Source: Picocystis sp. L7 (taxonomy: Eukaryota; Chlorophyta; Picocystophyceae; Picocystales; Picocystaceae). From it: a stretch of 64,000 nucleotides of DNA. Shown in pieces: positions 1 to 64,000 of this stretch. Positions within the stretch are counted from its first letter, which is position 1; each line of letters opens with the position of its first letter. The notes beneath the pieces were generated by a model. The model was not told the origin of the DNA, searched no databases, and saw only the letters and a list, made by a program, of their open reading frames with translations. Made by a program: the position numbers and the translations under genes. The DNA lies in NCBI GenBank assembly GCA_020975725.1, contig QXJR01000023.1:372001-436000 (forward strand), given 5' to 3'.

Positions 1-869
1 CTTCTCATAAAGAGAATCGAGGACGGCGCACTTGGGTCCTTGGATCATGTCAAGGAGGTCCACCACGCACTCCGATTCCTCCAAATCCGGTTGGCGGGCC
101 TTGCGCCTTCCAAACTACCTTGTAACACTACCCCACCAAGCCTCAAAAGCCTCGGACAACGCGTCTTCCCCCATGTTATGGAAGGAAAAGCCCTTGGGCC
201 GCACGATCGTCTCCATGGGTCCACGAGGGATGGACGGTATCGTAATGGCTTGAGTTGAAGTTCCATCTTGAACGGAAGAAGATGGATTACTTCTTAACTT
301 CTCCAATTCTTCACCTTGTTGGATGAGTTGCACTTTCAATGCCTCCAACTCTTCTTTCAATTCTTCCATCCTTGTCATTCTCTCTTTTTTTTCTACCACT
401 CAAATTCTATCTTTTGACACAGACCGTTCCAGAACACGTTGTTTATATCGTTCGACGCGTCTTACGACGCACGTTCCAACGACACGTCAAACGTTCAATT
501 TGAGCCAGTAGCGGCAAAGTTATGCCCCAATGTAATTTCCACGAAACCCTAGGTGACCGGACGTGACGCAACAACCACGGACGCGTCCGCAAAGCTTAAA
601 ACGCACGCGTACGTTCTCTCTCCGTGCGTGGTAGTCCTTTTTACTGTTAGGAGCGAAGCTCCTTTCTCTTGAACTCCGCCGGTGCGGAGGAAGTTGCCTC
701 GGAGGTTGAGGAGGCGCTTGGGAGGCGGCTCTACCTTCGAGGTCAAGATCAACTTAATTACAAGGGGTGAGAGAGAGAGGTTAAGTACTCCTCTCCATAG
801 AGGAGTAACTATCCATTGAAGGGATTCAATGGGTGAGGAATCAAGGGGGGGATGCCCAGGTTCCTAACA
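1..869 (-). mobile_element. LTR retrotransposon, left part cut by window edge
   Basis: Reading the minus strand, a 339-bp LTR is followed by a short untranslated leader and then a gag-like reading region with a charged N-terminal coiled coil (about 115-399). It runs on to the window edge. The LTR begins TGTTAG and ends TTACA, and the bases just inside it (about 511-530) start TTGGGGCATAAC, in the place of a primer-binding site that begins with TGG. The visible coding part appears interrupted at least once, so this copy looks broken. Copia versus Gypsy cannot be decided because pol lies outside the window. Confidence 0.6.
531..869 (-). repeat. LTR of the edge retrotransposon
   Basis: This 339-bp block starts TG and ends CA on either strand, with short inverted tips (TGTTA / TTACA pattern). 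It lies directly before the putative primer-binding site at about 511-530. No second LTR is in the window. The outer flank at 870-874 is CTAAG, which would be one half of a 5-bp target duplication. Confidence 0.55.
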
Positions 870-929
870 CTAAGCGAGAAATTTTGGTAGTAAAAAATGC
901 ATCATTAGGAAAGGATGCGAGCTATCAAT

Positions 930-944
930 AGAGGAATTCGTTTT
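930..944 (+). repeat. Left terminal inverted repeat of Harbinger element
   Basis: The first 15 bases, AGAGGAATTCGTTTT, match the reverse complement of 4351-4365 exactly. Looser similarity (A-rich stretch, then a CG-containing block) continues for about 25 more bases. The target duplication AAT lies at 927-929. Confidence 0.9.
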
Positions 945-1244
945 CCGAAAAAATCCGAATCGCGTACATTGAAACCATCGGTAGGTGACCGTTGCCCCGA
1001 AGTTTGACTACGACGTTTTTTGGAAAACCTGGGTTTGCGTACCAATTATGTACGTAGTTTCGGTTTTTCCTCGTCAACAACTGCAAAGAATAGGGAACGA
1101 CCCGACTAGAGTAAAAGTAGGGACGGGTCTAGCTTTGCCGTATGCTATGAGGAAAATCGCGTAGAAAGGCTGTTTCGATGATCCTCGTCGATCTTCGCCG
1201 TGTGGAAGCCTGAGTCAGAAAGGCGGGAAGGGCCACAGGGAACG

Positions 1245-2447
1245 ATGCCACGGCGAAAGGGCAGGGTACTAGAGCGCGTCCAGCTTCAGCAGATGTTGGA
1301 AGAGATCCATGCCATCGAAACGTTCGTGGTGATCGAATTTGACGACGTTCCGGAGTATCAGGGCGCCATGCTTGCAATGTTGGAGGAGGCGCAGGAGGAT
1401 TGCTTGCAAGAGGCGTGGGAACTCGAACAGTGGTGGAACCCACGATTGGAGGTGCAAAATTGTGGACGCTCGATCTCGTCTTTTGAGGGTGACGAATTGC
1501 GAACGAGCTTTCGATTTGATGCCCTCCACCTGCGCGAACTTATGTCTGTACTCGACATTCCGAGGTTCTTTTGGGCGAACCATAGTACTCGGAGATTCAA
1601 CGGGGAAGAGGCATTCCTCTTGTTGTTGCGACGGCTCGGAGGACGAGAGACACTGGTGCACTTGTCGGCCGTTTTTGATCGGTCGGCTCCAGCTCTTTCG
1701 GAAATGTACAACGCGGTCCTCGATCACGTGTACGTGCACGCTGCAGTTGCTATGGGGATCGAGCTTTGGGAGGACGAGGTCGATTCGTTTGCTAGGGCGT
1801 TGCAACTTGCAGGTTGCCCAATGGCGAATTGCATCGGCTTTGTTGACGGGACTATGTTCGACATACGTAGGCCTACACATGGACAAGAGTCCATGTACAA
1901 CGGATGGAAGAGGAAGCACAAGGTGAAGTACCAGGGCGTGGTGTTGCCAAATTTCCTCATTGGCGACTGGTTCGGGCTGAAGCCTGGACGTGCGAATGAC
2001 GCGGGGATGATGGGAGACTCGAGGCTCATTCCCCGCCTCCAAGCGATGCAGGAACGAGTGGGAAGGAAGGTGCAACTGTACGGGGATGCGGCGTACCCAG
2101 AGTGTGACGTACTGTACTCGGCGCCGAAGGGGAACAACATCTCGCTGGAGGCAGCAACGTTCGCGAAGACGATGTCATCGTACCGCGAAAGCGTGGAGTG
2201 GGTATTCGGCAAGCTTGGAGAGGTGTGGCCATTCGTGACTGACGTCACGAGGAAGGTAACCGGCGCTCGTGCCACGGGGAAGGAGGACTGCGTCGCCGCG
2301 TTCTTGACAAACATGCACACTTGTGCATACGGGGGCGTGGGAAATAGCTACTTCCAAACACGGCCACCAACGATGCGTCGGTACAAAGAACTTTACGCGA
2401 GGTTCCTTGATCAATCGAATAGACAAACTGTTGCACGACTTACATGA
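1245..2447 (+). CDS. PIF/Harbinger transposase (HARBI1-like, DDE_4 nuclease)
   Basis: The 400-residue protein cuts and joins the Harbinger element. The RNase-H-like DDE core is visible: first Asp in GFVDGTM (about residue 200), second Asp in LYGDAAYP (about 280), and Glu in the RESVEWVFG block (about 316). A helical N-terminal half (HLRELMSVL...FLLLLRRLGG) is usual for the DNA-binding region of this family. I start at the first ATG, at 1245; the frame is open further upstream but has no ATG there. Length fits HARBI1-type proteins (about 350-420). It needs the Myb-like partner encoded on the other strand of the same element. No disabling change is seen. Confidence 0.9.
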   Translation: MPRRKGRVLERVQLQQMLEEIHAIETFVVIEFDDVPEYQGAMLAMLEEAQEDCLQEAWELEQWWNPRLEVQNCGRSISSFEGDELRTSFRFDALHLRELMSVLDIPRFFWANHSTRRFNGEEAFLLLLRRLGGRETLVHLSAVFDRSAPALSEMYNAVLDHVYVHAAVAMGIELWEDEVDSFARALQLAGCPMANCIGFVDGTMFDIRRPTHGQESMYNGWKRKHKVKYQGVVLPNFLIGDWFGLKPGRANDAGMMGDSRLIPRLQAMQERVGRKVQLYGDAAYPECDVLYSAPKGNNISLEAATFAKTMSSYRESVEWVFGKLGEVWPFVTDVTRKVTGARATGKEDCVAAFLTNMHTCAYGGVGNSYFQTRPPTMRRYKELYARFLDQSNRQTVARLT

Positions 2448-2548
2448 GCTCTGCGTAGAACTTATTTCTTTGTCCTCTTGCAGGATCAGCAAAGAAATAC
2501 GTTCATTCCTTTCCTTTGGGCAGCACCTTTCTTTTCTTTTGGATCCAC

Positions 2549-2902
2549 AGCAGCAGCAACACCCCACCGTTCTGGACAAGTCACTGGACATGGCAGCAGC
2601 AACAACAACACCCCACCGTTCTGGACAAGTCACTGGACATGGCAGCAGCAGCAACAACACCCCACCGTTCTGGACAAGTCACTGGACATGGCAGCAGCAG
2701 CAACAACACCCCACCGTTCTGGACAAGTCACTGGACATGGCAGCAGCAGCAACAACACCCCACCGTTCTGGACAAGTCACTGGACATGGCAGCAGCAGCA
2801 ACAACACCCCACCGTTCTGGACAAGTCACTGGACATGGCAGCAGCAACAACAACACCCCACCGTTTTGGACAAGTCACTGGACATGGCAGCAGCAGCAGC
2901 AA
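2549..2902. repeat. 49-bp minisatellite inside the Harbinger element
   Basis: About seven tandem copies of a 49-bp unit lie between the two transposon genes. The recurring block CCCCACCGTT starts at 2562, 2611, 2660, 2709, 2758, 2807 and 2856, an exact 49-bp spacing. Each unit ends in a CAG/CAA-rich run. Copies are almost identical (the last has one T variant), so expansion is recent. Because 49 is not a multiple of three, all three forward frames stay open across it; I read it as 3' non-coding, not as protein. Confidence 0.95.
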
Positions 2903-3168
2903 CTTTGTTGTGCAGCAACTGTAGGTTTCGGTGAGATCAGTGATATTCTGTCTTTTGGTTTGGTGCCGAAGGTAGACATCCACGTAGTTTTATGCTTGTG
3001 CAACTCCTTCGTGCAACTGATGTAATATACTTCTTACGCTTTATAAAGCTGTTGTGCAATCTATTTTCCGACGTTCCCTATGCATGCACGTTCGTATGAC
3101 AAACATTTCGCAGCGAAAACAAAGAAAGACACAAAGGAATAAATCACAGCAAGTATTTTACACCTACA

Positions 3169-4050
3169 CTAGATCCGAGGCAGAGCGTCATCGTCTTCCA
3201 TGTCGGTCGAGTTGGGCGTATCGAACTCGTCACCCTCAACAGAGAAACCCAAGGAGTTTCTGTACTCTTCAAGTGCCTTTTTCACATAGGCATCGTCCGG
3301 ACCTGGGTCGGGCCACTTCTCCGGCTCGCTCTTGAAGAGTGAGTACTTGCGCATCCACTCTTTCCCTGCCTCCGCTCGGAGTCGAATCTCGACAGCTGAT
3401 TGCATCACTCTTTGCATCTTGTCCTTGGTCGTTTTCCACTTGTCTCCAAGCGCCCGTCGTGGAACACCGTAGGGAGATCCTAGTGAGTTGGAGGAGCGAC
3501 GCTTCCCTTTTTTGTGCGTCTCCATTTGCGACGCCGTGTTTTCGCGGCCCTCCAGATTCAGCTTTGTGGTTCTAGCCACTCGGCCTTCCCGCAAAGCGTC
3601 CTTCTCAGCTTCCTTTTCCTCCCGCAATTCGAGAAGCCGTTGTGCGAGGTCCTCCTCGTCCGTCTGGACGTTGGATCCACCCCGCCCGGTGGCAGCGCGG
3701 GCTTCCTTGTTTCTCTTCGCTTGCTCATCCAACGCATCTGTGAGGCGTCGACGAACGGAATCGAGCGAAAGCTTGAATCCATCGAATTGCCCATTCGGAT
3801 GCCTCCTCAGGGCGCTCATCAAGCAAACATATGCGCTTTGTGTTGCTTTCTGTCCCCGTTTTGTGTATGGGTTGCACGAGTCCACGCAACATTGAACCAA
3901 GAAGGCGAGACGATGATTTGCCGACCACCTTGGCTTGGCAGGCGCAAGAGCGAGAGCCATCCCATGGCTACCATTAGGATCCACCTGGACGAGGGTACGG
4001 TTGCCATCTGCGCTAGCCATGGCTGGCGCAATTCGGACTCGTTTGAACAT
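3169..4050 (-). CDS. Myb/SANT-like protein of the Harbinger element (ORF2)
   Basis: The 293-residue protein is the second, non-catalytic gene of PIF/Harbinger elements, which in known members helps nuclear import and recruits transposase to the ends. Residues about 40-110 form a Myb/trihelix-like module starting with PRWSANHRLAF and containing regularly spaced aromatic and Leu residues. The middle (about 110-190) is a charged coiled coil, and the acidic tail ends in MEDDDALPRI. It is transcribed toward the transposase gene, with the minisatellite between their 3' ends. The start at 4050 is a true ATG. It contains no nuclease motif. Confidence 0.8.
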   Translation of the reverse strand: MFKRVRIAPAMASADGNRTLVQVDPNGSHGMALALAPAKPRWSANHRLAFLVQCCVDSCNPYTKRGQKATQSAYVCLMSALRRHPNGQFDGFKLSLDSVRRRLTDALDEQAKRNKEARAATGRGGSNVQTDEEDLAQRLLELREEKEAEKDALREGRVARTTKLNLEGRENTASQMETHKKGKRRSSNSLGSPYGVPRRALGDKWKTTKDKMQRVMQSAVEIRLRAEAGKEWMRKYSLFKSEPEKWPDPGPDDAYVKKALEEYRNSLGFSVEGDEFDTPNSTDMEDDDALPRI

Positions 4051-4350
4051 GCGAGCAACCCTGCTTCCTCAACAGACCTTGTCGATTGGTTTCTGTCGTG
4101 TAAATCGAGTGAGAAGGATGAGTAGACCTACTGAATGGGTGGCAAGAAAGACTAGAGCCCGCCGGTTCAAGGCACTCGAACCGACCGTAGTTTCAGTATT
4201 GAACGAAGTATTCCTTACATTCAACGCAGAGGATCGCGAACCCGCAAGCCCCGCTTTCATTGCGATTGAGAAACGAATCCCTCGAAAATGGTACGAAGAA
4301 AAGACGAACAAATGATTCTGGGTCGCATTACGAAGTTTTTTTAGAACCCA

Positions 4351-4365
4351 AAAACGAATTCCTCT
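4351..4365 (-). repeat. Right terminal inverted repeat of Harbinger element
   Basis: This is the reverse complement of the left tip at 930-944, followed by the second AAT at 4366-4368. Confidence 0.9.
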
Positions 4366-4963
4366 AATGTGTGTACAAATGCAATTGTGTAGCATTGGAC
4401 TAAACACCATTTATTTCTCCTTGCCACTTACTCGTGTTCACATTGAGTATGAACAACAACAAAACATGGAAAGAAAAGAGAATGGAAGCTCAAGGTTTCT
4501 TCTCATGCTCTACTCCAACAAGATGTCTTGTAAGTTCGTCAAACCAATGCTATGGAAGACAGCCCGGATTCACTCGAGTAAAAGAGTCGAGATCGGGGAG
4601 AGGCATGGAGCATGGAGGATTCCTTCTTGCCCTCGCGTGATCAGGAGCCAGGAAAAGAGAGGACAATCTCCCAGTCATGATCGACGATTTGTTGCATGAT
4701 TATGCTTCCAATTGGCTCACCTACCGTTGCTAGATTATTGCCCCAACGATTCCACTACCAGGGCCAACTTGGTATGGAGTAATATGCGCCGCCCGAAAAA
4801 CTGCGGCAATAGAGCACGCTTCTCCCTCGGCACTGTGTTGTCGAACAAAGCGCGGATTTGGCCTTTCCATTGGCCTCGCTCCGGGAATTTCAAAGGTAGA
4901 CGGAAAGATGCAGCAGCAATATCACTGTTTTACAACGCAACGGCAAAATTCTGGACACGTGTT
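4366..4963. other. Gene-free interval
   Basis: About 600 bases between the Harbinger target site and the 3' end of the coiled-coil gene. Only short overlapping open frames occur; I see no domain, RNA gene or repeat. Confidence 0.5.
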
Positions 4964-6031
4964 TCAAGAAGATTTCTTGTGCTTGACAGCATGCAGCAAC
5001 AGCAGGCTAGCTTTAAGTGGAATCAAAATAAGACCCACCAGGTGAAGGATGCGCTTGTTGTCTTTGTTTTTGTGGCTTTGGCTTACCACCTGGCCTCGCC
5101 AGTGTTCAATTTCTTCTGTGTGGTTCTTGAGTGTTTCTTCGAGGAGATGAATAGTCTGCAGTCTCTCCTCTGACAGGCAGGTCACCTCCCTCACTAGGAC
5201 CTCCTTTTGATCGAGGTCTCCCTGCAGATTGTCAATGGTGTCCTTGTGCACCTCGTTTGCTGCTTGCAGCTGCACCAGGTGTGCACGCAGGTCGTCGATT
5301 TCAGCAGCTTTCCCCTTGATTTTTTCGAAGAGCTCGGCCTTGTTCTTTTCTGCCTGTTCCACTTGGTCATTCAGCTGCTGGACCTGCTCACGCAAAGCCT
5401 CTTCGGCCTTCTGATGATCCCTCTTGCTGTCCAGCATGGCATCCAGGGCATCTTTGAGTTTTCTGTATAGAGAATCTTTGTCTTTCTTAAGGTCTCGATT
5501 GATTTTCAGCTGCTGCTTCAGATCCTGAACAAGTTTTTCCTGTGTCCTTTTTGCATCCCCTGCAGAGGCATGGTTCACAGACATATCTTTTTGGTCCATG
5601 GTACTGTTGGCGTTGTTTTTGATGCTGCTTTCCACATCCCACGTTTGCTGCGAGTCTGGTTCGACATCTGTGTTTTTTTCGTACTCTTGTTGGATTTGCT
5701 CCTTGATGCGATCGGATTCGATCTGTGCTTTTTCCAGGCTCTTTCGGAGCATGTTCCCGTTCCTTTGTTCCTTTTTCAGGGCCAATTTCGCCTTTTGCTT
5801 TTCCTTCTTGAGCTCTCTTTTTCCCTTGGCACGGGTCTTGTTCTGGGTTTGGTTGGGGTTGGTATCCCCTTGTGACGGGTGTTCCTGTCCGTCCTCGGAA
5901 CTCGATCTCGATTCCACGTGGCTTTCCTCTTTCTCTGATTTCTTTTCCATGGATTTAGGCGTTCCTACGCATGGTTCGTTCTGGTTGATGGACTTGTCCT
6001 GCAGGGGTGTGCGTTGACTGTCGACGTCCAT
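4964..6031 (-). CDS. Coiled-coil protein with C-terminal membrane anchor
   Basis: The 355-residue protein is not recognised by family. I start at the ATG at 6031 (MDVDSQRTPLQ); the frame is open upstream, but that part is Pro/Gly/Arg-rich and looks like 5' leader. Residues 1-85 are polar and Ser/Glu/Lys-rich. A Lys-rich helix (KGKRELKKEKQKAKLALKK) follows. From about 175 to 315 there is long heptad-type coiled coil (LREQVQQLNDQVEQ, LVQLQAANE). The last 25 residues hold a hydrophobic stretch (LHLVGLILIPL...LLLLHAV) followed by KHKKSS, the layout of a tail-anchored or golgin-like tether. This suggests a membrane-bound tethering or scaffold role, by inference only. Confidence 0.75.
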   Translation of the reverse strand: MDVDSQRTPLQDKSINQNEPCVGTPKSMEKKSEKEESHVESRSSSEDGQEHPSQGDTNPNQTQNKTRAKGKRELKKEKQKAKLALKKEQRNGNMLRKSLEKAQIESDRIKEQIQQEYEKNTDVEPDSQQTWDVESSIKNNANSTMDQKDMSVNHASAGDAKRTQEKLVQDLKQQLKINRDLKKDKDSLYRKLKDALDAMLDSKRDHQKAEEALREQVQQLNDQVEQAEKNKAELFEKIKGKAAEIDDLRAHLVQLQAANEVHKDTIDNLQGDLDQKEVLVREVTCLSEERLQTIHLLEETLKNHTEEIEHWRGQVVSQSHKNKDNKRILHLVGLILIPLKASLLLLHAVKHKKSS

Positions 6032-8004
6032 CCTTCCCTTTTCCCTCGGTGTGCTGTTCGTTCCCCAACACGCCCAATCCACGGTCCTCTCTTCCTTCTT
6101 GGTGCTCAGGACGGATGGAAGTGGCGCTTGCTGCCAATCCGACGAGGTCAATGGCGTTGTCCCAAGGCGGATGGGTGTCGCACAGCACCCATCCGACACA
6201 ACGGGTGGGAAGAGACCCGAAGGGATCCCCTTTCGATAGGGGACGCGTTGAAAGGGGAGTAAGGTCATGCCTGTCCGAAGAGGAGGAGGGATGGGCAACG
6301 GTTGGGAAGGAGAGGTTTGAACCAGGATCCAGGCGCCAAAAGCCCAGAGGGGGAGGTCTCGACGGTACGTGGTCGAAAGCAGGCCGAGCGATCAAAGAGA
6401 ATCGCCGGGATGGGGCGCGTTCACGGACTGAAACGCAGAGGAAAGGGAGTCGAGATCCCTTGCGGTTGGCCAGGGAGCCTCCCCGGGACCGAGGGGCACC
6501 AGGAACCGTGCAGGCGGGAGGCGGATCGGGGCAAGGGACCGTTGGACACGTGATCCCCGAGGGAAAGGCCGGTCCGATGGACCCCCCTTCCATCGGGACG
6601 AAGGAAAGGACATCGAGTAGATGCACATTCCGACACGTACCTTGTCCAAAGGAGAAAAGGACGGGTAACATTCCTTGCACCAGCACCAAGAGAAGATTCG
6701 AATGAAGGAACCGTGGAAGTTCCAGTCAAACAAGAGAAGGAAAGGATCGGCACATCCTCTGGATGCAAGAAAAGAGACAACGAAGTCATTGCAAAGTACG
6801 ACTTGCCTATCTAGCCACCATATCTCCGACCAAGTCGACAATCCACCAGCGTCACAATTTGTAGAAATAATTGCACGGGTAAAATTCTGTGCTTAAATCG
6901 GATTCAATGGCAGATGAAAACAAAATCGATACTTTTGTGCATGCCTACAACATCCTGCATGTGAATGTGGCGATGTTGAATAGTTGGAAAAGTACGAAAA
7001 ATGTCGCCTGCACAATGGTAGGCGTCCTTTTAAATCCACGAATCACAATGCTACAAACATTGCAAGTGTTGATTCACGTTGCTTCTGGATGTGGAAATTG
7101 CCCAAAACAACAGATGGCATCCGTCACGGCCAGCTATTTTACTTGGTCATACGTCACAAAATGACCTTCACGCGCATTTAGTACTCAACGACTGCTTATT
7201 GGCACCGTGTGTTCATTGTCATCGCTACATGCCGATATCCCAAACTCTGCAAGTTCATCTAGTTGTCCAAATTGTCACGATCAAGTGCAGAGTCAAGATG
7301 GGCATTGAGAAAGCGGGATTGTACAACGTGTTAGGAAGTTAAAAGTGCAAAATTACCATCCCAGATCACATTGGTTTTCTTGTTGGAGTCGGAGATTCTA
7401 TGACTCTTCCGTATTTTGACATCCTTAGCAGTATTTGTTGAAAAGTCAGTGACCACGCTGATGTGCCCGAGTTCTACAACGACAAAGGTGTTTCAAAGGT
7501 TCCTTTCGGGGTCAGTTTTTACCACAACACGGATCGGAGTTGGTGGCATGATTCTTGCAATGGAACGTGGAGTAGCAATTGGCAAAAAGACAGTGGCCCA
7601 AGCAATCAATACAGGTGTCCCTTAATTTTACACCAGCAGGGACCCGGATCTCCCTTGTAAGTGAGCGTTCCAATCGGACACCTTGAAAAAGAATTCAGTC
7701 ATCCCGTTGTATGGCTTTGGTTGTTTGCAAGAACAATCACACCTCGCAAATGCAGACTAGCAAGCCCATGATTGTGCTAGGGGAAGAGTAAATGAAGACT
7801 GCCATCTTCAGCCCTTGCATACTACCTTGCAAATCCAAAATTCAAATATCGACAAGGATAGATGTGGAAGGAACCTCGTAGACCCCATAACTAGAGGTCC
7901 GAATAGATTGACAAAAAACAGATGAAATTTGGGACAAAAGCGGGCGCAATGGTCGTGCTGACTAGTACATCAAAAATGTGTGGAAGTTAACTTCAAAGGA
8001 GACG
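6032..8004. other. 5' region of coiled-coil gene, then gene-free DNA
   Basis: 6032-6600 is GC-rich, with many GGATCC and TTTCGA/TCGAAA words, and probably holds the promoter and leader of the minus-strand gene. From 6600 to 8004 base composition is more AT-rich. Open frames there (for example 7416-7625) are short and have no recognisable domain. Confidence 0.45.
6227..6242. promoter_or_regulatory. TTCGAA-type palindromic box upstream of coiled-coil gene
   Basis: CCCCTTTCGATAGGGG lies about 196 bases before the ATG at 6031. Near-identical boxes occur upstream of other genes here (16514, 19189, 42368, 63300). Function is inferred from recurrence alone. Confidence 0.35.
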
Positions 8005-10227
8005 TTAGACCCTTGTTGAGGGCACAAGGAGATCAGATACTATGCCCACAGCAAGCGTAATGCCCTGGTCGCGTAAGGTGATGCGGCCAAGCGATCGAAC
8101 GTCTGAATACTTCTCCAAGCAAATACCCTTTGGGCAAGTGACATGCACTAATGCTGTTTGATTTCTAGTGAGGCATCTGGGTTTGTTTCTCAAGGTATCT
8201 TGCGTCTTGGGATCTACAACAGCTACCAGCATGGAAAGAGTGACTTGTTCGTGTGTAGTTTTCGTATGGAGCACCAACTCTTGACCCTTTAGCAAGGGCA
8301 TTTTGATGTCCAGCACGCGGATCCTTGCCTCGAAGCTGGTCACGACGGGAACAGGAAAATTCCGATCGCAAAGCACATCGCCCTCCGCGAACATCTGTGG
8401 CTTTAGACCATCCAGGATCAGGAGAGCATCATCGCCCGCCTTCACTACATCTACTTTGCTGCCATTGGCCATGGCAGCCTTGACCTCACAAGTGGCTCCA
8501 GAGGGCATGAGCGCTAAATGGCCACCCACACGATACACCCCGGCATCCACTTTGCCCCTGACCACGCACCCAGTGGTTCTTCCAGCACCCTTCATAAGTG
8601 TCGTGGCCAATTCCCTATTCACGGTATCCTCAGTTTCGATCACAGCCATCCTGAGAGGGGCATTGAACTGTCGTTTGGGAACCTTGAACTGCCCAATGGC
8701 CTGCAGTAGAGTCGGCCCTGAGTACCATCGAAGGAGCGATTCGTCGTTGGAAGCCTCTACAACATTGTCGCCCCTTACGCCTGAGACTGGAACCCACAGC
8801 ACCTTCTTCACATCAAAGCCACATTTGCGTAAGAAGTGTCCAAGCTGCCCGCGGACTTCTTCGAATCGCTGGGAGTCAAAGCCACAAGCGTCCATTTTGG
8901 TGATTGCCACGATCAGCTGCTCCACCCCTAGGCTACGAGCCAAAACCACATGTTCCCTTGTGCGTCCCCCTTGGGCTGAAGCAGCTCCACTCGTTGCCAT
9001 TCCAGCTTCGAATCCTCCTCGGGACCCATCGATGACAAGAACTGCGGCATCTGCCCTTGCCATGGCACGGATAGTTGCGGGTGTGAAATCCCCGTGTCCT
9101 GGAGCATCGAGCAATAGAGCGCGAGCCTCTACGGGACCTGGATGTGATGCAGAGTGTCCCATGCCTTCATCTTTGGAAGGATGCTGTGAAACCTTTGCCT
9201 CGATTTCGCAGGTGGTGGAGTGGATCGACAACCTCGCTTCGGCAACATCTTGGGTCACACCCCTCTTCCTTTCCCCTTCCCTGGCATCAAGAAGGAAGGC
9301 CCACGATCTGGATGCGTCCCCACCTTCTTGAGCAGCCCTCTGTGCTTCTCTCATGGCCTTTGCATCGGCACCCCCGGTGGCGTGCAACAACCTACCGGCC
9401 AAGGTCGACTTTCCGGCATCCACATGTCCGAGCATCGCCACGTGCACGAAACAAGTCGATTCACGTGCATCTTGAAGTTCTGCGCCGGCTTCAAAGGCAT
9501 CCCATGTGGGCGGGAGTGCCTCTCCCCTGGCCACCCGTTCCAAGTTGGAGCTTGATTTGGCCTCCTTGGCTTCACGCTCTTCTTTCTCTGCTCTGTGTTT
9601 GCTGATTTTCTTGTCTTGGATGTTCCTGGATTTAAGACCGCCCAGTTTGCTTGCCTTTGCTTTTTTCGTGGGCACGGCTGGTCCTCCTTTCTTTCTGGCC
9701 AGGAGCACCACATCATCTGGCGACGGTCCTTCGAAGGCCTTTTCTGGCGAATTCCATTCATCCACCATCTCTTCTCCCTCCCCTGTTTCGTTTTTTATGG
9801 ACCATGCAGGTGTCCACGGATACATGCTGTCTTGTTTCCAGCTGGGAGAAGTGTCCTGAGTCCCTTTCCTTTGGGAATCCAAATGCAAGCGCTTGTCGAG
9901 CAGCTGGGCCAAGGACGAACCCGTTCCTGGACCCTTCGGATCTGTTCGACGCACGTTTGGTGCTCTCGCTTCTGAACCGTCTCCAGCCTTGATCCCTGAA
10001 GCATCCACTCGACGATTTGCGGTGCTGTGTGCGGATGCACTTCCTTCCTGGATACCTTCCGTCGGCAGCTGGAAACCATCCTGCGACGGATTCCAGGTCG
10101 ATGTTCCGACCACCGCTGCATCCACGTCGTTCTCTTCGCCTTCTTCTTCCCATTCCTCGCATTCTTCGTCGTCCCATTCGTCCACGAGGTCGTCGGAATC
10201 GTACCACTTGTTGCGCGCACGTGGCAT
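8005..10227 (-). CDS. HBS1: HBS1-like translational GTPase (ribosome rescue)
   Basis: The 740-residue protein belongs to the EF-1alpha/eRF3/HBS1 family, which with Pelota (Dom34) splits stalled ribosomes in the cytosol. The acidic N-terminus (MPRARNKWYDSDDLVDEW) resembles the HBS1 N-domain. A linker leads to the GTPase domain from about residue 260: G1 GHVDAGKST, the switch region RKRGVTQDVA, G3 DAPGHGDF, and G4 ITKMD (Thr for the usual Asn). Two beta-barrel domains follow to the end. It lacks the eRF3 PAM2-type N-terminus, and the acidic N-domain favours HBS1 over eRF3 or EF-1alpha. I use the ATG at 10227; the longer upstream frame is low-complexity leader. Confidence 0.85.
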   Translation of the reverse strand: MPRARNKWYDSDDLVDEWDDEECEEWEEEGEENDVDAAVVGTSTWNPSQDGFQLPTEGIQEGSASAHSTANRRVDASGIKAGDGSEARAPNVRRTDPKGPGTGSSLAQLLDKRLHLDSQRKGTQDTSPSWKQDSMYPWTPAWSIKNETGEGEEMVDEWNSPEKAFEGPSPDDVVLLARKKGGPAVPTKKAKASKLGGLKSRNIQDKKISKHRAEKEEREAKEAKSSSNLERVARGEALPPTWDAFEAGAELQDARESTCFVHVAMLGHVDAGKSTLAGRLLHATGGADAKAMREAQRAAQEGGDASRSWAFLLDAREGERKRGVTQDVAEARLSIHSTTCEIEAKVSQHPSKDEGMGHSASHPGPVEARALLLDAPGHGDFTPATIRAMARADAAVLVIDGSRGGFEAGMATSGAASAQGGRTREHVVLARSLGVEQLIVAITKMDACGFDSQRFEEVRGQLGHFLRKCGFDVKKVLWVPVSGVRGDNVVEASNDESLLRWYSGPTLLQAIGQFKVPKRQFNAPLRMAVIETEDTVNRELATTLMKGAGRTTGCVVRGKVDAGVYRVGGHLALMPSGATCEVKAAMANGSKVDVVKAGDDALLILDGLKPQMFAEGDVLCDRNFPVPVVTSFEARIRVLDIKMPLLKGQELVLHTKTTHEQVTLSMLVAVVDPKTQDTLRNKPRCLTRNQTALVHVTCPKGICLEKYSDVRSLGRITLRDQGITLAVGIVSDLLVPSTRV

Positions 10228-11923
10228 CGCCACCACCAACGCCGATGCAGACACACCCCTTTTTAGCAGACACACCCTTTCCTTCGACATCCCCCATGGA
10301 GGTCTCGAGGGAGAAAGGGGTGTGGACCCATCCCGGAAACGGGGGTGTGGAAGGATGGGGAAGGTAAGGTTGCTGTTGTTTACCATCAACACAACACAAC
10401 GGATGGACGAATCTCGCAGAAACAATCCGTCCACAAATGCACGCATGCACGAGAAGGAAACGTTCGTCCCGTCCTTCGCCGTGGATTGCCCATTGTGTGC
10501 ATCGCATCGCGCGGTGGAGACGAGGAAAGATCGTCGTGCGGGCGCCCGTTTGTTCGTTGATAAACGAGTTTCGCTGCTTTGCACGATGTTGTGTTGATGC
10601 TTTTATCAAACCGAACACGAGGGGAAGAAAATGTTGCCACTCTTCTAGGGGGCAACGATCCATGGCCCCTAGAGAGTTGTGCGACGAGGCTTCAACTTCG
10701 CCTCCTTTTTCCTTGATGCTTCTTCGACGATCCAAACAACGGAACATGGCTCTTGCATCGTGGAAGCGGAATCCTATGCGTTAGCGATCGCGGGATGGAG
10801 GGTCGAACCTTGTGATTGTCAAGCCCGGCATGGTTAGTTTCATCGTCACGCAACCTTGCACGGGAGGTCGGATCACTATCTAGTAATGTATTGTTTGATT
10901 GGGCATGGTAAGTGCTCTTTTGCCCGGTTTGTATCACTTATGTTTGGCTGCTTCGCGTAGGTTGCAAGGAAGGCCTTGCTTCCCATCCACGAGAGTGCTT
11001 TCGATGTGGAAGTAGGGATGCGATGGTACGTGAATGGTACTCGGCGTGGGTTTCGCCCAGATTCACTAGATGGAGGCGGATATGATCCTTGTGTGATTGC
11101 ATCGTAATTTCCGTGCTCAAAAGCTTCGTGCGTTCATTGGACGGCGAGTCACCTGTCTCGATCCACGATTAGAGATGCATGCGTCGTACGGTTTTACGCA
11201 CCGCAGTGCATGGGAATTCGGCGGTTTTTCGTCCTTACCATGGAGCACGGGCCGACAAGATCACACGCGCATGGTTCGTGTGTGTATCCCGTGGCCTTTG
11301 ACGGTATCCTCGAGATGCCTCGACGCTTCTCATGCCCCTCCTTTGCACCCTTGCGTTTCATTTGGACGGGAAGAGCGGGTCGCATGGGACGTTTCATCCT
11401 CGGGGAGGCACATGCGAAGTGAAGGGCGCATCATGTTTCTCTCCCGTGTGGCTTGCATTGCATCTATCTCTTCTCCACCGGTCGGCACTTTCCCTTTGCG
11501 ACGGCAAGGAGAGATTGGATGTGCACCTTTGACCCACCCATCCATCCATGGATCGTGGGGTTGGGTGTGCACGGTGGGTGGGAACCCCCACCCCCTCTCG
11601 TGTGTGGTCCATCTCGACGTCGGCGTTCGAGTGGGAGAGCGAGTGGGAGTGGGACTGGGAGTGGGAGTTTGAGTGGGACTGGGAGTGGGACAGGGAGTGG
11701 GAGTTTGATTGGGACTGGGACAGCGAGTGGGAGTTTGAGTGGGAGTTTGAGTGGGAGTGGGAGTGGGAGTGGGAGTGGGTCAGGGGGAACGTGGACGTGG
11801 GGGTTTGGTGCTTCGTCGAAGGGGACCGTTGGTGCGAAACGGTGGTCTCTCCTCGCCCACGTGATCCGGTCTCGCCTCGGGGGACACAACCACGTCACAA
11901 CCTCGGTGCTGCCAACGGGGGCG
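10228..11923. other. Divergent intergenic region between HBS1 and GluRS genes
   Basis: This holds the two 5' regions back to back. Near HBS1 there are repeated ACACCCC words. No TATA box is obvious. The part next to GluRS contains a GAGTGG hexamer array. I see no further gene. Confidence 0.5.
11629..11782. repeat. GAGTGG-type hexanucleotide array
   Basis: About 150 bases of imperfect 6-bp repeats (GAGTGG/GACTGG/GAGTTT). The frame through it is open and in phase with the synthetase, giving a Gly/Ser-rich peptide. The first well-placed ATG is downstream at 11924, so I treat the array as 5' untranslated or promoter DNA. Confidence 0.8.
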
Positions 11924-14236
11924 ATGGAGGGTGTGCAGCACCCGGGGGAGGTGCCTCCCCTCGTGCTGTGCGCAGCCCTTCGGGTGGCGGCGGAGGAGGG
12001 AAGGGGTGCCCACGGACCACCAGGTGCAGAAGCAAAGACATGGATCCAAAAACCAGGAATGGATGAGGATGCAAACAAGGTGGACACATGCACGTGGCGA
12101 AAGGATGCGAAAGACGTGGGCGTCGAGATGCATCCCCACCTGGGTCTCCATGCCTTGAAGGGCTTGCCGGAGGGGACAGGTGAAGGGTGGTGGGAAGTGC
12201 TGAACAGGGTGATGCGAAAGAACACAGAAGAGAAGGATACCGAAACACAAGATCCAGAAATGATGCTGGAAGAACAAAAGTGGGTGGAGTTCGCCATGGA
12301 GAAACTAGTGGCCGGTGGAAAACTCGCAGAAGCGGTCCGGGAAGTGGAACAGAACCTGGAACGAAACCACCAAGATGCTGGACAGGGATTGGAACACAAA
12401 CATTGGATGGTTCGTGGATCCAAAAACTACGGTGCCTCAGATATAGCTGTGTGGGCCCAATTGTCCGCGCTGCCACAATGGAAAGCCATGAAAAAAAAAG
12501 GGACAGCCACCAAACACGTCATGGAACTCTGCGACAGGCTCGAAACATCCATCCCTGGATTGACCGAGCTTGCGAAAGAGCATGAGGAAGCGATAAGGCC
12601 CAAATCTGCAAAGAGCAAGCCGCCAGCTGTCAACACCACTGGGTCTGGTGAAGGAGGCAAAGGAAAAGTCAAAAGCATGGGAGCATTTGTCGACCTGCCT
12701 GGGGCGGAAGTTGGAAAGGTGGTGACCCGTTTCCCTCCCGAGCCTTCAGGCTACCTTCACATCGGTCATGCCAAAGCTGCACTGCTGAACGATTACTTTG
12801 CAGAAAAATATGATGGCAAGATGCTGGTGCGGTTCGACGATACCAACCCTTCGAAAGAGAAGGATGAGTTCGTGGATAACATCATCCAGGATATGAAAAC
12901 TCTTGGCCTCAAATTTGACACTATCACCTACACCTCAGACTATTTTGGGCAGCTGCTTGATCTTTGCGAGAAGATGATCCTTGAAGGAAAGATGTATGCT
13001 GACGACACTCCTACAGAAAAAATGAGACTAGAGCGAATGGATGGGATCGAATCGAGGAACAGGAATGCGTCCGTGGAAGAAAATCTGGCTGCCTGGGAGG
13101 AAATGAAAGCAGGCACTGAAAGGGGGCTGAGTTTCTGCATACGCATGAAAATGGACATGCAAAATCCCAACAAGGCCCTGCGAGATCCTGTTTGCTACAG
13201 GTGCAACGTGCTACCACATCATCGCACGGGTTCGAAATACAAGGTCTACCCCACCTACGACTTTGCCTGTCCTTATGTGGATTCAACCGAGGGTGTGACG
13301 CATGCCCTCCGTTCGAGTGAGTACAAGGATCGAGAAGCCCAGTATTACTGGATGCTGAAACTCATGGGCATTCGAAAGGTGAAGATTTGGGAGTTCTCAC
13401 GGCTGAATTTTGTGTATACCCTTCTTTCGAAGAGGAAGCTGCAATGGTTTGTTGACACTGGTAGAGTGGAGGGCTGGTTCGATCCCCGCTTTCCGACCGT
13501 TCAAGGAATAACTCGTAGGGGGTTGCAAGTGGAAGCATTGAAAGAATTCATTCTCTCTCAGGGATCTTCCAAGAACATCAACAACATGGAATGGGACAAG
13601 TTGTGGACAATGAACAAAAAGGTTATTGACCCAGTATGCCCCCGGCACACTGCCATCATGAAGAAGGGCAAGACCCCTATTCACATTGTGGACGGACCAG
13701 AAGAACCAGAATTAGTCACTTTGCCTAGGCATAAGAAGAATCCAGATGCGGGTACAAAAATTACCGCAAGGACGAAGGATATTTGGATTGATGCAGAGGA
13801 TGCCCACACCATCTCAGAAGGGGAAGAGATTACCTTGATGGATTGGGGCAACTGTGTTATCACCTGCATCAAAAAGAACCCAGCAGGAGAAGTGGAATCT
13901 TTGGTGGGTCGTCTCAATCTGGAAGGTTCAGTGAAGACCACCAAGCTGAAGCTGACGTGGTTGCCGGATACGGAGGAGCTTGTGGAGCTCACGCTTGTGC
14001 ACTTCGGCTATTTGATCACGAAAAAGAAGCTCGACGAAGGTGAAAACTTTGAGGAATTTGTCAATGAAAATTCAAGGAACGAGTTCATTGCGCTTGGTGA
14101 TCCGAATATGAGATCGATAAAAAAGGGGGAAGTTTTACAGCTGGAACGCAAGGGATTTTACATCTGTGACGAGCCGTATGGAGGCATTGGCAATCCCATG
14201 GTTCTCTTTGACATTCCTGATGGAAGGCAAAAATGA
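11924..14236 (+). CDS. Cytosolic glutamyl-tRNA synthetase
   Basis: The 770-residue class I synthetase charges tRNA-Glu. An N-terminal GST-like domain (about 1-210) contains NYGASDIAVWAQLSALPQW, the complex-binding module seen in eukaryotic GluRS. The catalytic Rossmann domain starts near residue 265 with RFPPEPSGYLHIGHAKAA (HIGH motif), and the KMSKS-type loop is LLSKRKL (about residue 500). The C-terminal beta-barrel anticodon domain carries RLNLEGS and the ending VLFDIPDG. This is the archaeal/eukaryotic GluRS type with VTHALRSSEYKDR, not the plastid bacterial type. An AATAAA at 14249-14254 is a plausible poly(A) signal. The reading frame has no intron and converges on the malic enzyme gene 225 bp away. 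Confidence 0.92.
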   Translation: MEGVQHPGEVPPLVLCAALRVAAEEGRGAHGPPGAEAKTWIQKPGMDEDANKVDTCTWRKDAKDVGVEMHPHLGLHALKGLPEGTGEGWWEVLNRVMRKNTEEKDTETQDPEMMLEEQKWVEFAMEKLVAGGKLAEAVREVEQNLERNHQDAGQGLEHKHWMVRGSKNYGASDIAVWAQLSALPQWKAMKKKGTATKHVMELCDRLETSIPGLTELAKEHEEAIRPKSAKSKPPAVNTTGSGEGGKGKVKSMGAFVDLPGAEVGKVVTRFPPEPSGYLHIGHAKAALLNDYFAEKYDGKMLVRFDDTNPSKEKDEFVDNIIQDMKTLGLKFDTITYTSDYFGQLLDLCEKMILEGKMYADDTPTEKMRLERMDGIESRNRNASVEENLAAWEEMKAGTERGLSFCIRMKMDMQNPNKALRDPVCYRCNVLPHHRTGSKYKVYPTYDFACPYVDSTEGVTHALRSSEYKDREAQYYWMLKLMGIRKVKIWEFSRLNFVYTLLSKRKLQWFVDTGRVEGWFDPRFPTVQGITRRGLQVEALKEFILSQGSSKNINNMEWDKLWTMNKKVIDPVCPRHTAIMKKGKTPIHIVDGPEEPELVTLPRHKKNPDAGTKITARTKDIWIDAEDAHTISEGEEITLMDWGNCVITCIKKNPAGEVESLVGRLNLEGSVKTTKLKLTWLPDTEELVELTLVHFGYLITKKKLDEGENFEEFVNENSRNEFIALGDPNMRSIKKGEVLQLERKGFYICDEPYGGIGNPMVLFDIPDGRQK

Positions 14237-14248
14237 AGTGCTGGGGCC

Positions 14249-14254
14249 AATAAA
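14249..14254 (+). terminator. Possible poly(A) signal AATAAA after GluRS
   Basis: The hexamer lies 12 bases after the stop codon, in the 225-bp spacer before the convergent malic enzyme gene. The position is close to the stop, so it is only a candidate. Confidence 0.35.
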
Positions 14255-14461
14255 CATGAGGATTAATTACATTCTACTTTCAAAAAATTGGTTGAGCAGC
14301 ATCAGTATGACTTCCTGTTGCTGCCACTAAAGTATTCTCCCAATCGTGCTTTGGAGCGCGCAAGCATTTGTATGACTAGGTTATCGTGGATTTCATATTG
14401 TCCACCAATTTCACAGCCTGAAGATGCAATAAAGCTTTCGAGTCGTTCTATGAATGCCAAC

Positions 14462-16450
14462 CTACGGCCTGAACACAAGTGGATTGTAGTGAGGGCTGTA
14501 CATATTAGCTTTGATATAGTTCACGAGTTCATCTTCACCCCTTTCAATCAGCCTCAGTGCCCTACCGGTCAATCTCCCTTCCTCGTGTGCTGCTCTGATC
14601 ACTGATAGAGCCATGAACAAAGAGATGCGCCGGATGTTTTTCAAATTTGGATACACGGAGCCTTTTGCCAGCTCCTCATCTGTGAGCAGCTTTGACAGAG
14701 CTTCGGACGCTGCCATCAGCATCCCATCTGACACAACACCTGTCTTCCCTAGAAAAGCCCCCAAAGCAAGCCCAGGAAAGATGTACATGTTGTTGGCTTG
14801 GCTTGAGGCACATATCTTGTCATCCAGCTCAACATCCTGAAAAGGACTGCCGCTTGCGAAGATAGCGCGGCCTTGTGTACACCGCTGCGCGCTTTCTGCC
14901 GTGCACTCAGAGGAGGAGGTAGGATTCGACATGGGAAAAATCATAGGCTTTTCACAGTGCTTCCCGACTTCAGTGAGTACCTCATCTGTGAAGAGCCCCC
15001 CAACAGTGGAAAGTCCCATGAGACACGTAGGCTTGACACGCTTCACAACGTTCAGCAAGGACATGCCTTCCGTCTCTGCCTCTGGCCTGGCAAACAAATG
15101 AACATGTGATGGGAGGTTGGCCCTTGCCCTAGTGATCAAACCATCTTTGTCAAGAATCCAGAAATTTTTCGCAGCATCTTCCTGTTTAAGACCATGCTTC
15201 TCCATTGCTTTCAGAATTTGGGTCGCCACACCAATGCCCGCACTACCAGCTCCGGTCAAGACAATCTTCTCCTGCACCAGCGCGGATGGGGGGAGGCCCC
15301 TTACTTTGAGCCCTCCCACAAGACCGGCCAGCGCGGTTGCTGCAGTTCCTTGAATGTCGTCGTTGAACACGAGGTGCTTGTGCCTGTATCTTTCCAGCAG
15401 GGTGTGCGCATGAGAGGTCTGGAAGTCTTCAAACTGCACGACCGCGTTCGGGTACCTCGCCATGACAGCATGCAGGAACTCGTCCACAATTTCGTTGTAT
15501 GCTTCACCTTCCAAGCGAGGTCTTGGGATCCCCATGTAGAAAGGGTCATCCCAGTACGCTTTGTTGTTCGTTCCAACGTCAATGACACACGGCAAGACGC
15601 GCATGGGATGAAATCCCGCTGCAGCGACGTAGATGTCCAGCTTTCCGATGCAAATGCCAAGGCCCTGCATGCCCAGATCGCCCAGCCCGAGCACGCGGCT
15701 CCCATCGGTGACCACGACCGCATCGACCTCTTCTGCGGGCCAGTTGTAGATCATGGATGACATGTGACCTCGATCTTCCGCGCTGAAGAACATGCCTCTG
15801 GGTCGACGGAAGTTCTTGGAGTACGTCCTACAAGCCCATCCTACGGTGGGCGTGTATACGATGGGTGCCATTTCGACGAAGTTTTCCATGAGCACCTTGT
15901 AGAAGAGCGTTTCATTCCGATCTTGCAATTCTTGGAGCACCTTCCACTTGCGTATGTTTTCGGCAGTGACGTCGCTTCTCTGCTTCCCTTTTTCCAGGAT
16001 TTCCTGTTTCCTGATCCTGGCCACTTCCCCTTCGTGGTAATCCCTCATGATTCTTTCTTTTTGCAATTCAAAGGAGATTTGTCGGGTGGGGAGCAACCCC
16101 CGGAGTCCCAACCTTTCCCTCTCTGCAGCCGAGAAGGCGGTCCCTTTGTTGAGCCATGGATTGTGCAACACGTCCATCCCTCTCTTGGTGATGGAGATGG
16201 GTGCACGTAGGCCGGTGTCCAGGCTGTCTTCCTTGCGATCCTCTGCTTCCACCTCGGCAGCGATCCTGGCCACCGTGGCCTGGTCCTGGTCCGCCGCGTC
16301 CGACACCACGCCCCGGGGCGCCCCGGAACCGCACCACACAACCGGGGCGGGGCAACCGTCCCATACCCCCCGCCACGCCCCGGGGGCTCCTTTTCGACCG
16401 TTGGTGGCGCGTGCTGCGAGCAGCAACCGACGTGGGAGGTGGTGCGCCAT
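14462..16450 (-). CDS. NAD(P)-dependent malic enzyme
   Basis: The 662-residue enzyme oxidatively decarboxylates malate to pyruvate. The N-terminus (MAHHLPRRLLLAARATNGRK) is basic and Arg/Ala-rich, suggesting import into mitochondrion or plastid. The malic domain has the family signature YTPTVGWACR (about residue 200), and LVFNDDIQGTA carries the metal-binding acidic residues. The NAD(P)-binding domain follows with LTGAGSAGIG (about residue 398) and PMSNPTSSSECTAE. The eukaryotic length (550-650) fits. Cofactor choice cannot be fixed by eye. The start is the ATG at 16450; a GTG three codons further out is not used. The gene is intronless, converges with GluRS, and has a CCCTTTCGAAAGGG box 64 bp upstream. 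Confidence 0.92.
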   Translation of the reverse strand: MAHHLPRRLLLAARATNGRKGAPGAWRGVWDGCPAPVVWCGSGAPRGVVSDAADQDQATVARIAAEVEAEDRKEDSLDTGLRAPISITKRGMDVLHNPWLNKGTAFSAAERERLGLRGLLPTRQISFELQKERIMRDYHEGEVARIRKQEILEKGKQRSDVTAENIRKWKVLQELQDRNETLFYKVLMENFVEMAPIVYTPTVGWACRTYSKNFRRPRGMFFSAEDRGHMSSMIYNWPAEEVDAVVVTDGSRVLGLGDLGMQGLGICIGKLDIYVAAAGFHPMRVLPCVIDVGTNNKAYWDDPFYMGIPRPRLEGEAYNEIVDEFLHAVMARYPNAVVQFEDFQTSHAHTLLERYRHKHLVFNDDIQGTAATALAGLVGGLKVRGLPPSALVQEKIVLTGAGSAGIGVATQILKAMEKHGLKQEDAAKNFWILDKDGLITRARANLPSHVHLFARPEAETEGMSLLNVVKRVKPTCLMGLSTVGGLFTDEVLTEVGKHCEKPMIFPMSNPTSSSECTAESAQRCTQGRAIFASGSPFQDVELDDKICASSQANNMYIFPGLALGAFLGKTGVVSDGMLMAASEALSKLLTDEELAKGSVYPNLKNIRRISLFMALSVIRAAHEEGRLTGRALRLIERGEDELVNYIKANMYSPHYNPLVFRP

Positions 16451-18016
16451 GGCGTCCACCTCGTCTCCACGGGTTTTCCCCTTTCATCCCCCAGGATATC
16501 CACCCTTGCCTTCCCCTTTCGAAAGGGAAACGGTTTCCCTTTCCAAACCAGGGGAGACCCAGGTCTCCAAGGACGGGAAAGGGAGGGAGATCGGATCCGA
16601 TGCCCTGGTTTCTTCCCCTTTCGAAGCCATCCAGGAACCCGAAGGGAGGTCCTTTCGAACCCATCCAGGAACCCGAAGGATCGGATGGATGAGTGATCCA
16701 TGGATTCCAACCCCAGTGTAGCAACCGACAGTGCCCCACCACATAGGACAGGACACAAGAGGGTGCAGGAGAGAAGCACATGTGGGGAGACCAACATGGA
16801 ACCAACACCGCCATTCCCAAACGCAAAGGTGTTGCATCGAGCCTGTCCAAACAGAAAAGGCACCATCTGGGAGGAATACCTTCCATTCGAGTCGAAGAAA
16901 CAAATGGCAGCAGTCAAGACACATGCATGTACAACCATGACAAAGGACAGAAACTCTGCCATAACGCTAGATAAAGGATCCATGGCGCTTCTCCATCATG
17001 TTGCAGGCAAAAATCGAATGCGCAAACCCAGGGGGGGCTCTCGTGCAGCCGACATCACGGGCATGCATCGACAGGAAGACATGGGATTCAAACTTTGGGA
17101 GCGCAGAGCTGCCTGGCGGGAATCATCGTCCCATCTAAAGAATCCTTGCGGAGCATGCAGCTTGTTGCTACCATGATGATTCGAGCTGTGATCGTGCTCC
17201 GTGTGACCTCGAGCCCGATGAGAAGGAAAAGATATCGCCCTTGAATCTGAGACGCCCAAAGGCATGGGATTCGAAACCATTTGTGCGCTGTAGGCGACCA
17301 CACGAGTAGCACGTTGCGCAAACAGAAACTCATGGAAGGGAAAGCGAGCGTACATTCTTGAGGGGCCATGACCTCTTCTGCGATGTGAATGGGCTGTTCT
17401 GTTTGGGTGTGGCCTGAGAGCAAGCGAAACAAGTGACCAAGGTGTGACACTCTCATTCAAGCTCCAAACATGTTGATGACGAGTTGAGTGTCACCAACGT
17501 CACAGCACAAGCGCAACACCTGGTGGATCGGCCCATGCAAACCACCATCTCCTCTGAAAAGTATTTCTAACCTAATTTGCCCCTGCACTGAGCCCGACGT
17601 GCGCACTTTCTAACGCCTCAGCTTCGCGTTCATGGGGAGGTCCGCGGTGTTTGGTGAAAGGTACATACCCAGCAGTGACCACGTGGGGCAACCAAGGGAA
17701 GATATACGCGTCTAGTTGGGTGCAACTCTTGCTTTTTTCCTCCTACGGTCCAGCGGTTCTTCAGCGGACCGCTTGTCAATACTCCTGCTCCAGCACGAAA
17801 GAACACGCTACGGTAAGACCTCTATGGCGGACCGGTGTAGGATTCATGATGGACACAAAGCCGGAGAGTGTGGACAAGCGATCGGTTGTCGAAGCAAGGA
17901 TACGCACCGCGGTCCTTCCATGCACATCCAATTATTACACCCATGCTTCCAATCCGCACTGAAAACCAACCCCCCGCACTCCGTGCACAAAAACCAGTGT
18001 TCGAGATCATCCGCTG
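16451..18016. other. Malic enzyme 5' region and gene-free interval
   Basis: 16451-16700 is GC-rich promoter/leader with the TTCGAA boxes. 16700-18016 has only short frames; the longest (minus, 16996-17460) shows no domain and unremarkable composition. No tRNA was found there on inspection. Confidence 0.45.
16514..16527. promoter_or_regulatory. Perfect palindrome CCCTTTCGAAAGGG upstream of malic enzyme
   Basis: This 14-bp perfect palindrome is 64 bases before the ATG at 16450. Related half-palindromes occur at 16615-16628 and near 16651. It is the clearest copy of the box shared by several 5' regions in this window. Confidence 0.4.
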
Positions 18017-19075
18017 CTAGCCAAGGAACGGCAGCACAAGATACTCCGCGTAAAAGAGCTTCCAGATGAACATGTAGAAGTCATACAAGGACGTCGAGGA
18101 AGCAATGACCACCGCTCTGGATCGGAACCACAGCAGCGCAAGAAAAATAAAGTGGGCCATGCTGCTCACCACGCGGAAGTTCCCCTCGCAGCCAATCATG
18201 GAGTAGGCAATGGCCACGGCATAGATCCCGGTGAGCAGCCCCATGCATATGTAGAAGACGTTTCGGGGCCCCATTCGGACGCTAAGCGTCCGGATGGTGT
18301 TTTGGCGATCCCCGTCCACGTCTGGTATGTCTTTGAAGAAGGCGATGACCAGGCTGAAGACGGCCATCAATCCCATGGTCAGGGCGATGGGTTTGGTGAG
18401 TTGCATGGCCTTTCCGGTGGCGGTTTGGGCATGCAGGGAGAAGCCCAGCTGCACGAGCACCGCCCTCACGGCAAAGATGCACGCAGCAGCGAGTGCTGGG
18501 TTTTTCTTCCATCTCATCCCTTTCGCATCCACCGAATAGAAGATGCCCAACACCAAGCTTCCCGTCAAGGTTCCCATCAGCGGTGTGGACCATGGCCATG
18601 CACCCATGATCAAGGCCATGGCTGCACACACCCAGGCGATTTTTTTTCCTTCTTCCACGGTCATGGCACCGCTTGCCAGTGGCAAGTACGGTTTGTTCAC
18701 TTTGTCCACTTGCACGTCGTACACTTGGTTGATGCCGACGATGGACACGTTCATGAGCAGCGCAGCGACGAGCGCCTGCACCAGCTTCCATCCGGCCGCG
18801 TCGGATGCGGCCAGTGCTTCCCTTCCCGCCGCCATCATCGAAACCGACGCCACGGACAGCGCGGTTCCTACCATGGTGTGTGGCCTGGTGAACGCCAGCC
18901 AGGCGCGCCACTTGCTCTCCACCACGCCTTCTGGCGCGCTCTCCGCCGCAGATGCCTTCCTCCTGGCGTTCCTGGAGCGCACCGTCCTTCCACGTCCCGT
19001 CCACGTCCTTCTCGTCCCTTCCTTGACCGCGTGCGACGCGCCATTCGTCCTCCAACGCGCCATCTTCGTCGCCAT
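18017..19075 (-). CDS. Homogentisate prenyltransferase (tocopherol/plastoquinone type)
   Basis: The 352-residue UbiA-family membrane enzyme joins homogentisate to a prenyl diphosphate in the plastid, the committed step of tocopherol (VTE2) or plastoquinone synthesis. Residues 1-50 are Arg/Ser/Thr/Ala-rich with few acids, like a transit peptide. The two diphosphate-binding motifs are visible: NQVYDVQVDKVNKPYLP (about residue 113) and KDIPDVDGDRQ (about 247). Eight to nine hydrophobic helices follow the usual pattern, ending FYAEYLVLPFLG. The sequence looks closest to phytyltransferase, but solanesyltransferase is not excluded. I start at ATG 19075 (MATKMARW). Upstream lie two TTCGAAAGG boxes and the 3' end of the kinesin gene. 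Confidence 0.88.
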   Translation of the reverse strand: MATKMARWRTNGASHAVKEGTRRTWTGRGRTVRSRNARRKASAAESAPEGVVESKWRAWLAFTRPHTMVGTALSVASVSMMAAGREALAASDAAGWKLVQALVAALLMNVSIVGINQVYDVQVDKVNKPYLPLASGAMTVEEGKKIAWVCAAMALIMGAWPWSTPLMGTLTGSLVLGIFYSVDAKGMRWKKNPALAAACIFAVRAVLVQLGFSLHAQTATGKAMQLTKPIALTMGLMAVFSLVIAFFKDIPDVDGDRQNTIRTLSVRMGPRNVFYICMGLLTGIYAVAIAYSMIGCEGNFRVVSSMAHFIFLALLWFRSRAVVIASSTSLYDFYMFIWKLFYAEYLVLPFLG

Positions 19076-19188
19076 GGCGATGCGCCAATCCGCCTTTTCC
19101 TTCGTGAAACTCGTCCCTCCCCCTTTCCCTCCCCGTGGGTCTTCCTTTCGGACCAGGTTCGAAAGGAAGACGATAGAAGGAAGGCCTC

Positions 19189-19200
19189 CCGTTCGAAAGG
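19189..19200. promoter_or_regulatory. TTCGAA-type box upstream of prenyltransferase
   Basis: CCGTTCGAAAGG lies about 115 bases before the ATG at 19075; a second GGTTCGAAAGG is at about 19156-19166. They match the box seen at 16514. Confidence 0.3.
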
Positions 19201-19512
19201 GAATGGGATCGGATCGACAAAGGAGAAGGGGGTGTCTTTCGTGGTCTCGAACCACAACTCTGGGACCCAAGAAGCCATCCCCTACACTTGCTCCAGGTGT
19301 TGGGTTCCACATGGACCGAGATGATGGAGTACCAAGGGCACAACCATAGCCCCACAGGATTGGAAAAGAATGGGAAGAGGAAGGTCAACCAACATGCCAA
19401 CCGCAACCCATGCGGTGATCCCTACGTCCATCAAGTGGGAGAGAAACAGGGATCGATCCAAGCATAAGTCCATTCATATCAATGAAAAAAAATCTAGGAC
19501 GCAGTCCAAGAA

Positions 19513-22500
19513 TCACAAGCGCCGAGGGATCTTAGACTGTCGGTTCGGATTGCTCTGCGAAGGCGTGCCACGCTTGGCCGCACCAACATTGGTGTTTGCA
19601 ACATTCGAACGAGTGGCACGAGTGGCGATGCGAGATGCTCTGCCCTGGTGCGTGGCAGTGTTTCCAGTCTCGTTACCCTCCCCTGAAGCCTGTGAAGGTG
19701 CCTCCTGGATGGACTTCAGGTTGCGCCTGGCACCTCCACCCCTACGCCCCAACTCGCAAGAGTTCACATGGGATGCAAAGCGAGCGCTGCAAACACTCTC
19801 GTCTGTCGACTCGTCTTCAGGGGAAAGATTCACAAACATCAATGTCTTCCCATCACCACTCAAGCAAGGAGACAACAGATGTGTGAGCTTGCTGTTGCGG
19901 AAAGGTATATGCTTCTGGCTGGAAGTAATGGCGGTGAACACATCCGACAAACAGCTCAGGCTCTTGTTGATAGCGCATGCTTCTTTCAAGCGTGCCCCTT
20001 CTGCGCCAGATTTCGAGACTCGCTCGCTACCAGCCAGATCCACTAAAATCAGACAGCCATCCAACTGTTGGCCAGCCGCTTCGTGAGTCCCCACAATGTA
20101 CAGCATGAAGAGTGCGTGGCTACGACTACTAGTGGCGTTGATTTGCGTAGATTCAACAGAACGTGTTGCAGAAGCACGACGGACAAGATCGTCGGCATCG
20201 TCCACAGATGCAACGGATTGGCGAATCACGCCCGAGACCATTGGACACCCTGTCCCGTGCACATTTGGAACAATGGAGTGCTTCTCGTCGAACCCACTCC
20301 CTGGATTCAAGAGATCACGAATCACTTCATTGTAAATCTCCACATATGATGCTTCCATCGTGAAAGTCCAGCCCTTGGCCCCTAGTCTTTGTGACTCGTT
20401 CACTACCTTCTCCACCGCGCGCGGAATGATACCTCTCTGCTCCCCGTAGGACTGACCAAGCATGGTGTGCGTCTTCCCGCTGCCGGTTTGGCCGTAGCTG
20501 AACAGACAAACCTTGTAGCCATCCAGAGCACTCTGAACAAGACCGCTCACCTCATCAAACACTTCTGCCTGAGAGGACTGTGGACCAAACACACGGTCGA
20601 AGCTAAAAGCATGGCGCTTAGATGCCCCTTCGATCTGCAAACCCTGACCGTCTGGGAGGCATGCAATGCTAGATGAACAAGAAGAGAGCGAGTTGGACCC
20701 AGGGGGACGTATCCTTGCAAACACTCGGACATTTCCACGGAGTTCTTGGATGTGGTTGTGCAAACGTCTTCTCTCAGCTTCAGCGTCGAGCAGCTGGTCT
20801 CGCAAGCATTTTATTTCTTCCTCGGCCGTGTGGTAGGAACCCTTCAGGGACACAAGAGCTGAATTGGCCCGCTCTGTCTCGGACTTGGCTACTTCGGCTG
20901 CATGAGAAAGCTGCTGTAGTTTTTCTAGAATGCGGTTCTCTGAAGACTTGCTAGCATCGTGCAATGTGTTGAGTTCAGACTGAAGTGTGGCAGCGTGCCT
21001 CTTGCTTTCCTCAGCTGCATCCTGAGCACTCTTGATCTCTTGGCGGAGTGCATTTGCCTCCGCCCTTGCAGCCGTAGCTGCTGAACTCGCTGCTACTCTA
21101 AGCCGGCTCACTTCTTCTTTCTCTGAAGAGAGGGCTGCAAGAAGACCCCGGATCCTATCGTCTAAGGCATTTTTCTCAGCGGCTAGTGCTTCTTTCTCTT
21201 CTAGCAGGGCTTGGGCCTCCTCGTCCGACTTTCTCTCTAAGTTATCGATGCGTTCAGCTAGGTCTGCAATTCTAGAGTCTTTCTCTTCCAGTCTTGATGT
21301 CAGGGTTTTACTCTCCTCGGCAATGGCTTGCTTTTCCTCCTCAAACTTGCTGGCCATCCTATCCAACTCTATTCTGTAATCTTCCTCTTTAGAGGCAAGT
21401 GCATTCTCCGAGCGTTTGAGCTGCTCAGAAAACGTCTGTTCCATTTCTCTACTAGTTTCCTGTGCCTTCCGGAGCTCATCCTCAAGTGAACTTACTTTCC
21501 TCCCCATATCCCCTTCAAGCAAGGCTTGCTGGGCGACTAGCTCTGCCTTTTCCTCTTCAAGCGCCACACGAGTTTCTTCCATTCGAGTTTCTAGGTCAAG
21601 CTTCACCTTCTCACCAGCCTCAATCGCATCTTCAAGTTCAGATTCTAACTCTGATCTTGTTTTTTGCAAAGTGAGTTCGAGATCGTTGATTTGCTGCTCA
21701 AGATTGTGTTTTTTGGACGCAAAACTTTTGCGCTCTGACTCCAGCTCGCATTTCAGCATGCTCTCTTCTTCCTTGGCCTCTTCTTGAGCCGCGCAAAGCC
21801 TATCCTGTAGATCACGGATGGACTTCTCTTTCTCGGCAATAGAAGATTCAAGCTCCTGACGAAGTACGGCATATTTTTCCTCTGCCAGCTCCAAGGCTTT
21901 GCCAGAGTCTCCCTTTAGAACTTCCATTTCTGCCTTGAGCTGTTCATCAATTTGGCGGCTAGCGTCCAGCGCGTACTGCAGATCTGCTTCCAAAGCGCTG
22001 ATCTGCTCATCTCTCCGCTTCACTTCTGAGTGTAGAATCCCTTCCAGCTCACCTTTTTCAGAAGCATATTCTGCCGACCTTTGCTCCAGAAGAGACTCCA
22101 GGGTCGCGACTTCTTCATCTTTTGTCCTGACCAACTGCGCAAGCTTTTCTTCGTACTGCTGCTGCTGGTCGTGCAGACCGGTTTCCAGGGTTTCAATGCT
22201 AGAGCGAAGCCTGCACTCCTCAGCACTTGCAGAGGATCGTAGGCTCGCTAGCGATTCCTCCAGGCCGGCGATCTTGGTTCGCAAATCAGCTTCGCGTTCT
22301 TCATTTGAACCTTGGAGGGACACTATTTCAGCCTTCAACTCGTCCTCCATGGCTGCAAATGCTTTTGATTTCTCATCAAGCTCTTGTTGAAGTCTCTCTC
22401 TCTCTTGGGCATTGGACTCACGCAAACACTGTAGCTCTCCAGAATAGTCCTTTGATGCTTGGGCATACATTTCCTCAACGTGGGAAAGCTCCTTTTTAAG

Positions 22501-25500
22501 GTCATCGATCTGGCGTTCAAAGTACTGCTTCTGCTCTTCTTTATGATTTGACAGTGCTTGAATACGGTCCTCATACTGTCTCTTGGCCTCTTCAAAGTTG
22601 TCCTTGGCAGAAGCTAGTTGATCCTCAAACCATGTCTTTGACTCCTGGCCTTGGAGTTGCAAATCATGAATCTGTCCTTGCAGGGCATTCTTCATATCTT
22701 CACCTTGAGCTTTTGCTTCTTCTAGCTGCCTTGTCAAGGATCCACAGTCTGCATCCAGCTGGGCACATTTTGCCTCAAGCGCAGCCTTTTCGGCGGCTTT
22801 AGATTCTATGTTATCAAATGCAGAAGAAATTGAGTCTTGTGAATTCTTTAATGCATCCTTCAGTGCTGCTGCCTCTGCTTCAAGTGCAGCCTTGGCACTC
22901 AGTAGTTGATTCTGCTCCTGCTCAAAACGCTCGACCGTAGACTGTTGCAAGGACTGGTGGTGCACATGCTGCACACGCAGTGCCTCTTCAAGATGCTGGT
23001 CAGCCATCCTCTGGTTCTCTTCCATCTCTGAGAGAAGCTCCTCCTCTCTGTCCTTCGCTTCAGATCTGGCTTGCTCAAGTTTTTGCTCCAGTTCATCGAC
23101 CGCAGCAGCATGATTCTGGTGAAGCTCAGAAAGCGATGCTTCCAGTTCCTTCACGGCGTCCTCTTTGGCTGCTACTTCCTCAGCCAATTCGGAGACATGC
23201 AATTCCAGTTTCTCGATGGTGGATTGGTGTTCTTCAAGGACAGTTTGCAGATCGCCAGCCTGTTTTTTGGACTTTTCGAGCTGCTCACGAAGAGAATGTT
23301 CAAGGTCGGAAGCTCCCGCTCTTGCAGTTTCAAGCTCTTTCCTGGTACTGTGTTCCTTCTCTGCAACGTATTCAAGCTCGGAAACGGTTGCTTCCAACTT
23401 GCTCTTTAACAATTCAACATCAGAAGTTGCCGAATCCAGTTCTGCCCTCAAGTTTCCTTCCTGGCTTTTGTAGTGGTTGCGCAGCTCCTCCATCTCATTC
23501 TCAAGGCTGCGCTTGACTTCTGCAGAAGCATTTTCTACGTCCTCGAGCTTTGTTTCCAACGCGTGGATGTGATCTGCAGCTTCTTTAGCTTGCGCCGAGA
23601 GCTTCTGCTCCAACCCTGTGACAGTTGAATGAGCATCATGTCGTGCTTCCTCCAGTTCCAGGCCAGTTCGCTCGAGTGCTTCTTCAAGTTCTTGAATTTG
23701 CTCTTCCAAATCAGAGGTTACTTGTTGTTTCGCAGCCGTCAAGTCCTCAAGCTCTTGCCTGAGCGCAGCGGTAGTGGAATCACTCTCCTTCTCCTGTGCG
23801 GCAAGCTTTGCATACAACTCGTCTGCCTGTCTTCTGGATGATTCCTGCTCTTCTTGGAGTTCTTTCACAAGTTCAGATTCTTTCTCGCGGGAAACCCTTT
23901 GCAGTTCATCCAATGAAGCGCGTAGAGCTGAAATCTCATCTGACTTTGCAGACTCAAGCTCTTCCAACTGCTTTTGCAGTGTATCGTGCACGTTCTTGCT
24001 GTCCACTGCTGCCTGTTGCAAAGCATGCTGGAGTTCTGCTTCACGCTCTCCAGACACTGCCAACTGCGCGCTGCATTTGTCCTGGAAGAGCTCAAGCTGA
24101 CCTTCCAGTTCAGTGATCTTCACATGGGCTTCACGCTTCTCCTGCTCCAACTCTTCCTCCAAGTCACTGCGCTGGGATTCCCAATCGGCGATCTTCTTCT
24201 CAAGCTCAGCACGTAGGTCAGTCTCTGTTTTCTCGGCCTTGGACTTTAAAAGTTCCAGGTTCTCTTCCAGCACGGTGGCTTTGTTGCAAGACTCTTCGAG
24301 CACGTGCGTCAAATCAGCCTTTTCTTTCTCGTGGGTCTGTTTCAGAGAATCCATGGCTGCCCTGGACTGCTGCTCGAAAGAAGTGAACTCGTCCTTCAGT
24401 GCGTGCAGCTGTGCTAGTGCCACTTCTTGCGAGTGCTCAAAAGCTGCGGCCTTGGCCCTGGCATCCTCTGCTTCTGCCGCAACAAGCTTCATGTCGTGCT
24501 CCATCTGGGAGACTTCTGCACGCATCTCCTCTGCTTCCTGCATCATCTTGGCCTGCTTTTCTTCCAGCTTGGTTTTCTTGGCCTCCACTTCGGCCAGCAA
24601 CGCAGCCCCTCTTGCGCCCATCTCCTTTCCGATGCGTGCTTTCTCTTCCTGGTAGAGGGCCTCTCTCTGAGCCTCGATGGCAGCTTCTGCTTTCTCGATC
24701 TCGGCTTCTGCCTGCAGCACTTTTTCCAACCTGGCCTGCGCTTCAGCGGAGGTCAGCCCGGCGTTCTTCCGCGCTTCTTCCAACTCGGCCTTGAACTGGC
24801 TCTCTTGCTGTTCGAACCGTTTTCTTATGGAGGTGTTGGACTCCTTCTCGACGAGGAGCTCTGCCTGGAGGGCCTCCAGGCGGCTGCTGAGTTCGCCTTC
24901 GATGGCAACTGCCTCTCTTGCCAGCGCATCTTTCTTCGCAAATGTGTCCCTCAAGCAGGCCCTGAGCTGTTTCACGAGGTTCTGGTACTCGAGCTTTTGG
25001 GCCGCGAAGTCACTTTTGGGCGCTCTCGGTTTGCCGGAGAGCGCTGCTTCGCAGTTGGAAAGGAAGGAGGTGGATTCGAAGAGCGCGAGGGCGGCCCTCA
25101 GACGCGTCCAGGTGTGTCCTCCTGCTCCTGGACCGGTGGCATTGTGGGCGGTGCTGTTCGTGTTGGCAGAGTTGGTTTGCTGTGGCGGTGGTGGTCCTCC
25201 GAGGCCAGGATGGTTGGCTTGGCCCTGTCCTACGCTTCCGTTGGGCGAATCCGCCTTCTTCCACGGCGATTGCTGCCCGAGGAGGGGTCCGTCCGAGTAC
25301 GAATGCGCCACGCTTTCCCTCCTCATGACGTCCACGCGCGCACGCAGTCTGGAGAGGTGCGACAAGGCACCACTCGGAGTCCCATGCACCGGTGCGGCGT
25401 TCTCCTCCCCGCCGGACGGCGTGTTTCGCTTCCGCCTGCTTCCATCGTCCTCCTCCCGCGGCAGGTTCGTCGCCTGCGACAGTGGCGTGCTCGGAGGAGG

Positions 25501-25506
25501 CGCCAT
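19513..25506 (-). CDS. Giant kinesin-14 (C-terminal motor)
   Basis: The 1997-residue intronless protein is a predicted minus-end-directed microtubule motor. Residues 1-200 are polar and disordered. From about 230 to 1580 there is almost unbroken Glu/Lys/Leu/Ala coiled coil. The motor begins near 1590 with ELRGNVRVFARIRPP, the kinesin-14 neck-motor junction. It has the P-loop GQTGSGKTHT (about 1675), switch I SSRSH (about 1794) and switch II DLAGSE (about 1822), then a basic tail ending SKIPRRL. Known KAR3/Ncd/KIFC1 proteins are 600-900 residues, so the stalk is unusually long. The start is ATG 25506 (MAPPPSTPLS); the upstream open frame looks like leader. Roles in spindle or organelle transport are inferred. 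Confidence 0.92.
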   Translation of the reverse strand: MAPPPSTPLSQATNLPREEDDGSRRKRNTPSGGEENAAPVHGTPSGALSHLSRLRARVDVMRRESVAHSYSDGPLLGQQSPWKKADSPNGSVGQGQANHPGLGGPPPPQQTNSANTNSTAHNATGPGAGGHTWTRLRAALALFESTSFLSNCEAALSGKPRAPKSDFAAQKLEYQNLVKQLRACLRDTFAKKDALAREAVAIEGELSSRLEALQAELLVEKESNTSIRKRFEQQESQFKAELEEARKNAGLTSAEAQARLEKVLQAEAEIEKAEAAIEAQREALYQEEKARIGKEMGARGAALLAEVEAKKTKLEEKQAKMMQEAEEMRAEVSQMEHDMKLVAAEAEDARAKAAAFEHSQEVALAQLHALKDEFTSFEQQSRAAMDSLKQTHEKEKADLTHVLEESCNKATVLEENLELLKSKAEKTETDLRAELEKKIADWESQRSDLEEELEQEKREAHVKITELEGQLELFQDKCSAQLAVSGEREAELQHALQQAAVDSKNVHDTLQKQLEELESAKSDEISALRASLDELQRVSREKESELVKELQEEQESSRRQADELYAKLAAQEKESDSTTAALRQELEDLTAAKQQVTSDLEEQIQELEEALERTGLELEEARHDAHSTVTGLEQKLSAQAKEAADHIHALETKLEDVENASAEVKRSLENEMEELRNHYKSQEGNLRAELDSATSDVELLKSKLEATVSELEYVAEKEHSTRKELETARAGASDLEHSLREQLEKSKKQAGDLQTVLEEHQSTIEKLELHVSELAEEVAAKEDAVKELEASLSELHQNHAAAVDELEQKLEQARSEAKDREEELLSEMEENQRMADQHLEEALRVQHVHHQSLQQSTVERFEQEQNQLLSAKAALEAEAAALKDALKNSQDSISSAFDNIESKAAEKAALEAKCAQLDADCGSLTRQLEEAKAQGEDMKNALQGQIHDLQLQGQESKTWFEDQLASAKDNFEEAKRQYEDRIQALSNHKEEQKQYFERQIDDLKKELSHVEEMYAQASKDYSGELQCLRESNAQERERLQQELDEKSKAFAAMEDELKAEIVSLQGSNEEREADLRTKIAGLEESLASLRSSASAEECRLRSSIETLETGLHDQQQQYEEKLAQLVRTKDEEVATLESLLEQRSAEYASEKGELEGILHSEVKRRDEQISALEADLQYALDASRQIDEQLKAEMEVLKGDSGKALELAEEKYAVLRQELESSIAEKEKSIRDLQDRLCAAQEEAKEEESMLKCELESERKSFASKKHNLEQQINDLELTLQKTRSELESELEDAIEAGEKVKLDLETRMEETRVALEEEKAELVAQQALLEGDMGRKVSSLEDELRKAQETSREMEQTFSEQLKRSENALASKEEDYRIELDRMASKFEEEKQAIAEESKTLTSRLEEKDSRIADLAERIDNLERKSDEEAQALLEEKEALAAEKNALDDRIRGLLAALSSEKEEVSRLRVAASSAATAARAEANALRQEIKSAQDAAEESKRHAATLQSELNTLHDASKSSENRILEKLQQLSHAAEVAKSETERANSALVSLKGSYHTAEEEIKCLRDQLLDAEAERRRLHNHIQELRGNVRVFARIRPPGSNSLSSCSSSIACLPDGQGLQIEGASKRHAFSFDRVFGPQSSQAEVFDEVSGLVQSALDGYKVCLFSYGQTGSGKTHTMLGQSYGEQRGIIPRAVEKVVNESQRLGAKGWTFTMEASYVEIYNEVIRDLLNPGSGFDEKHSIVPNVHGTGCPMVSGVIRQSVASVDDADDLVRRASATRSVESTQINATSSRSHALFMLYIVGTHEAAGQQLDGCLILVDLAGSERVSKSGAEGARLKEACAINKSLSCLSDVFTAITSSQKHIPFRNSKLTHLLSPCLSGDGKTLMFVNLSPEDESTDESVCSARFASHVNSCELGRRGGGARRNLKSIQEAPSQASGEGNETGNTATHQGRASRIATRATRSNVANTNVGAAKRGTPSQSNPNRQSKIPRRL

Positions 25507-28228
25507 GTCCGCTTCTGCGACCAAAGCACGCGGCCAAATGCGTGTCGCCTTCGACGATGTCGCAGCACAAATGACGTTCGTCTTCGCTCTTCGGTCCAAC
25601 CCTCTCCCACCACCACAGCTGTCGAAGAGCCGTTCGGATGGATGCACATGCCGCAGAGGAACGGTAGGGAGGCCAACGGAGGATCCTCGACGGGAAGGGG
25701 AAGGGAGGGAGGCGGAGGTTTGAATCGTGGACGGTGGCCGCAGAGGACGAGGGGAAGGGGAGGGACGTCCTCGACGCACAGGGAACCGGGGGCGAAGGGT
25801 GGGAATGGACCGTTGGGACCGGGAGGGGATCCGGGACCTCGAAGAGAGCAGGGGGGAGTGACCGTTGGACCTCGAATTCAAACCCATTCCCCCCACACCC
25901 GATGGACGAGAAAGGAAACCAAAAAGGCGCCGTGACCACGGACCATGTCGCGACCTCTGTATCCTCCGTCCAACGATCCGTGCCCGGTGGAGGGAAGGCA
26001 AGCGTGGGGCGAAAGTAAGGTGCACGGTCAAAGGGTGGCGCCTACACCGCATGACCTGCTAACAATCGAAAGATGGGAGCATTGCAAGGGTTGAATCCAA
26101 AGGCACCGGCGAGAGAGTCCAAGGACCCACGCACCACTCGTCAAGCAACATCCACTCTTCTCACAAACGATTCTCGACTCTCAACACATGAAACGTGACT
26201 TTGGGGCGGGAAGATTCCTCGAAGTCGCCAACGATCTTCCTCCTCTTCCCATCGCTTGCATGCAAGAGAATCATCAATGCAAAGTTGAAACGAGAGCCGT
26301 AAAAATGTGCGTAATTCATTCACCATGCATATTGAATTCGAATGGCGTTTACTTTCTATGCTCTATTGCGTACATTCGCGTCCAAGACATGTTCCTTGCA
26401 ACCTAGCCAATGCAACGGCCGATGAGCAAATCACATGTGCAATTCACAAACCGTGCAAAATCTGTAGAGCTTTGCTTTTCGGATTCACCTTCGTGATCTT
26501 GCCAGCTCGAAGAGTATGTGTGATGCTTGACTCGAATGTTACGACATACCGCGATGTTGTTGGGCATAGACTTTTCTCCAACCATTTTAAAAGGCGGTTC
26601 GCAACTAATGCAAGTGTAAACCAAGTTCGCAAAAATTGACGGGACATAAAACACGTGGGTTACTTGGACATTTTCTATTCCATCGCTAGCGATAGATGTT
26701 TGGTTTGCATCGCGCGAAGCAAGCGATCAAGGTGGAAGCAAACAAGTGCATGTGGAGTTCAAGGTAGAAAGCAAAAAACTTTTTCGAGGAGGAGATCTGT
26801 TGTACCTCAATCCAACTTCTCTTTATTCTTTCGATAAGATCTTGTCACAGTTGCCTCTGGGAGTTGACATGGTCGTCTTGAAGAATGCGATGCTTTTCTA
26901 CGACATCTACTCAGAAATGGCGGTGTATGTGGGAAATAATTTGTTGATGGGTTGAACGATGTTGGGTTTGTGCTACGCCTAGTAAAGTGCTCTCCACAAA
27001 GAGAATATACAACAATCTCCGCGTTCCATCTATTTCTTGGACACGAACACGTAACACCGTTGTGGATGTGCAAGGGACCATGCTCACCTTTCTTAGATTT
27101 CAAGCCCTTCGTACGTCTCGAACCGCCCATTCTCGACGTATCTTCTTCCATTGCTCAAATGATGAAGAAGACTTCTAGAAGTTTTACCAATACTAGAAGA
27201 AAACCTATCCGGATGTGTGGCCACACATAAGCAGTAAGACTCAAGTTTCCAAGTTGCATTGCCATTGCAAGAAGACAAAGTTGTTGCATCACGTTGGCGT
27301 TCCGTTCCACCCCTTTGGTTCGTTCTCAGAGAACAAGTTGAACCCATGTTTCCACGTGGTTGTCTACCGCACAACAAGGCCATTCCGCTTTATTTTAAAG
27401 ATAGGATATCCTTGCCTCTCCACGTACCTTGCTTGTTGTGGTTGCTTGCACCAAAAGGCTTCCATTTAAGGAGTTGGTTTACTCCGTTGAGCTATTCATA
27501 CGGGTGATCGTCCTTGTATGCATTCCTTTTCTCGTTGACTTCTCATTTGTGCGCATCGAAAATTATGATGTTTTTGTGGGGACTAAGTTTCTTTAGTAGG
27601 AACAACCCCATCTCCCTCGATCACCACTCCGTTGAGCAAGCCGACAAGCACCACCACCCCAAGCAACATCATAAGAGTAGGTTGCATCAGGCATGTCGAA
27701 CCATCGGTCACTTGAAGAATGCCAAACGCTTACAAACAGCCCGTCTGCTGCCATCGAAACGCACGAGCGTCATCCTTGGGACTGCGAATTCCCATCACCA
27801 TACTTCGAGCGCGATGCCCCGCTTGTCCTCGTCATTCTCACGTTTCTCAACTCCACGCACCGTCTTGTCCACCGAGCTTCACTCCAAAGGCGCGATTCCA
27901 TCGCCCTTCACGATCCTCGCCACATCGCACCTGTGGTGGACATCCCGTTTGTCTCGGGGATACTTCGACCCCCCCCCCCTCGCTTCACAACGGTTCACAA
28001 CTGTCGAATGCGGAGGAAGGAGGCAAGGAGGACGGGGTGCCACCCTTCGACCCCATCCTGTCCGTTCGTTTTCGTGTCTTGGCAGGGTCCGGGTCGATCG
28101 CAGCCGTCCATTCGTCCAGGTTTGGCACTGGACGTCGACTTCCTCGCGGGAAGCAGGATCGAAGCACGTGCTTCAACGAGACATTGTGCAGCTTCAGACG
28201 CACAAGAAGCTCTGCTGGGAGAGCAGAG
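25507..28228. other. Kinesin 5' region and long gene-poor interval
   Basis: 25507-26060 is GC-rich and probably the kinesin promoter/leader. 26060-27600 is AT-richer with short frames only. One stretch (26746-26955, plus) encodes 69 residues of protein-like composition but has no ATG start and no continuation. 27600-28228 leads into the TMEM128-like gene. No RNA gene was recognised. Confidence 0.4.
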
Positions 28229-28993
28229 ATGGACCTCTCCAGCTCGAACGAACCAGCTACATGCTCGAGCCAGGCGACATGCGACGAACCTGGGGTTTTG
28301 AAGACGAAGAGAAGAATACATCCGGACACGCAAGCTCACTGGAACAAGCCAGATCCGCTCGAAAAGTGGTGGGAGTGGGGAGAAAAGATTTGGTTCCTGG
28401 TGGAAGGGATGGGGAGCTTGGCCACTGCTTGGTACATGACCGTACAGGAGCACAAGGGAACCACGTTGCTGCAAGCAGTCCAAGACATGGACTCTCGAAT
28501 AGAGTGGTAAGATGCGCCGAGACGGGGATCGGCAATGCTCCGCTGGAACCAGGCACATCCTCCTGCAGGAGGAATCCCGCCCTTGCAACGCTGACCCACC
28601 ACAAAACACGAGAAACAAACCGCAGTTTGCAATCTCAAAGATGCAAAGCTCCAAGCTGACCGTGGAACCAAACGTGTCTATCGCAGGGAGAAAGTGGCGA
28701 TTGGGTGCCTGTGCATCTGCATAAACACTTGCTTGATGGTATTTTACACGATATACTTGCCATGGATCAAACAAATTCCGGTGGACTCCGAGCAGTGGAA
28801 GAAGGTGGCTCCATGGACCTTTCCAAGCGCCGTGATCTTAGGGGCCGTGGCCATGGTTTCCTTCACGCGGGCCTTGTGGCCCCTTCAAGGCGTGTATTCC
28901 ATGGTCACCACAATCACATACACGCTTTCAACGTTGACGATCCTTCAGCTTTTACCAGGCTGGAGCACTCGTGCAAAAGAGAAGCAAGGATGA
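28229..28993 (+). CDS. TMEM128-like four-helix membrane protein, two exons
   Basis: Exons 28229-28506 and 28687-28993 give 194 residues. The intron (180 nt) is GTAAGA...TATCGCAG with branch site GCTGACCG; splicing completes a Trp codon and keeps the frame. The protein has a polar N-terminus, then four hydrophobic segments: IWFLVEGMGSLATAWYMTV, IGCLCICINTCLMVFYTIYL, WTFPSAVILGAVAMVSF and a last one around YTLSTLTILQLL. Length and helix spacing match eukaryotic TMEM128 (about 165 residues), an endoplasmic-reticulum protein of unknown function. Similarity was judged by eye and is modest. It converges with the acidic-protein gene, 185 bp apart. Confidence 0.7.
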
Positions 28994-29178
28994 ATGGCTC
29001 ACTCTTGGATTGCTAGGGAAGGGTATGAATTATTCTCGGCAACGCGCGTTCCGTCGCCCGCGACCGCATCTAGCCGGACCGACCACTTTGTAAAGGGCAT
29101 CTTGCTTCGCCTTGCGCTCTGCATGTGCATCCATGTGCACAGGGCTGCGCTTTTGTTTGCGTTCTTTCCCTCCTTCCA

Positions 29179-29802
29179 TCACGGTTCTTCTCCAGGACCC
29201 TCTTCCTCTTCGTTCTCGTCCTGGGCCTTGCCATCGTTTGTTCCCGGGCTTCCCATGGACACGCCCAACAGCTCCAGCAGCTCCGACGCCTGCCTCAGCA
29301 CCTGAATTCACGTGCAATTCGCCATGTTTTTCGCGGTCAGCTCGTTCCTCGTACGTTGCACGTGTGACGACGTTCGGGTTCTGTTTCCTCGTGTTCGTGC
29401 TCGTGGTCGTGCTCGTGGTGTTGCTTCCACGTGCGTTTTCGGTCCGGGCTCTTCGTTTCGCGTCTGACTCACCTTCATTTCTTCTTCCACCATTTCGAAG
29501 AGATCGTCGCAAGCATCGAGCACGACGCGGTTCCCTGACGTGACGTAATCTTCTTCGGCCGTGAGTCCACTTCCTTGTTCCCACGCCTGTGCTTCTTCGT
29601 CGGTCATGTCCAAGGCCGAGGCATCTTCTTCTTCTTCTTCTTCTCCTTCGTCGAACCACGTCTCTTCTTTCTCTGCTTCTTCCAGATGCATCTGGGCGTC
29701 TTCGTTCGTCGGATGCGCCTGTTGTTCTTCTTGTGGCATGGCTGCCGTCTTCCTCCTCCTCCACGTCCCGTTCTTCCCCTTTCCCGCGTTCCAACGCGCC
29801 AT
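29179..29802 (-). CDS. Small acidic protein, two exons, unknown function
   Basis: Exons 29802-29473 and 29301-29179 give 150 residues. The intron (171 nt) is GTGAGT...GAATTCAG with branch site GCTGACCG and joins in phase 0. A basic start (MARWNAGKGKNGTWRRRK) precedes a strongly acidic stretch (KEETWFDEGEEEEEED), then an amphipathic helix spanning the splice site (LFEMVEEEMK joined to VLRQASELLELLG), and an acidic tail ending GPGEEP. The helix suggests a subunit of a larger complex. I do not recognise the family. The splice signals match the other introns here, which supports the model. Confidence 0.55.
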
Positions 29803-31365
29803 GCCCACGTGTGCGGTCCCGTGACACGTGGGAGAACCTCCAGAAGCACCCACCAGGACGTGCATGGTGACGTGCGGTGCGCTTGGACGCGCGATGGCGT
29901 GCGCACAAGCGCGCATCGTCCCAAGCTCGAAATAATACGCGAAAACCACGAGAAAAAAAGAAAAAAAAGGGTTTTTTTCTCGGGGACCGTGCCCCGGAAT
30001 GGGTTCTGGACCGGTCGAACCGATCACAACGGGTTTGTGACCTGTGACCGGTCGGAAACGGAGTGGTTGTCCTTCCGATCGACCAGCAACTCGTTCAGGA
30101 CAGCTTCACGACGGATCCTACACACTGGAAAGGACGTCAAGTCAACTCTTCGTACGACCCAAGCCGAGGACCTGGTCGTTGTGCATCAATGCCACGCGAA
30201 CCGACCTTCCTTCGTTGAAATCGACGCCATGCAACTCTCGGCTAAGGCCCTTGCCCAATGTGGTATGCACCATCAGCTCATGTACTTGTACGTCCACGTC
30301 CACGGTCCTGATTTTCCTCCAAGGGCCAGGCTTTCATCGGAAAAGAAACGCCCATGCGTACTCCATGGAATGCAAAGGAGGGTGCGGCAAATGCAAACAC
30401 CACTTATGCGGGAAATGTTCATGGCAAAGATGAAAGCGGGGCCGTAAAAGCTTGCATAAGCGTAGAAACGCCATGAAATAGTTTTCTACATACCTACGGG
30501 AATGTGCTCCTTCTTGAAGCGGCTTTCTTGTGGCGTTGTGCATTGGACATGAACCATTCAATACCGTTTTTTACTGGTTCTGCACTAGTAATAAACCGGT
30601 CGTCACAAACTCAGCTTCCATCGCGGCCATCCCTCCCGTAGAGACATCCCACCATGCCGTCGAGCGCATCACTTACAGCCATCGAAGCGCGGTACAATGT
30701 TCCTTCCTCGATGTCGAGAAGAGGGAAGGGCCAAACGTGCGTCATTGCATTACTTGAAACGTTGACTCCGGATACATGGACCACAAAACCCTCCACTCAC
30801 CTTCAAGATAGTCGCGTCGTTGGTCGTGGACCTCGCGATCCTACACTCGCTTTACGATGGCGTACAAATCTCCACCAGCCACCTCCTAGGTTGCGTTGGA
30901 ATCGAGGAGCAAGCGAGAAGTCCCTCCGTGCCTTGAAACAACCTTTGTCGGCCATGGACGGTTTCGTCCTTGGGAAAAGGAGGTTACACGGAACGGATCA
31001 CCCTGATCCTTGCTCCTCTTGTATCCTTGCGCCAACGTTGTCGCATTACGATTCCGCATCTCGTTCACCGATCATGGGTCCTTCCCACCAACAATCTTCT
31101 TGCGCAACGACACCTTCATCTCGTTGGGCGCTTGCATCGTACGACACACCTCGGATTGTTCCGTATGAGGTAGGTCCACCTGCAGCAAGGTCCTCTCCAG
31201 CATCGGCGGTGTTGGAACGTGGATGTTTCCTCCCATTCTTCCCCCCCTTCGCCAACCACGTGCCACGTGGACAAGGCTCGCCACCTGGTTTTCCCATCCC
31301 TTCGAAGGATCTCCCTCGGTTAACCGGTCCCTTAACTGGGGAGGTGAACTAGAGGACCAGAATGG
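29803..31365. other. Divergent intergenic region, no gene seen
   Basis: This holds the 5' regions of the acidic-protein gene (minus) and the decarboxylase gene (plus). A Cys-rich short frame at about 30362-30433 (CGKCKHHLCGKC) has no convincing start and is not annotated. Confidence 0.45.
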
Positions 31366-32904
31366 ATGTGGAAGATGTCGGAAGCGCACGACGTGGCATG
31401 GTTCCGACAACACGCGCACGAGCTGGTGGACTGGATCGCGGACTACTACGAAGGATTGGAAGGTCGCAAGGTTTGTGCAGAGGTAGAACCGGGATACCTG
31501 CCTCCGCGCCTCCCGAAAAACGCACCAGAAGAGGCGGAAGAATGGAGCCAGGTCATGGAAGATGTGGAAGAGCATGTGATGCCTGGAATCACACATTGGC
31601 AATCTCCGAAGTTCTACGGATACTTTCCAGCCAACGTGTCCTATCCAGCCATATTGGGTGAAATGCTCTCGGCTACCTTCAATACGATCGGATTCTCCTG
31701 GACGGCTTGCCCGGCCCAAACGGAATTGGAGACTGTGGTCTTGGATTGGTTGGCTCGTGCCATGGAACTGCCGGAATGCTTCCATGCAAGCAATCCAAAC
31801 GGTGGAGGAGTCATCCAAGGGACGGCTTCTGAGGCCGTCCTGGTGGCACTGCTGGCTGCCAGGGCAAAAATCAAGGGCAAGTGGGAAGCCAACAATGGCA
31901 CACGTGGCACACCGGAGTCAACGATGTTTCGCAACGGCGGGACATCCCTGTCTGGTGAGAATTTTCCGGCCCATCTGCTGGTGGCATATACCTCTGATCA
32001 GGCGCATTCAGCAGTGCAAAAAGCATGCATGGTGGCTGGCATTGAACATTGGAGGAAGGTGACCACCGCAAAAGAAAACGGATACGCCATGCAGGCGGCA
32101 GACCTGGAACAAGCCATACAGGAAGATCTGGGCGAAGGAAGAATACCTTTCTTTGTTTGCGCAACGGTCGGGACCACCTCTTCCTGTGCAGTAGATCCGC
32201 TGGACTCGTTGGGTTGCGTTCTCCGGAAGCATGACCTCTATGGTCATGTCGATGCTGCATATGCGGGAAGTGCCATGGTTTGCCCAGAGTTCCGCATTCA
32301 CTACAGAGGAATCGACATGTGGCACTCCCTAGCTTCCAACTGTCACAAGTGGATGCTCACCAACTTTGATTGTACAGCTATGTGGACTCAAGACTCCAAA
32401 TCCATTTTGGACGCACTTTCGCTGACCCCGGAATTTCTACGAAACAAGGCGTCAGATAGCGGCGAGGTACGCGACTACAAAGATTGGCAGGTGCCCCTCG
32501 GCCGTCGCTTTCGTTCCTTGAAGTTGTGGTTTGTCATGCGCTCGTTTGGCCTCTCCGGCTTGCGTTCACACATACGAAACCACGTTGCCCTGGCAAGGAA
32601 ATTTGAAGGGTACGTGATGGCTGATAAAAGATTTGAAATCGCAGCAGAGAGTAGATTTGGGCTTGTTTGCTTCCGTTTACGTGGAAATGGAGCTGATATC
32701 ACGAACCGGCTTAACAGGCGGCTGTTGGACGCTCTCAATTCCTCTGGGGAGATGTTCTTGACGCATACAGTTCTGGATGGGTTGTGGGTGTTGAGAGTTG
32801 CATTTGGTGCGGTCAAAACGCAGGGGAGGCATGTTGATGAATCTTGGGGGTTGATAGCAAAGATGGCAGGTGAGATTCTGGAGCAGGAACTGTCCGACGC
32901 CTAA
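31366..32904 (+). CDS. Aromatic-L-amino-acid decarboxylase (PLP, group II)
   Basis: The 512-residue cytosolic-type enzyme decarboxylates an aromatic amino acid (DOPA, tyrosine, tryptophan or similar) to its amine. Family features run in order: N-terminal HELVDWIADYY, HWQSPKFYGYFPAN substrate-pocket segment, CPAQTELETVVLDWLA, GGGVIQGTASEA, DQAHSAVQKA, VDAAYAGSA with the PLP-pairing Asp, and SNCHKWMLTNFDC with the PLP lysine at residue 328. The C-terminal domain ends RVAFGAVKTQ...HVDESW. Length matches plant TDC/TyDC and animal DDC (480-520). No transit peptide is visible. The first ATG (31366) is followed by another three codons later; either could be used. The gene is intronless and converges with the ABC1 kinase gene. 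The substrate cannot be told by eye. Confidence 0.92.
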   Translation: MWKMSEAHDVAWFRQHAHELVDWIADYYEGLEGRKVCAEVEPGYLPPRLPKNAPEEAEEWSQVMEDVEEHVMPGITHWQSPKFYGYFPANVSYPAILGEMLSATFNTIGFSWTACPAQTELETVVLDWLARAMELPECFHASNPNGGGVIQGTASEAVLVALLAARAKIKGKWEANNGTRGTPESTMFRNGGTSLSGENFPAHLLVAYTSDQAHSAVQKACMVAGIEHWRKVTTAKENGYAMQAADLEQAIQEDLGEGRIPFFVCATVGTTSSCAVDPLDSLGCVLRKHDLYGHVDAAYAGSAMVCPEFRIHYRGIDMWHSLASNCHKWMLTNFDCTAMWTQDSKSILDALSLTPEFLRNKASDSGEVRDYKDWQVPLGRRFRSLKLWFVMRSFGLSGLRSHIRNHVALARKFEGYVMADKRFEIAAESRFGLVCFRLRGNGADITNRLNRRLLDALNSSGEMFLTHTVLDGLWVLRVAFGAVKTQGRHVDESWGLIAKMAGEILEQELSDA

Positions 32905-33124
32905 TTCTGCTCCAAATGGTGTGTTTCACGTGCGGATATTTTGATGTTGCTATGCGATGCCACTGCCTGTAATCACTGAGTATAATCTGTGCTTGCGAAG
33001 GGAAACCATGGGTCAGATTCCAACGAGGCTCGATTCAGGAGTATTTGTGATCTCAATTCGACTTTGTGTAAAAGGTTTCGTTTATTTACCATTCCATCAA
33101 AAGTGCATGGCTGCTCAAGGCCTC

Positions 33125-35166
33125 CTATGCAGCTGTCCATCTGTGCATCTGCCTTGAGATGGTCAGCAAAGTTCCCTCCACTGCCTTCGTTCCCGTCTCT
33201 CTGCACAACCCAAGGAAGAGACCGAACAAGGCGCGCAGTCCATCGGACTGGACCGTCGTCGTAGAAACCAGTTGAATGAAAAAATTGGGATCACTCACTA
33301 GCAAGCGTAGGGCAAACGAGGACTGTTCAGAAGTTCTGTAGAGCCTTGAAAAGATCATCTTTCCTCTGGTGGAAAGACTGCCATCTGCGAATTCTCCAAG
33401 AGTGGACCGATAGGCATCTAACAGATCTAGCTCCAGAGCACGACGGGTTTGGTTGCCTTGCTCCGAGAGAAGGAACAGTATGCCATCCTCTAATGCCTGC
33501 ACGTACGTCTCTTGGTACTCTGAAAAGCCCCAGCCTCCTGTCTCATTATTGCTGTTCTGTACTGCTTCCGTGAGTCGCTTCACCCGGTTCCAGCGAACTG
33601 TCCCGTCTGTATTGAGCACGATTGATAGCAGCATCCGCCTCATCTCAGGCGATCTGTCCTTCAAAAGCACCCGCAAAACATATGGGTAGGAACGGGAAAC
33701 CACCTGAAAACCACTTTGGACCGCAGAAGCTGTGCCTTCCAATGCTGCCAGCGACCGGATCACAGGAGCCAGTCTGGGAGGAACCCGGAAGGGAATATCC
33801 GCAAGCTTCGCCACGTTTGCTATGTGCTGGACTGCCCCTGCAAAGTCCATCTTCTTTGGGCCAGCCTTCTCCTCAAAAACCGGGCTCAAAGCGGCGATCC
33901 AGTCCCCAGTGGTAGTGCTTGGAGACAGGAAATCAAGCGACTGCAATGCAAGCACCAACGCTGCCGGGTCGTTGTTCACATATGCCACAAACGCTTTCAC
34001 CAAGCCATCCCGGTCAGATTTGTGTACTTCTGCAACATTGCCAAAATCCAAATAAATCAACGCCCCTCCAGGAGATGCCATGAGGTTGCCCGGATGAGCG
34101 TCCTGGTAGAGCAACCGAAAGCACGAGGTGAGCACAGGAAACGGTCAGCACCCCACCCAAACAACCATGATCGATGCGCTGCAGTTGGTGTTACTGCACT
34201 TGTGGAACGTACCGCGTGAAAAAAACCATCTTCTAGAAGCTGCTTGATGCCACAGAAGACTCCTGTTTCCACGAGTTTCTGTGTGTCGAGTCCCAGTCTC
34301 CGAACTCCTTCCTGATCGGTGAGCTTGATCCCATCCATCCATTCCATGGTGATGACTTTGCGAGTGGAATGTTGGTAGAAGACCTTGGGGACGTGAACGA
34401 TCCCTCCTGGTGGTGTATTTGTGCCATGTGTCTCACGGGTGTCGTACAGCTTGCGGAACCTATCGAGGTTGTTGGCCTCCCGTTTGTAGTCCAACTCCAA
34501 GAAGATGCGTCCCACCAGCTCATCTACCAGCAAAGCTGCATCCGATTGAATGCCATACTTCCCAGCATATCTTTTGGCCAACATGCTAAGCACCACCGCG
34601 TCCAAGGCCACCTGCTCCTGCAGCCTCGGACGTTGCACTTTGACAGCCACTGCGGTGGCATCGCCTCTGAGCCTTGCCTTGTACACCTGTCCCAAGGAAG
34701 CCGCACCCACTGGATAATGGCTGAAGGATTCGAACACTTCTTTGGGATCCTGCTGGAGCTCTTCCTTGAGGATCTGTCTGGCTTCTTCCTCTGGGAAGGG
34801 CGGGAGTCGATCCTGCAACTTGGTCAGTTCCAAGCAGTATTCTGGCGGAAGCAGATCCGGACGTGTGGCCAAGGCCTGTCCTAGTTTCACAAAAGAAGGT
34901 CCGAGCGTGGTGAGTCCAATTCGAAGCCTCACTGCACGTTCTTCCATGCTGCCACGCTTGAGGATGCCATTCACCAACCTCAAATAGCCGACACGAGAGA
35001 GGATCTGCCATGCTCTGCGAGCCAAGCGATGAGGACGTAGGTAGTAGTGCTTCCGGAAGGCTTCCAGGTCGTACGTGGACCAAGGAGGAGAGGCGTTTGC
35101 CGCAGTGGAAGCCGCTCGCGACGCGCGACGCCACCATGCGCGCATTCGGACGGTTGTGGTGGTCAT
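33125..35166 (-). CDS. ABC1/ADCK (UbiB-family) atypical kinase, two exons
   Basis: Exons 35166-34213 and 34102-33125 give 643 residues. The 110-nt intron (GTACGT...CTCTACCAG, branch GCTGACCG) falls inside the catalytic segment and joins FFHA to DAHPGN in phase. Visible family marks are the KxGQ motif SFVKLGQALATRPDLLP (about residue 95), the ATP-site Lys in VAVKVQRP, an acidic switch region, DAHPGN, and DFGN with the metal-binding Asp. Plant and algal relatives (ABC1K) sit in plastoglobules or mitochondria and control prenylquinone metabolism. The N-terminus (MTTTTVRMRAWWRRASRAAS) is Arg/Ser/Ala-rich, consistent with organelle import. The ABC1K subgroup is not determined. It converges with the decarboxylase gene, 220 bp apart. 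Confidence 0.9.
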
Positions 35167-36707
35167 AACCGATCCGAACGGGGTCGTCGAATACCGTTAC
35201 CGATATGGGGGGAACGCAACGACCGACCCATCGACGTGGACTCACATGGTACCATGGAATACCCATTGGTGATTGGACGTGGGGGAAGGAAAGATTCCGA
35301 AAGGGACAACCCGTACGTTCGAACGCATCGTTCCATCCTCGATCAAGAAGGTGCTTGCCATACTAAAACTGCGAAGAACGAACCATCGGGCGCCCTGCAT
35401 CGCGTCGAAAGGGTGCGTGCGACCGCCCGCCCCATGGGAATCCCTACCGGAGGAAGTGTTTCCGTCCGCGCTCGTGCGTATGGAAAGAATGGAAGGATTC
35501 ATTGCGTGAGTCATCTTTGGGTGATCGTGCTCCATTCCTTCAACCAAGGAGTGCATGGGGGCGACGCTTCTTATTCTCGCATCCCTCTGAACGGCACGAA
35601 AAGAGCGTTCCAAACACCACATAGAAAGGGTGCTATTCCCACCATCCCTTCTCGCTGTCTCGTGGAAAAGAGAGGTCTTGTTGGTCGATCAAGTCGATCT
35701 CGAAACTCGAACCCGTCGTTCAAAAGCCCTTTCCACGCATTAGCAAACCACCAACTTCATGTTTTATTGTTTTCCATCAACGGTCTTGGGAGCATCCAAC
35801 GCTCAAAGTACTTGGATTTTCGTTCAAGAATGCGGTCGAAAAGGACCCTACAGATGGGTTCCTCTCTAAATGCTCGGTATGAAGGCTCATCCCGGCGCTT
35901 TCTCCATCATCGAGCGGCGCCCGCAAGTTGCTTCGCGCATGTTTTGCCTTGTTGTTGGTTCCGTGCCAGAGTCGTCGCTCCACGATGCTCGATGATAGAG
36001 TCGTTTGCGCGAGGGTGGTCTTCTTCCCTTATTGCAACGCGTCCATGCACACGATGCTTGTGGTATTTGGCTTGGGTTGGACGCTGCTTTGCTCGGATTC
36101 CCGACCGTCTCCATTCGCGCGAGAGGGCCAAATGGCCCTCGCACGGCTCGTAAGCGCATTGGATGGGCTAGGGACGGCCTCGATCTGCGGCGAGGTTGGA
36201 CTCGTCCCCCCTCGAGGTGGTTGCGCGTTTTGGGGTCCCACGGTCAGAAGATGGCTTCACGCCGTTGTTCATCGCCGTCTCGTGTGGAAAGCAACGTCCG
36301 TCCCTCGGGTTAGCCTTGCCATTCGCCTTCCCATTATCCACGCCGTTGCCCGGTCGGAATCTCCATCGTTGCTCGTTCTCTGCCATTGGTTTTGGACGTG
36401 CCGCTCATCCCCGAAACGTCGCCAATTTCGAACCGTCCGTTCCACCTCCTTCTTCGGCCGTGGCGGAATTCTGCGCATGCGCTTGGTCGGTGTAGCAGGA
36501 CCTCGCTACCGACGCGCATCCACCACCGCTCGCTCCGACCCGTGCGTGGGTTGCGCTCTTCCCGTTTCCTCGTCTGCTTCTCCTTTCGCCCATCCCCTTG
36601 TCTTTCTTCTGGTGCTTGTGCCTTCCCTCCATGCGTTGTACGTTCGTCCTTCGGGGTGGAAGGAGAGGGTGGACACATCCACAGCCCCAGATCGGTTTGG
36701 GGTGGCG
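35167..36707. other. Divergent intergenic region between ABC1 kinase and RING genes
   Basis: This holds both 5' regions. The plus-strand frame is open from 35928 into the RING gene but lacks domain content before 36708. No other gene, RNA or repeat was recognised. Confidence 0.45.
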
Positions 36708-37406
36708 ATGAACCCGGTCCACGTGGCATCCGAGACACGTGTCCATCCGACGTGTCCGATCTGCTTGCACGTGCACGTGGATGCGGTGGAGGTGCAAGGA
36801 TGCGCCCATCGGTTCTGCATGGAATGCATCCAAACGTGGGCGAACCAACAGAAACGGCCCAGGTGTCCAGTGTGCAACGAAAGGGTGGAGGTGGTCCTGG
36901 ACGAAAGCGGGAGCGAAGTGGTGCTGGAAGGAGGAGAAGAACACGACGTGCAAGAGGCGGACCTGAGTGGACTGGACCACGCGTACTTCCACGTGGAAGC
37001 GAGGCGCGTGCTGAGCCGAGCCGAGGAGGTCCAGCAGAGACTCGTCCACGAAATCTGCAACGGTGGTCGTGGGGGACGTCCCAACCACCATGCCAACCGT
37101 CCAGCAGCATTGGAACAGATCCAACCGGTCGTGGAATCCGCACAGAGGTGCGTCCAATCCATGAGAATGGGGATCCCCTTCGATCCAAACCAAGTTCTGG
37201 CGGAACTGTACGATCTACAAGCCATCCTCGAAGCGATCGAACAAGAAGATTATGCAAGCCCAATCACCAACACCATCGGACCCAGGAGGTACAGCGCGGC
37301 GGATGCAGAATGGATGGAAGAAGACGCATCGGACTCGTGCCACAGCCAGGAAGACGAGGATCCGTCGTGGTACGATCACGTCCAATCCAAGCATGGATAT
37401 CGATGA
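36708..37406 (+). CDS. RING-finger protein, putative E3 ubiquitin ligase
   Basis: The 232-residue protein has an N-terminal RING: CPIC at residues 16-19, then CAHRFCMECIQTW and CPVC, giving the C-x2-C, C-H-x2-C-x2-C, C-x2-C zinc ligands. Such domains recruit E2 enzymes. The rest is acidic and helical (HVEARRVLSRAEEVQQRLV, LAELYDLQAILEAIEQED) without transmembrane segments. The fold after the RING is not recognised, so partner and target are unknown. I use the first ATG with a plausible context, at 36708, just ahead of the RING. It is intronless. Confidence 0.82.
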   Translation: MNPVHVASETRVHPTCPICLHVHVDAVEVQGCAHRFCMECIQTWANQQKRPRCPVCNERVEVVLDESGSEVVLEGGEEHDVQEADLSGLDHAYFHVEARRVLSRAEEVQQRLVHEICNGGRGGRPNHHANRPAALEQIQPVVESAQRCVQSMRMGIPFDPNQVLAELYDLQAILEAIEQEDYASPITNTIGPRRYSAADAEWMEEDASDSCHSQEDEDPSWYDHVQSKHGYR

Positions 37407-38905
37407 CAAAAGGGCAAGCGGAGGGGAGCCCTCCCCAAGCCAAGACGATGCTGCACCTTTCCACCACGCGCTCCGGCCGCTGCATGAAAGCGAGGATCGC
37501 TATCCACACCTGAAATCCGTGGACTAAAAGAAAACTTTCACGAGGTAACGATACTCCGAAGCGAGACATGATGTCCAGCCTATCCACGTCGAGGACGTGA
37601 ACATGCGGATTTCGAAAGAGAACGATGTCCGGGAGGAGGAGGTCCAGGAACCAAGGGTGGAGCCAGGGTAACACACGGGTGCGTGTGTGCAGGGGAGCAA
37701 GGGTTTGCCATTTAGCATCCCCCACGAACCAGCAGATTGGCGGTGGGTTGCCCAACATCAAAGGTGACGTGCCATCGGGGATCTCAGTACGATCTTGCTT
37801 TCCGCGTTCGAATGGGTGACCCATGGCAGGAGAGAGTAAAGTCAATGCCATCCAGCATTCCTTGGCCTCACAAGTCCATCTCAAGAGTTCTGAATGCTTT
37901 TCTGACCCCTCTCCTTTGACCCACAGCACCAGATGTCGCGTGGCGCCTGTCCCGGGCGCCGTGGTATGTTGGTTGGGATTTCCAAAAGGAAGAAAGCACG
38001 CGGCAGCGCTGCTGCTTGCAACACACAAAATTTGGATGGCCGGTTACTGCTTTGCTGTTCTGCAGCTCGTCCATGGCCGCTTTGGTTCTGTCTTGAGGAG
38101 GCAACTAATTCATCTTGGTGCACGTTGGGGATCGGAACAAAGGCTTTGGTTCCAGCTTCTATTCTAGCCTCGGTCTCGCGCAGAACTCTCCTGGATTTCA
38201 CAGGTGCGCGAGTACTCAACGATGGGCGTCACTGTGTTCTCGAAAGCTTCGATGGTGGTTGTCAAGGCAGAGCGATTTGAGAGTGGCTGTGCAGTGTGCC
38301 CGAGGCACACTACCATGTGGGGAAGGGCTCAGATCAGGCTTCCATGACCATCATTGGTTGAAACAGGGAAACATCTCGTTTCACTCTCGCGCTTCAGCAG
38401 CCCAAGATCTGCTCCTTGGAGTTGGGTTTGATCCATCTCCTGTAATTTGTTCGGTGTGACAATTCAATTGGAAAGGTTTCCAATACTTCACCGCGATGTG
38501 CGTGGCAGCAGAGTCAGGCTGAACGCAGCAGTGCATGCCTGGCAGCGCGTCCCTGTCCACCGCTCAGTAACGTTTGAGGCATCCGTCCTGTGCCCGGTGT
38601 TTCACGGTCCATGGGAACACGGATGCAGATCCAGACATCCCGATTCCATCTCTCCAGCGCGCCTTGCGATCGCCGTCCCTTTCTACACCGGATCCACCTG
38701 GACTGGTCCACATCTCCATCCACATGAAACGCCGTGTTCCAATTGTGTGTCTGGGTGGGTTACAATGGTGGGGCTGGATCCCCCACCAGGAGTGCTGGGC
38801 TCCCCCCAGGTCCCCTCGTCCACTGCCACGTGGATGCCAACTTGCGTCCGTACATCTGGGTTCCTTCACTTTTTTCTGGAGCGAAGGAACGAAGGAGCGT
38901 TGGCG
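37407..38905. other. Interval with an unresolved minus-strand reading frame
   Basis: A minus-strand frame open at 38028-37264 has protein-like content (for example SELLRWTCEAKECWMAL, PWFLDLLLPDIVLF, VLDVDRLDIMSRFG). It has no ATG at its front and runs into the antisense of the RING gene. Upstream minus-strand fragments near 38170-38440 also look coding but fall in other frames, as exons might. A plus-strand branch-like CTGACC with a following CACAG at about 37896-37926 confuses the picture. I cannot build a reliable model, and no family is recognised. 38450-38905 is probably the 5' region of the dioxygenase gene. Confidence 0.3.
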
Positions 38906-40573
38906 ATGGAGGTCCTCGAAGCGTCGCGAAACGGGCTGCGATGGATGGCAGGACTTGCCTTGGACGTGATGGAAGCGATGCTGGCATGGATGCGACAGAA
39001 GGTGTCGCAACCAGAAGCCTTGGGTCGGAACCTACTCAGCAATCCGTACTGGAAACCCATCCACGAAGAAATCCATGCCATACAGTTGCAAGTGGTGGGC
39101 GAAATACCCAAGAGCTTGAGAGGAGGTGCATACTTGAGGAACGGTCCCAATGCAGCACATCAACCCATCGCTTCCATGCACTTGTTCGATGGAGATGGCA
39201 TGGTGCATGTGGTCCGATTCCACGAGGACGGCGGTGCAGCTTATGCCAACCACTATGTGAGGACCAAAAGATGGAAGATAGAAGCTGATGCCGGAAGAGC
39301 GCTGGTGATGAAGATTGGAGACCTCACGGGTGTATGGGGACTGTTCGTGCTCGCCATCAACAAGGCGAGGCACAAGCTGCAAATCATACCCGCATGTGAC
39401 AAAGGAGAGGACCTGGGTGCAGCCAACACGGCTCTGATATGGCATGCCGCAAGGGTGCTAGCCTTGCACGAAGGTGACGTACCATATGCACTCCGCATCC
39501 TTTGTGATGGTGCTCTGCAAACCTTGGGGGCACTGCAAAAAGCGGCCGCTGATAATCCTCGTGTTCAAGATGCATTCATGGCACTGCCCCATGTTTGCAC
39601 GGCACACCCCAAACGAGATCCCCGAAATGGAGAACTGCTCACGTTCGGCTATCAGGTGGAAGATGCGCCCTATTTGGAAGTATCTCTTGTGTCGAAGGAA
39701 GGGAAGACATTGCGATCAGTCCCTATCGAAATCCAAGAGCCAGTGATGATACACGACTGTGCAATGACTGACAAGTATTTCATTCTGCTAGACTGTCCGC
39801 TCGTGTTTGACCCCAAGATTATGGTCTCCAAAGGGACCCTTCCGTTTGAAATGCGCAATCGAAACACAAGGATTGGGCTTGTTTGCAGAGAGGCACTTAG
39901 GAATGGCGATGAGATTCGGGTGCAGTGGATGGAGCTCCCTCCGTGTTTCATCTTCCACACCGTGAATGCTTGGGATGCCGAAGACGGTTCCGTGATCATG
40001 TACGTGTGCCGTTTTGAAACCTTCAACTTGGGTGGGTTCAAGGGACAGTTGCCGCACCTCTACCGCTTTGATCTGTATCCTGCAACTGGATCTGCAAGCC
40101 AAAAGCAATGCTTGGAGATGGATTGGGGACTGGACTTCCCTAAGGTTCACGAGGGCTTGCTAGGGTTGCCCACACAATATGCATACTTCCTGCGGGTGGG
40201 GAAGCTATTTGCGGAGCCCGGGGAAGCATCTTCTACCTTGGTGAAGGTGGATCTTCAGCGATGCCAAGTGGTGGGAGAAGTAGGATTCGGCCCTGGCTTC
40301 ATGGCCGGCGAAGGTTTCTTTGTCCCAAACTTAATGGCAACCTCGGAGGACGATGGGTTTCTACTGTCTTTCGTCGTTGACGTTGAGGGAGAAGAGAGTT
40401 TTTTGGCAGTTGTAGACGCTCAAAACATGTCGCAAACGCTTGTTGCCAAGATCAAAATCCCACACCGGGTCCCGATGGGGTTCCATGGCCTCTACATCAC
40501 AAAGGAGGAGTTTGACATGCAAAAGAATGGCACAAGTTGGGAAAGCGCAGGGTTGTCAAAACCTGCAGCCTAA
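38906..40573 (+). CDS. Carotenoid cleavage dioxygenase
   Basis: The 555-residue non-heme iron enzyme is predicted to split a carotenoid or apocarotenoid double bond with O2. The four iron-binding histidines of the family are all present: His234 (CTAHPKRDP), His283 (MIHDC), His351 (FHTVNAWD) and His527 (GFHGLYI). GGAYLRNGPNA and HLFDGDGMVHVVRF are the usual early blade motifs of the seven-bladed propeller. The N-terminal amphipathic helix (RNGLRWMAGLALDV) could bind membranes; a clear transit peptide is not seen, as in CCD1-type enzymes. I start at ATG 38906; the longer open frame upstream is leader. The substrate is unknown. The gene converges with MGDG synthase, only 118 bp apart. Confidence 0.9.
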   Translation: MEVLEASRNGLRWMAGLALDVMEAMLAWMRQKVSQPEALGRNLLSNPYWKPIHEEIHAIQLQVVGEIPKSLRGGAYLRNGPNAAHQPIASMHLFDGDGMVHVVRFHEDGGAAYANHYVRTKRWKIEADAGRALVMKIGDLTGVWGLFVLAINKARHKLQIIPACDKGEDLGAANTALIWHAARVLALHEGDVPYALRILCDGALQTLGALQKAAADNPRVQDAFMALPHVCTAHPKRDPRNGELLTFGYQVEDAPYLEVSLVSKEGKTLRSVPIEIQEPVMIHDCAMTDKYFILLDCPLVFDPKIMVSKGTLPFEMRNRNTRIGLVCREALRNGDEIRVQWMELPPCFIFHTVNAWDAEDGSVIMYVCRFETFNLGGFKGQLPHLYRFDLYPATGSASQKQCLEMDWGLDFPKVHEGLLGLPTQYAYFLRVGKLFAEPGEASSTLVKVDLQRCQVVGEVGFGPGFMAGEGFFVPNLMATSEDDGFLLSFVVDVEGEESFLAVVDAQNMSQTLVAKIKIPHRVPMGFHGLYITKEEFDMQKNGTSWESAGLSKPAA

Positions 40574-40691
40574 GGTGTGGGCAGCGTAGAGTGTTTCCGT
40601 GAGGAGATGCCTGTGAGAACAGTTCCCTGGAGCAGTGTTTATTTCTTGCGCCTTTATTCCTGCAAAAAGTACGAGCAAGCTCGGCAATCCC

Positions 40692-42065
40692 TCATGCTGG
40701 CTGCAACAGAGGCTGTGAGTTTTCTGCATCAGCGGCTTCCTTGTAAAACGAACGACATAATGTGGCCAAGTCCTCGGCGATCCTAAAGGTTGCATCTGGA
40801 TGACCCATACTTTTCGCATGCTTTGACATACGTTGCAACACTTTACGTCCTTCTTCTCCCTGAAACCAATTGGAGACGATGTCTGCAATCTGCTCCGGTT
40901 CCCTGCTGAATTGTCCTAGATTGTTTTGAAGCACATATTGAACATTACCTTCCTCTTGACAAGGGATGCAACCATTCAACACCAGCGGCAAGCCACGGAT
41001 CAGCGATTCGGCTATGGTCCCAGGCCCCGCTTTGGTAATGATGCAGTCCGCGGCAGCCATCCAGTCCGACATGTTGTTCACAAAACCTTGCACCAGCACA
41101 GGGACAGGCCACTCCCTGGAATTTAGCTTATCAATCAGCCTTTGATTCCGCCCACAAACCACCGCGATCTGCGCTTCTTGGCTCAATCTGGAGGCCAGTG
41201 CACTGCAGGTCGTCTCCACTGGGCCCATCCCATCGCCACCTCCGACCAAAAGCACCACAGGACCGTCCTTGTGCAGACCCAGCTCCCCCCTTAATTCTTC
41301 TTTAGACTTGGCCGGTGCTTTGGAGAAGGCAGGTCGAATGGGCAGCCCATGGACCACGATCTGTTCTTCCACCAGCCCTCGCTTCAGGGCCTGCTCCTTG
41401 ACTTGCTCGGTGGGCACGAAGCATTTGTCCACGTACTTGTTGAACCACGTTGGGTGGCAACTCGTCAGGTCGGTGATGACGGTTGCGAAGGGCACGTGTC
41501 TTTCATCGTACTGACGCAATGCCTTGATCGGTTGGTCCTGCGTCAAAGGATGCACGGACACCACCATGTCAGGCTGGAATTCCTCGTAGGCCCTCCGCAC
41601 GGAGTCGTGATTGAACACACTGGACACGCGAAAGATCAGGTTGTGCACCCAGGCCGGCTCGGTCAAGCGGAACATGATCCTCCACAGCACGGGATACTTG
41701 ACCATGAAGCTGTAGGTCTTGGGTGCTTGATTGAATGGATAGGGCATGTGGTGGGACAACAGATCCACGATGGAGACTCGGAATTCCTGCGGAAACATCT
41801 CATGGAAGGCCGCTTCCAACGCTTGCGCAGAAGCTCGATGTCCTCCACCGGTATCGCTCATGAGGATGAGCACGTGTTTGCGAGGATCCTTTCCCTTGGC
41901 TTTCGCATCCACGGGGGTTCGGGATCGTTCCTGGTGCTTCTTCTTGTGGATCCATGCCGCTGTGGTCGCCGAGACCGCTGCCGCCGCCACCGCCCTTCGT
42001 GTCCAAGCCTTCCTCCTCCTTCCAGGCGTGTTGGAGGCCGACACGCAGGCCGTCCGGCCCGCCAT
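40692..42065 (-). CDS. Monogalactosyldiacylglycerol (MGDG) synthase
   Basis: The 457-residue GT28-family enzyme transfers galactose from UDP-Gal to diacylglycerol at the plastid envelope, making the main thylakoid lipid. The short Ala/Arg-rich N-terminus (RRAVAAAAVSATTAAW) is a likely transit region. The MGDG-synthase N-domain starts HVLILMSDTGGGHRASAQAL (about residue 65), and the C-terminal UDP-sugar domain has LLVGGGDGMGP and ITKAGPGTIAESL (about 343). It is the plant type, not the cyanobacterial two-step type. Arabidopsis MGD1 is 533 residues; this one is shorter mainly at the N-terminus. I start at ATG 42065. The gene is intronless. Confidence 0.9.
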   Translation of the reverse strand: MAGRTACVSASNTPGRRRKAWTRRAVAAAAVSATTAAWIHKKKHQERSRTPVDAKAKGKDPRKHVLILMSDTGGGHRASAQALEAAFHEMFPQEFRVSIVDLLSHHMPYPFNQAPKTYSFMVKYPVLWRIMFRLTEPAWVHNLIFRVSSVFNHDSVRRAYEEFQPDMVVSVHPLTQDQPIKALRQYDERHVPFATVITDLTSCHPTWFNKYVDKCFVPTEQVKEQALKRGLVEEQIVVHGLPIRPAFSKAPAKSKEELRGELGLHKDGPVVLLVGGGDGMGPVETTCSALASRLSQEAQIAVVCGRNQRLIDKLNSREWPVPVLVQGFVNNMSDWMAAADCIITKAGPGTIAESLIRGLPLVLNGCIPCQEEGNVQYVLQNNLGQFSREPEQIADIVSNWFQGEEGRKVLQRMSKHAKSMGHPDATFRIAEDLATLCRSFYKEAADAENSQPLLQPA

Positions 42066-43923
42066 CCCGCGCCACGTGCGCCGGGGGACGGGGGAGAACG
42101 GGTGCCACGTGGACCAATCCGAGGCTGCCACCTGGTGCTTCCTGGGTGGGGGGGACGAAGCTCCTGGCACGTCGGATCTGTCCTTCCCTCTCACCCCCAC
42201 GCCCACCAACGGTCCCGATCCACTCGAACCCAGCACACGTGGGACGGATCCGGTGGGTGGGGAAGGGACCCAGGACACCTCCCCCATCGGATCCCGGTTT
42301 GGGCGAATTGGGAAGGAAAGGTGGGACGCAAAGGGACGATGGGGAGGGTTTGATCGGGAACGTACCGGGATCGAAAGGGTAGGGGGTGACCCCGGATCCG
42401 ATCGATTCGATGGGATCCCCTCCACCCCGACAACCCATGCGAAGAAAAGGACACACAACCAAGCATTCGGAGGGGGGGGGGTGAAGGGAGCTTCGAGGAT
42501 CGCAAGGATGGTCGCGAAGGCGTCCAAGCACAATAGGTTCATGCCGATTCAAAGGAAGGCGTCCAAGGCGCCACTCGGCTCACGTGACGGCCGTGAAGGG
42601 GACTAGAACACAAGTCATTCGCGGCAACGTACGACGTCGCCGGACCGATAGTGGACCGGGACGGACCAACCGTTGATCGAGGGCAACTTCACAAGGATCA
42701 CCTTGTCGTGTCGGATACCAGGGTGGTCCTCGGAACACACGATCGCTCGTTTTCACACACAATCCAACACACACCACAAGGAGAATCGAGCACGAAGGAA
42801 ATCGGACGCGCCACGAACAAGACTCGACGACACCCCAACACTATTCTATAAAATTTAAATTCACATATGATTCACAACGAAAGGTTAAGGAAGACACGAC
42901 GTCTCACGTGTGGGACCACGTCCAACGAGGTCGGCAGCGGCACAAACTCTCACACCAAAACGTGTGGGAATGTACACATTCAACCTCGGAAGCGTCGATG
43001 ATGCGACGAACGAGCGCGACTGTGGGTTACCCATGCCACTGCATTGTTAGAAGGGACGTAATTGCATAAATTGTACAGGCCCGCGAGTGCTTGTGAACCA
43101 GTCATCGCGTGCCCGGCGACCAACCCGCACAACAAGAGGGATGTTAGCCAAGGCGCCTTGAAAAACGTATCATCCCAAGGTCGACTTCTCTTCGTGATCG
43201 TGGCCTCGCCATTGGCAAAAAAGCATTGAAATGTGGATGCTCCCTCGATTTGTGCGGGGTTTATGGTCACGCAAAATAAAGTGCGTGGTGTGGACTGCAC
43301 AGCTTTCATCTAGCAAGTTTGCCTCCGACTTGACTTTTCTCCTTCTTCGTAGACTTCAAGACCAAGTCGAGGAGCGGACGAGTCAAAGGACGCAAAAACG
43401 AGTGCCTAAGAGGGCCAGTGTCCGCTTGAACCATAGCACTCAACTAGCACCGTGGCTCGACAATTTGGCGGCCGGACATGACCTTTTGCAATCGATCCAT
43501 CAATCTCGTTGTTACGCTTGGCCCCGTCCAAGAACAAGCAAACTTTTTGCTCGGTTTTGTCTTGTTGCTGTCAACGCTCGTGATACGATGGAGTGCACGG
43601 GCAAAACGAATTTCCAATACTTGCTCGGTACACGGGATCCACTTTGCACCCAGAGAAGTGATCGGTCGGGGACCGCTCAAGTCGGTTGTAGGTTGCATGC
43701 AACGAGGCTGGTGCGGTCGCACATGAAGGGTGCTGTGACCGTGACAAACAATGAGCATGCGGATGCTGGCCTGCGACACAGTCCGGGTCTGGAGTCGAGC
43801 CTCGTACATTGTGGATCGAACTGTGGGTTCATGAAAAGCATTTACAGCACTAGATGGAAATGTTCTGGTGTTATTGCAACATGCTTAGTTACTCCGCCAT
43901 CATATCATACCAGGGCGGGGCAC
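42066..43923. other. MGDG synthase 5' region and gene-free interval
   Basis: 42066-42600 is GC-rich with GGATCC/GATCGATTCGATGG words and a GGATCGAAAGGG box at 42368-42379. 42600-43923 holds no convincing gene; plus-strand frames there run into the antisense of SBPase. Confidence 0.45.
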
Positions 43924-45117
43924 TTATGCAGCAACTTCCATCTCTTCAAAACGAGGGGCGGACCCGTACATGTACTCTTCGAAACGCCTCACCTCGCCCT
44001 TGGATCCGTAGCAGACTTGCGTGCGCTGATCGATCGCCTCGATGGGGATATCCAGACCAGACTTTTGCTGTCCGTCCGCGGAAGAGAATCCACCTGCGCT
44101 CTCCATAAGCAAGGCGAGGGGAGCCACCTCGAAGGCCAACCTCAGCTTCGCCTTGGTGGAGGGGGAGGTCACGTTGGAGAACACTCCCTTTTCCTTGACC
44201 AGGATCTGGAACACATCGGGGACCATTCCCCCCGTGTACCTGAGCGTGTACTTTTCTCCGATCCAGAAGTTCACCAGCCTCTCGTAGTTGGGATTGTCGA
44301 AGGTTGCGCGCAGGTTTCCAGGAGAGAACATCTTTCCTTCGCCGATCTCGTAGGTGTCCTTGGAGTGGATCCACTTTCCGTCGTCCTGGAGCAAGAACTC
44401 GTGGGTTCCGGGGTATCCGTTGATGGCGATCACGTAGTTGGTGCGGGGTCCGTAGACTGCGATTCCAGCCGCGGCCATGTCCCTACCGGTCTGTCCAATG
44501 ATGGTCTTTCCTCTCCACACCCCGAAGATGGTCCCCACCGAGAAGTTGGTGTCTACGATGGAGGATCCATCCAGCGGATCGAAGCAGACGGAGAACTCGT
44601 CTCCGCCCATGTCCTTTTCGATGGGGTTCTCTTCGGACGCGCCGGTGGCGCAGACGCCAGAATAACGCAGTGCTTCGAAGAGCAGGTTGTCGGCCAGGAC
44701 GTCCACGGCCAGCTGTTCGTCTCCGAAGCTGTTGAGGCAGGCCATCCCGGAGCAGGAAGCGGTTCGCACCTTGAATGCGATGGTGCGGCATGCTTCGGCC
44801 ATGGACAGCATCATCTGCCTCAGCTTCGGATCCGAGGTGGCTTCCATCATGAACTCTTCCAAGCTGTCTCCGATCTCCGCCTTGGGCGAGAATGCGGCGG
44901 CCGAGGCGCGTCCACGTGCGGTGGCGGATCCCTTGCTTCGCACGGCCGCTCGCAGCTCGTTCCTGCCTTCTCCACAGGCGAAGGCGGAGGCGCCGGACGC
45001 GCACGTGGCGGCGGCACGTCCTCCGGCGCGTCGGGAGGCGCCTCCCGTGGCGCTCCGGAGGCGCACGTTCGCGCCGAAACGCGCTTGTGCGGCGCACGAG
45101 AAGCTGCTGGTGGCCAT
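43924..45117 (-). CDS. Sedoheptulose-1,7-bisphosphatase, plastid
   Basis: The 397-residue Calvin-cycle enzyme removes the C1 phosphate from sedoheptulose bisphosphate in the stroma. Residues 1-75 form a transit peptide ([18 protein letters not shown], then Arg/Ala/Gly-rich). The SBPase-specific block [17 protein letters not shown] carries Cys122 and Cys127, matching the thioredoxin-regulated CxxxxC pair of plant SBPase. [13 protein letters not shown] supplies the metal-binding acids and [11 protein letters not shown] the substrate site; the end is [10 protein letters not shown]. These blocks separate it from FBPase. I start at ATG 45117. It is intronless. About 1 kb upstream sits the first of two Mutator-like insertions. 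Confidence 0.95.
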
Positions 45118-46170
45118 GTTCGACCTCGGACGTGCGTGGCACGCGTTCCTGGTCCTCCAAAAGGGACGCAAACGTGCGTTTGGTGCTCCGAAAACGGCGA
45201 CGAAGTGCGCTCGAACGTGGCGGATCCGACACGAAATGGATGGCGATGGCGGACGTCCCCTCCCCCCCTGGGCCACCAGATGCACCCCTCCGGGGCAGAT
45301 GCACCCTCATCGATCCCCCGGGAGCACGGGGGGGGGTCCGGTCCAGACGCACCCGAAGCGCAGGTGCACCCGGATGGAGTTCCCCGGTGGAAGAAGGGAA
45401 GTTAACATCGAGCGAAAGGGCCGGGCATGGACGGGGAAAAAGGATCCCTTTGTTGGGAGGAAAAGGGACGAAAACGAGGGAGACGGAACGCATCGATCGT
45501 CCGCCCGTTCCCGCCTCCGAGCGGAGTCGCGCGTGCGACGTGCAGGCCTACGCGTCCGATCTCGAGGGGATTCGAAACCCATCGCTCGCGCACGAGAGGC
45601 GTCGGTTCGATCGACCTCGGTCCGATGGCGGACGCGTCCCGTCCGGATCCCTCTCGAACCGCACGTTCGTTCCAACGGGGTGGGGGAAAGGGGGCTCGTT
45701 CGGGTTCGGACCCGAACACGTCCGGGTACGAAACCCCGTTGTGGATCGGTTCGTAAGCTTTCCCTTCCTTCCCAGGGGGAATCGATTTCCCCTTTCCTTT
45801 GGGTTCCATCCCTTGGTTCCCCAACGGAACCTCCCCGTACGTCCTTCGGTTCCCCCTCCTTCCTCCGCGGGTCGTGTCCCTTGGGTCCGCAAATCCCCTT
45901 GATCGACCCCGACCTTCGGGGGTTCCTTCGACGCGTGCGTGGAGGACGACGCGAGTGGATAGGGTCCACGGAGGAAGACGGGGGGAGAGGCTTGGGTGGA
46001 GAGGGGAAGCCTTCGCCTTCCTCCACGGGCCTCGATCGATCGTCCCCGATGGAACGGTGCGATCCCGGTGCTTCGTTTCCGTTCGGGGGCCGTCGCCGAA
46101 GAGGATGGTCCCCCGGTCCTTCAGGGGACCTCCCCCATCCGCCCTCCTGCACCTCAACGGGTTAAGCTCG
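45118..46170. other. SBPase 5' region
   Basis: GC-rich DNA with runs of C and G, words such as TTCGAACC/GGATTCGAAACCC, and open frames on both strands that have no domain content. It ends in the C-run used as a target site by the element at 46182. Confidence 0.45.
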
Positions 46171-46181
46171 GTCCCCCCCCT

Positions 46182-46305
46182 GGAAGCGACTGAAAAATGG
46201 TCCCCCAAGGGGCTGAATTTCGGTCCCCCCCCCTCCAGATGCACTTTCGAACAGATGCACCCCACTCGATCGACTTAACCCAGTGTTTACGAAGGGAAGG
46301 CGGGG
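46182..46305 (+). repeat. Left TIR of the 717-bp element
   Basis: Contains two copies of a CTGAA...GGTCCCCC motif (46191-46206 and 46213-46232), then the block ATGCACTTTCGAACAGATGC, and matches 46775-46898 inverted. Confidence 0.88.
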
Positions 46306-46774
46306 ACAATCGAAAAGAACGGAACGGCTACAAACAAGAAGGTCGATTCGAAACCAACAAAATCGTCTGAAGGTCCCTGCTATGGGTCATGCATCACGTG
46401 GCCCATTTGGAAGCGAATGGTACATCACGAACTCTGAAAAAGGGATGCTACATGGAGGAGTGGCAACGCTAACTTGCAGACGTCTTGTCATGGAACCACC
46501 ACGTGAGGCTTCGAGACGCTTTCAACGTGGTATCCTTGAGATTGCATGAAGGTCGCCTTGCATTTGTAGTGCGCAAGGATGGTAAATGTTTTGTACATCC
46601 ATTTTGTTCTCCCATGAAGAACCTAGAAGGGAGGAAAACTTGCATCAGCGGTGCCCAGAGACGGAAGGGAATGACCTCGTGATCACCCACTAGGTTTATT
46701 GTCGTTGCTCAGACCCACGTTCTTCCCCGTTCCTATCGTTTCTTGCATGGTAGTTCCGTCCCTCTTCTTGTTTC

Positions 46775-46898
46775 CCCGCCTTCCCTTCGTAAACACTGGG
46801 TTAAGTCGATCGAGTGGGGTGCATCTGTTCGAAAGTGCATCTGGAGGGGGGGGGGACCGAAATTCAGCCCCTTGGGGGACCATTTTTCAGTCGCTTCC
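46775..46898 (-). repeat. Right TIR of the 717-bp element
   Basis: Inverted copy of 46182-46305. The second 11-bp target duplication follows at 46899-46909. Confidence 0.88.
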
Positions 46899-47242
46899 GT
46901 CCCCCCCCTGTGTGTGCCTGTGGTTGTGCACGTCTCTGTCCATCGCCTGGGGACCTGTTCGTTGGCCCGTGTGGACGGGGTCGGACGTGTTGGGACGTGG
47001 GGTTGTGGGATGGGCGATGGGATCGTGTCCACGTCCTTGGCAGGGATCCCATCGATGCGTGTTCGTGCCACGTCTGGTGGTGGTTGCGTCCTCGGATTCG
47101 TCCCGTCCTTCGTGGGGGATCGATTGGGACAGGCGGGGGTTTGGAACGGGAGACAGGCCCACGTTCCCGTCCACGCCGTTCCCGTCCCATGGATCTCCCA
47201 CCTCCCTCCTCCCCGTCGTTTCGGCGACATCCTTCCCCCCTC
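46899..47242. other. Short unique DNA between two Mutator-like elements
   Basis: Apart from the two target duplications at its ends, this roughly 345-bp stretch shows no feature. Confidence 0.5.
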
Positions 47243-47962
47243 GGTTGTGGCTGAATGTTGACCCCCCCCTCGGCTGAATGTCGACCCCCCCCCCCCTTTT
47301 GGATAAACTTCTCTCATGTTTACAGCAGGGACGGGTTCGACCGACTGGAAATTGGACCCCCCTCCTGGCCCGCGGGTCCGAGGAAGGGAGGGAAAGGATC
47401 GACACTCCGAGGGGGACACAGGGGCTGGGCAGGGATCCAGGAAACTTCGGCCGACATCCGACGCCAGAAAGATGCAAGATCGGACGAACGCGTGCGGTGT
47501 GTCGTGCGCCATGGACGGACGTCCACGTGGGAAGACCAGGGCACACGACACATCGTGCGAGACGCCTGGAAAGGCCGAGAGGAACGAAGGAGGAGGAAGA
47601 AGGCGAAAGGAAAGGAGCGAAAAACCTGGCAAGGTCAAAAGGCGGATCTTGCCAGGGCACGAAACAGGGAAGAATCCAGCCACCACGGGGGACAACTGGG
47701 GCTGAAAGGATGTCTTCCGTGGTGGATGGACGAGGACCGGGGACGGCGCGTGGAACCATGATGGGAGAGGGTAGACGAGCGTAGGGGACGAAACGGAAGA
47801 CGAGGGGACGACCGCCACCAAGACGCGTCGGTGTCGAACCAATAGGTCGACACATGCCATCGACGAAGGCATACACGAACCGGAACAGGACGTGACGACG
47901 GGAGAGGAGGATCTCTGGAACGGCAAGGCGACCATGGGCACGGGAAGAAACACAGTGGATGG
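47243..47962 (+). repeat. Left 720-bp TIR of the MULE
   Basis: It begins with two tandem copies of a GGCTGAATGTYGACCCCC motif (about 47249-47269 and 47271-47296), then unique sequence shared with the right TIR. Open frames across it are mirrored exactly at the other end, so they are by-products of the repeat and not genes. Confidence 0.95.
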
Positions 47963-48081
47963 AATGCTATGCATCTCGACGACGACTTGTGCAGGTTGCC
48001 GTCGAAATGCATGGGCAATGTCTCGGAAGGCTTGCAAGGGCATTCCTCTAGTGTCAGGGGTGTGGGTCTCTTGGCGCCAAA

Positions 48082-50373
48082 ATGTCGTTCAAACCCACCC
48101 CACCTGGCAGTAGTGGGGGGCTTGGAGAGGGTGCCTCAGAAGAAATCTGTCGTGCTGCTTGGGTCACTGAACACGCTGCGAGGGTGAGAGCGACGAACTT
48201 CGAAGGGCACAAGAGCGGAAGCATGTCAACAAGTCCACAAGCGATTCGTAGTGGACTCCGCAACCCAGAATTACCTAGCCATGGTTGTTTAGAGTTCAAA
48301 GATTGGCTCTTGCAAAGTGAATGTTTGATAGAACAAGCAAAAGGATGCACTAGCCTTTCCACTCATGAAGAAGAATGGCTCGGTAATGCACTTTCTGAAA
48401 CACAACCTGATAAGCTTGGAGTGTGGGTGAAGAAGACCTCGAAAGGGAAGAAGAAGAGCAAACTTCCTCGATCAACCCAAGACAATTGTCTTCTGCTCCG
48501 GCGGTGGTCATGCAATGCCTCCAAAAATTGCGGATGCAAAGCGGAGGTCATGCTTATTAGAAGGGAATTGGGATATCTTTGCTTGCTTCAAAAGGTAGAA
48601 CATGACCATGAACAACACATTCCTCACCCAGAATGGAAGAAGCAACCACTTCCACGGAAGTTGCAAGTAGAATTGACGAAGTATTTGGACAGTGACATGC
48701 TCATCCCCAAAATAATGCAACAACTTGAATCATGTGGCTTTGATTTTGAAGGGGTCACCAAGAAAAAGGTGCGGAACTTCTTGACACACCAACGGAAGAA
48801 GGTTGGATGCCGAGGTACTAGAGTTGATGTGGAGGCTTTCGTGCAAAACAATTTATTTGATGAATCGAGGCAATTTGGCGCAGATGATGTCTTTGTGGTT
48901 GACTGGAACCTCCCGAAGGAGGTTGATGAGGAATCCTTCTTCAGAGAATTCAGATTGAGTCTCTCATGCCCTAAAATGGTCGAGTGGATCAGACAATGTA
49001 CGAACGGTACGTGCCCACGGCAACTTACCATTGATGCAACCTTCAAGATCATTACAGACGATAAATTCATCCTCATGGCAAGCGGTATTACGGACGCAAA
49101 TTGTCATTGGTTCCCCTTTCTTTACAGTTTGGTCCCTACGGAGAGCCAAGACAACACAATGTTTCATCTCAGCTCCATTTGGAAATTACTAAAGGATGAT
49201 GCAAGACAATTCTTCGAAGGTATCTACATATTGAAAGATGCAGGCGCAGGAATACATGCAGGGGTCCGAGCCTTTGGCGACTTGAAAGCTTTGAAGTGGC
49301 ACCAACAAGATTGTTATGCCCATTTGAGTAGAGTGGATGGAAATCTACAACAAGCTTGCAAAAAATACCATGTGCCGGCAAACATCGCAAGCACGATTGC
49401 CATATACGTCAAGCGAATATCATTTAGCCCAACCAAGGAAATCAAGAATGCTTTGCTCGAGAAGTTGGAGGTGGAATGCAGTGCATTTGAAGAATTTGTG
49501 CAGTGGTGGAAGCGAACCTACGGTGGGCCGTTCAGGTATTGGGCACGTTGTGATGCCCCTCACGGATATCCCGTTAGCAACCAAGGCCACGAAAGCAACA
49601 ACAAAACATTCAAGAAGGTGCACATGCCTGGCCGTTCAACACAAAGGCGGCTTCACATCCATCGAGCTCTTGGACCCTTGAAGAACGCAATATCATCCCT
49701 TGTGCGAGAGAAGAGGAGAGAATACACGTTCGCCGCCAATCCTTGCGAGGATGTCCCTCAAAAATTATGGGAAGATGTTGATATGCTTCTCATGAGCGCT
49801 GATTGGTCCTTTCGCCAAGAAGTTGATTGCTTTACATTGTTACCGTCACAAGGCTTGTTGAAGAACGTTCATGGTAAGGCTCAAACTTTGGCGAGAGCAG
49901 AAATTTCAAGTTGGGTTGTTCATTCAAATGGTTTCGAAGAAAAGTTCCTCCTTGAATGTGAGTTGCACATGCACCGTTTACTTGCCTTAGAGGCCAAACA
50001 AATTGTAGAAGTTGGCTTGCAACCAGCCCAAGAAGAGACACTTCCAGCTTATTGCAATCGATGGGCAAAGTGGACGATCATCGCCGAAGGTTGCACATGC
50101 TGTGCATTTATTGACAAGGGCACATGCAAGCACTACCTGGCACTACAAGTGCACAAAGGGACGCTGGCGTTTCCACAGCACCTCAAGGTCATGCAAAAGT
50201 CCCGCCACGACTACTTGAGGATGCGTTACCTGAAAGATCTTACAAGAAAGCAAAAAGAAGTACATTCTGCAAGCGAGCAAAGGAAGAAAAGATTCAAACT
50301 TGGTATGCTTGAACTTCACCAAGCTACACAACCAAGCAACAACGATTCGCTCATCAAAGCAGCAGACTTGTAG
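48082..50373 (+). CDS. MULE transposase with SWIM zinc finger
   Basis: The 763-residue protein has the standard Mutator order. At about 135-200 is a Cys/His module (CNASKNCGCKAEV ... EHDHEQH) like the WRKY/FLYWCH-type DNA-binding domain. The RNase-H-like core has its first Asp in LTIDATFKI (about 317), second Asp in YILKDAGAGIHAG, and a probable catalytic Glu in NQGHESNNKTF. A C-terminal SWIM finger follows, GCTCCAFIDKGTCKHY (CxC...CxH). The ATG is at 48082, 120 bp inside the left TIR; the stop is 5 bp before the right TIR. No interruption is seen. This is a MuDR/FAR1-related DNA transposase, intronless as annotated. Confidence 0.93.
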   Translation: MSFKPTPPGSSGGLGEGASEEICRAAWVTEHAARVRATNFEGHKSGSMSTSPQAIRSGLRNPELPSHGCLEFKDWLLQSECLIEQAKGCTSLSTHEEEWLGNALSETQPDKLGVWVKKTSKGKKKSKLPRSTQDNCLLLRRWSCNASKNCGCKAEVMLIRRELGYLCLLQKVEHDHEQHIPHPEWKKQPLPRKLQVELTKYLDSDMLIPKIMQQLESCGFDFEGVTKKKVRNFLTHQRKKVGCRGTRVDVEAFVQNNLFDESRQFGADDVFVVDWNLPKEVDEESFFREFRLSLSCPKMVEWIRQCTNGTCPRQLTIDATFKIITDDKFILMASGITDANCHWFPFLYSLVPTESQDNTMFHLSSIWKLLKDDARQFFEGIYILKDAGAGIHAGVRAFGDLKALKWHQQDCYAHLSRVDGNLQQACKKYHVPANIASTIAIYVKRISFSPTKEIKNALLEKLEVECSAFEEFVQWWKRTYGGPFRYWARCDAPHGYPVSNQGHESNNKTFKKVHMPGRSTQRRLHIHRALGPLKNAISSLVREKRREYTFAANPCEDVPQKLWEDVDMLLMSADWSFRQEVDCFTLLPSQGLLKNVHGKAQTLARAEISSWVVHSNGFEEKFLLECELHMHRLLALEAKQIVEVGLQPAQEETLPAYCNRWAKWTIIAEGCTCCAFIDKGTCKHYLALQVHKGTLAFPQHLKVMQKSRHDYLRMRYLKDLTRKQKEVHSASEQRKKRFKLGMLELHQATQPSNNDSLIKAADL

Positions 50374-50378
50374 TCCAT

Positions 50379-51097
50379 CCATCCACTGTGTTTCTTCCCG
50401 TGCCCATGGTCGCCTTGCCGTTCCAGAGATCCTCCTCTCCCGTCGTCACGTCCTGTTCCGGTTCGTGTATGCCTTCGTCGATGGCATGTGTCGACCTATT
50501 GGTTCGACACCGACGCGTCTTGGTGGCGGTCGTCCCCTCGTCTTCCGTTTCGTCCCCTACGCTCGTCTACCCTCTCCCATCATGGTTCCACGCGCCGTCC
50601 CCGGTCCTCGTCCATCCACCACGGAAGACATCCTTTCAGCCCCAGTTGTCCCCCGTGGTGGCTGGATTCTTCCCTGTTTCGTGCCCTGGCAAGATCCGCC
50701 TTTTGACCTTGCCAGGTTTTTCGCTCCTTTCCTTTCGCCTTCTTCCTCCTCCTTCGTTCCTCTCGGCCTTTCCAGGCGTCTCGCACGATGTGTCGTGTGC
50801 CCTGGTCTTCCCACGTGGACGTCCGTCCATGGCGCACGACACACCGCACGCGTTCGTCCGATCTTGCATCTTTCTGGCGTCGGATGTCGGCCGAAGTTTC
50901 CTGGATCCCTGCCCAGCCCCTGTGTCCCCCTCGGAGTGTCGATCCTTTCCCTCCCTTCCTCGGACCCGCGGGCCAGGAGGGGGGTCCAATTTCCAGTCGG
51001 TCGAACCCGTCCCTGCTGTAAACATGAGAGAAGTTTATCCAAAAGGGGGGGGGGGTCGACATTCAGCCGAGGGGGGGGTCAACATTCAGCCACAACC
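50379..51097 (-). repeat. Right 719-bp TIR of the MULE
   Basis: Inverted copy of 47243-47962, starting 5 bases after the transposase stop codon. The 3' end of the transposase transcript must therefore lie inside the TIR. Confidence 0.95.
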
Positions 51098-51552
51098 CTT
51101 CCCCCCTCTCCCCAAACACCCCCACGTCCACACCTCCACGTCCCCGCCCCTGTGGCAAACCGGCTTCCCTTCTCCCTTTCCCTTCCCTCCCTGGCTTCGG
51201 TTTCTTCCATTCCAAAGGGAAGGGACCACATCCCTTTCTCCCTCCTCTCCCCATCCAGCTTGGTTCGTTGGGGGATTGGGATGGTAAGGACGCCATCCTC
51301 CTTCGATCCCCCCCCCCTCCTCCCCTTCCGAACGCGAAGAAAAACAAACAAAAAAACAAAAACAAAACAAAACAAAAAAGAAGAAGAAGAAGAAGAGGCC
51401 TTCCCATCGCCGAAGACCTCCACGGTCGCTTCGCCACTTGATCGAAAGAAAGGAAAGGAAAGGAAAGGAAAGGAGAGGAAAGGAAAGGAAAGGAGAGGAA
51501 AGGAAAGGAAAGGAAAGGAAAGGAAAGGAAAGGAGAGGCGAAGCGCCTCGCC
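51098..51552. other. SF3B4 5' region with simple repeats
   Basis: After the MULE target duplication (51098-51108) comes GC-rich DNA, then an A-rich AAAC/GAA tract (51342-51398) and a GAAAG pentanucleotide run up to 15 bases before the ATG. Confidence 0.5.
51444..51538. repeat. AAAGG/AGAGG pentanucleotide microsatellite
   Basis: About 95 bases of AAAGG units with occasional AGAGG, almost certainly in the SF3B4 5' leader or core promoter, since the ATG is at 51553. Confidence 0.9.
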
Positions 51553-52257
51553 ATGGCGACGAGGCGGATCGCGGGAAGGAACGCGGCGGAGAGGAACGCC
51601 GAAAGGACCGCGTACCTGGGCGGTTTGGACGCACAGGTCACCGAAGAAGTGGTCTGGGAGCTCATGACGCAGGCCGGAAGCGTGGGTGCGAATCGAAAAC
51701 GCAACGAAACGCGAGAACGATGCTCACGTGGGAGCGCCAGCTGACGCGGACCAACAGCCGACGTGTACCTGCCGAAGGATCGCGTCACCGGACAGCACCA
51801 AGGATACGGATTCGTGGAGTTCGAGACGGAAAGGGACGTCGAGTACGCCGTGCGGATCATGAACATGATCCAGCTGCACGGAAAACCCATCCGCGTCCAT
51901 CCCTCCGCCCAAGAGAAAGGAACGCCGGAAGTGGGCGCCAACCTCTTCGTCGGCAACCTCGATCCGCAAGTGGACGAAAAATCGCTGTACGATACCTTCA
52001 GCGCGTTCGGAACCGTGCTCCACGCCGGCGTGCCCAAAGACGCCGAAACGGGACAGCCCAAAGGATACGGATTCGTCAACTACGCCGAATTCGAGGCGTC
52101 CGACGCCGCCATCGAAGGGATGAACGGACAGTACCTGTGCAATCGACCCGTCACCGTCAACTACGCCTTCAAAAAAGACACCAAAGGTGAAAGGCACGGA
52201 TCCGAAGCGGAAAGGTTGCTGGCGGCCCAAAGGAAAAGGCATGGGACGAATTTCTGA
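51553..52257 (+). CDS. SF3B4: Splicing factor 3B subunit 4 (two RRMs), two exons
   Basis: Exons 51553-51685 and 51758-52257 give 210 residues. The 72-nt intron (GTGCGAAT...CCAACAG, branch GCTGACG) is needed: joining yields [16 protein letters not shown], which keeps the exact spacing of the conserved AGPV...[17 protein letters not shown] block. RRM1 spans about 18-95 and RRM2 about 105-185 ([20 protein letters not shown], then KGYGFVNY), ending [16 protein letters not shown]. The protein is part of the U2 snRNP SF3b complex that contacts pre-mRNA near the branch site. Human SF3B4 is 424 residues with a Pro-rich tail; here that tail is absent, as in yeast Hsh49. Confidence 0.93.
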
Positions 52258-53977
52258 TCCCCTTGGATGCGTGCGATGCACCCGAACGTACAATGGCCAG
52301 AGCGCACGCCGACGAGGGTGGATGCCCGAGCGAAGGAATGGACACCGACAGACGCGCCACGGCCTTCCCCCCGCCCACCCGAGGTCCCCATGAAGACGGA
52401 AAGGATCACCACCATGGATGCCAAGCGGCCACGGGAGGTCGGACGAGACACGCACGCGCAGGCATAGCCCGGATCCGCCGCCCACCAGCGGCATCCGGAG
52501 GAACGCCGTGAACCTCCGACCCTGTGGTCCATCGGGGCGGTCCGGCCACCGCGCGCCGGCGAAGCTCGGGGAGCACAAACGCAGGATTCCCATTCGAGGC
52601 GCGAGGACCCTCCTTCCTGGATGGCGTGGTTGGCGTACGCGGGATGGAACGGTTCCGCGCATCCTCCTGGAACGGGACCCTTGTTCGTGCCATGAGGTGG
52701 AGCCTCCGACAAGGAACGGATCGATCCTTCGTGCCCGCCAACAACAAAAGCGCCGTTCCAATTTTTCGTTCGTGGAGCGGGTACGGTACGACGTGGCTCG
52801 ATGGTTTTGCTGCGGCAAGGGGGTCGCGTCTCCGACCGCGGACGGGTTCGTTCCTGCGGAGGCCCGTGCGGGGCCGATCCGCCTCGTGCCACTTTGTTCG
52901 AACCGTGCAGGCACTCGCCCATTGCGCCGCGGGACTGGTGCTGGGCGGTCGAATCTTGAGGCCGGTGGAAGCAAAGAGCGGCCACGGGGTGTGCGGGGAC
53001 TAATGCACGTGTGTGTTGCTCGAAATCGCTCTCGCGCGTCCGTCAAAGAATCCTCTGAATTGTGCACCCTGTCGTGTCACGCTGCCGGTCCATGCGCATC
53101 CGCAAGGAGTTGGGATATCGGACAGCTTGTGCGGGGAATGGGTGGATCCTTGCGTGGTCAACCGTGGAGGTCTTTGGCCGATGGAAGAACACCGTCGATG
53201 TCTGCAAGCGAGAGCATCCGTTCTTGATCTCGACACCCGCACCCGTCAGCAGCGCATTGACGCTCATCCCGATGCGTTGCCTCCCTTGGTTTACGGCCGT
53301 GCCTTGAAGCTCCAGGTTCTTGTCTGGACGGACGTGGGTTCGAGCAAGGTGTTGCGCTCGACCCATGGTGTTCGTATCGAAGGTGTCTCCGTACCAGTTC
53401 TCCTTGGCTTCCTCTGCAAGTCCCGCTGCGCGGATCTATCTCGTACACGACGTTCGACTGCCCACGATGGGAGGACCAGCCCCGCCACGTGATCGCCCGC
53501 CCTTGTGCTTCGAGTCCACGTGTCACCCCCGGACCCATCGATCGCGTGCCAGGTGGACCCGCCTCCCTTTCGCCCCGCCCCCCCTCCGACGCGTACGGAC
53601 GGGACGCACCGCACCCGTCCGTCCCCCACCGTACCCCACGTGGCACCCGTCCCTCCGCCCCGACCCCACGTGGCATCCTCGGTCTCCCCCCGGAGGTCTT
53701 CCCCGCCAATCGGAACCCGCCACCTGGATTCCCTCCTCCTCCCCTCCTCCTTCCCCGATCGGGACCGTACCGGTACGAACCCGGGTCTGATCCCGGACGT
53801 TGATCGGACGGACTCCACCGTTGAACCCGAACGCCCCCCCCCCTTCGAATGCTATCGATATCTCGTCCCAAGGTATCGATGGGAGGGTACGAGGACGTAC
53901 CCAGGGGAGGAGGGGCCCACCTCGGGGCGCCTCCATATGGAGGCCAGAGGCGGCGGTGGCCAGACAACCACGTCATC
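52258..53977. other. GC-rich interval; possible small minus-strand gene unresolved
   Basis: Long overlapping frames exist on both strands, as expected from high GC. On the minus strand 53430-53140 shows exon-like patches (EAKENWYGDTFDTNTMG, DKNLELQGTAVNQGRQRIG, DIDGVLPSAKDLHG), with two TTGCAG acceptor-like sites and a CTGAC branch-like site, but the frames do not join cleanly. No family is recognised. 53500-53977 is the probable promoter of the next gene. Confidence 0.3.
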
Positions 53978-55186
53978 ATGGCCGTACACAAGGCCGCACC
54001 CGCCCCTCCGCGGATGGTGCGATTGTCCGGGAGATCCAGCACAGGTCCAAGGAGGCGATGCCACACGATCGTGCGCGTCCAAGGATCGATGGGACTGGGA
54101 GACGCCGTGGAAGAAGCCGTCCTGAAAAAGTTTGGAGAAGACAAGACCAAACGAGTGCTCGAATCTTTCCGTAGGATACGAGAAGGGAACGAGTTCGAAC
54201 AGATGCACGAAGGAAAAGGAATGCAGGTGAGATTCGTGGCAAGGACGGGAAAATAAAACGGTGACCATCCATCCGCTCCAGCACGAGAGGCGAAGAGAGA
54301 GAGAGAGAGAGAGAGAGAAAAAGAGAGGAACATTCAACAGCAACTGACCGACGTGCCCCAAACTCGTGTGCAGCAAGCAAACTCGTACATTGAAGGCCTG
54401 GAACCCATCCCTTTCCACGAGGTGGAAGATCACCCGTGGATGGTCGAACTGGAGAAACATGCCGCAACCATCCGCAAAGAATTCATCCTCAGTCAAGCGC
54501 GAGATCTCAGCCGAGGCAATCGCATCTGGGAAATGGCGCTCACGAAAGACGCGCTGGCCTACGGGCCAGACTGGAGGACCCTTGTCCTGCAAGATAGAGG
54601 TCGATGGGAGCCAACCAATACCCAGTTTTTCCCCAACACCACCAAAATCATCAAAAGCCTGAATGCACCAACGTAAGTGCCGGCATCTGTGGATCATTCA
54701 AGGAGCGTAAGCGCCACACGCATGCATATAACCACAAGCTAACGTTGCACCGTTGGAAAAAACAGGAGCGAAGTTTTCTTCGCAAAACAGGCCCCTCGTA
54801 CCGGCATAGCGCCACACACGGATTTCACGAATTTCATTTTGACCGCGCATTTGGCCCTGATCGTTCCGGAAGGCGAGTGCGTGATGAAGGTGGGCGAAGA
54901 AGAACGTAGATGGGTGGAAGGAAAAGGCATGATCATGGATACAAGCTTCATCCACTCCACCCGAAATGATACGGATGGGACGAGGTATGTGCTTATCACG
55001 AGGTTCTGGCATCCTGGACTGGATCGCGTGGAACGCCGAGCCCTGCAGTTTATCTTTGACTGTTTGGATGATCCATCCACTTTGGAAAGGCAGTCGCAGA
55101 CACCCTCTACCCCATCCCAAAAACCAAAGAAATCCATCAAAAATAAGGCAGGGAAGAAGAAATCTGCTGCCCGCCGCAAACGTTAA
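53978..55186 (+). CDS. Aspartyl/asparaginyl beta-hydroxylase-domain protein, three exons
   Basis: Exons 53978-54226, 54374-54672 and 54766-55186 give 322 residues. Introns are 147 nt (GTGAGA...GTGTGCAG, branch ACTGACCG) and 93 nt (GTAAGT...AAACAG, branch GCTAACG), and both joins keep the frame. After a helical N-terminus comes the 2-oxoglutarate/Fe(II) domain: FHEVEDHPWMVELEKHAATIR, then APHTDFTNF with His200 and Asp202, MKVGEEERRW, and DTSFIHSTRN with His246, ending RFWHPGL. Those residues form a His-x-Asp...His iron site. The C-terminal 40 residues are Lys/Ser-rich and may be nuclear or RNA-binding. The substrate is unknown. An upstream in-frame ATG at 53849 is possible. Confidence 0.85.
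54293..54328. repeat. GA microsatellite inside intron 1
   Basis: A roughly 36-base GA-rich run lies in the first intron of the hydroxylase-like gene, between the donor and the branch site. Confidence 0.9.
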
Positions 55187-55361
55187 GACAAGGTTGGAAT
55201 GTTTCCAGGAATACTGTGGATGGAATGCTTCCCACCAGCCCGTACTATCTATCCAAGATAAACATCATCGCACACGGGACATTTTTAGAAGCTTTTATTT
55301 TTTTGATTCAATGTAGATTGTACAGGACTGCATGATATACCGAAAGGGTTCATCATTCACG

Positions 55362-56366
55362 CTACTGCAAATTGAACTCCCGTGCTAAAGAAGACAGGGA
55401 TGCCATGTCCACTGCTGAACCCCCGCAGACCTCCACGACCACCGGCCCCCTGTTGCCTGGTAGGATAGCTTCCAATGCGTTGACGGCTGCCAAAGCTGCG
55501 CCGCAGGCTGGCTCAACCAGGACCTTCTTTTCATCCGCGAATTCTAAGCACGCTCTGACTGCGTCTCTGTCCTCACAAGTCCAGCTTTTCAACCACCCAT
55601 CTTGATAGGCCTGATAGGCAACATCAAATATCTCTTGGCTGGGAGCAGGCGCACCGAGGCTTTTGGCGACGGAGTCGATGCTCGCAAGAGGCACCGGCCT
55701 GCCCACCTTCAAAGCTTGGGACAAGCAGTCTGCTCCGATGGTTTCTGCTGCGATCACGTGCACCAGGCCTTCGAGCCCTGCTTTCTTCAGCCCTCTGAGA
55801 ACTCCCATCAGTAATCCTCCACCACCCACAGCTACCACGAACACGGCTGGCATCGGCTCGCCCATGGCAGCTAGATCATCCAGGACTTCTTCCACCAACG
55901 ATGCATGCCCTTCCCATGTATCCTCGCCGTGAAAGGGGTGAACATAAGCCGCTCCTCTCTCCTGAACCACTGCACGAGCTTTCTGGTCTGCTTCGTTCCA
56001 ATCCTTTCCATGGCGCCATACATCTGCACCCAAGCCACGCAGCTTATCCGCCACAAATTCAGGCGTGCTGTCAGGGAGTATAACGGTGGCAGGGATGCCC
56101 ACCGCGCGTGCTGCATAGGCTGCTGCCAAACCTGCATTTCCACCGGAGGAAGACACCACGCAATCGGCACCATTCTTCTTGGCCATTTGCACGCACCTGC
56201 CCACGCCTCTCAGCTTGAAGCTTCCACTTGGTTGCAAGGCATCCATTTTCAGCCACACATCCATTTGGTCCTTTCCACCGTCGCCTGGAGCCCTCGCCAC
56301 CGCTTCTCGACGCAGCAGAGGCGTTCTCACGTGTATGGGACGCATGTCCATCCCTTCCTTGGCCAT
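55362..56366 (-). CDS. L-serine/L-threonine dehydratase (PLP fold type II)
   Basis: The 334-residue enzyme is predicted to deaminate L-serine to pyruvate, or threonine to 2-oxobutyrate, in the cytosol. The PLP lysine is Lys51 in LQPSGSFKLRG, the phosphate loop is SSSGGNAGLAA (about 72-82), and VVAVGGGGLLMGVLRGL and VEPACGAALAAVN are the family blocks. There is no ACT domain, so it is not the plastid isoleucine-pathway IlvA. Length equals animal SDS/SDSL (about 330). I start at ATG 56366 (MAKEGMDMRPIHVRTPLL), which has a good context. In-frame ATGs at 56390 and 56471 would add 8 or 35 residues. It converges with the hydroxylase-like gene, 175 bp apart. Confidence 0.88.
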   Translation of the reverse strand: MAKEGMDMRPIHVRTPLLRREAVARAPGDGGKDQMDVWLKMDALQPSGSFKLRGVGRCVQMAKKNGADCVVSSSGGNAGLAAAYAARAVGIPATVILPDSTPEFVADKLRGLGADVWRHGKDWNEADQKARAVVQERGAAYVHPFHGEDTWEGHASLVEEVLDDLAAMGEPMPAVFVVAVGGGGLLMGVLRGLKKAGLEGLVHVIAAETIGADCLSQALKVGRPVPLASIDSVAKSLGAPAPSQEIFDVAYQAYQDGWLKSWTCEDRDAVRACLEFADEKKVLVEPACGAALAAVNALEAILPGNRGPVVVEVCGGSAVDMASLSSLAREFNLQ

Positions 56367-57691
56367 CGTTCGATGCGTTGGCGCGCGCATGAGCGCGCTT
56401 TTCGCGCCAGAAAACGCGCCTCCCTCGAGCACCACCAAACAACCGTAAACTTCGCACTTAACTGGAGCCATCCAGGGACAGCCGAGGGCGAACCGGATGG
56501 ATGGAGAATGAATCAGCTCAAGGATGGTTGCAAGCAAGACTCGTGTACCGTCGGATGGTAGAGGTGGATGGCGACGATGGCATTTCGAAGCACGGTGCAT
56601 GGGGTGGAATGCACGGTGGCACGTTGGTCGGGGACTTTCCCCCTTGAACCGCGAGCGATGACGTGCGAACAGAGTTCATTTACAGCCGAGGATCAATGGA
56701 CAAGAAGGCGATGACTATGAACGCTACATAGGTCGTGGTTTCCTATTCCGGTTTCATGCGACCGTTCCATCGCAAAGTCAGTTGAATGTAGAATGGACAA
56801 CGAGACCCCGCTTGAGCCATGTAGAACAAAAGTTTGGAGCGTTGCAGTTTAAAACTTACACATGCTTGCGAGGAATAGGAAACGATGAAGGTATGGAGGA
56901 AGCAGGAGTTTTGTTCCATGGGTTTTCCATTCGGATGCTCTAAGCACCGGTGACGGTTGCTTCCAATGAGAATCGCAGACCTAATCGAAACATCTGGAGC
57001 GTGCTTCTCGCGGAGCGATGGGTCGTTCCATGTATTTCCGAGCGAGGGAAGCACACACAAGGTGAAGAGGCCGAGTTGCACGTGAAGGTGTGGACCCGTT
57101 TTTCGTTCACGACTCGGCTCTTCGGTTCCACCCCCGATCTCCTCGTTCCAACCGCGGTAGGTCGGAGAATGCACGGCTCGCACCGTGCGGTGCCATAAAG
57201 GAGGGGTGCATCTCGATGGCGCAAGAGCACGTTGGTTGGGACGAGTTGCAAGCTTCGTCCGTCCGTGCCTTTTCTTCTCGTTGAATCGTTCATCCGGTTC
57301 TACCTTCCCTGTACCACTCCGGATGCGCAGGACGTGTTTGGGCCCTTGGGTTCCAACGCATCCACTTTGGATCGTCTTGTGACGACGGTTCAAAGCCCCA
57401 CCCCTCGTGGCGGTTGGGTGACCGAACCCACCCCTGTGCTTTCGATCGGGTAAAATCGACAGGTACCAGCCCTAATTCGCTGTCACCTGGCTGGGTTTCC
57501 GGGGCTCTGCCGTTCGGGATTCCTCCCTTCGTTCGGGATTCCCTGGGGTTTCTCTCCGACCACGTGCCCCCCCCCGTTCCCGGATCGGGCGGGAAAAAGG
57601 ACCCCCGGATCCAACCCCCCTGCGTCTCCTCCCTCGTCCCGGACGGAGGGGATCCTCCTTCCCGACCCCCTCCCTTCCGCCCCTGGACCCC
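56367..57691. other. Divergent intergenic region between dehydratase and exchanger genes
   Basis: 56640-57300 is of average composition with short frames and no recognised feature. 57400-57691 is GC-rich, with CTTTCGATCGGG and long C and G runs, and is probably the exchanger promoter. Confidence 0.45.
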
Positions 57692-60600
57692 ATGGTCGAT
57701 CACGTGGGTCCCCCCCCCATCCATGAGAGAGGGAAAAGGGACTTGTTTTCAGACGTGGAAAAGAGGGCGATGGAGTCGGCATGGACGAGCGCGCTGTGGA
57801 GCACGGAATCGAGCCGAGAGGCCGAAGGACTGCTGTACTGCGAAGCACACAACGTGTCCTACGCGCACCGCGTGGTGAACCGCGACGACGACAACTTCTG
57901 CGCCGTGCCGGACGGGAGTGCGGATGCCGTGCTCCTGGCGGCACTGGCCATCACCTTCGCCTGCGTGCTGCGTGGGAAGCTCAGCGCCGTATGGCTGCTC
58001 CTGGCCGGCATGGCCACGCAGGTGCTCGTCTATGGCGTCAACACCTGGCACTTGGGCAACGCCACGGTGCTGTGGACCAGTGCAAGGCCACCGGAAGTCT
58101 TCTATTTCGTGTTCCTGCCCGCACTCATGTTCGAATCCGCATCCAACCTGGACGCATTCCTCTTCAAGAAGGTGCTGATTAAGGTCCTGGTGTTCGCCGT
58201 CGCGCTCGTGCTTGTGCAAACGGGACTTACCGCCTTCTCCTTGGTGTACCTGCTCGACCTCAGGAAGTATGGATGGACCGTGGAACATGGCCTGCTCATG
58301 GGAACTACCCTTTCCATGACAGATGCAGTCGCAGTCACCTCCGTGCTTGCCACCACGGATGCACCGGAGGAGCTCGGGGTGGTGCTGGAAGGGGAAAGCC
58401 TCCTCAACGATGCCAGCGGTTTCGTGCTCTTCAGCATGTTCCTCAAGTATGCAACCGATAACGTTCCCCTCAGCGCTGGGTTCGTTTTCACCCAGGCTCT
58501 GTGGGACATGCTGCTGCTTGGAATCGGCGGCGTACTCGTCGGTGCGTTCTTTGGTTATGGTCTTATTATCACGCTTCACTACATGAGGAGGGCGGGGCTG
58601 GACAGAGAACCAGAAATTGCCATGTCAGTGGCGGCCGCGTACTTGTGCTTCTACGTCGCTCAGGGTCCAGCCGGCTTCTCTGGACCGGTTGCTGTGGTTA
58701 CCACCGGGCTGATGGTGAATGCGAAAGGTAAGGCAGACCTCTCGCCAGGTGTGCAAGAGCTCTGGCATAGGTTCTGGGGGTTGCTGGCCTTTATGGCCAA
58801 CGGCATGGTCTTTTTCTTCGCCGGCGTGTCCGCTATGAACTTCATACTGTTTGCTGGGCACCACAAGAGCTTTGACAAGACTTTGAGCTTGGCTTATCTG
58901 CCCTTGATCTATGTGCTGCTTTTTGCTCTGCGGTTCCTCTGCATATGCCCCATCTGGATTTTTTCAAGGCTTACTTCTGAAAACCCAAAGTCAGCCATGA
59001 CGATAAACGACGTGGTTTTCCTGACCTTCACCGCACTCCGTGGTGCTATGTCGCTGATTCAAGAGAACGAAGTCATTCTTCAACCAGGGATACCAGAGTC
59101 TGTCAAACTTCAAATGGTTGTATGGACAGCTGGATTCACATTGATGACAATCTTGATCAACGTCCCTTTGCTACCGTGGCTCTTCAGGCTAACTGGACAT
59201 TCTAGCCGTGCAGTGGGCCAAGCATATCTTCACACAAAAGCAATCCAATCACTCCACAAATTCACAAGGCGAACTGTGGAGGCAATGGTTAACCTGGAGG
59301 TTCTGAAAAAAGCAGATTGGTCGTATGTGCTGGATAGCGTTCTGCCCAATCTTCCGGAAGATACAAAGGAACTATCGCAAGTTGAATTTTCAGACGAGGA
59401 GTCCCTCACTCGTCCATTGCTGACTGTTCAACAAGCCAGCCCAAAAGCAGAACAAAAGCTCAAGCAGCCATCAAATAGTTTTAGAAGATTCGCAGACTTG
59501 TTGTTCAAGCAACCAGCTGAGGCCGAAGTGCATTTTCTACCACTTTGTGAAGAGGCAGCACAGCCTTCTCCTGGCAAAGTGGCACCCGGGGATGAACTTT
59601 ATGGGACCAACGCTGAAAACGCACAACACTCCATTGACATCTCCAAGGAAGCAAGCCTCCAAAAGTTCGCAGTTGAAGAGTCAATGCTCCAACCAAGTTC
59701 CTTTCATTCCTCTTCAGAAGATCCAAGCCTCGCAAACATGGCCAAGGGTTCCAATATGTATGGATTCAGCCATTCGAAAGAGGATGCAGATGATCCTTAT
59801 CTTGACGAAATGAGGGCAAGGCTGGTTGCTGGACTAAAGCACTACATCTACAAGAAGCGAGCGGAGGGCTTCCTGTCGCCAAGCGGACTACGTTGGTTGA
59901 AGTATGCTTTGGACAAGCAGCTTGACAGTGGTGGAAGGCTTGCCATCTGGGCGTATGTTGAATCGCAGATAAGTGGTGGTAAAACAGTGTGGCTGGCTGG
60001 TGCACTTGATCAGTTCATCCGGCGGGCACTGCAACCTACCCTGCAATTCAAGGTATTCCGGTGGATTGTTCGCAAAACCACAAGACCGCTTCTCAATGTT
60101 TTGAATAATAAGCATTTGCTGAGCGAAGAAATAGCGTCAGACTACCTCAGGGCCCTTCTCAATGGGAACCACAATCACTGGTTGAAGGAAGTTCCTTCGC
60201 TGGTCGAAGAGGTGGAGAAGGAGATATCAAGCTTGCGGCAGTACCTTGAATATGCCGAGCTGGAATCTCCAGAACGTACAAAGGCAATCCACTCTTACAG
60301 GGCCATCGTCGCAGCCCTCACACAGCAGCAAACCTTTGTAGAGGAGCTTTTTGAAGGGGGCATGATCAAAGAGTCAGAAAAGGAACAAATCCTTGCCCCT
60401 ATCACATCGAAGCGTGAGAGTGTTATTGCACAGGGACCTAATTGGAAGATCTCTGGTCTGCTTGGTGGTTTGAAATCAGTGCCTGGCTTCGGAAGATTTT
60501 CTAGCGAATGGCTTTGGCGGTACTTGGTTACGAAAGGACAGCTCAAGACTTTCGACAGTGGTAAACTCCTGCTTGACGGTACAACAACCGACAGTGCAGG

Positions 60601-61390
60601 GTGCGGTCTATCTATTGTGTTGACTGGTTTCGTTCGCAATGATTGGGATGATACCTGCAACAGGCAGCTGTATAAAAGCGGGATTTGCTTTGTCGGGCTG
60701 CTCTCCTCTCTCATTGGAAGGCAGCCCCTCCTAACGAAGAAAGTTCACAGTGAAGGTGCACTGCAACGTGGAACTACGATATTTCACTTGAGTCAGAGTG
60801 TCATAGAGGAGTTCAAGACCATGGCATTGCAAGGTGACATTCAAATGGTGCAACTCATGGCAGACCTGCACCGTCTTGCTGCCATGGAGATTGTCCATCT
60901 CATGCAGGACGAAATTGACTGCGCTTTGCGACACTCCGTTGTCTTCAGGCCAACGTCAAGGCTGTGGAAACGAGCAGCCAGAGCATTTCTACGCAGCAAG
61001 AGCTTGCAACAGGGGAAACCAGCAGGCGGAGCTGACAGGCAGGGTGGCCCTGACCTCAGTCTTGCTCATACAATAATTTCGATGTTGGAAAGCGCAAGTG
61101 TTCTACAAATGCTCCCGAAGCAGAAAGCGATTGCCCAAAATCATATTGTTCTTCTTCAAGGGTCTATAAATGTCGTACGTGATCAGAGGGAAGCTGAAGG
61201 AACTGCTGTCATTCCTGTAACTTTCAACACAAGGAAGCACCCTCTCGAAATCGAAGCAGGACCATCTGGGGCTTTGGTGGTGGTTTGTCGTGCATTGGGG
61301 GATGGTGGGTTCTTCCACTCAAACCTTCTGCCACTTCCGAAGGGAGCATTTCACTATGTTGCATGGAGTATGCATGAGAAGGGCTCCTGA
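57692..61390 (+). CDS. Na+/H+ exchanger (CPA1/NHE family) with long cytosolic tail
   Basis: The 1232-residue antiporter is predicted to swap Na+ for H+ across the plasma membrane or an endomembrane. Residues about 80-510 carry 11-13 hydrophobic helices. Family marks include FLPALMFESASNLDAF (inhibitor-binding helix, about 140), DAVAVTSVLATTDAP, GEGESLLNDAS-type motif EGESLLNDASGFVLF (about 234, ion-binding Asn-Asp) and TALRGAMSL (about 446). The 720-residue tail is helical and charged, and ends in a beta-rich region (about 1130-1232). That layout recalls SOS1/NHX7-type exchangers and sperm NHE, whose tails hold a cyclic-nucleotide-binding-like fold; no clear CNBD signature is seen here. A second ATG at 57770 is an alternative start. 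It is intronless. Confidence 0.88.
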   Translation: MVDHVGPPPIHERGKRDLFSDVEKRAMESAWTSALWSTESSREAEGLLYCEAHNVSYAHRVVNRDDDNFCAVPDGSADAVLLAALAITFACVLRGKLSAVWLLLAGMATQVLVYGVNTWHLGNATVLWTSARPPEVFYFVFLPALMFESASNLDAFLFKKVLIKVLVFAVALVLVQTGLTAFSLVYLLDLRKYGWTVEHGLLMGTTLSMTDAVAVTSVLATTDAPEELGVVLEGESLLNDASGFVLFSMFLKYATDNVPLSAGFVFTQALWDMLLLGIGGVLVGAFFGYGLIITLHYMRRAGLDREPEIAMSVAAAYLCFYVAQGPAGFSGPVAVVTTGLMVNAKGKADLSPGVQELWHRFWGLLAFMANGMVFFFAGVSAMNFILFAGHHKSFDKTLSLAYLPLIYVLLFALRFLCICPIWIFSRLTSENPKSAMTINDVVFLTFTALRGAMSLIQENEVILQPGIPESVKLQMVVWTAGFTLMTILINVPLLPWLFRLTGHSSRAVGQAYLHTKAIQSLHKFTRRTVEAMVNLEVLKKADWSYVLDSVLPNLPEDTKELSQVEFSDEESLTRPLLTVQQASPKAEQKLKQPSNSFRRFADLLFKQPAEAEVHFLPLCEEAAQPSPGKVAPGDELYGTNAENAQHSIDISKEASLQKFAVEESMLQPSSFHSSSEDPSLANMAKGSNMYGFSHSKEDADDPYLDEMRARLVAGLKHYIYKKRAEGFLSPSGLRWLKYALDKQLDSGGRLAIWAYVESQISGGKTVWLAGALDQFIRRALQPTLQFKVFRWIVRKTTRPLLNVLNNKHLLSEEIASDYLRALLNGNHNHWLKEVPSLVEEVEKEISSLRQYLEYAELESPERTKAIHSYRAIVAALTQQQTFVEELFEGGMIKESEKEQILAPITSKRESVIAQGPNWKISGLLGGLKSVPGFGRFSSEWLWRYLVTKGQLKTFDSGKLLLDGTTTDSAGCGLSIVLTGFVRNDWDDTCNRQLYKSGICFVGLLSSLIGRQPLLTKKVHSEGALQRGTTIFHLSQSVIEEFKTMALQGDIQMVQLMADLHRLAAMEIVHLMQDEIDCALRHSVVFRPTSRLWKRAARAFLRSKSLQQGKPAGGADRQGGPDLSLAHTIISMLESASVLQMLPKQKAIAQNHIVLLQGSINVVRDQREAEGTAVIPVTFNTRKHPLEIEAGPSGALVVVCRALGDGGFFHSNLLPLPKGAFHYVAWSMHEKGS

Positions 61391-62471
61391 TTTCAAAGCA
61401 TCCTCATGGAATGGAAAACAGCGTCCCCAAAAACCGCCGCTACCATTTGTTTGAACATGATGTCCGGTGCTCAAAGAATGCAAGGTTTGGATAGGCAAAC
61501 GAAACCTGTGAGCACAAGCCGGATAAGGGGATTATTCTTTGTAGGAGAAACTGACCACATTTGCGACTGTATATGCTCCATGTGACCCCATGAGAGGTGC
61601 GCAAAATTTTATGATTCTCGTACTCTGTAAGCATTGTTGTGAGTGGGAGGATCTTTACGTTTTCAATGCTGATATTAACCCTTTTAGTCAGCACCCTTGA
61701 AAGCTAATATTCTCAGGATGCGTACATTACCACGAGTAAAATTGGTGTTGAATATACTGTGTTTATGACTTGTTCCAAAACCTACCGCCCATCTTGTGTG
61801 CGCAGCAGCTGCAAACATTGGAGTTCAATTCAACAATGTGCATCATGTCCAACACTGTACCATTCGTTTTCCAAAGGTGTGAAAGTCAGAGTGGAGGCAT
61901 TGCCCCTGCAGATTGCATGAAGAGCGCCATGGCCCTCGCAAAGTCATGGGACTGGATCCGACAAATGCCCATTGCTCAAAGGTTGCAGCATGTTGCAGCC
62001 TTTGAGAGTTGCAACCACATGTCAAAACCGAAGACTACTTCATGTTCAAAAAATGAATGTATCGAAGCACTCCACAGATACTGGCAGAGTCAACATCATG
62101 GATGCTGATGGTTGCTGCAGCTGAAGTCGTAGGGTTGCATCAAGTGCGGACAGTTGCGAATGATTCGCAGCAAGTATTGGTGAAAGAAGAGCAAGGACAA
62201 CCCTATCGCACAGGCTCACTCGGAATATTACCCCCATTGCTCAAAGCTGGAAAGAAGCAACCATAGCAGGGATCGTTCGTCATGCCTTCCTCAGTGCTTC
62301 GATACTTGGTGTATTTTTCCTTGTTTTTTCACTGAGGCTCTACTTACTTACTGAAGGCAGGGACTCATTGTCATCAGTAGCGGGTTGGAATTGTTCACGC
62401 CACACCCTCTCACAGGATGTAGCAGGTTATCATAAATTCGCTCATCTTGTGCAGACCTGTGTCTTTCTGAT
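61391..62471. other. Gene-free interval between convergent genes
   Basis: This AT-richer 1.1-kb stretch separates the exchanger and methyltransferase-like 3' ends. The 112-residue frame at 61770-62108 has no domain and weak coding character. GTTGCAGC-type words recur near 61980-62020, perhaps hairpin-forming. Confidence 0.45.
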
Positions 62472-63215
62472 CTAGGATGGTTCATACTCGTACTGTTCAA
62501 TAAGTTTCACGATTTTGGTGCGGTCAATTCCCCCTTTGGGGCGAGTCACCACCATTGTTGTGGCGTTCTCGAGCACATTGACAAACTCCAGGACCACGTG
62601 ATATTTCTCGCGATTCCAGAAGTCATGAATGATAATGATGGGCTCGTTCACGACATACAGTATGGCTTTCAGGGCGCAAGCAACACGGAACCTCCCATCG
62701 ACGAAGACGACCTGCGCATGGGGCACGGCCTGCACCATGGAGGAGTATAAGGGCCATTTGGCCATGTTCCTACGATCACTCGGTGCGCCTGCTTGCTTGG
62801 TGGGTCCAATATCTACGACCACAGCTTGCAGCCTTCCATCCACGCCCATTTTCTGCGCCGTTTGTGCCACTTTAAGGGACCAGGCTGGGGTGCTCTCCAC
62901 GGACACCACCAAATGGGAGGTGTGTCGCAGGACCAGGTCCGTGCTCCCTCCTGATCCGAATTCGATGTACGTGCTCCCATTCTTGGCACTCGACACCCAC
63001 TTGAAGAACAGCTCGATTTCGTCCGGTTCCGCTTGCATGTGCAGTTGTTCGTGCAAGGCTTGTACGGCCAGTGGAGAATCCGAAGGGATCCTCCTCGTCC
63101 GTTTCGCCATCCCGACCAGGATCACCAGGGTGGTGCAGGCCACCAGGCACAGCATCACTACGGTACGCCTCGCTGGCACCCGGGTTCCACCATGGTGGAC
63201 GTGCACGTGCTTCAT
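62472..63215 (-). CDS. Membrane-anchored class I methyltransferase-like protein
   Basis: The 247-residue protein has a short basic/His-rich N-terminus (MKHVHVHHGGTRVPARR), one transmembrane segment (VVMLCLVACTTLVILVGM, about 18-36), then KRTRR, the type II layout of Golgi or ER enzymes. The soluble domain has a SAM-binding glycine loop YIEFGSGGSTDLVL (about 82-95), an acidic strand end VVSVESTPAW, VVVDIGPTKQAG, and VVFVDGRFRVACALKA with IIIHDFWNR, as in Methyltransf_24-type enzymes. The substrate is unknown; a glycan is possible given the likely location. I start at ATG 63215; the longer frame upstream is GC-rich leader with a CCCCTTTCGACC box about 85 bp away. Confidence 0.75.
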   Translation of the reverse strand: MKHVHVHHGGTRVPARRTVVMLCLVACTTLVILVGMAKRTRRIPSDSPLAVQALHEQLHMQAEPDEIELFFKWVSSAKNGSTYIEFGSGGSTDLVLRHTSHLVVSVESTPAWSLKVAQTAQKMGVDGRLQAVVVDIGPTKQAGAPSDRRNMAKWPLYSSMVQAVPHAQVVFVDGRFRVACALKAILYVVNEPIIIIHDFWNREKYHVVLEFVNVLENATTMVVTRPKGGIDRTKIVKLIEQYEYEPS

Positions 63216-64000
63216 GGAGATGGCGGGAAACCTCGCCGCCTCTCCCGCACCTGCCCGAAGGTTCGTTTCCCTTCTATGAGGATCGTGTCGGTTGGGATCC
63301 CCTTTCGACCTTCGGGTTCGATAGGGAACCGAACCCGGAACGAACCCGAAGACCAACGGACATCGACCGAAGGAGTTTCTTCTCGAGGTCGAGAGCCAGA
63401 GAAGGGAAAACGACAAGCGCGGATATGGGAAGGTGGAAAGGACGCGCGAAGACCCCCTCCGACACCGCAAGCGATCGCCAAGAAAGAGAAAGTTGCTTCG
63501 AAACAGGCCCGTGAACGTACACCGAGCGATGCCAACAAGATCCACTTTCCCAAGAGAGAGCAAGGAAGTTGTGGATTCCATCCTCGCGAACCGCAAGTCG
63601 AAACTGCGAATAAGGTCTTCTCGACATCAAGCCACCCTACCTCGTTCCCAAACACCGTGTGTTGAAGAAATCGATTTCTTTTGCTGGTTGCGGTGCGACA
63701 AGAAGGGTAGGGTGTCCAACGTGAAAAAGGCAATCGCACCATACTGTTTGGCAAGTCCCTGGATCGTTGAAGAAATATTGGATTTCGTGCTTTCATTCTT
63801 CTCACAGGGAATTGAGCCCGGACAAACAAGCAACAGTGTAACTTGCACGTAAGCTCATTTGCTTCGTTCACTTTGAGAAAATGAAGGTCGCCGCAACCAT
63901 AGAGCCCCAATGTCTGAATTTGCAAAGGGCTTGGGATCTGTCCCTGCATGGTCGTTCCTTGCACCAAACAAGCGTCCCAAAGAGGCAACTCATGCAACAA
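63216..64000. other. 5' region of methyltransferase-like gene, then no gene seen
   Basis: 63216-63420 carries GGGATCCCCTTTCGACC and GGTTCGATAGGGAACC words. The rest up to the window end has frames without domain content on either strand. Confidence 0.45.

Follow-up and report, generated by a model that had tools for sequence, protein, structure and literature searches.

A probably autonomous Mutator-like element and its relatives in Picocystis sp. L7, with insertion sites biased to C/G runs and long arms that change together

Mutator-like elements (MULEs), in the available sections of one account (PMC6446971), encode a DDE transposase with a SWIM finger in many groups, generate target site duplications (TSDs) of 8-11 bp and end in terminal inverted repeats (TIRs) of 14-500 bp according to the text, with lengths reaching 640 bp in a table. 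In MuDR, as an excerpt of another paper states, promoters reside in the TIRs (PMC3310237). The available parts of two further reports describe MULE-type elements that prefer simple repeats, MuTAnT of Medicago (PMC4486113) and the Ac-mMITEs of pineapple (PMC8449440); their targets are (TA)n and their duplications 9 bp or 9/10 bp long, and the Ac-mMITEs are moreover clustered by adjacent insertion, with no autonomous element found by their authors in the portion of the report at hand. In Muta1 of Aedes aegypti, an intact MULE with non-autonomous derivatives, the ends contain tandem repeats, the TIR is 145 bp, the duplications are 8-9 bp and, in the accessible part of its description, there is no apparent sequence preference (PMC5225508). 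ISCth4 of the IS256 family, a bacterial insertion sequence with copy-out/paste-in transposition, combines an RNase H-like core and a helical insertion domain and is related to MULEs (PMC7780238, in excerpt). The element described here lies in a 64,000-nt stretch of Picocystis sp. L7 DNA (GCA_020975725.1, contig QXJR01000023.1, positions 372,001-436,000, forward strand), which we call the window and whose coordinates are used wherever a position has no prefix. It has the DDE transposase, SWIM finger, long TIRs and TSD length of the MULEs of PMC6446971, but differs from what is described there in TIRs of 646-721 bp across all seven of its families, in insertion sites at C/G runs and in a protein that stays under the Pfam cut-off. 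Simple-repeat preference and clustering recall MuTAnT and the Ac-mMITEs, whereas the targets are C/G runs, the duplications 11 bp and many copies intact; the end repeats and non-autonomous derivatives recall Muta1, and the likeness to ISCth4 is one of predicted fold.

A sequence-only reading had placed a whole, very young MULE in the window, with both boundaries legible to the base, and these boundaries were recovered: the tip GGTTGTGGCTG occurs at 47243 and 51097, both facing inward, bounded by a perfect duplication of CTTCCCCCCTC (Table 1). As that reading also held, the arms differ by one base of a C-run, with no substitutions and a single 1-base gap, and make up about 37% of the element (37.4% by our measurement). 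Its description of the TIRs as long stands as far as length goes, although they are not far above the published range (up to 640 bp in the table of PMC6446971, as far as that source is available). The transposase stop codon, which had been put 5 bp ahead of the 3' arm, is separated from it by four bases on recount. Tandem Repeats Finder detected in the element no tandem repeat besides the 23-bp tip unit, with only 1.9 copies per tip; the arms are thus not mainly tandem modules, and assignment to the foldback class was rejected. Scanned against Rfam at gathering thresholds, the window gave no match. It is unlikely that the inverted repeats are an assembly artefact, because many copies carry duplications of their own.

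Table 1 Features of the window element, its non-autonomous neighbour and expanded relatives. Prefixed positions refer to other contigs of the assembly.
Feature	Position	Strand	Remark
Left duplication of non-autonomous neighbour, GTCCCCCCCCT	46171-46181	.	
Non-autonomous relative, 717 bp	46182-46898	.	F5 ends (97-98% over 116-117 bp)
Right duplication of non-autonomous neighbour, GTCCCCCCCCT	46899-46909	.	
Left 11-bp target site duplication, CTTCCCCCCTC	47232-47242	.	
Whole Mutator-like element, 3855 bp	47243-51097	+	
Terminal inverted repeat, 5' arm, 721 bp	47243-47963	+	
Tandem end units, 5' arm	47249-47292	+	23 bp x 1.9 copies; form kept in 7/7 families
Transposase ORF, 763 aa	48082-50373	+	stop-free
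N-terminal Cys/His segment C144...C152...H174xH176, WRKY/FLYWCH-like	48511-48609	+	weak local WRKY match; FLYWCH in 6/16 relatives
Putative catalytic D318	49033-49035	+	invariant 16/16; model
Putative catalytic D386	49237-49239	+	invariant 16/16
C411-x2-H414, between second D and E	49312-49323	+	invariant 16/16
Putative catalytic E504	49591-49593	+	invariant 16/16; local pLDDT <50
SWIM-type C671xC673...C682xH684	50092-50133	+	nearly invariant; Pfam SWIM in 8/16 relatives
Terminal inverted repeat, 3' arm, 720 bp	50378-51097	-	
Tandem end units, 3' arm	51048-51091	-	
Right 11-bp target site duplication, CTTCCCCCCTC	51098-51108	.	11/11 identical to left
Expanded element	C3:1002523-1018793		perfect 11-bp duplications
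Expanded element	C13:201656-213053		perfect 11-bp duplications
Expanded element	C26:749617-758045		perfect 11-bp duplications
Expanded element	C4:336306-344973		perfect 11-bp duplications

The uninterrupted 763-residue transposase was found as described. Its proposed DDE core and SWIM-like finger are upheld by conservation among 16 relatives (Table 1) and by the predicted fold, whose best solved-structure match is ISCth4, with Hermes also matched; E504 sits within a low-confidence stretch of the predicted model. Against Pfam, the window protein gave no match at E <= 0.01, SWIM included, and the MULE family PF10551 reached 16.3 bits vs a cut-off of 27.6 bits; judged by E-value, PF10551 matched 7/16 relatives at E <= 0.01 (best 3.1e-4). 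Comparison with the PDB by sequence and by profile likewise gave no match. C411 and H414 form a C-x2-H motif of the kind that we take to be a Mutator-like feature. With a DDE/RNase H-like core, C-x2-H, zinc finger, a TSD within 8-11 bp and long TIRs, the element is, as judged from sequence and predicted structure, a member of the MULE superfamily.

Within the 20.5-Mb host genome there are at least 43 protein matches to the window transposase, at least 20 of them stop-free over at least 650 query residues, and we group the related elements into at least seven families, F1-F7. F1, the family of the window element, has one intact copy, the other two (contigs C3 and C1) being truncated, so that a recent burst is without support. 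A genome search for further copies with such tips and 11-bp duplications, which the sequence-only reading had proposed as a check, was productive: the tip pattern GGWWGYGRCTKAAWDWTG has 108 matches, vs none for the same pattern read backwards as a control, and 36 of 45 examined end pairs have a perfect duplication. Fifteen elements with both tips inside the retrieved loci were measured; L010, L014, L017, L021 and L023 were excluded for truncation, a contig end or an interrupted arm. In every one of the 15 the arms span 646-721 bp with at least 97.9% identity, and 13 have perfect 11-bp duplications. In all seven families the tip consists of a pair of tandem units, approximately CTGAAWWWTGRYCCCCC and GCTGAATTTCGRCCCCCCC, and these doubled end units would be a likely binding site for the transposase. 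Each of the seven comparisons between families shows saturation at synonymous sites with a dN of 0.25-0.51, the pattern expected under functional constraint on the protein. Substitution counts within families are small and mixed, one F6 pair having no synonymous and five replacement changes.

Where do these elements insert? The 45 end pairs for which both flanks were read were hand-picked from the first 100 of the 108 tips, supplemented with the help of self-alignment; unpaired and truncated tips were unused, and sites inside one array are not independent of each other. Of the nine imperfect pairs, six are accounted for by 1-bp slips, and among the 41 pairs of the flank profile 38 are perfect or have at least 10 bases agreeing with a 1-bp slip. 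Among the 36 perfect duplications, seven are pure C or G tracts and uninformative, because there the duplication is indistinguishable from the tract; the other 29 are informative. The sites are strongly biased to C/G runs: 25/45 contain at least nine C or at least nine G, vs 89/59029 (0.15%) of window 11-mers outside elements, and a second background of all retrieved sequence outside paired elements gives 492/136420. The five duplications with fewer than six of either C or G (GGGTGACCCAG, GGGGACTCCCC, GGTCCCAGGCC, GGGGACCCAGC and GAGGAGCCACC) are G/C-rich with no dominant base. TA-microsatellite targeting of the MuTAnT type was considered and rejected, since the sites are C/G-rich and no TA repeat was found among the 45 duplications. 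Membership of the MULEs is ordinary, and what is new is the targeting of C/G runs; among the matches listed in the open-licence literature, we found no MULE with such a preference.

It is possible to see in all of this only ordinary young MULEs, with arms identical through recency and C/G sites that reflect composition or survival in harmless DNA. The genome does contain C-runs (787 overlapping C or G 11-mers, elements included), and selection would remove insertions in genes, an effect inseparable here from target choice. However, pure C or G tracts of 11 bases occupy about 4e-5 of genome positions vs 8/45 left duplications, and C/G richness is maximal at the duplication itself (mean 8.51 of 11), dropping to about 6 nine bases off. 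The bias as such is open to both target choice and selection against insertions elsewhere, which these data cannot separate. As for the arms, the window copy, with no arm substitutions and a perfect duplication, is what youth predicts, but youth cannot put the same change into both arms of one copy when it is absent in the sisters, and this is the case at 36 of 55 variable arm positions. We therefore regard this explanation as unlikely, if less so than those considered below.

The count of 36 rests on simple reasoning: in independently mutating arms, a copy-specific change is expected in one arm only. By family, symmetric substitution columns number 20/26 in F4 (five of seven loci), 4/6 in F3 (both copies), 2/3 in F5 (two of three), 2/9 in F6 (three copies) and 8/11 in F7 (two copies, including a stop-bearing one on C19); gap columns were excluded, and F1 and F2, with one complete copy each, fall outside the count. 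Independent mutation simulated under a simple equal-sites model gave a mean of at most 0.05 and a maximum of two symmetric positions per family. The most striking case is the F4 copy L016 (C26:713080-716617), with 15 private substitutions at arm columns 167-319 (153 bp), each in both arms; its middle has 10-11 differences of about 2137 from sister copies. F5 was considered as the source of this patch, but its match of 80.6% vs 74.6% for the usual F4 sequence is not decisive. In addition, in the F1 copy on C1 the C-run marks the junction between an F3-type tip and F1 sequence. Together with the symmetric changes, this suggests that rewriting of one arm from the other recurs and that tips are exchangeable. 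The stop-bearing F7 copy (C19:425766-429497; duplication 9/11) has arms 99.4% identical (3 mismatches/666 columns); homogenisation without its own transposase is possible, but the copy could have been mobilised in trans. Homogenisation may take place during transposition itself or in the time between moves. For the arms of maize Mu elements it may already be known; in the open-licence literature, we found no account of symmetric arm evolution among the matches listed.

Near-identical 700-bp inverted repeats are difficult for short-read polishing, which raises the question as to whether the symmetry arose in assembly or polishing, with reads of one arm correcting the other. This is very unlikely: equally similar arms of different elements remain distinct while the symmetric changes are common to the arms of one element, 19 of the 55 variable positions are still asymmetric, and the L016 patch places as many as 15 changes in both arms. 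That the transposase is a domesticated host gene with the TIRs as remnants would fit the purifying selection on the protein between families, but is scarcely credible given the perfect duplication, the intact matched ends and the many related intact elements at different sites.

Repeated homogenisation has a direct consequence for dating, as arm identity then dates at most the last homogenisation and arms are no safe clock. The earlier claim that the window element is very young on the strength of its TIRs is therefore only partly sustained: identity of homogenised arms does not prove extreme youth, and the perfect duplication and absence of arm substitutions indicate that the copy is probably a fairly recent insertion. 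Gaps apart, it has 22 mismatches/3317 aligned columns with the C3 copy and 19/1658 with the C1 copy; with gaps included, it differs from these two truncated relatives by 0.8% and 1.4%. On sequence grounds the window element is complete and probably autonomous, and a candidate active transposon. Across 11 elements representing the seven families, the stop codon lies from 49 bp inside to 110 bp short of the 3' arm, the ORF running into the 3' TIR in two other families, F4 and F7. With the stop codon abutting the arm in the window element, and within the arm in F4 and F7, the end of the transcript is probably encoded by the 3' arm, which makes the termination inside the TIR proposed by the sequence-only reading plausible. 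TGTAA is a poly(A) signal in green algae; as a general terminator in the 3' arm it was rejected, since it follows the stop only in F1 and F6 of the seven families. Identity of the arms also means that a promoter located in the 5' arm would recur in inverted orientation in the 3' arm, from where antisense RNA could arise.

The neighbourhoods of several copies are crowded. A 717-bp non-autonomous relative with its own perfect 11-bp C-run duplication, GTCCCCCCCCT, lies 344 bp to the left of the 3855-bp element. On contig C26 (761692-770175) an F2, an F6 and an 889-bp element stand in a row, spaced by just 12-15 bp of C/G run, and an additional GGAAGCGA tip follows past another 12-bp C-run; on C1, an F3 element and a 716-bp element adjoin, again 12-15 bp of C/G run apart. 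One F3 copy on C3 is flanked on the left by an F1 arm that is cut at its C-run and on the right by an F3-type and an F1-type tip in tandem, so the history of this site is not simple. Three non-autonomous copies of 716-717 bp have arms of 124-151 bp at 91-95% identity, and in two elements with F1 ends (C3, C23) the arms measure 128-158 bp and are 98-99% identical. At the other extreme, expanded elements of 8.4, 8.7, 11.4 and 16.3 kb retain perfect 11-bp duplications (Table 1). In the 11.4-kb element about 7.6 kb splits the transposase match between residues 177 and 181, and those on C26 and C4 each contain about 4.9 kb of extra DNA, as given by the length difference.

We think it likely that the window element is a complete, probably autonomous MULE; its anatomy, intact transposase and 11-bp duplications, the sister families, the non-autonomous derivatives, the C/G-run site bias and the joint change of the arms are observed. 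On this explanation, the transposase would bind the doubled CTGAA...CCCCCC end units, excise the element and insert it, across an 11-bp stagger, into C/G-rich DNA. The gene would be driven by a promoter in the 5' arm, with the 3' end of its transcript supplied by the 3' arm. The long arms may pair during transposition or break repair, one being copied onto the other so that identity is maintained, and such copying may have let the arms grow inward until they met the gene. With C-runs as landing pads, elements would accumulate side by side and could land in each other's C-rich ends. C-runs occur in both ends and targets, suggesting the hypothesis of one recognition mode for both. A bolder combination, which we put forward tentatively and think rather unlikely, is a lineage that homes to poly-C/G through the C-run recognition that also serves at its own ends; each insertion would duplicate 11 bp and thereby renew the landing pad, giving arrays and landings in ends, and each move would rebuild one arm by foldback copying, leaving arms that have grown to the gene edge and do not age.

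If true, a preference of a MULE lineage for poly-C/G runs would add a new target class beside the TA microsatellites already known, and such targeting would be directly testable in a genome that is compact and has many intact copies. Concerted arm evolution cautions against using TIR identity to date DNA transposons, and at the same time provides a natural record of the way in which long inverted repeats stay identical. Being intact and having matched ends, the element could also serve for gene tagging in green algae.

Finally, the lineage has so far been found only in this alga and a few other, partly doubtfully labelled sequence sets. Searches of 5.8 billion proteins returned 16 and 17 sequences, the only named ones being two EukProt proteins labelled Pavlova lutheri; distant MULEs are beyond the reach of this method because it requires shared 5-residue words. 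Viral contigs searched for relatives gave no match, and bacterial and archaeal genome contigs gave two pattern matches, neither related to the element. That the host is an alga, as the sequence-only reading had assumed, agrees with 18 chlorophyll-binding matches in its genome, the one compared with the PDB matching chlorophyll a/b-binding proteins. This match and the closest named relatives of a neighbouring decarboxylase, which are of the green lineage and rank after 99% and 81% matches, indicate a green-plastid alga, whose plastid could by these data also be a secondary one. The two EukProt proteins (P0001, P0008) that match transposases of this green-plastid genome bear a haptophyte label, which does not fit chlorophyll a/b proteins and is therefore doubtful, probably reflecting contamination or a mislabel. 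Host genes recognised by Pfam in the window encode a kinesin (19513-26052), a PLP-dependent decarboxylase (31366-32904), an ABC1-type kinase (34057-35166), an RPE65-type carotenoid oxygenase (38765-40573) and a Na+/H+ exchanger (57692-61390).
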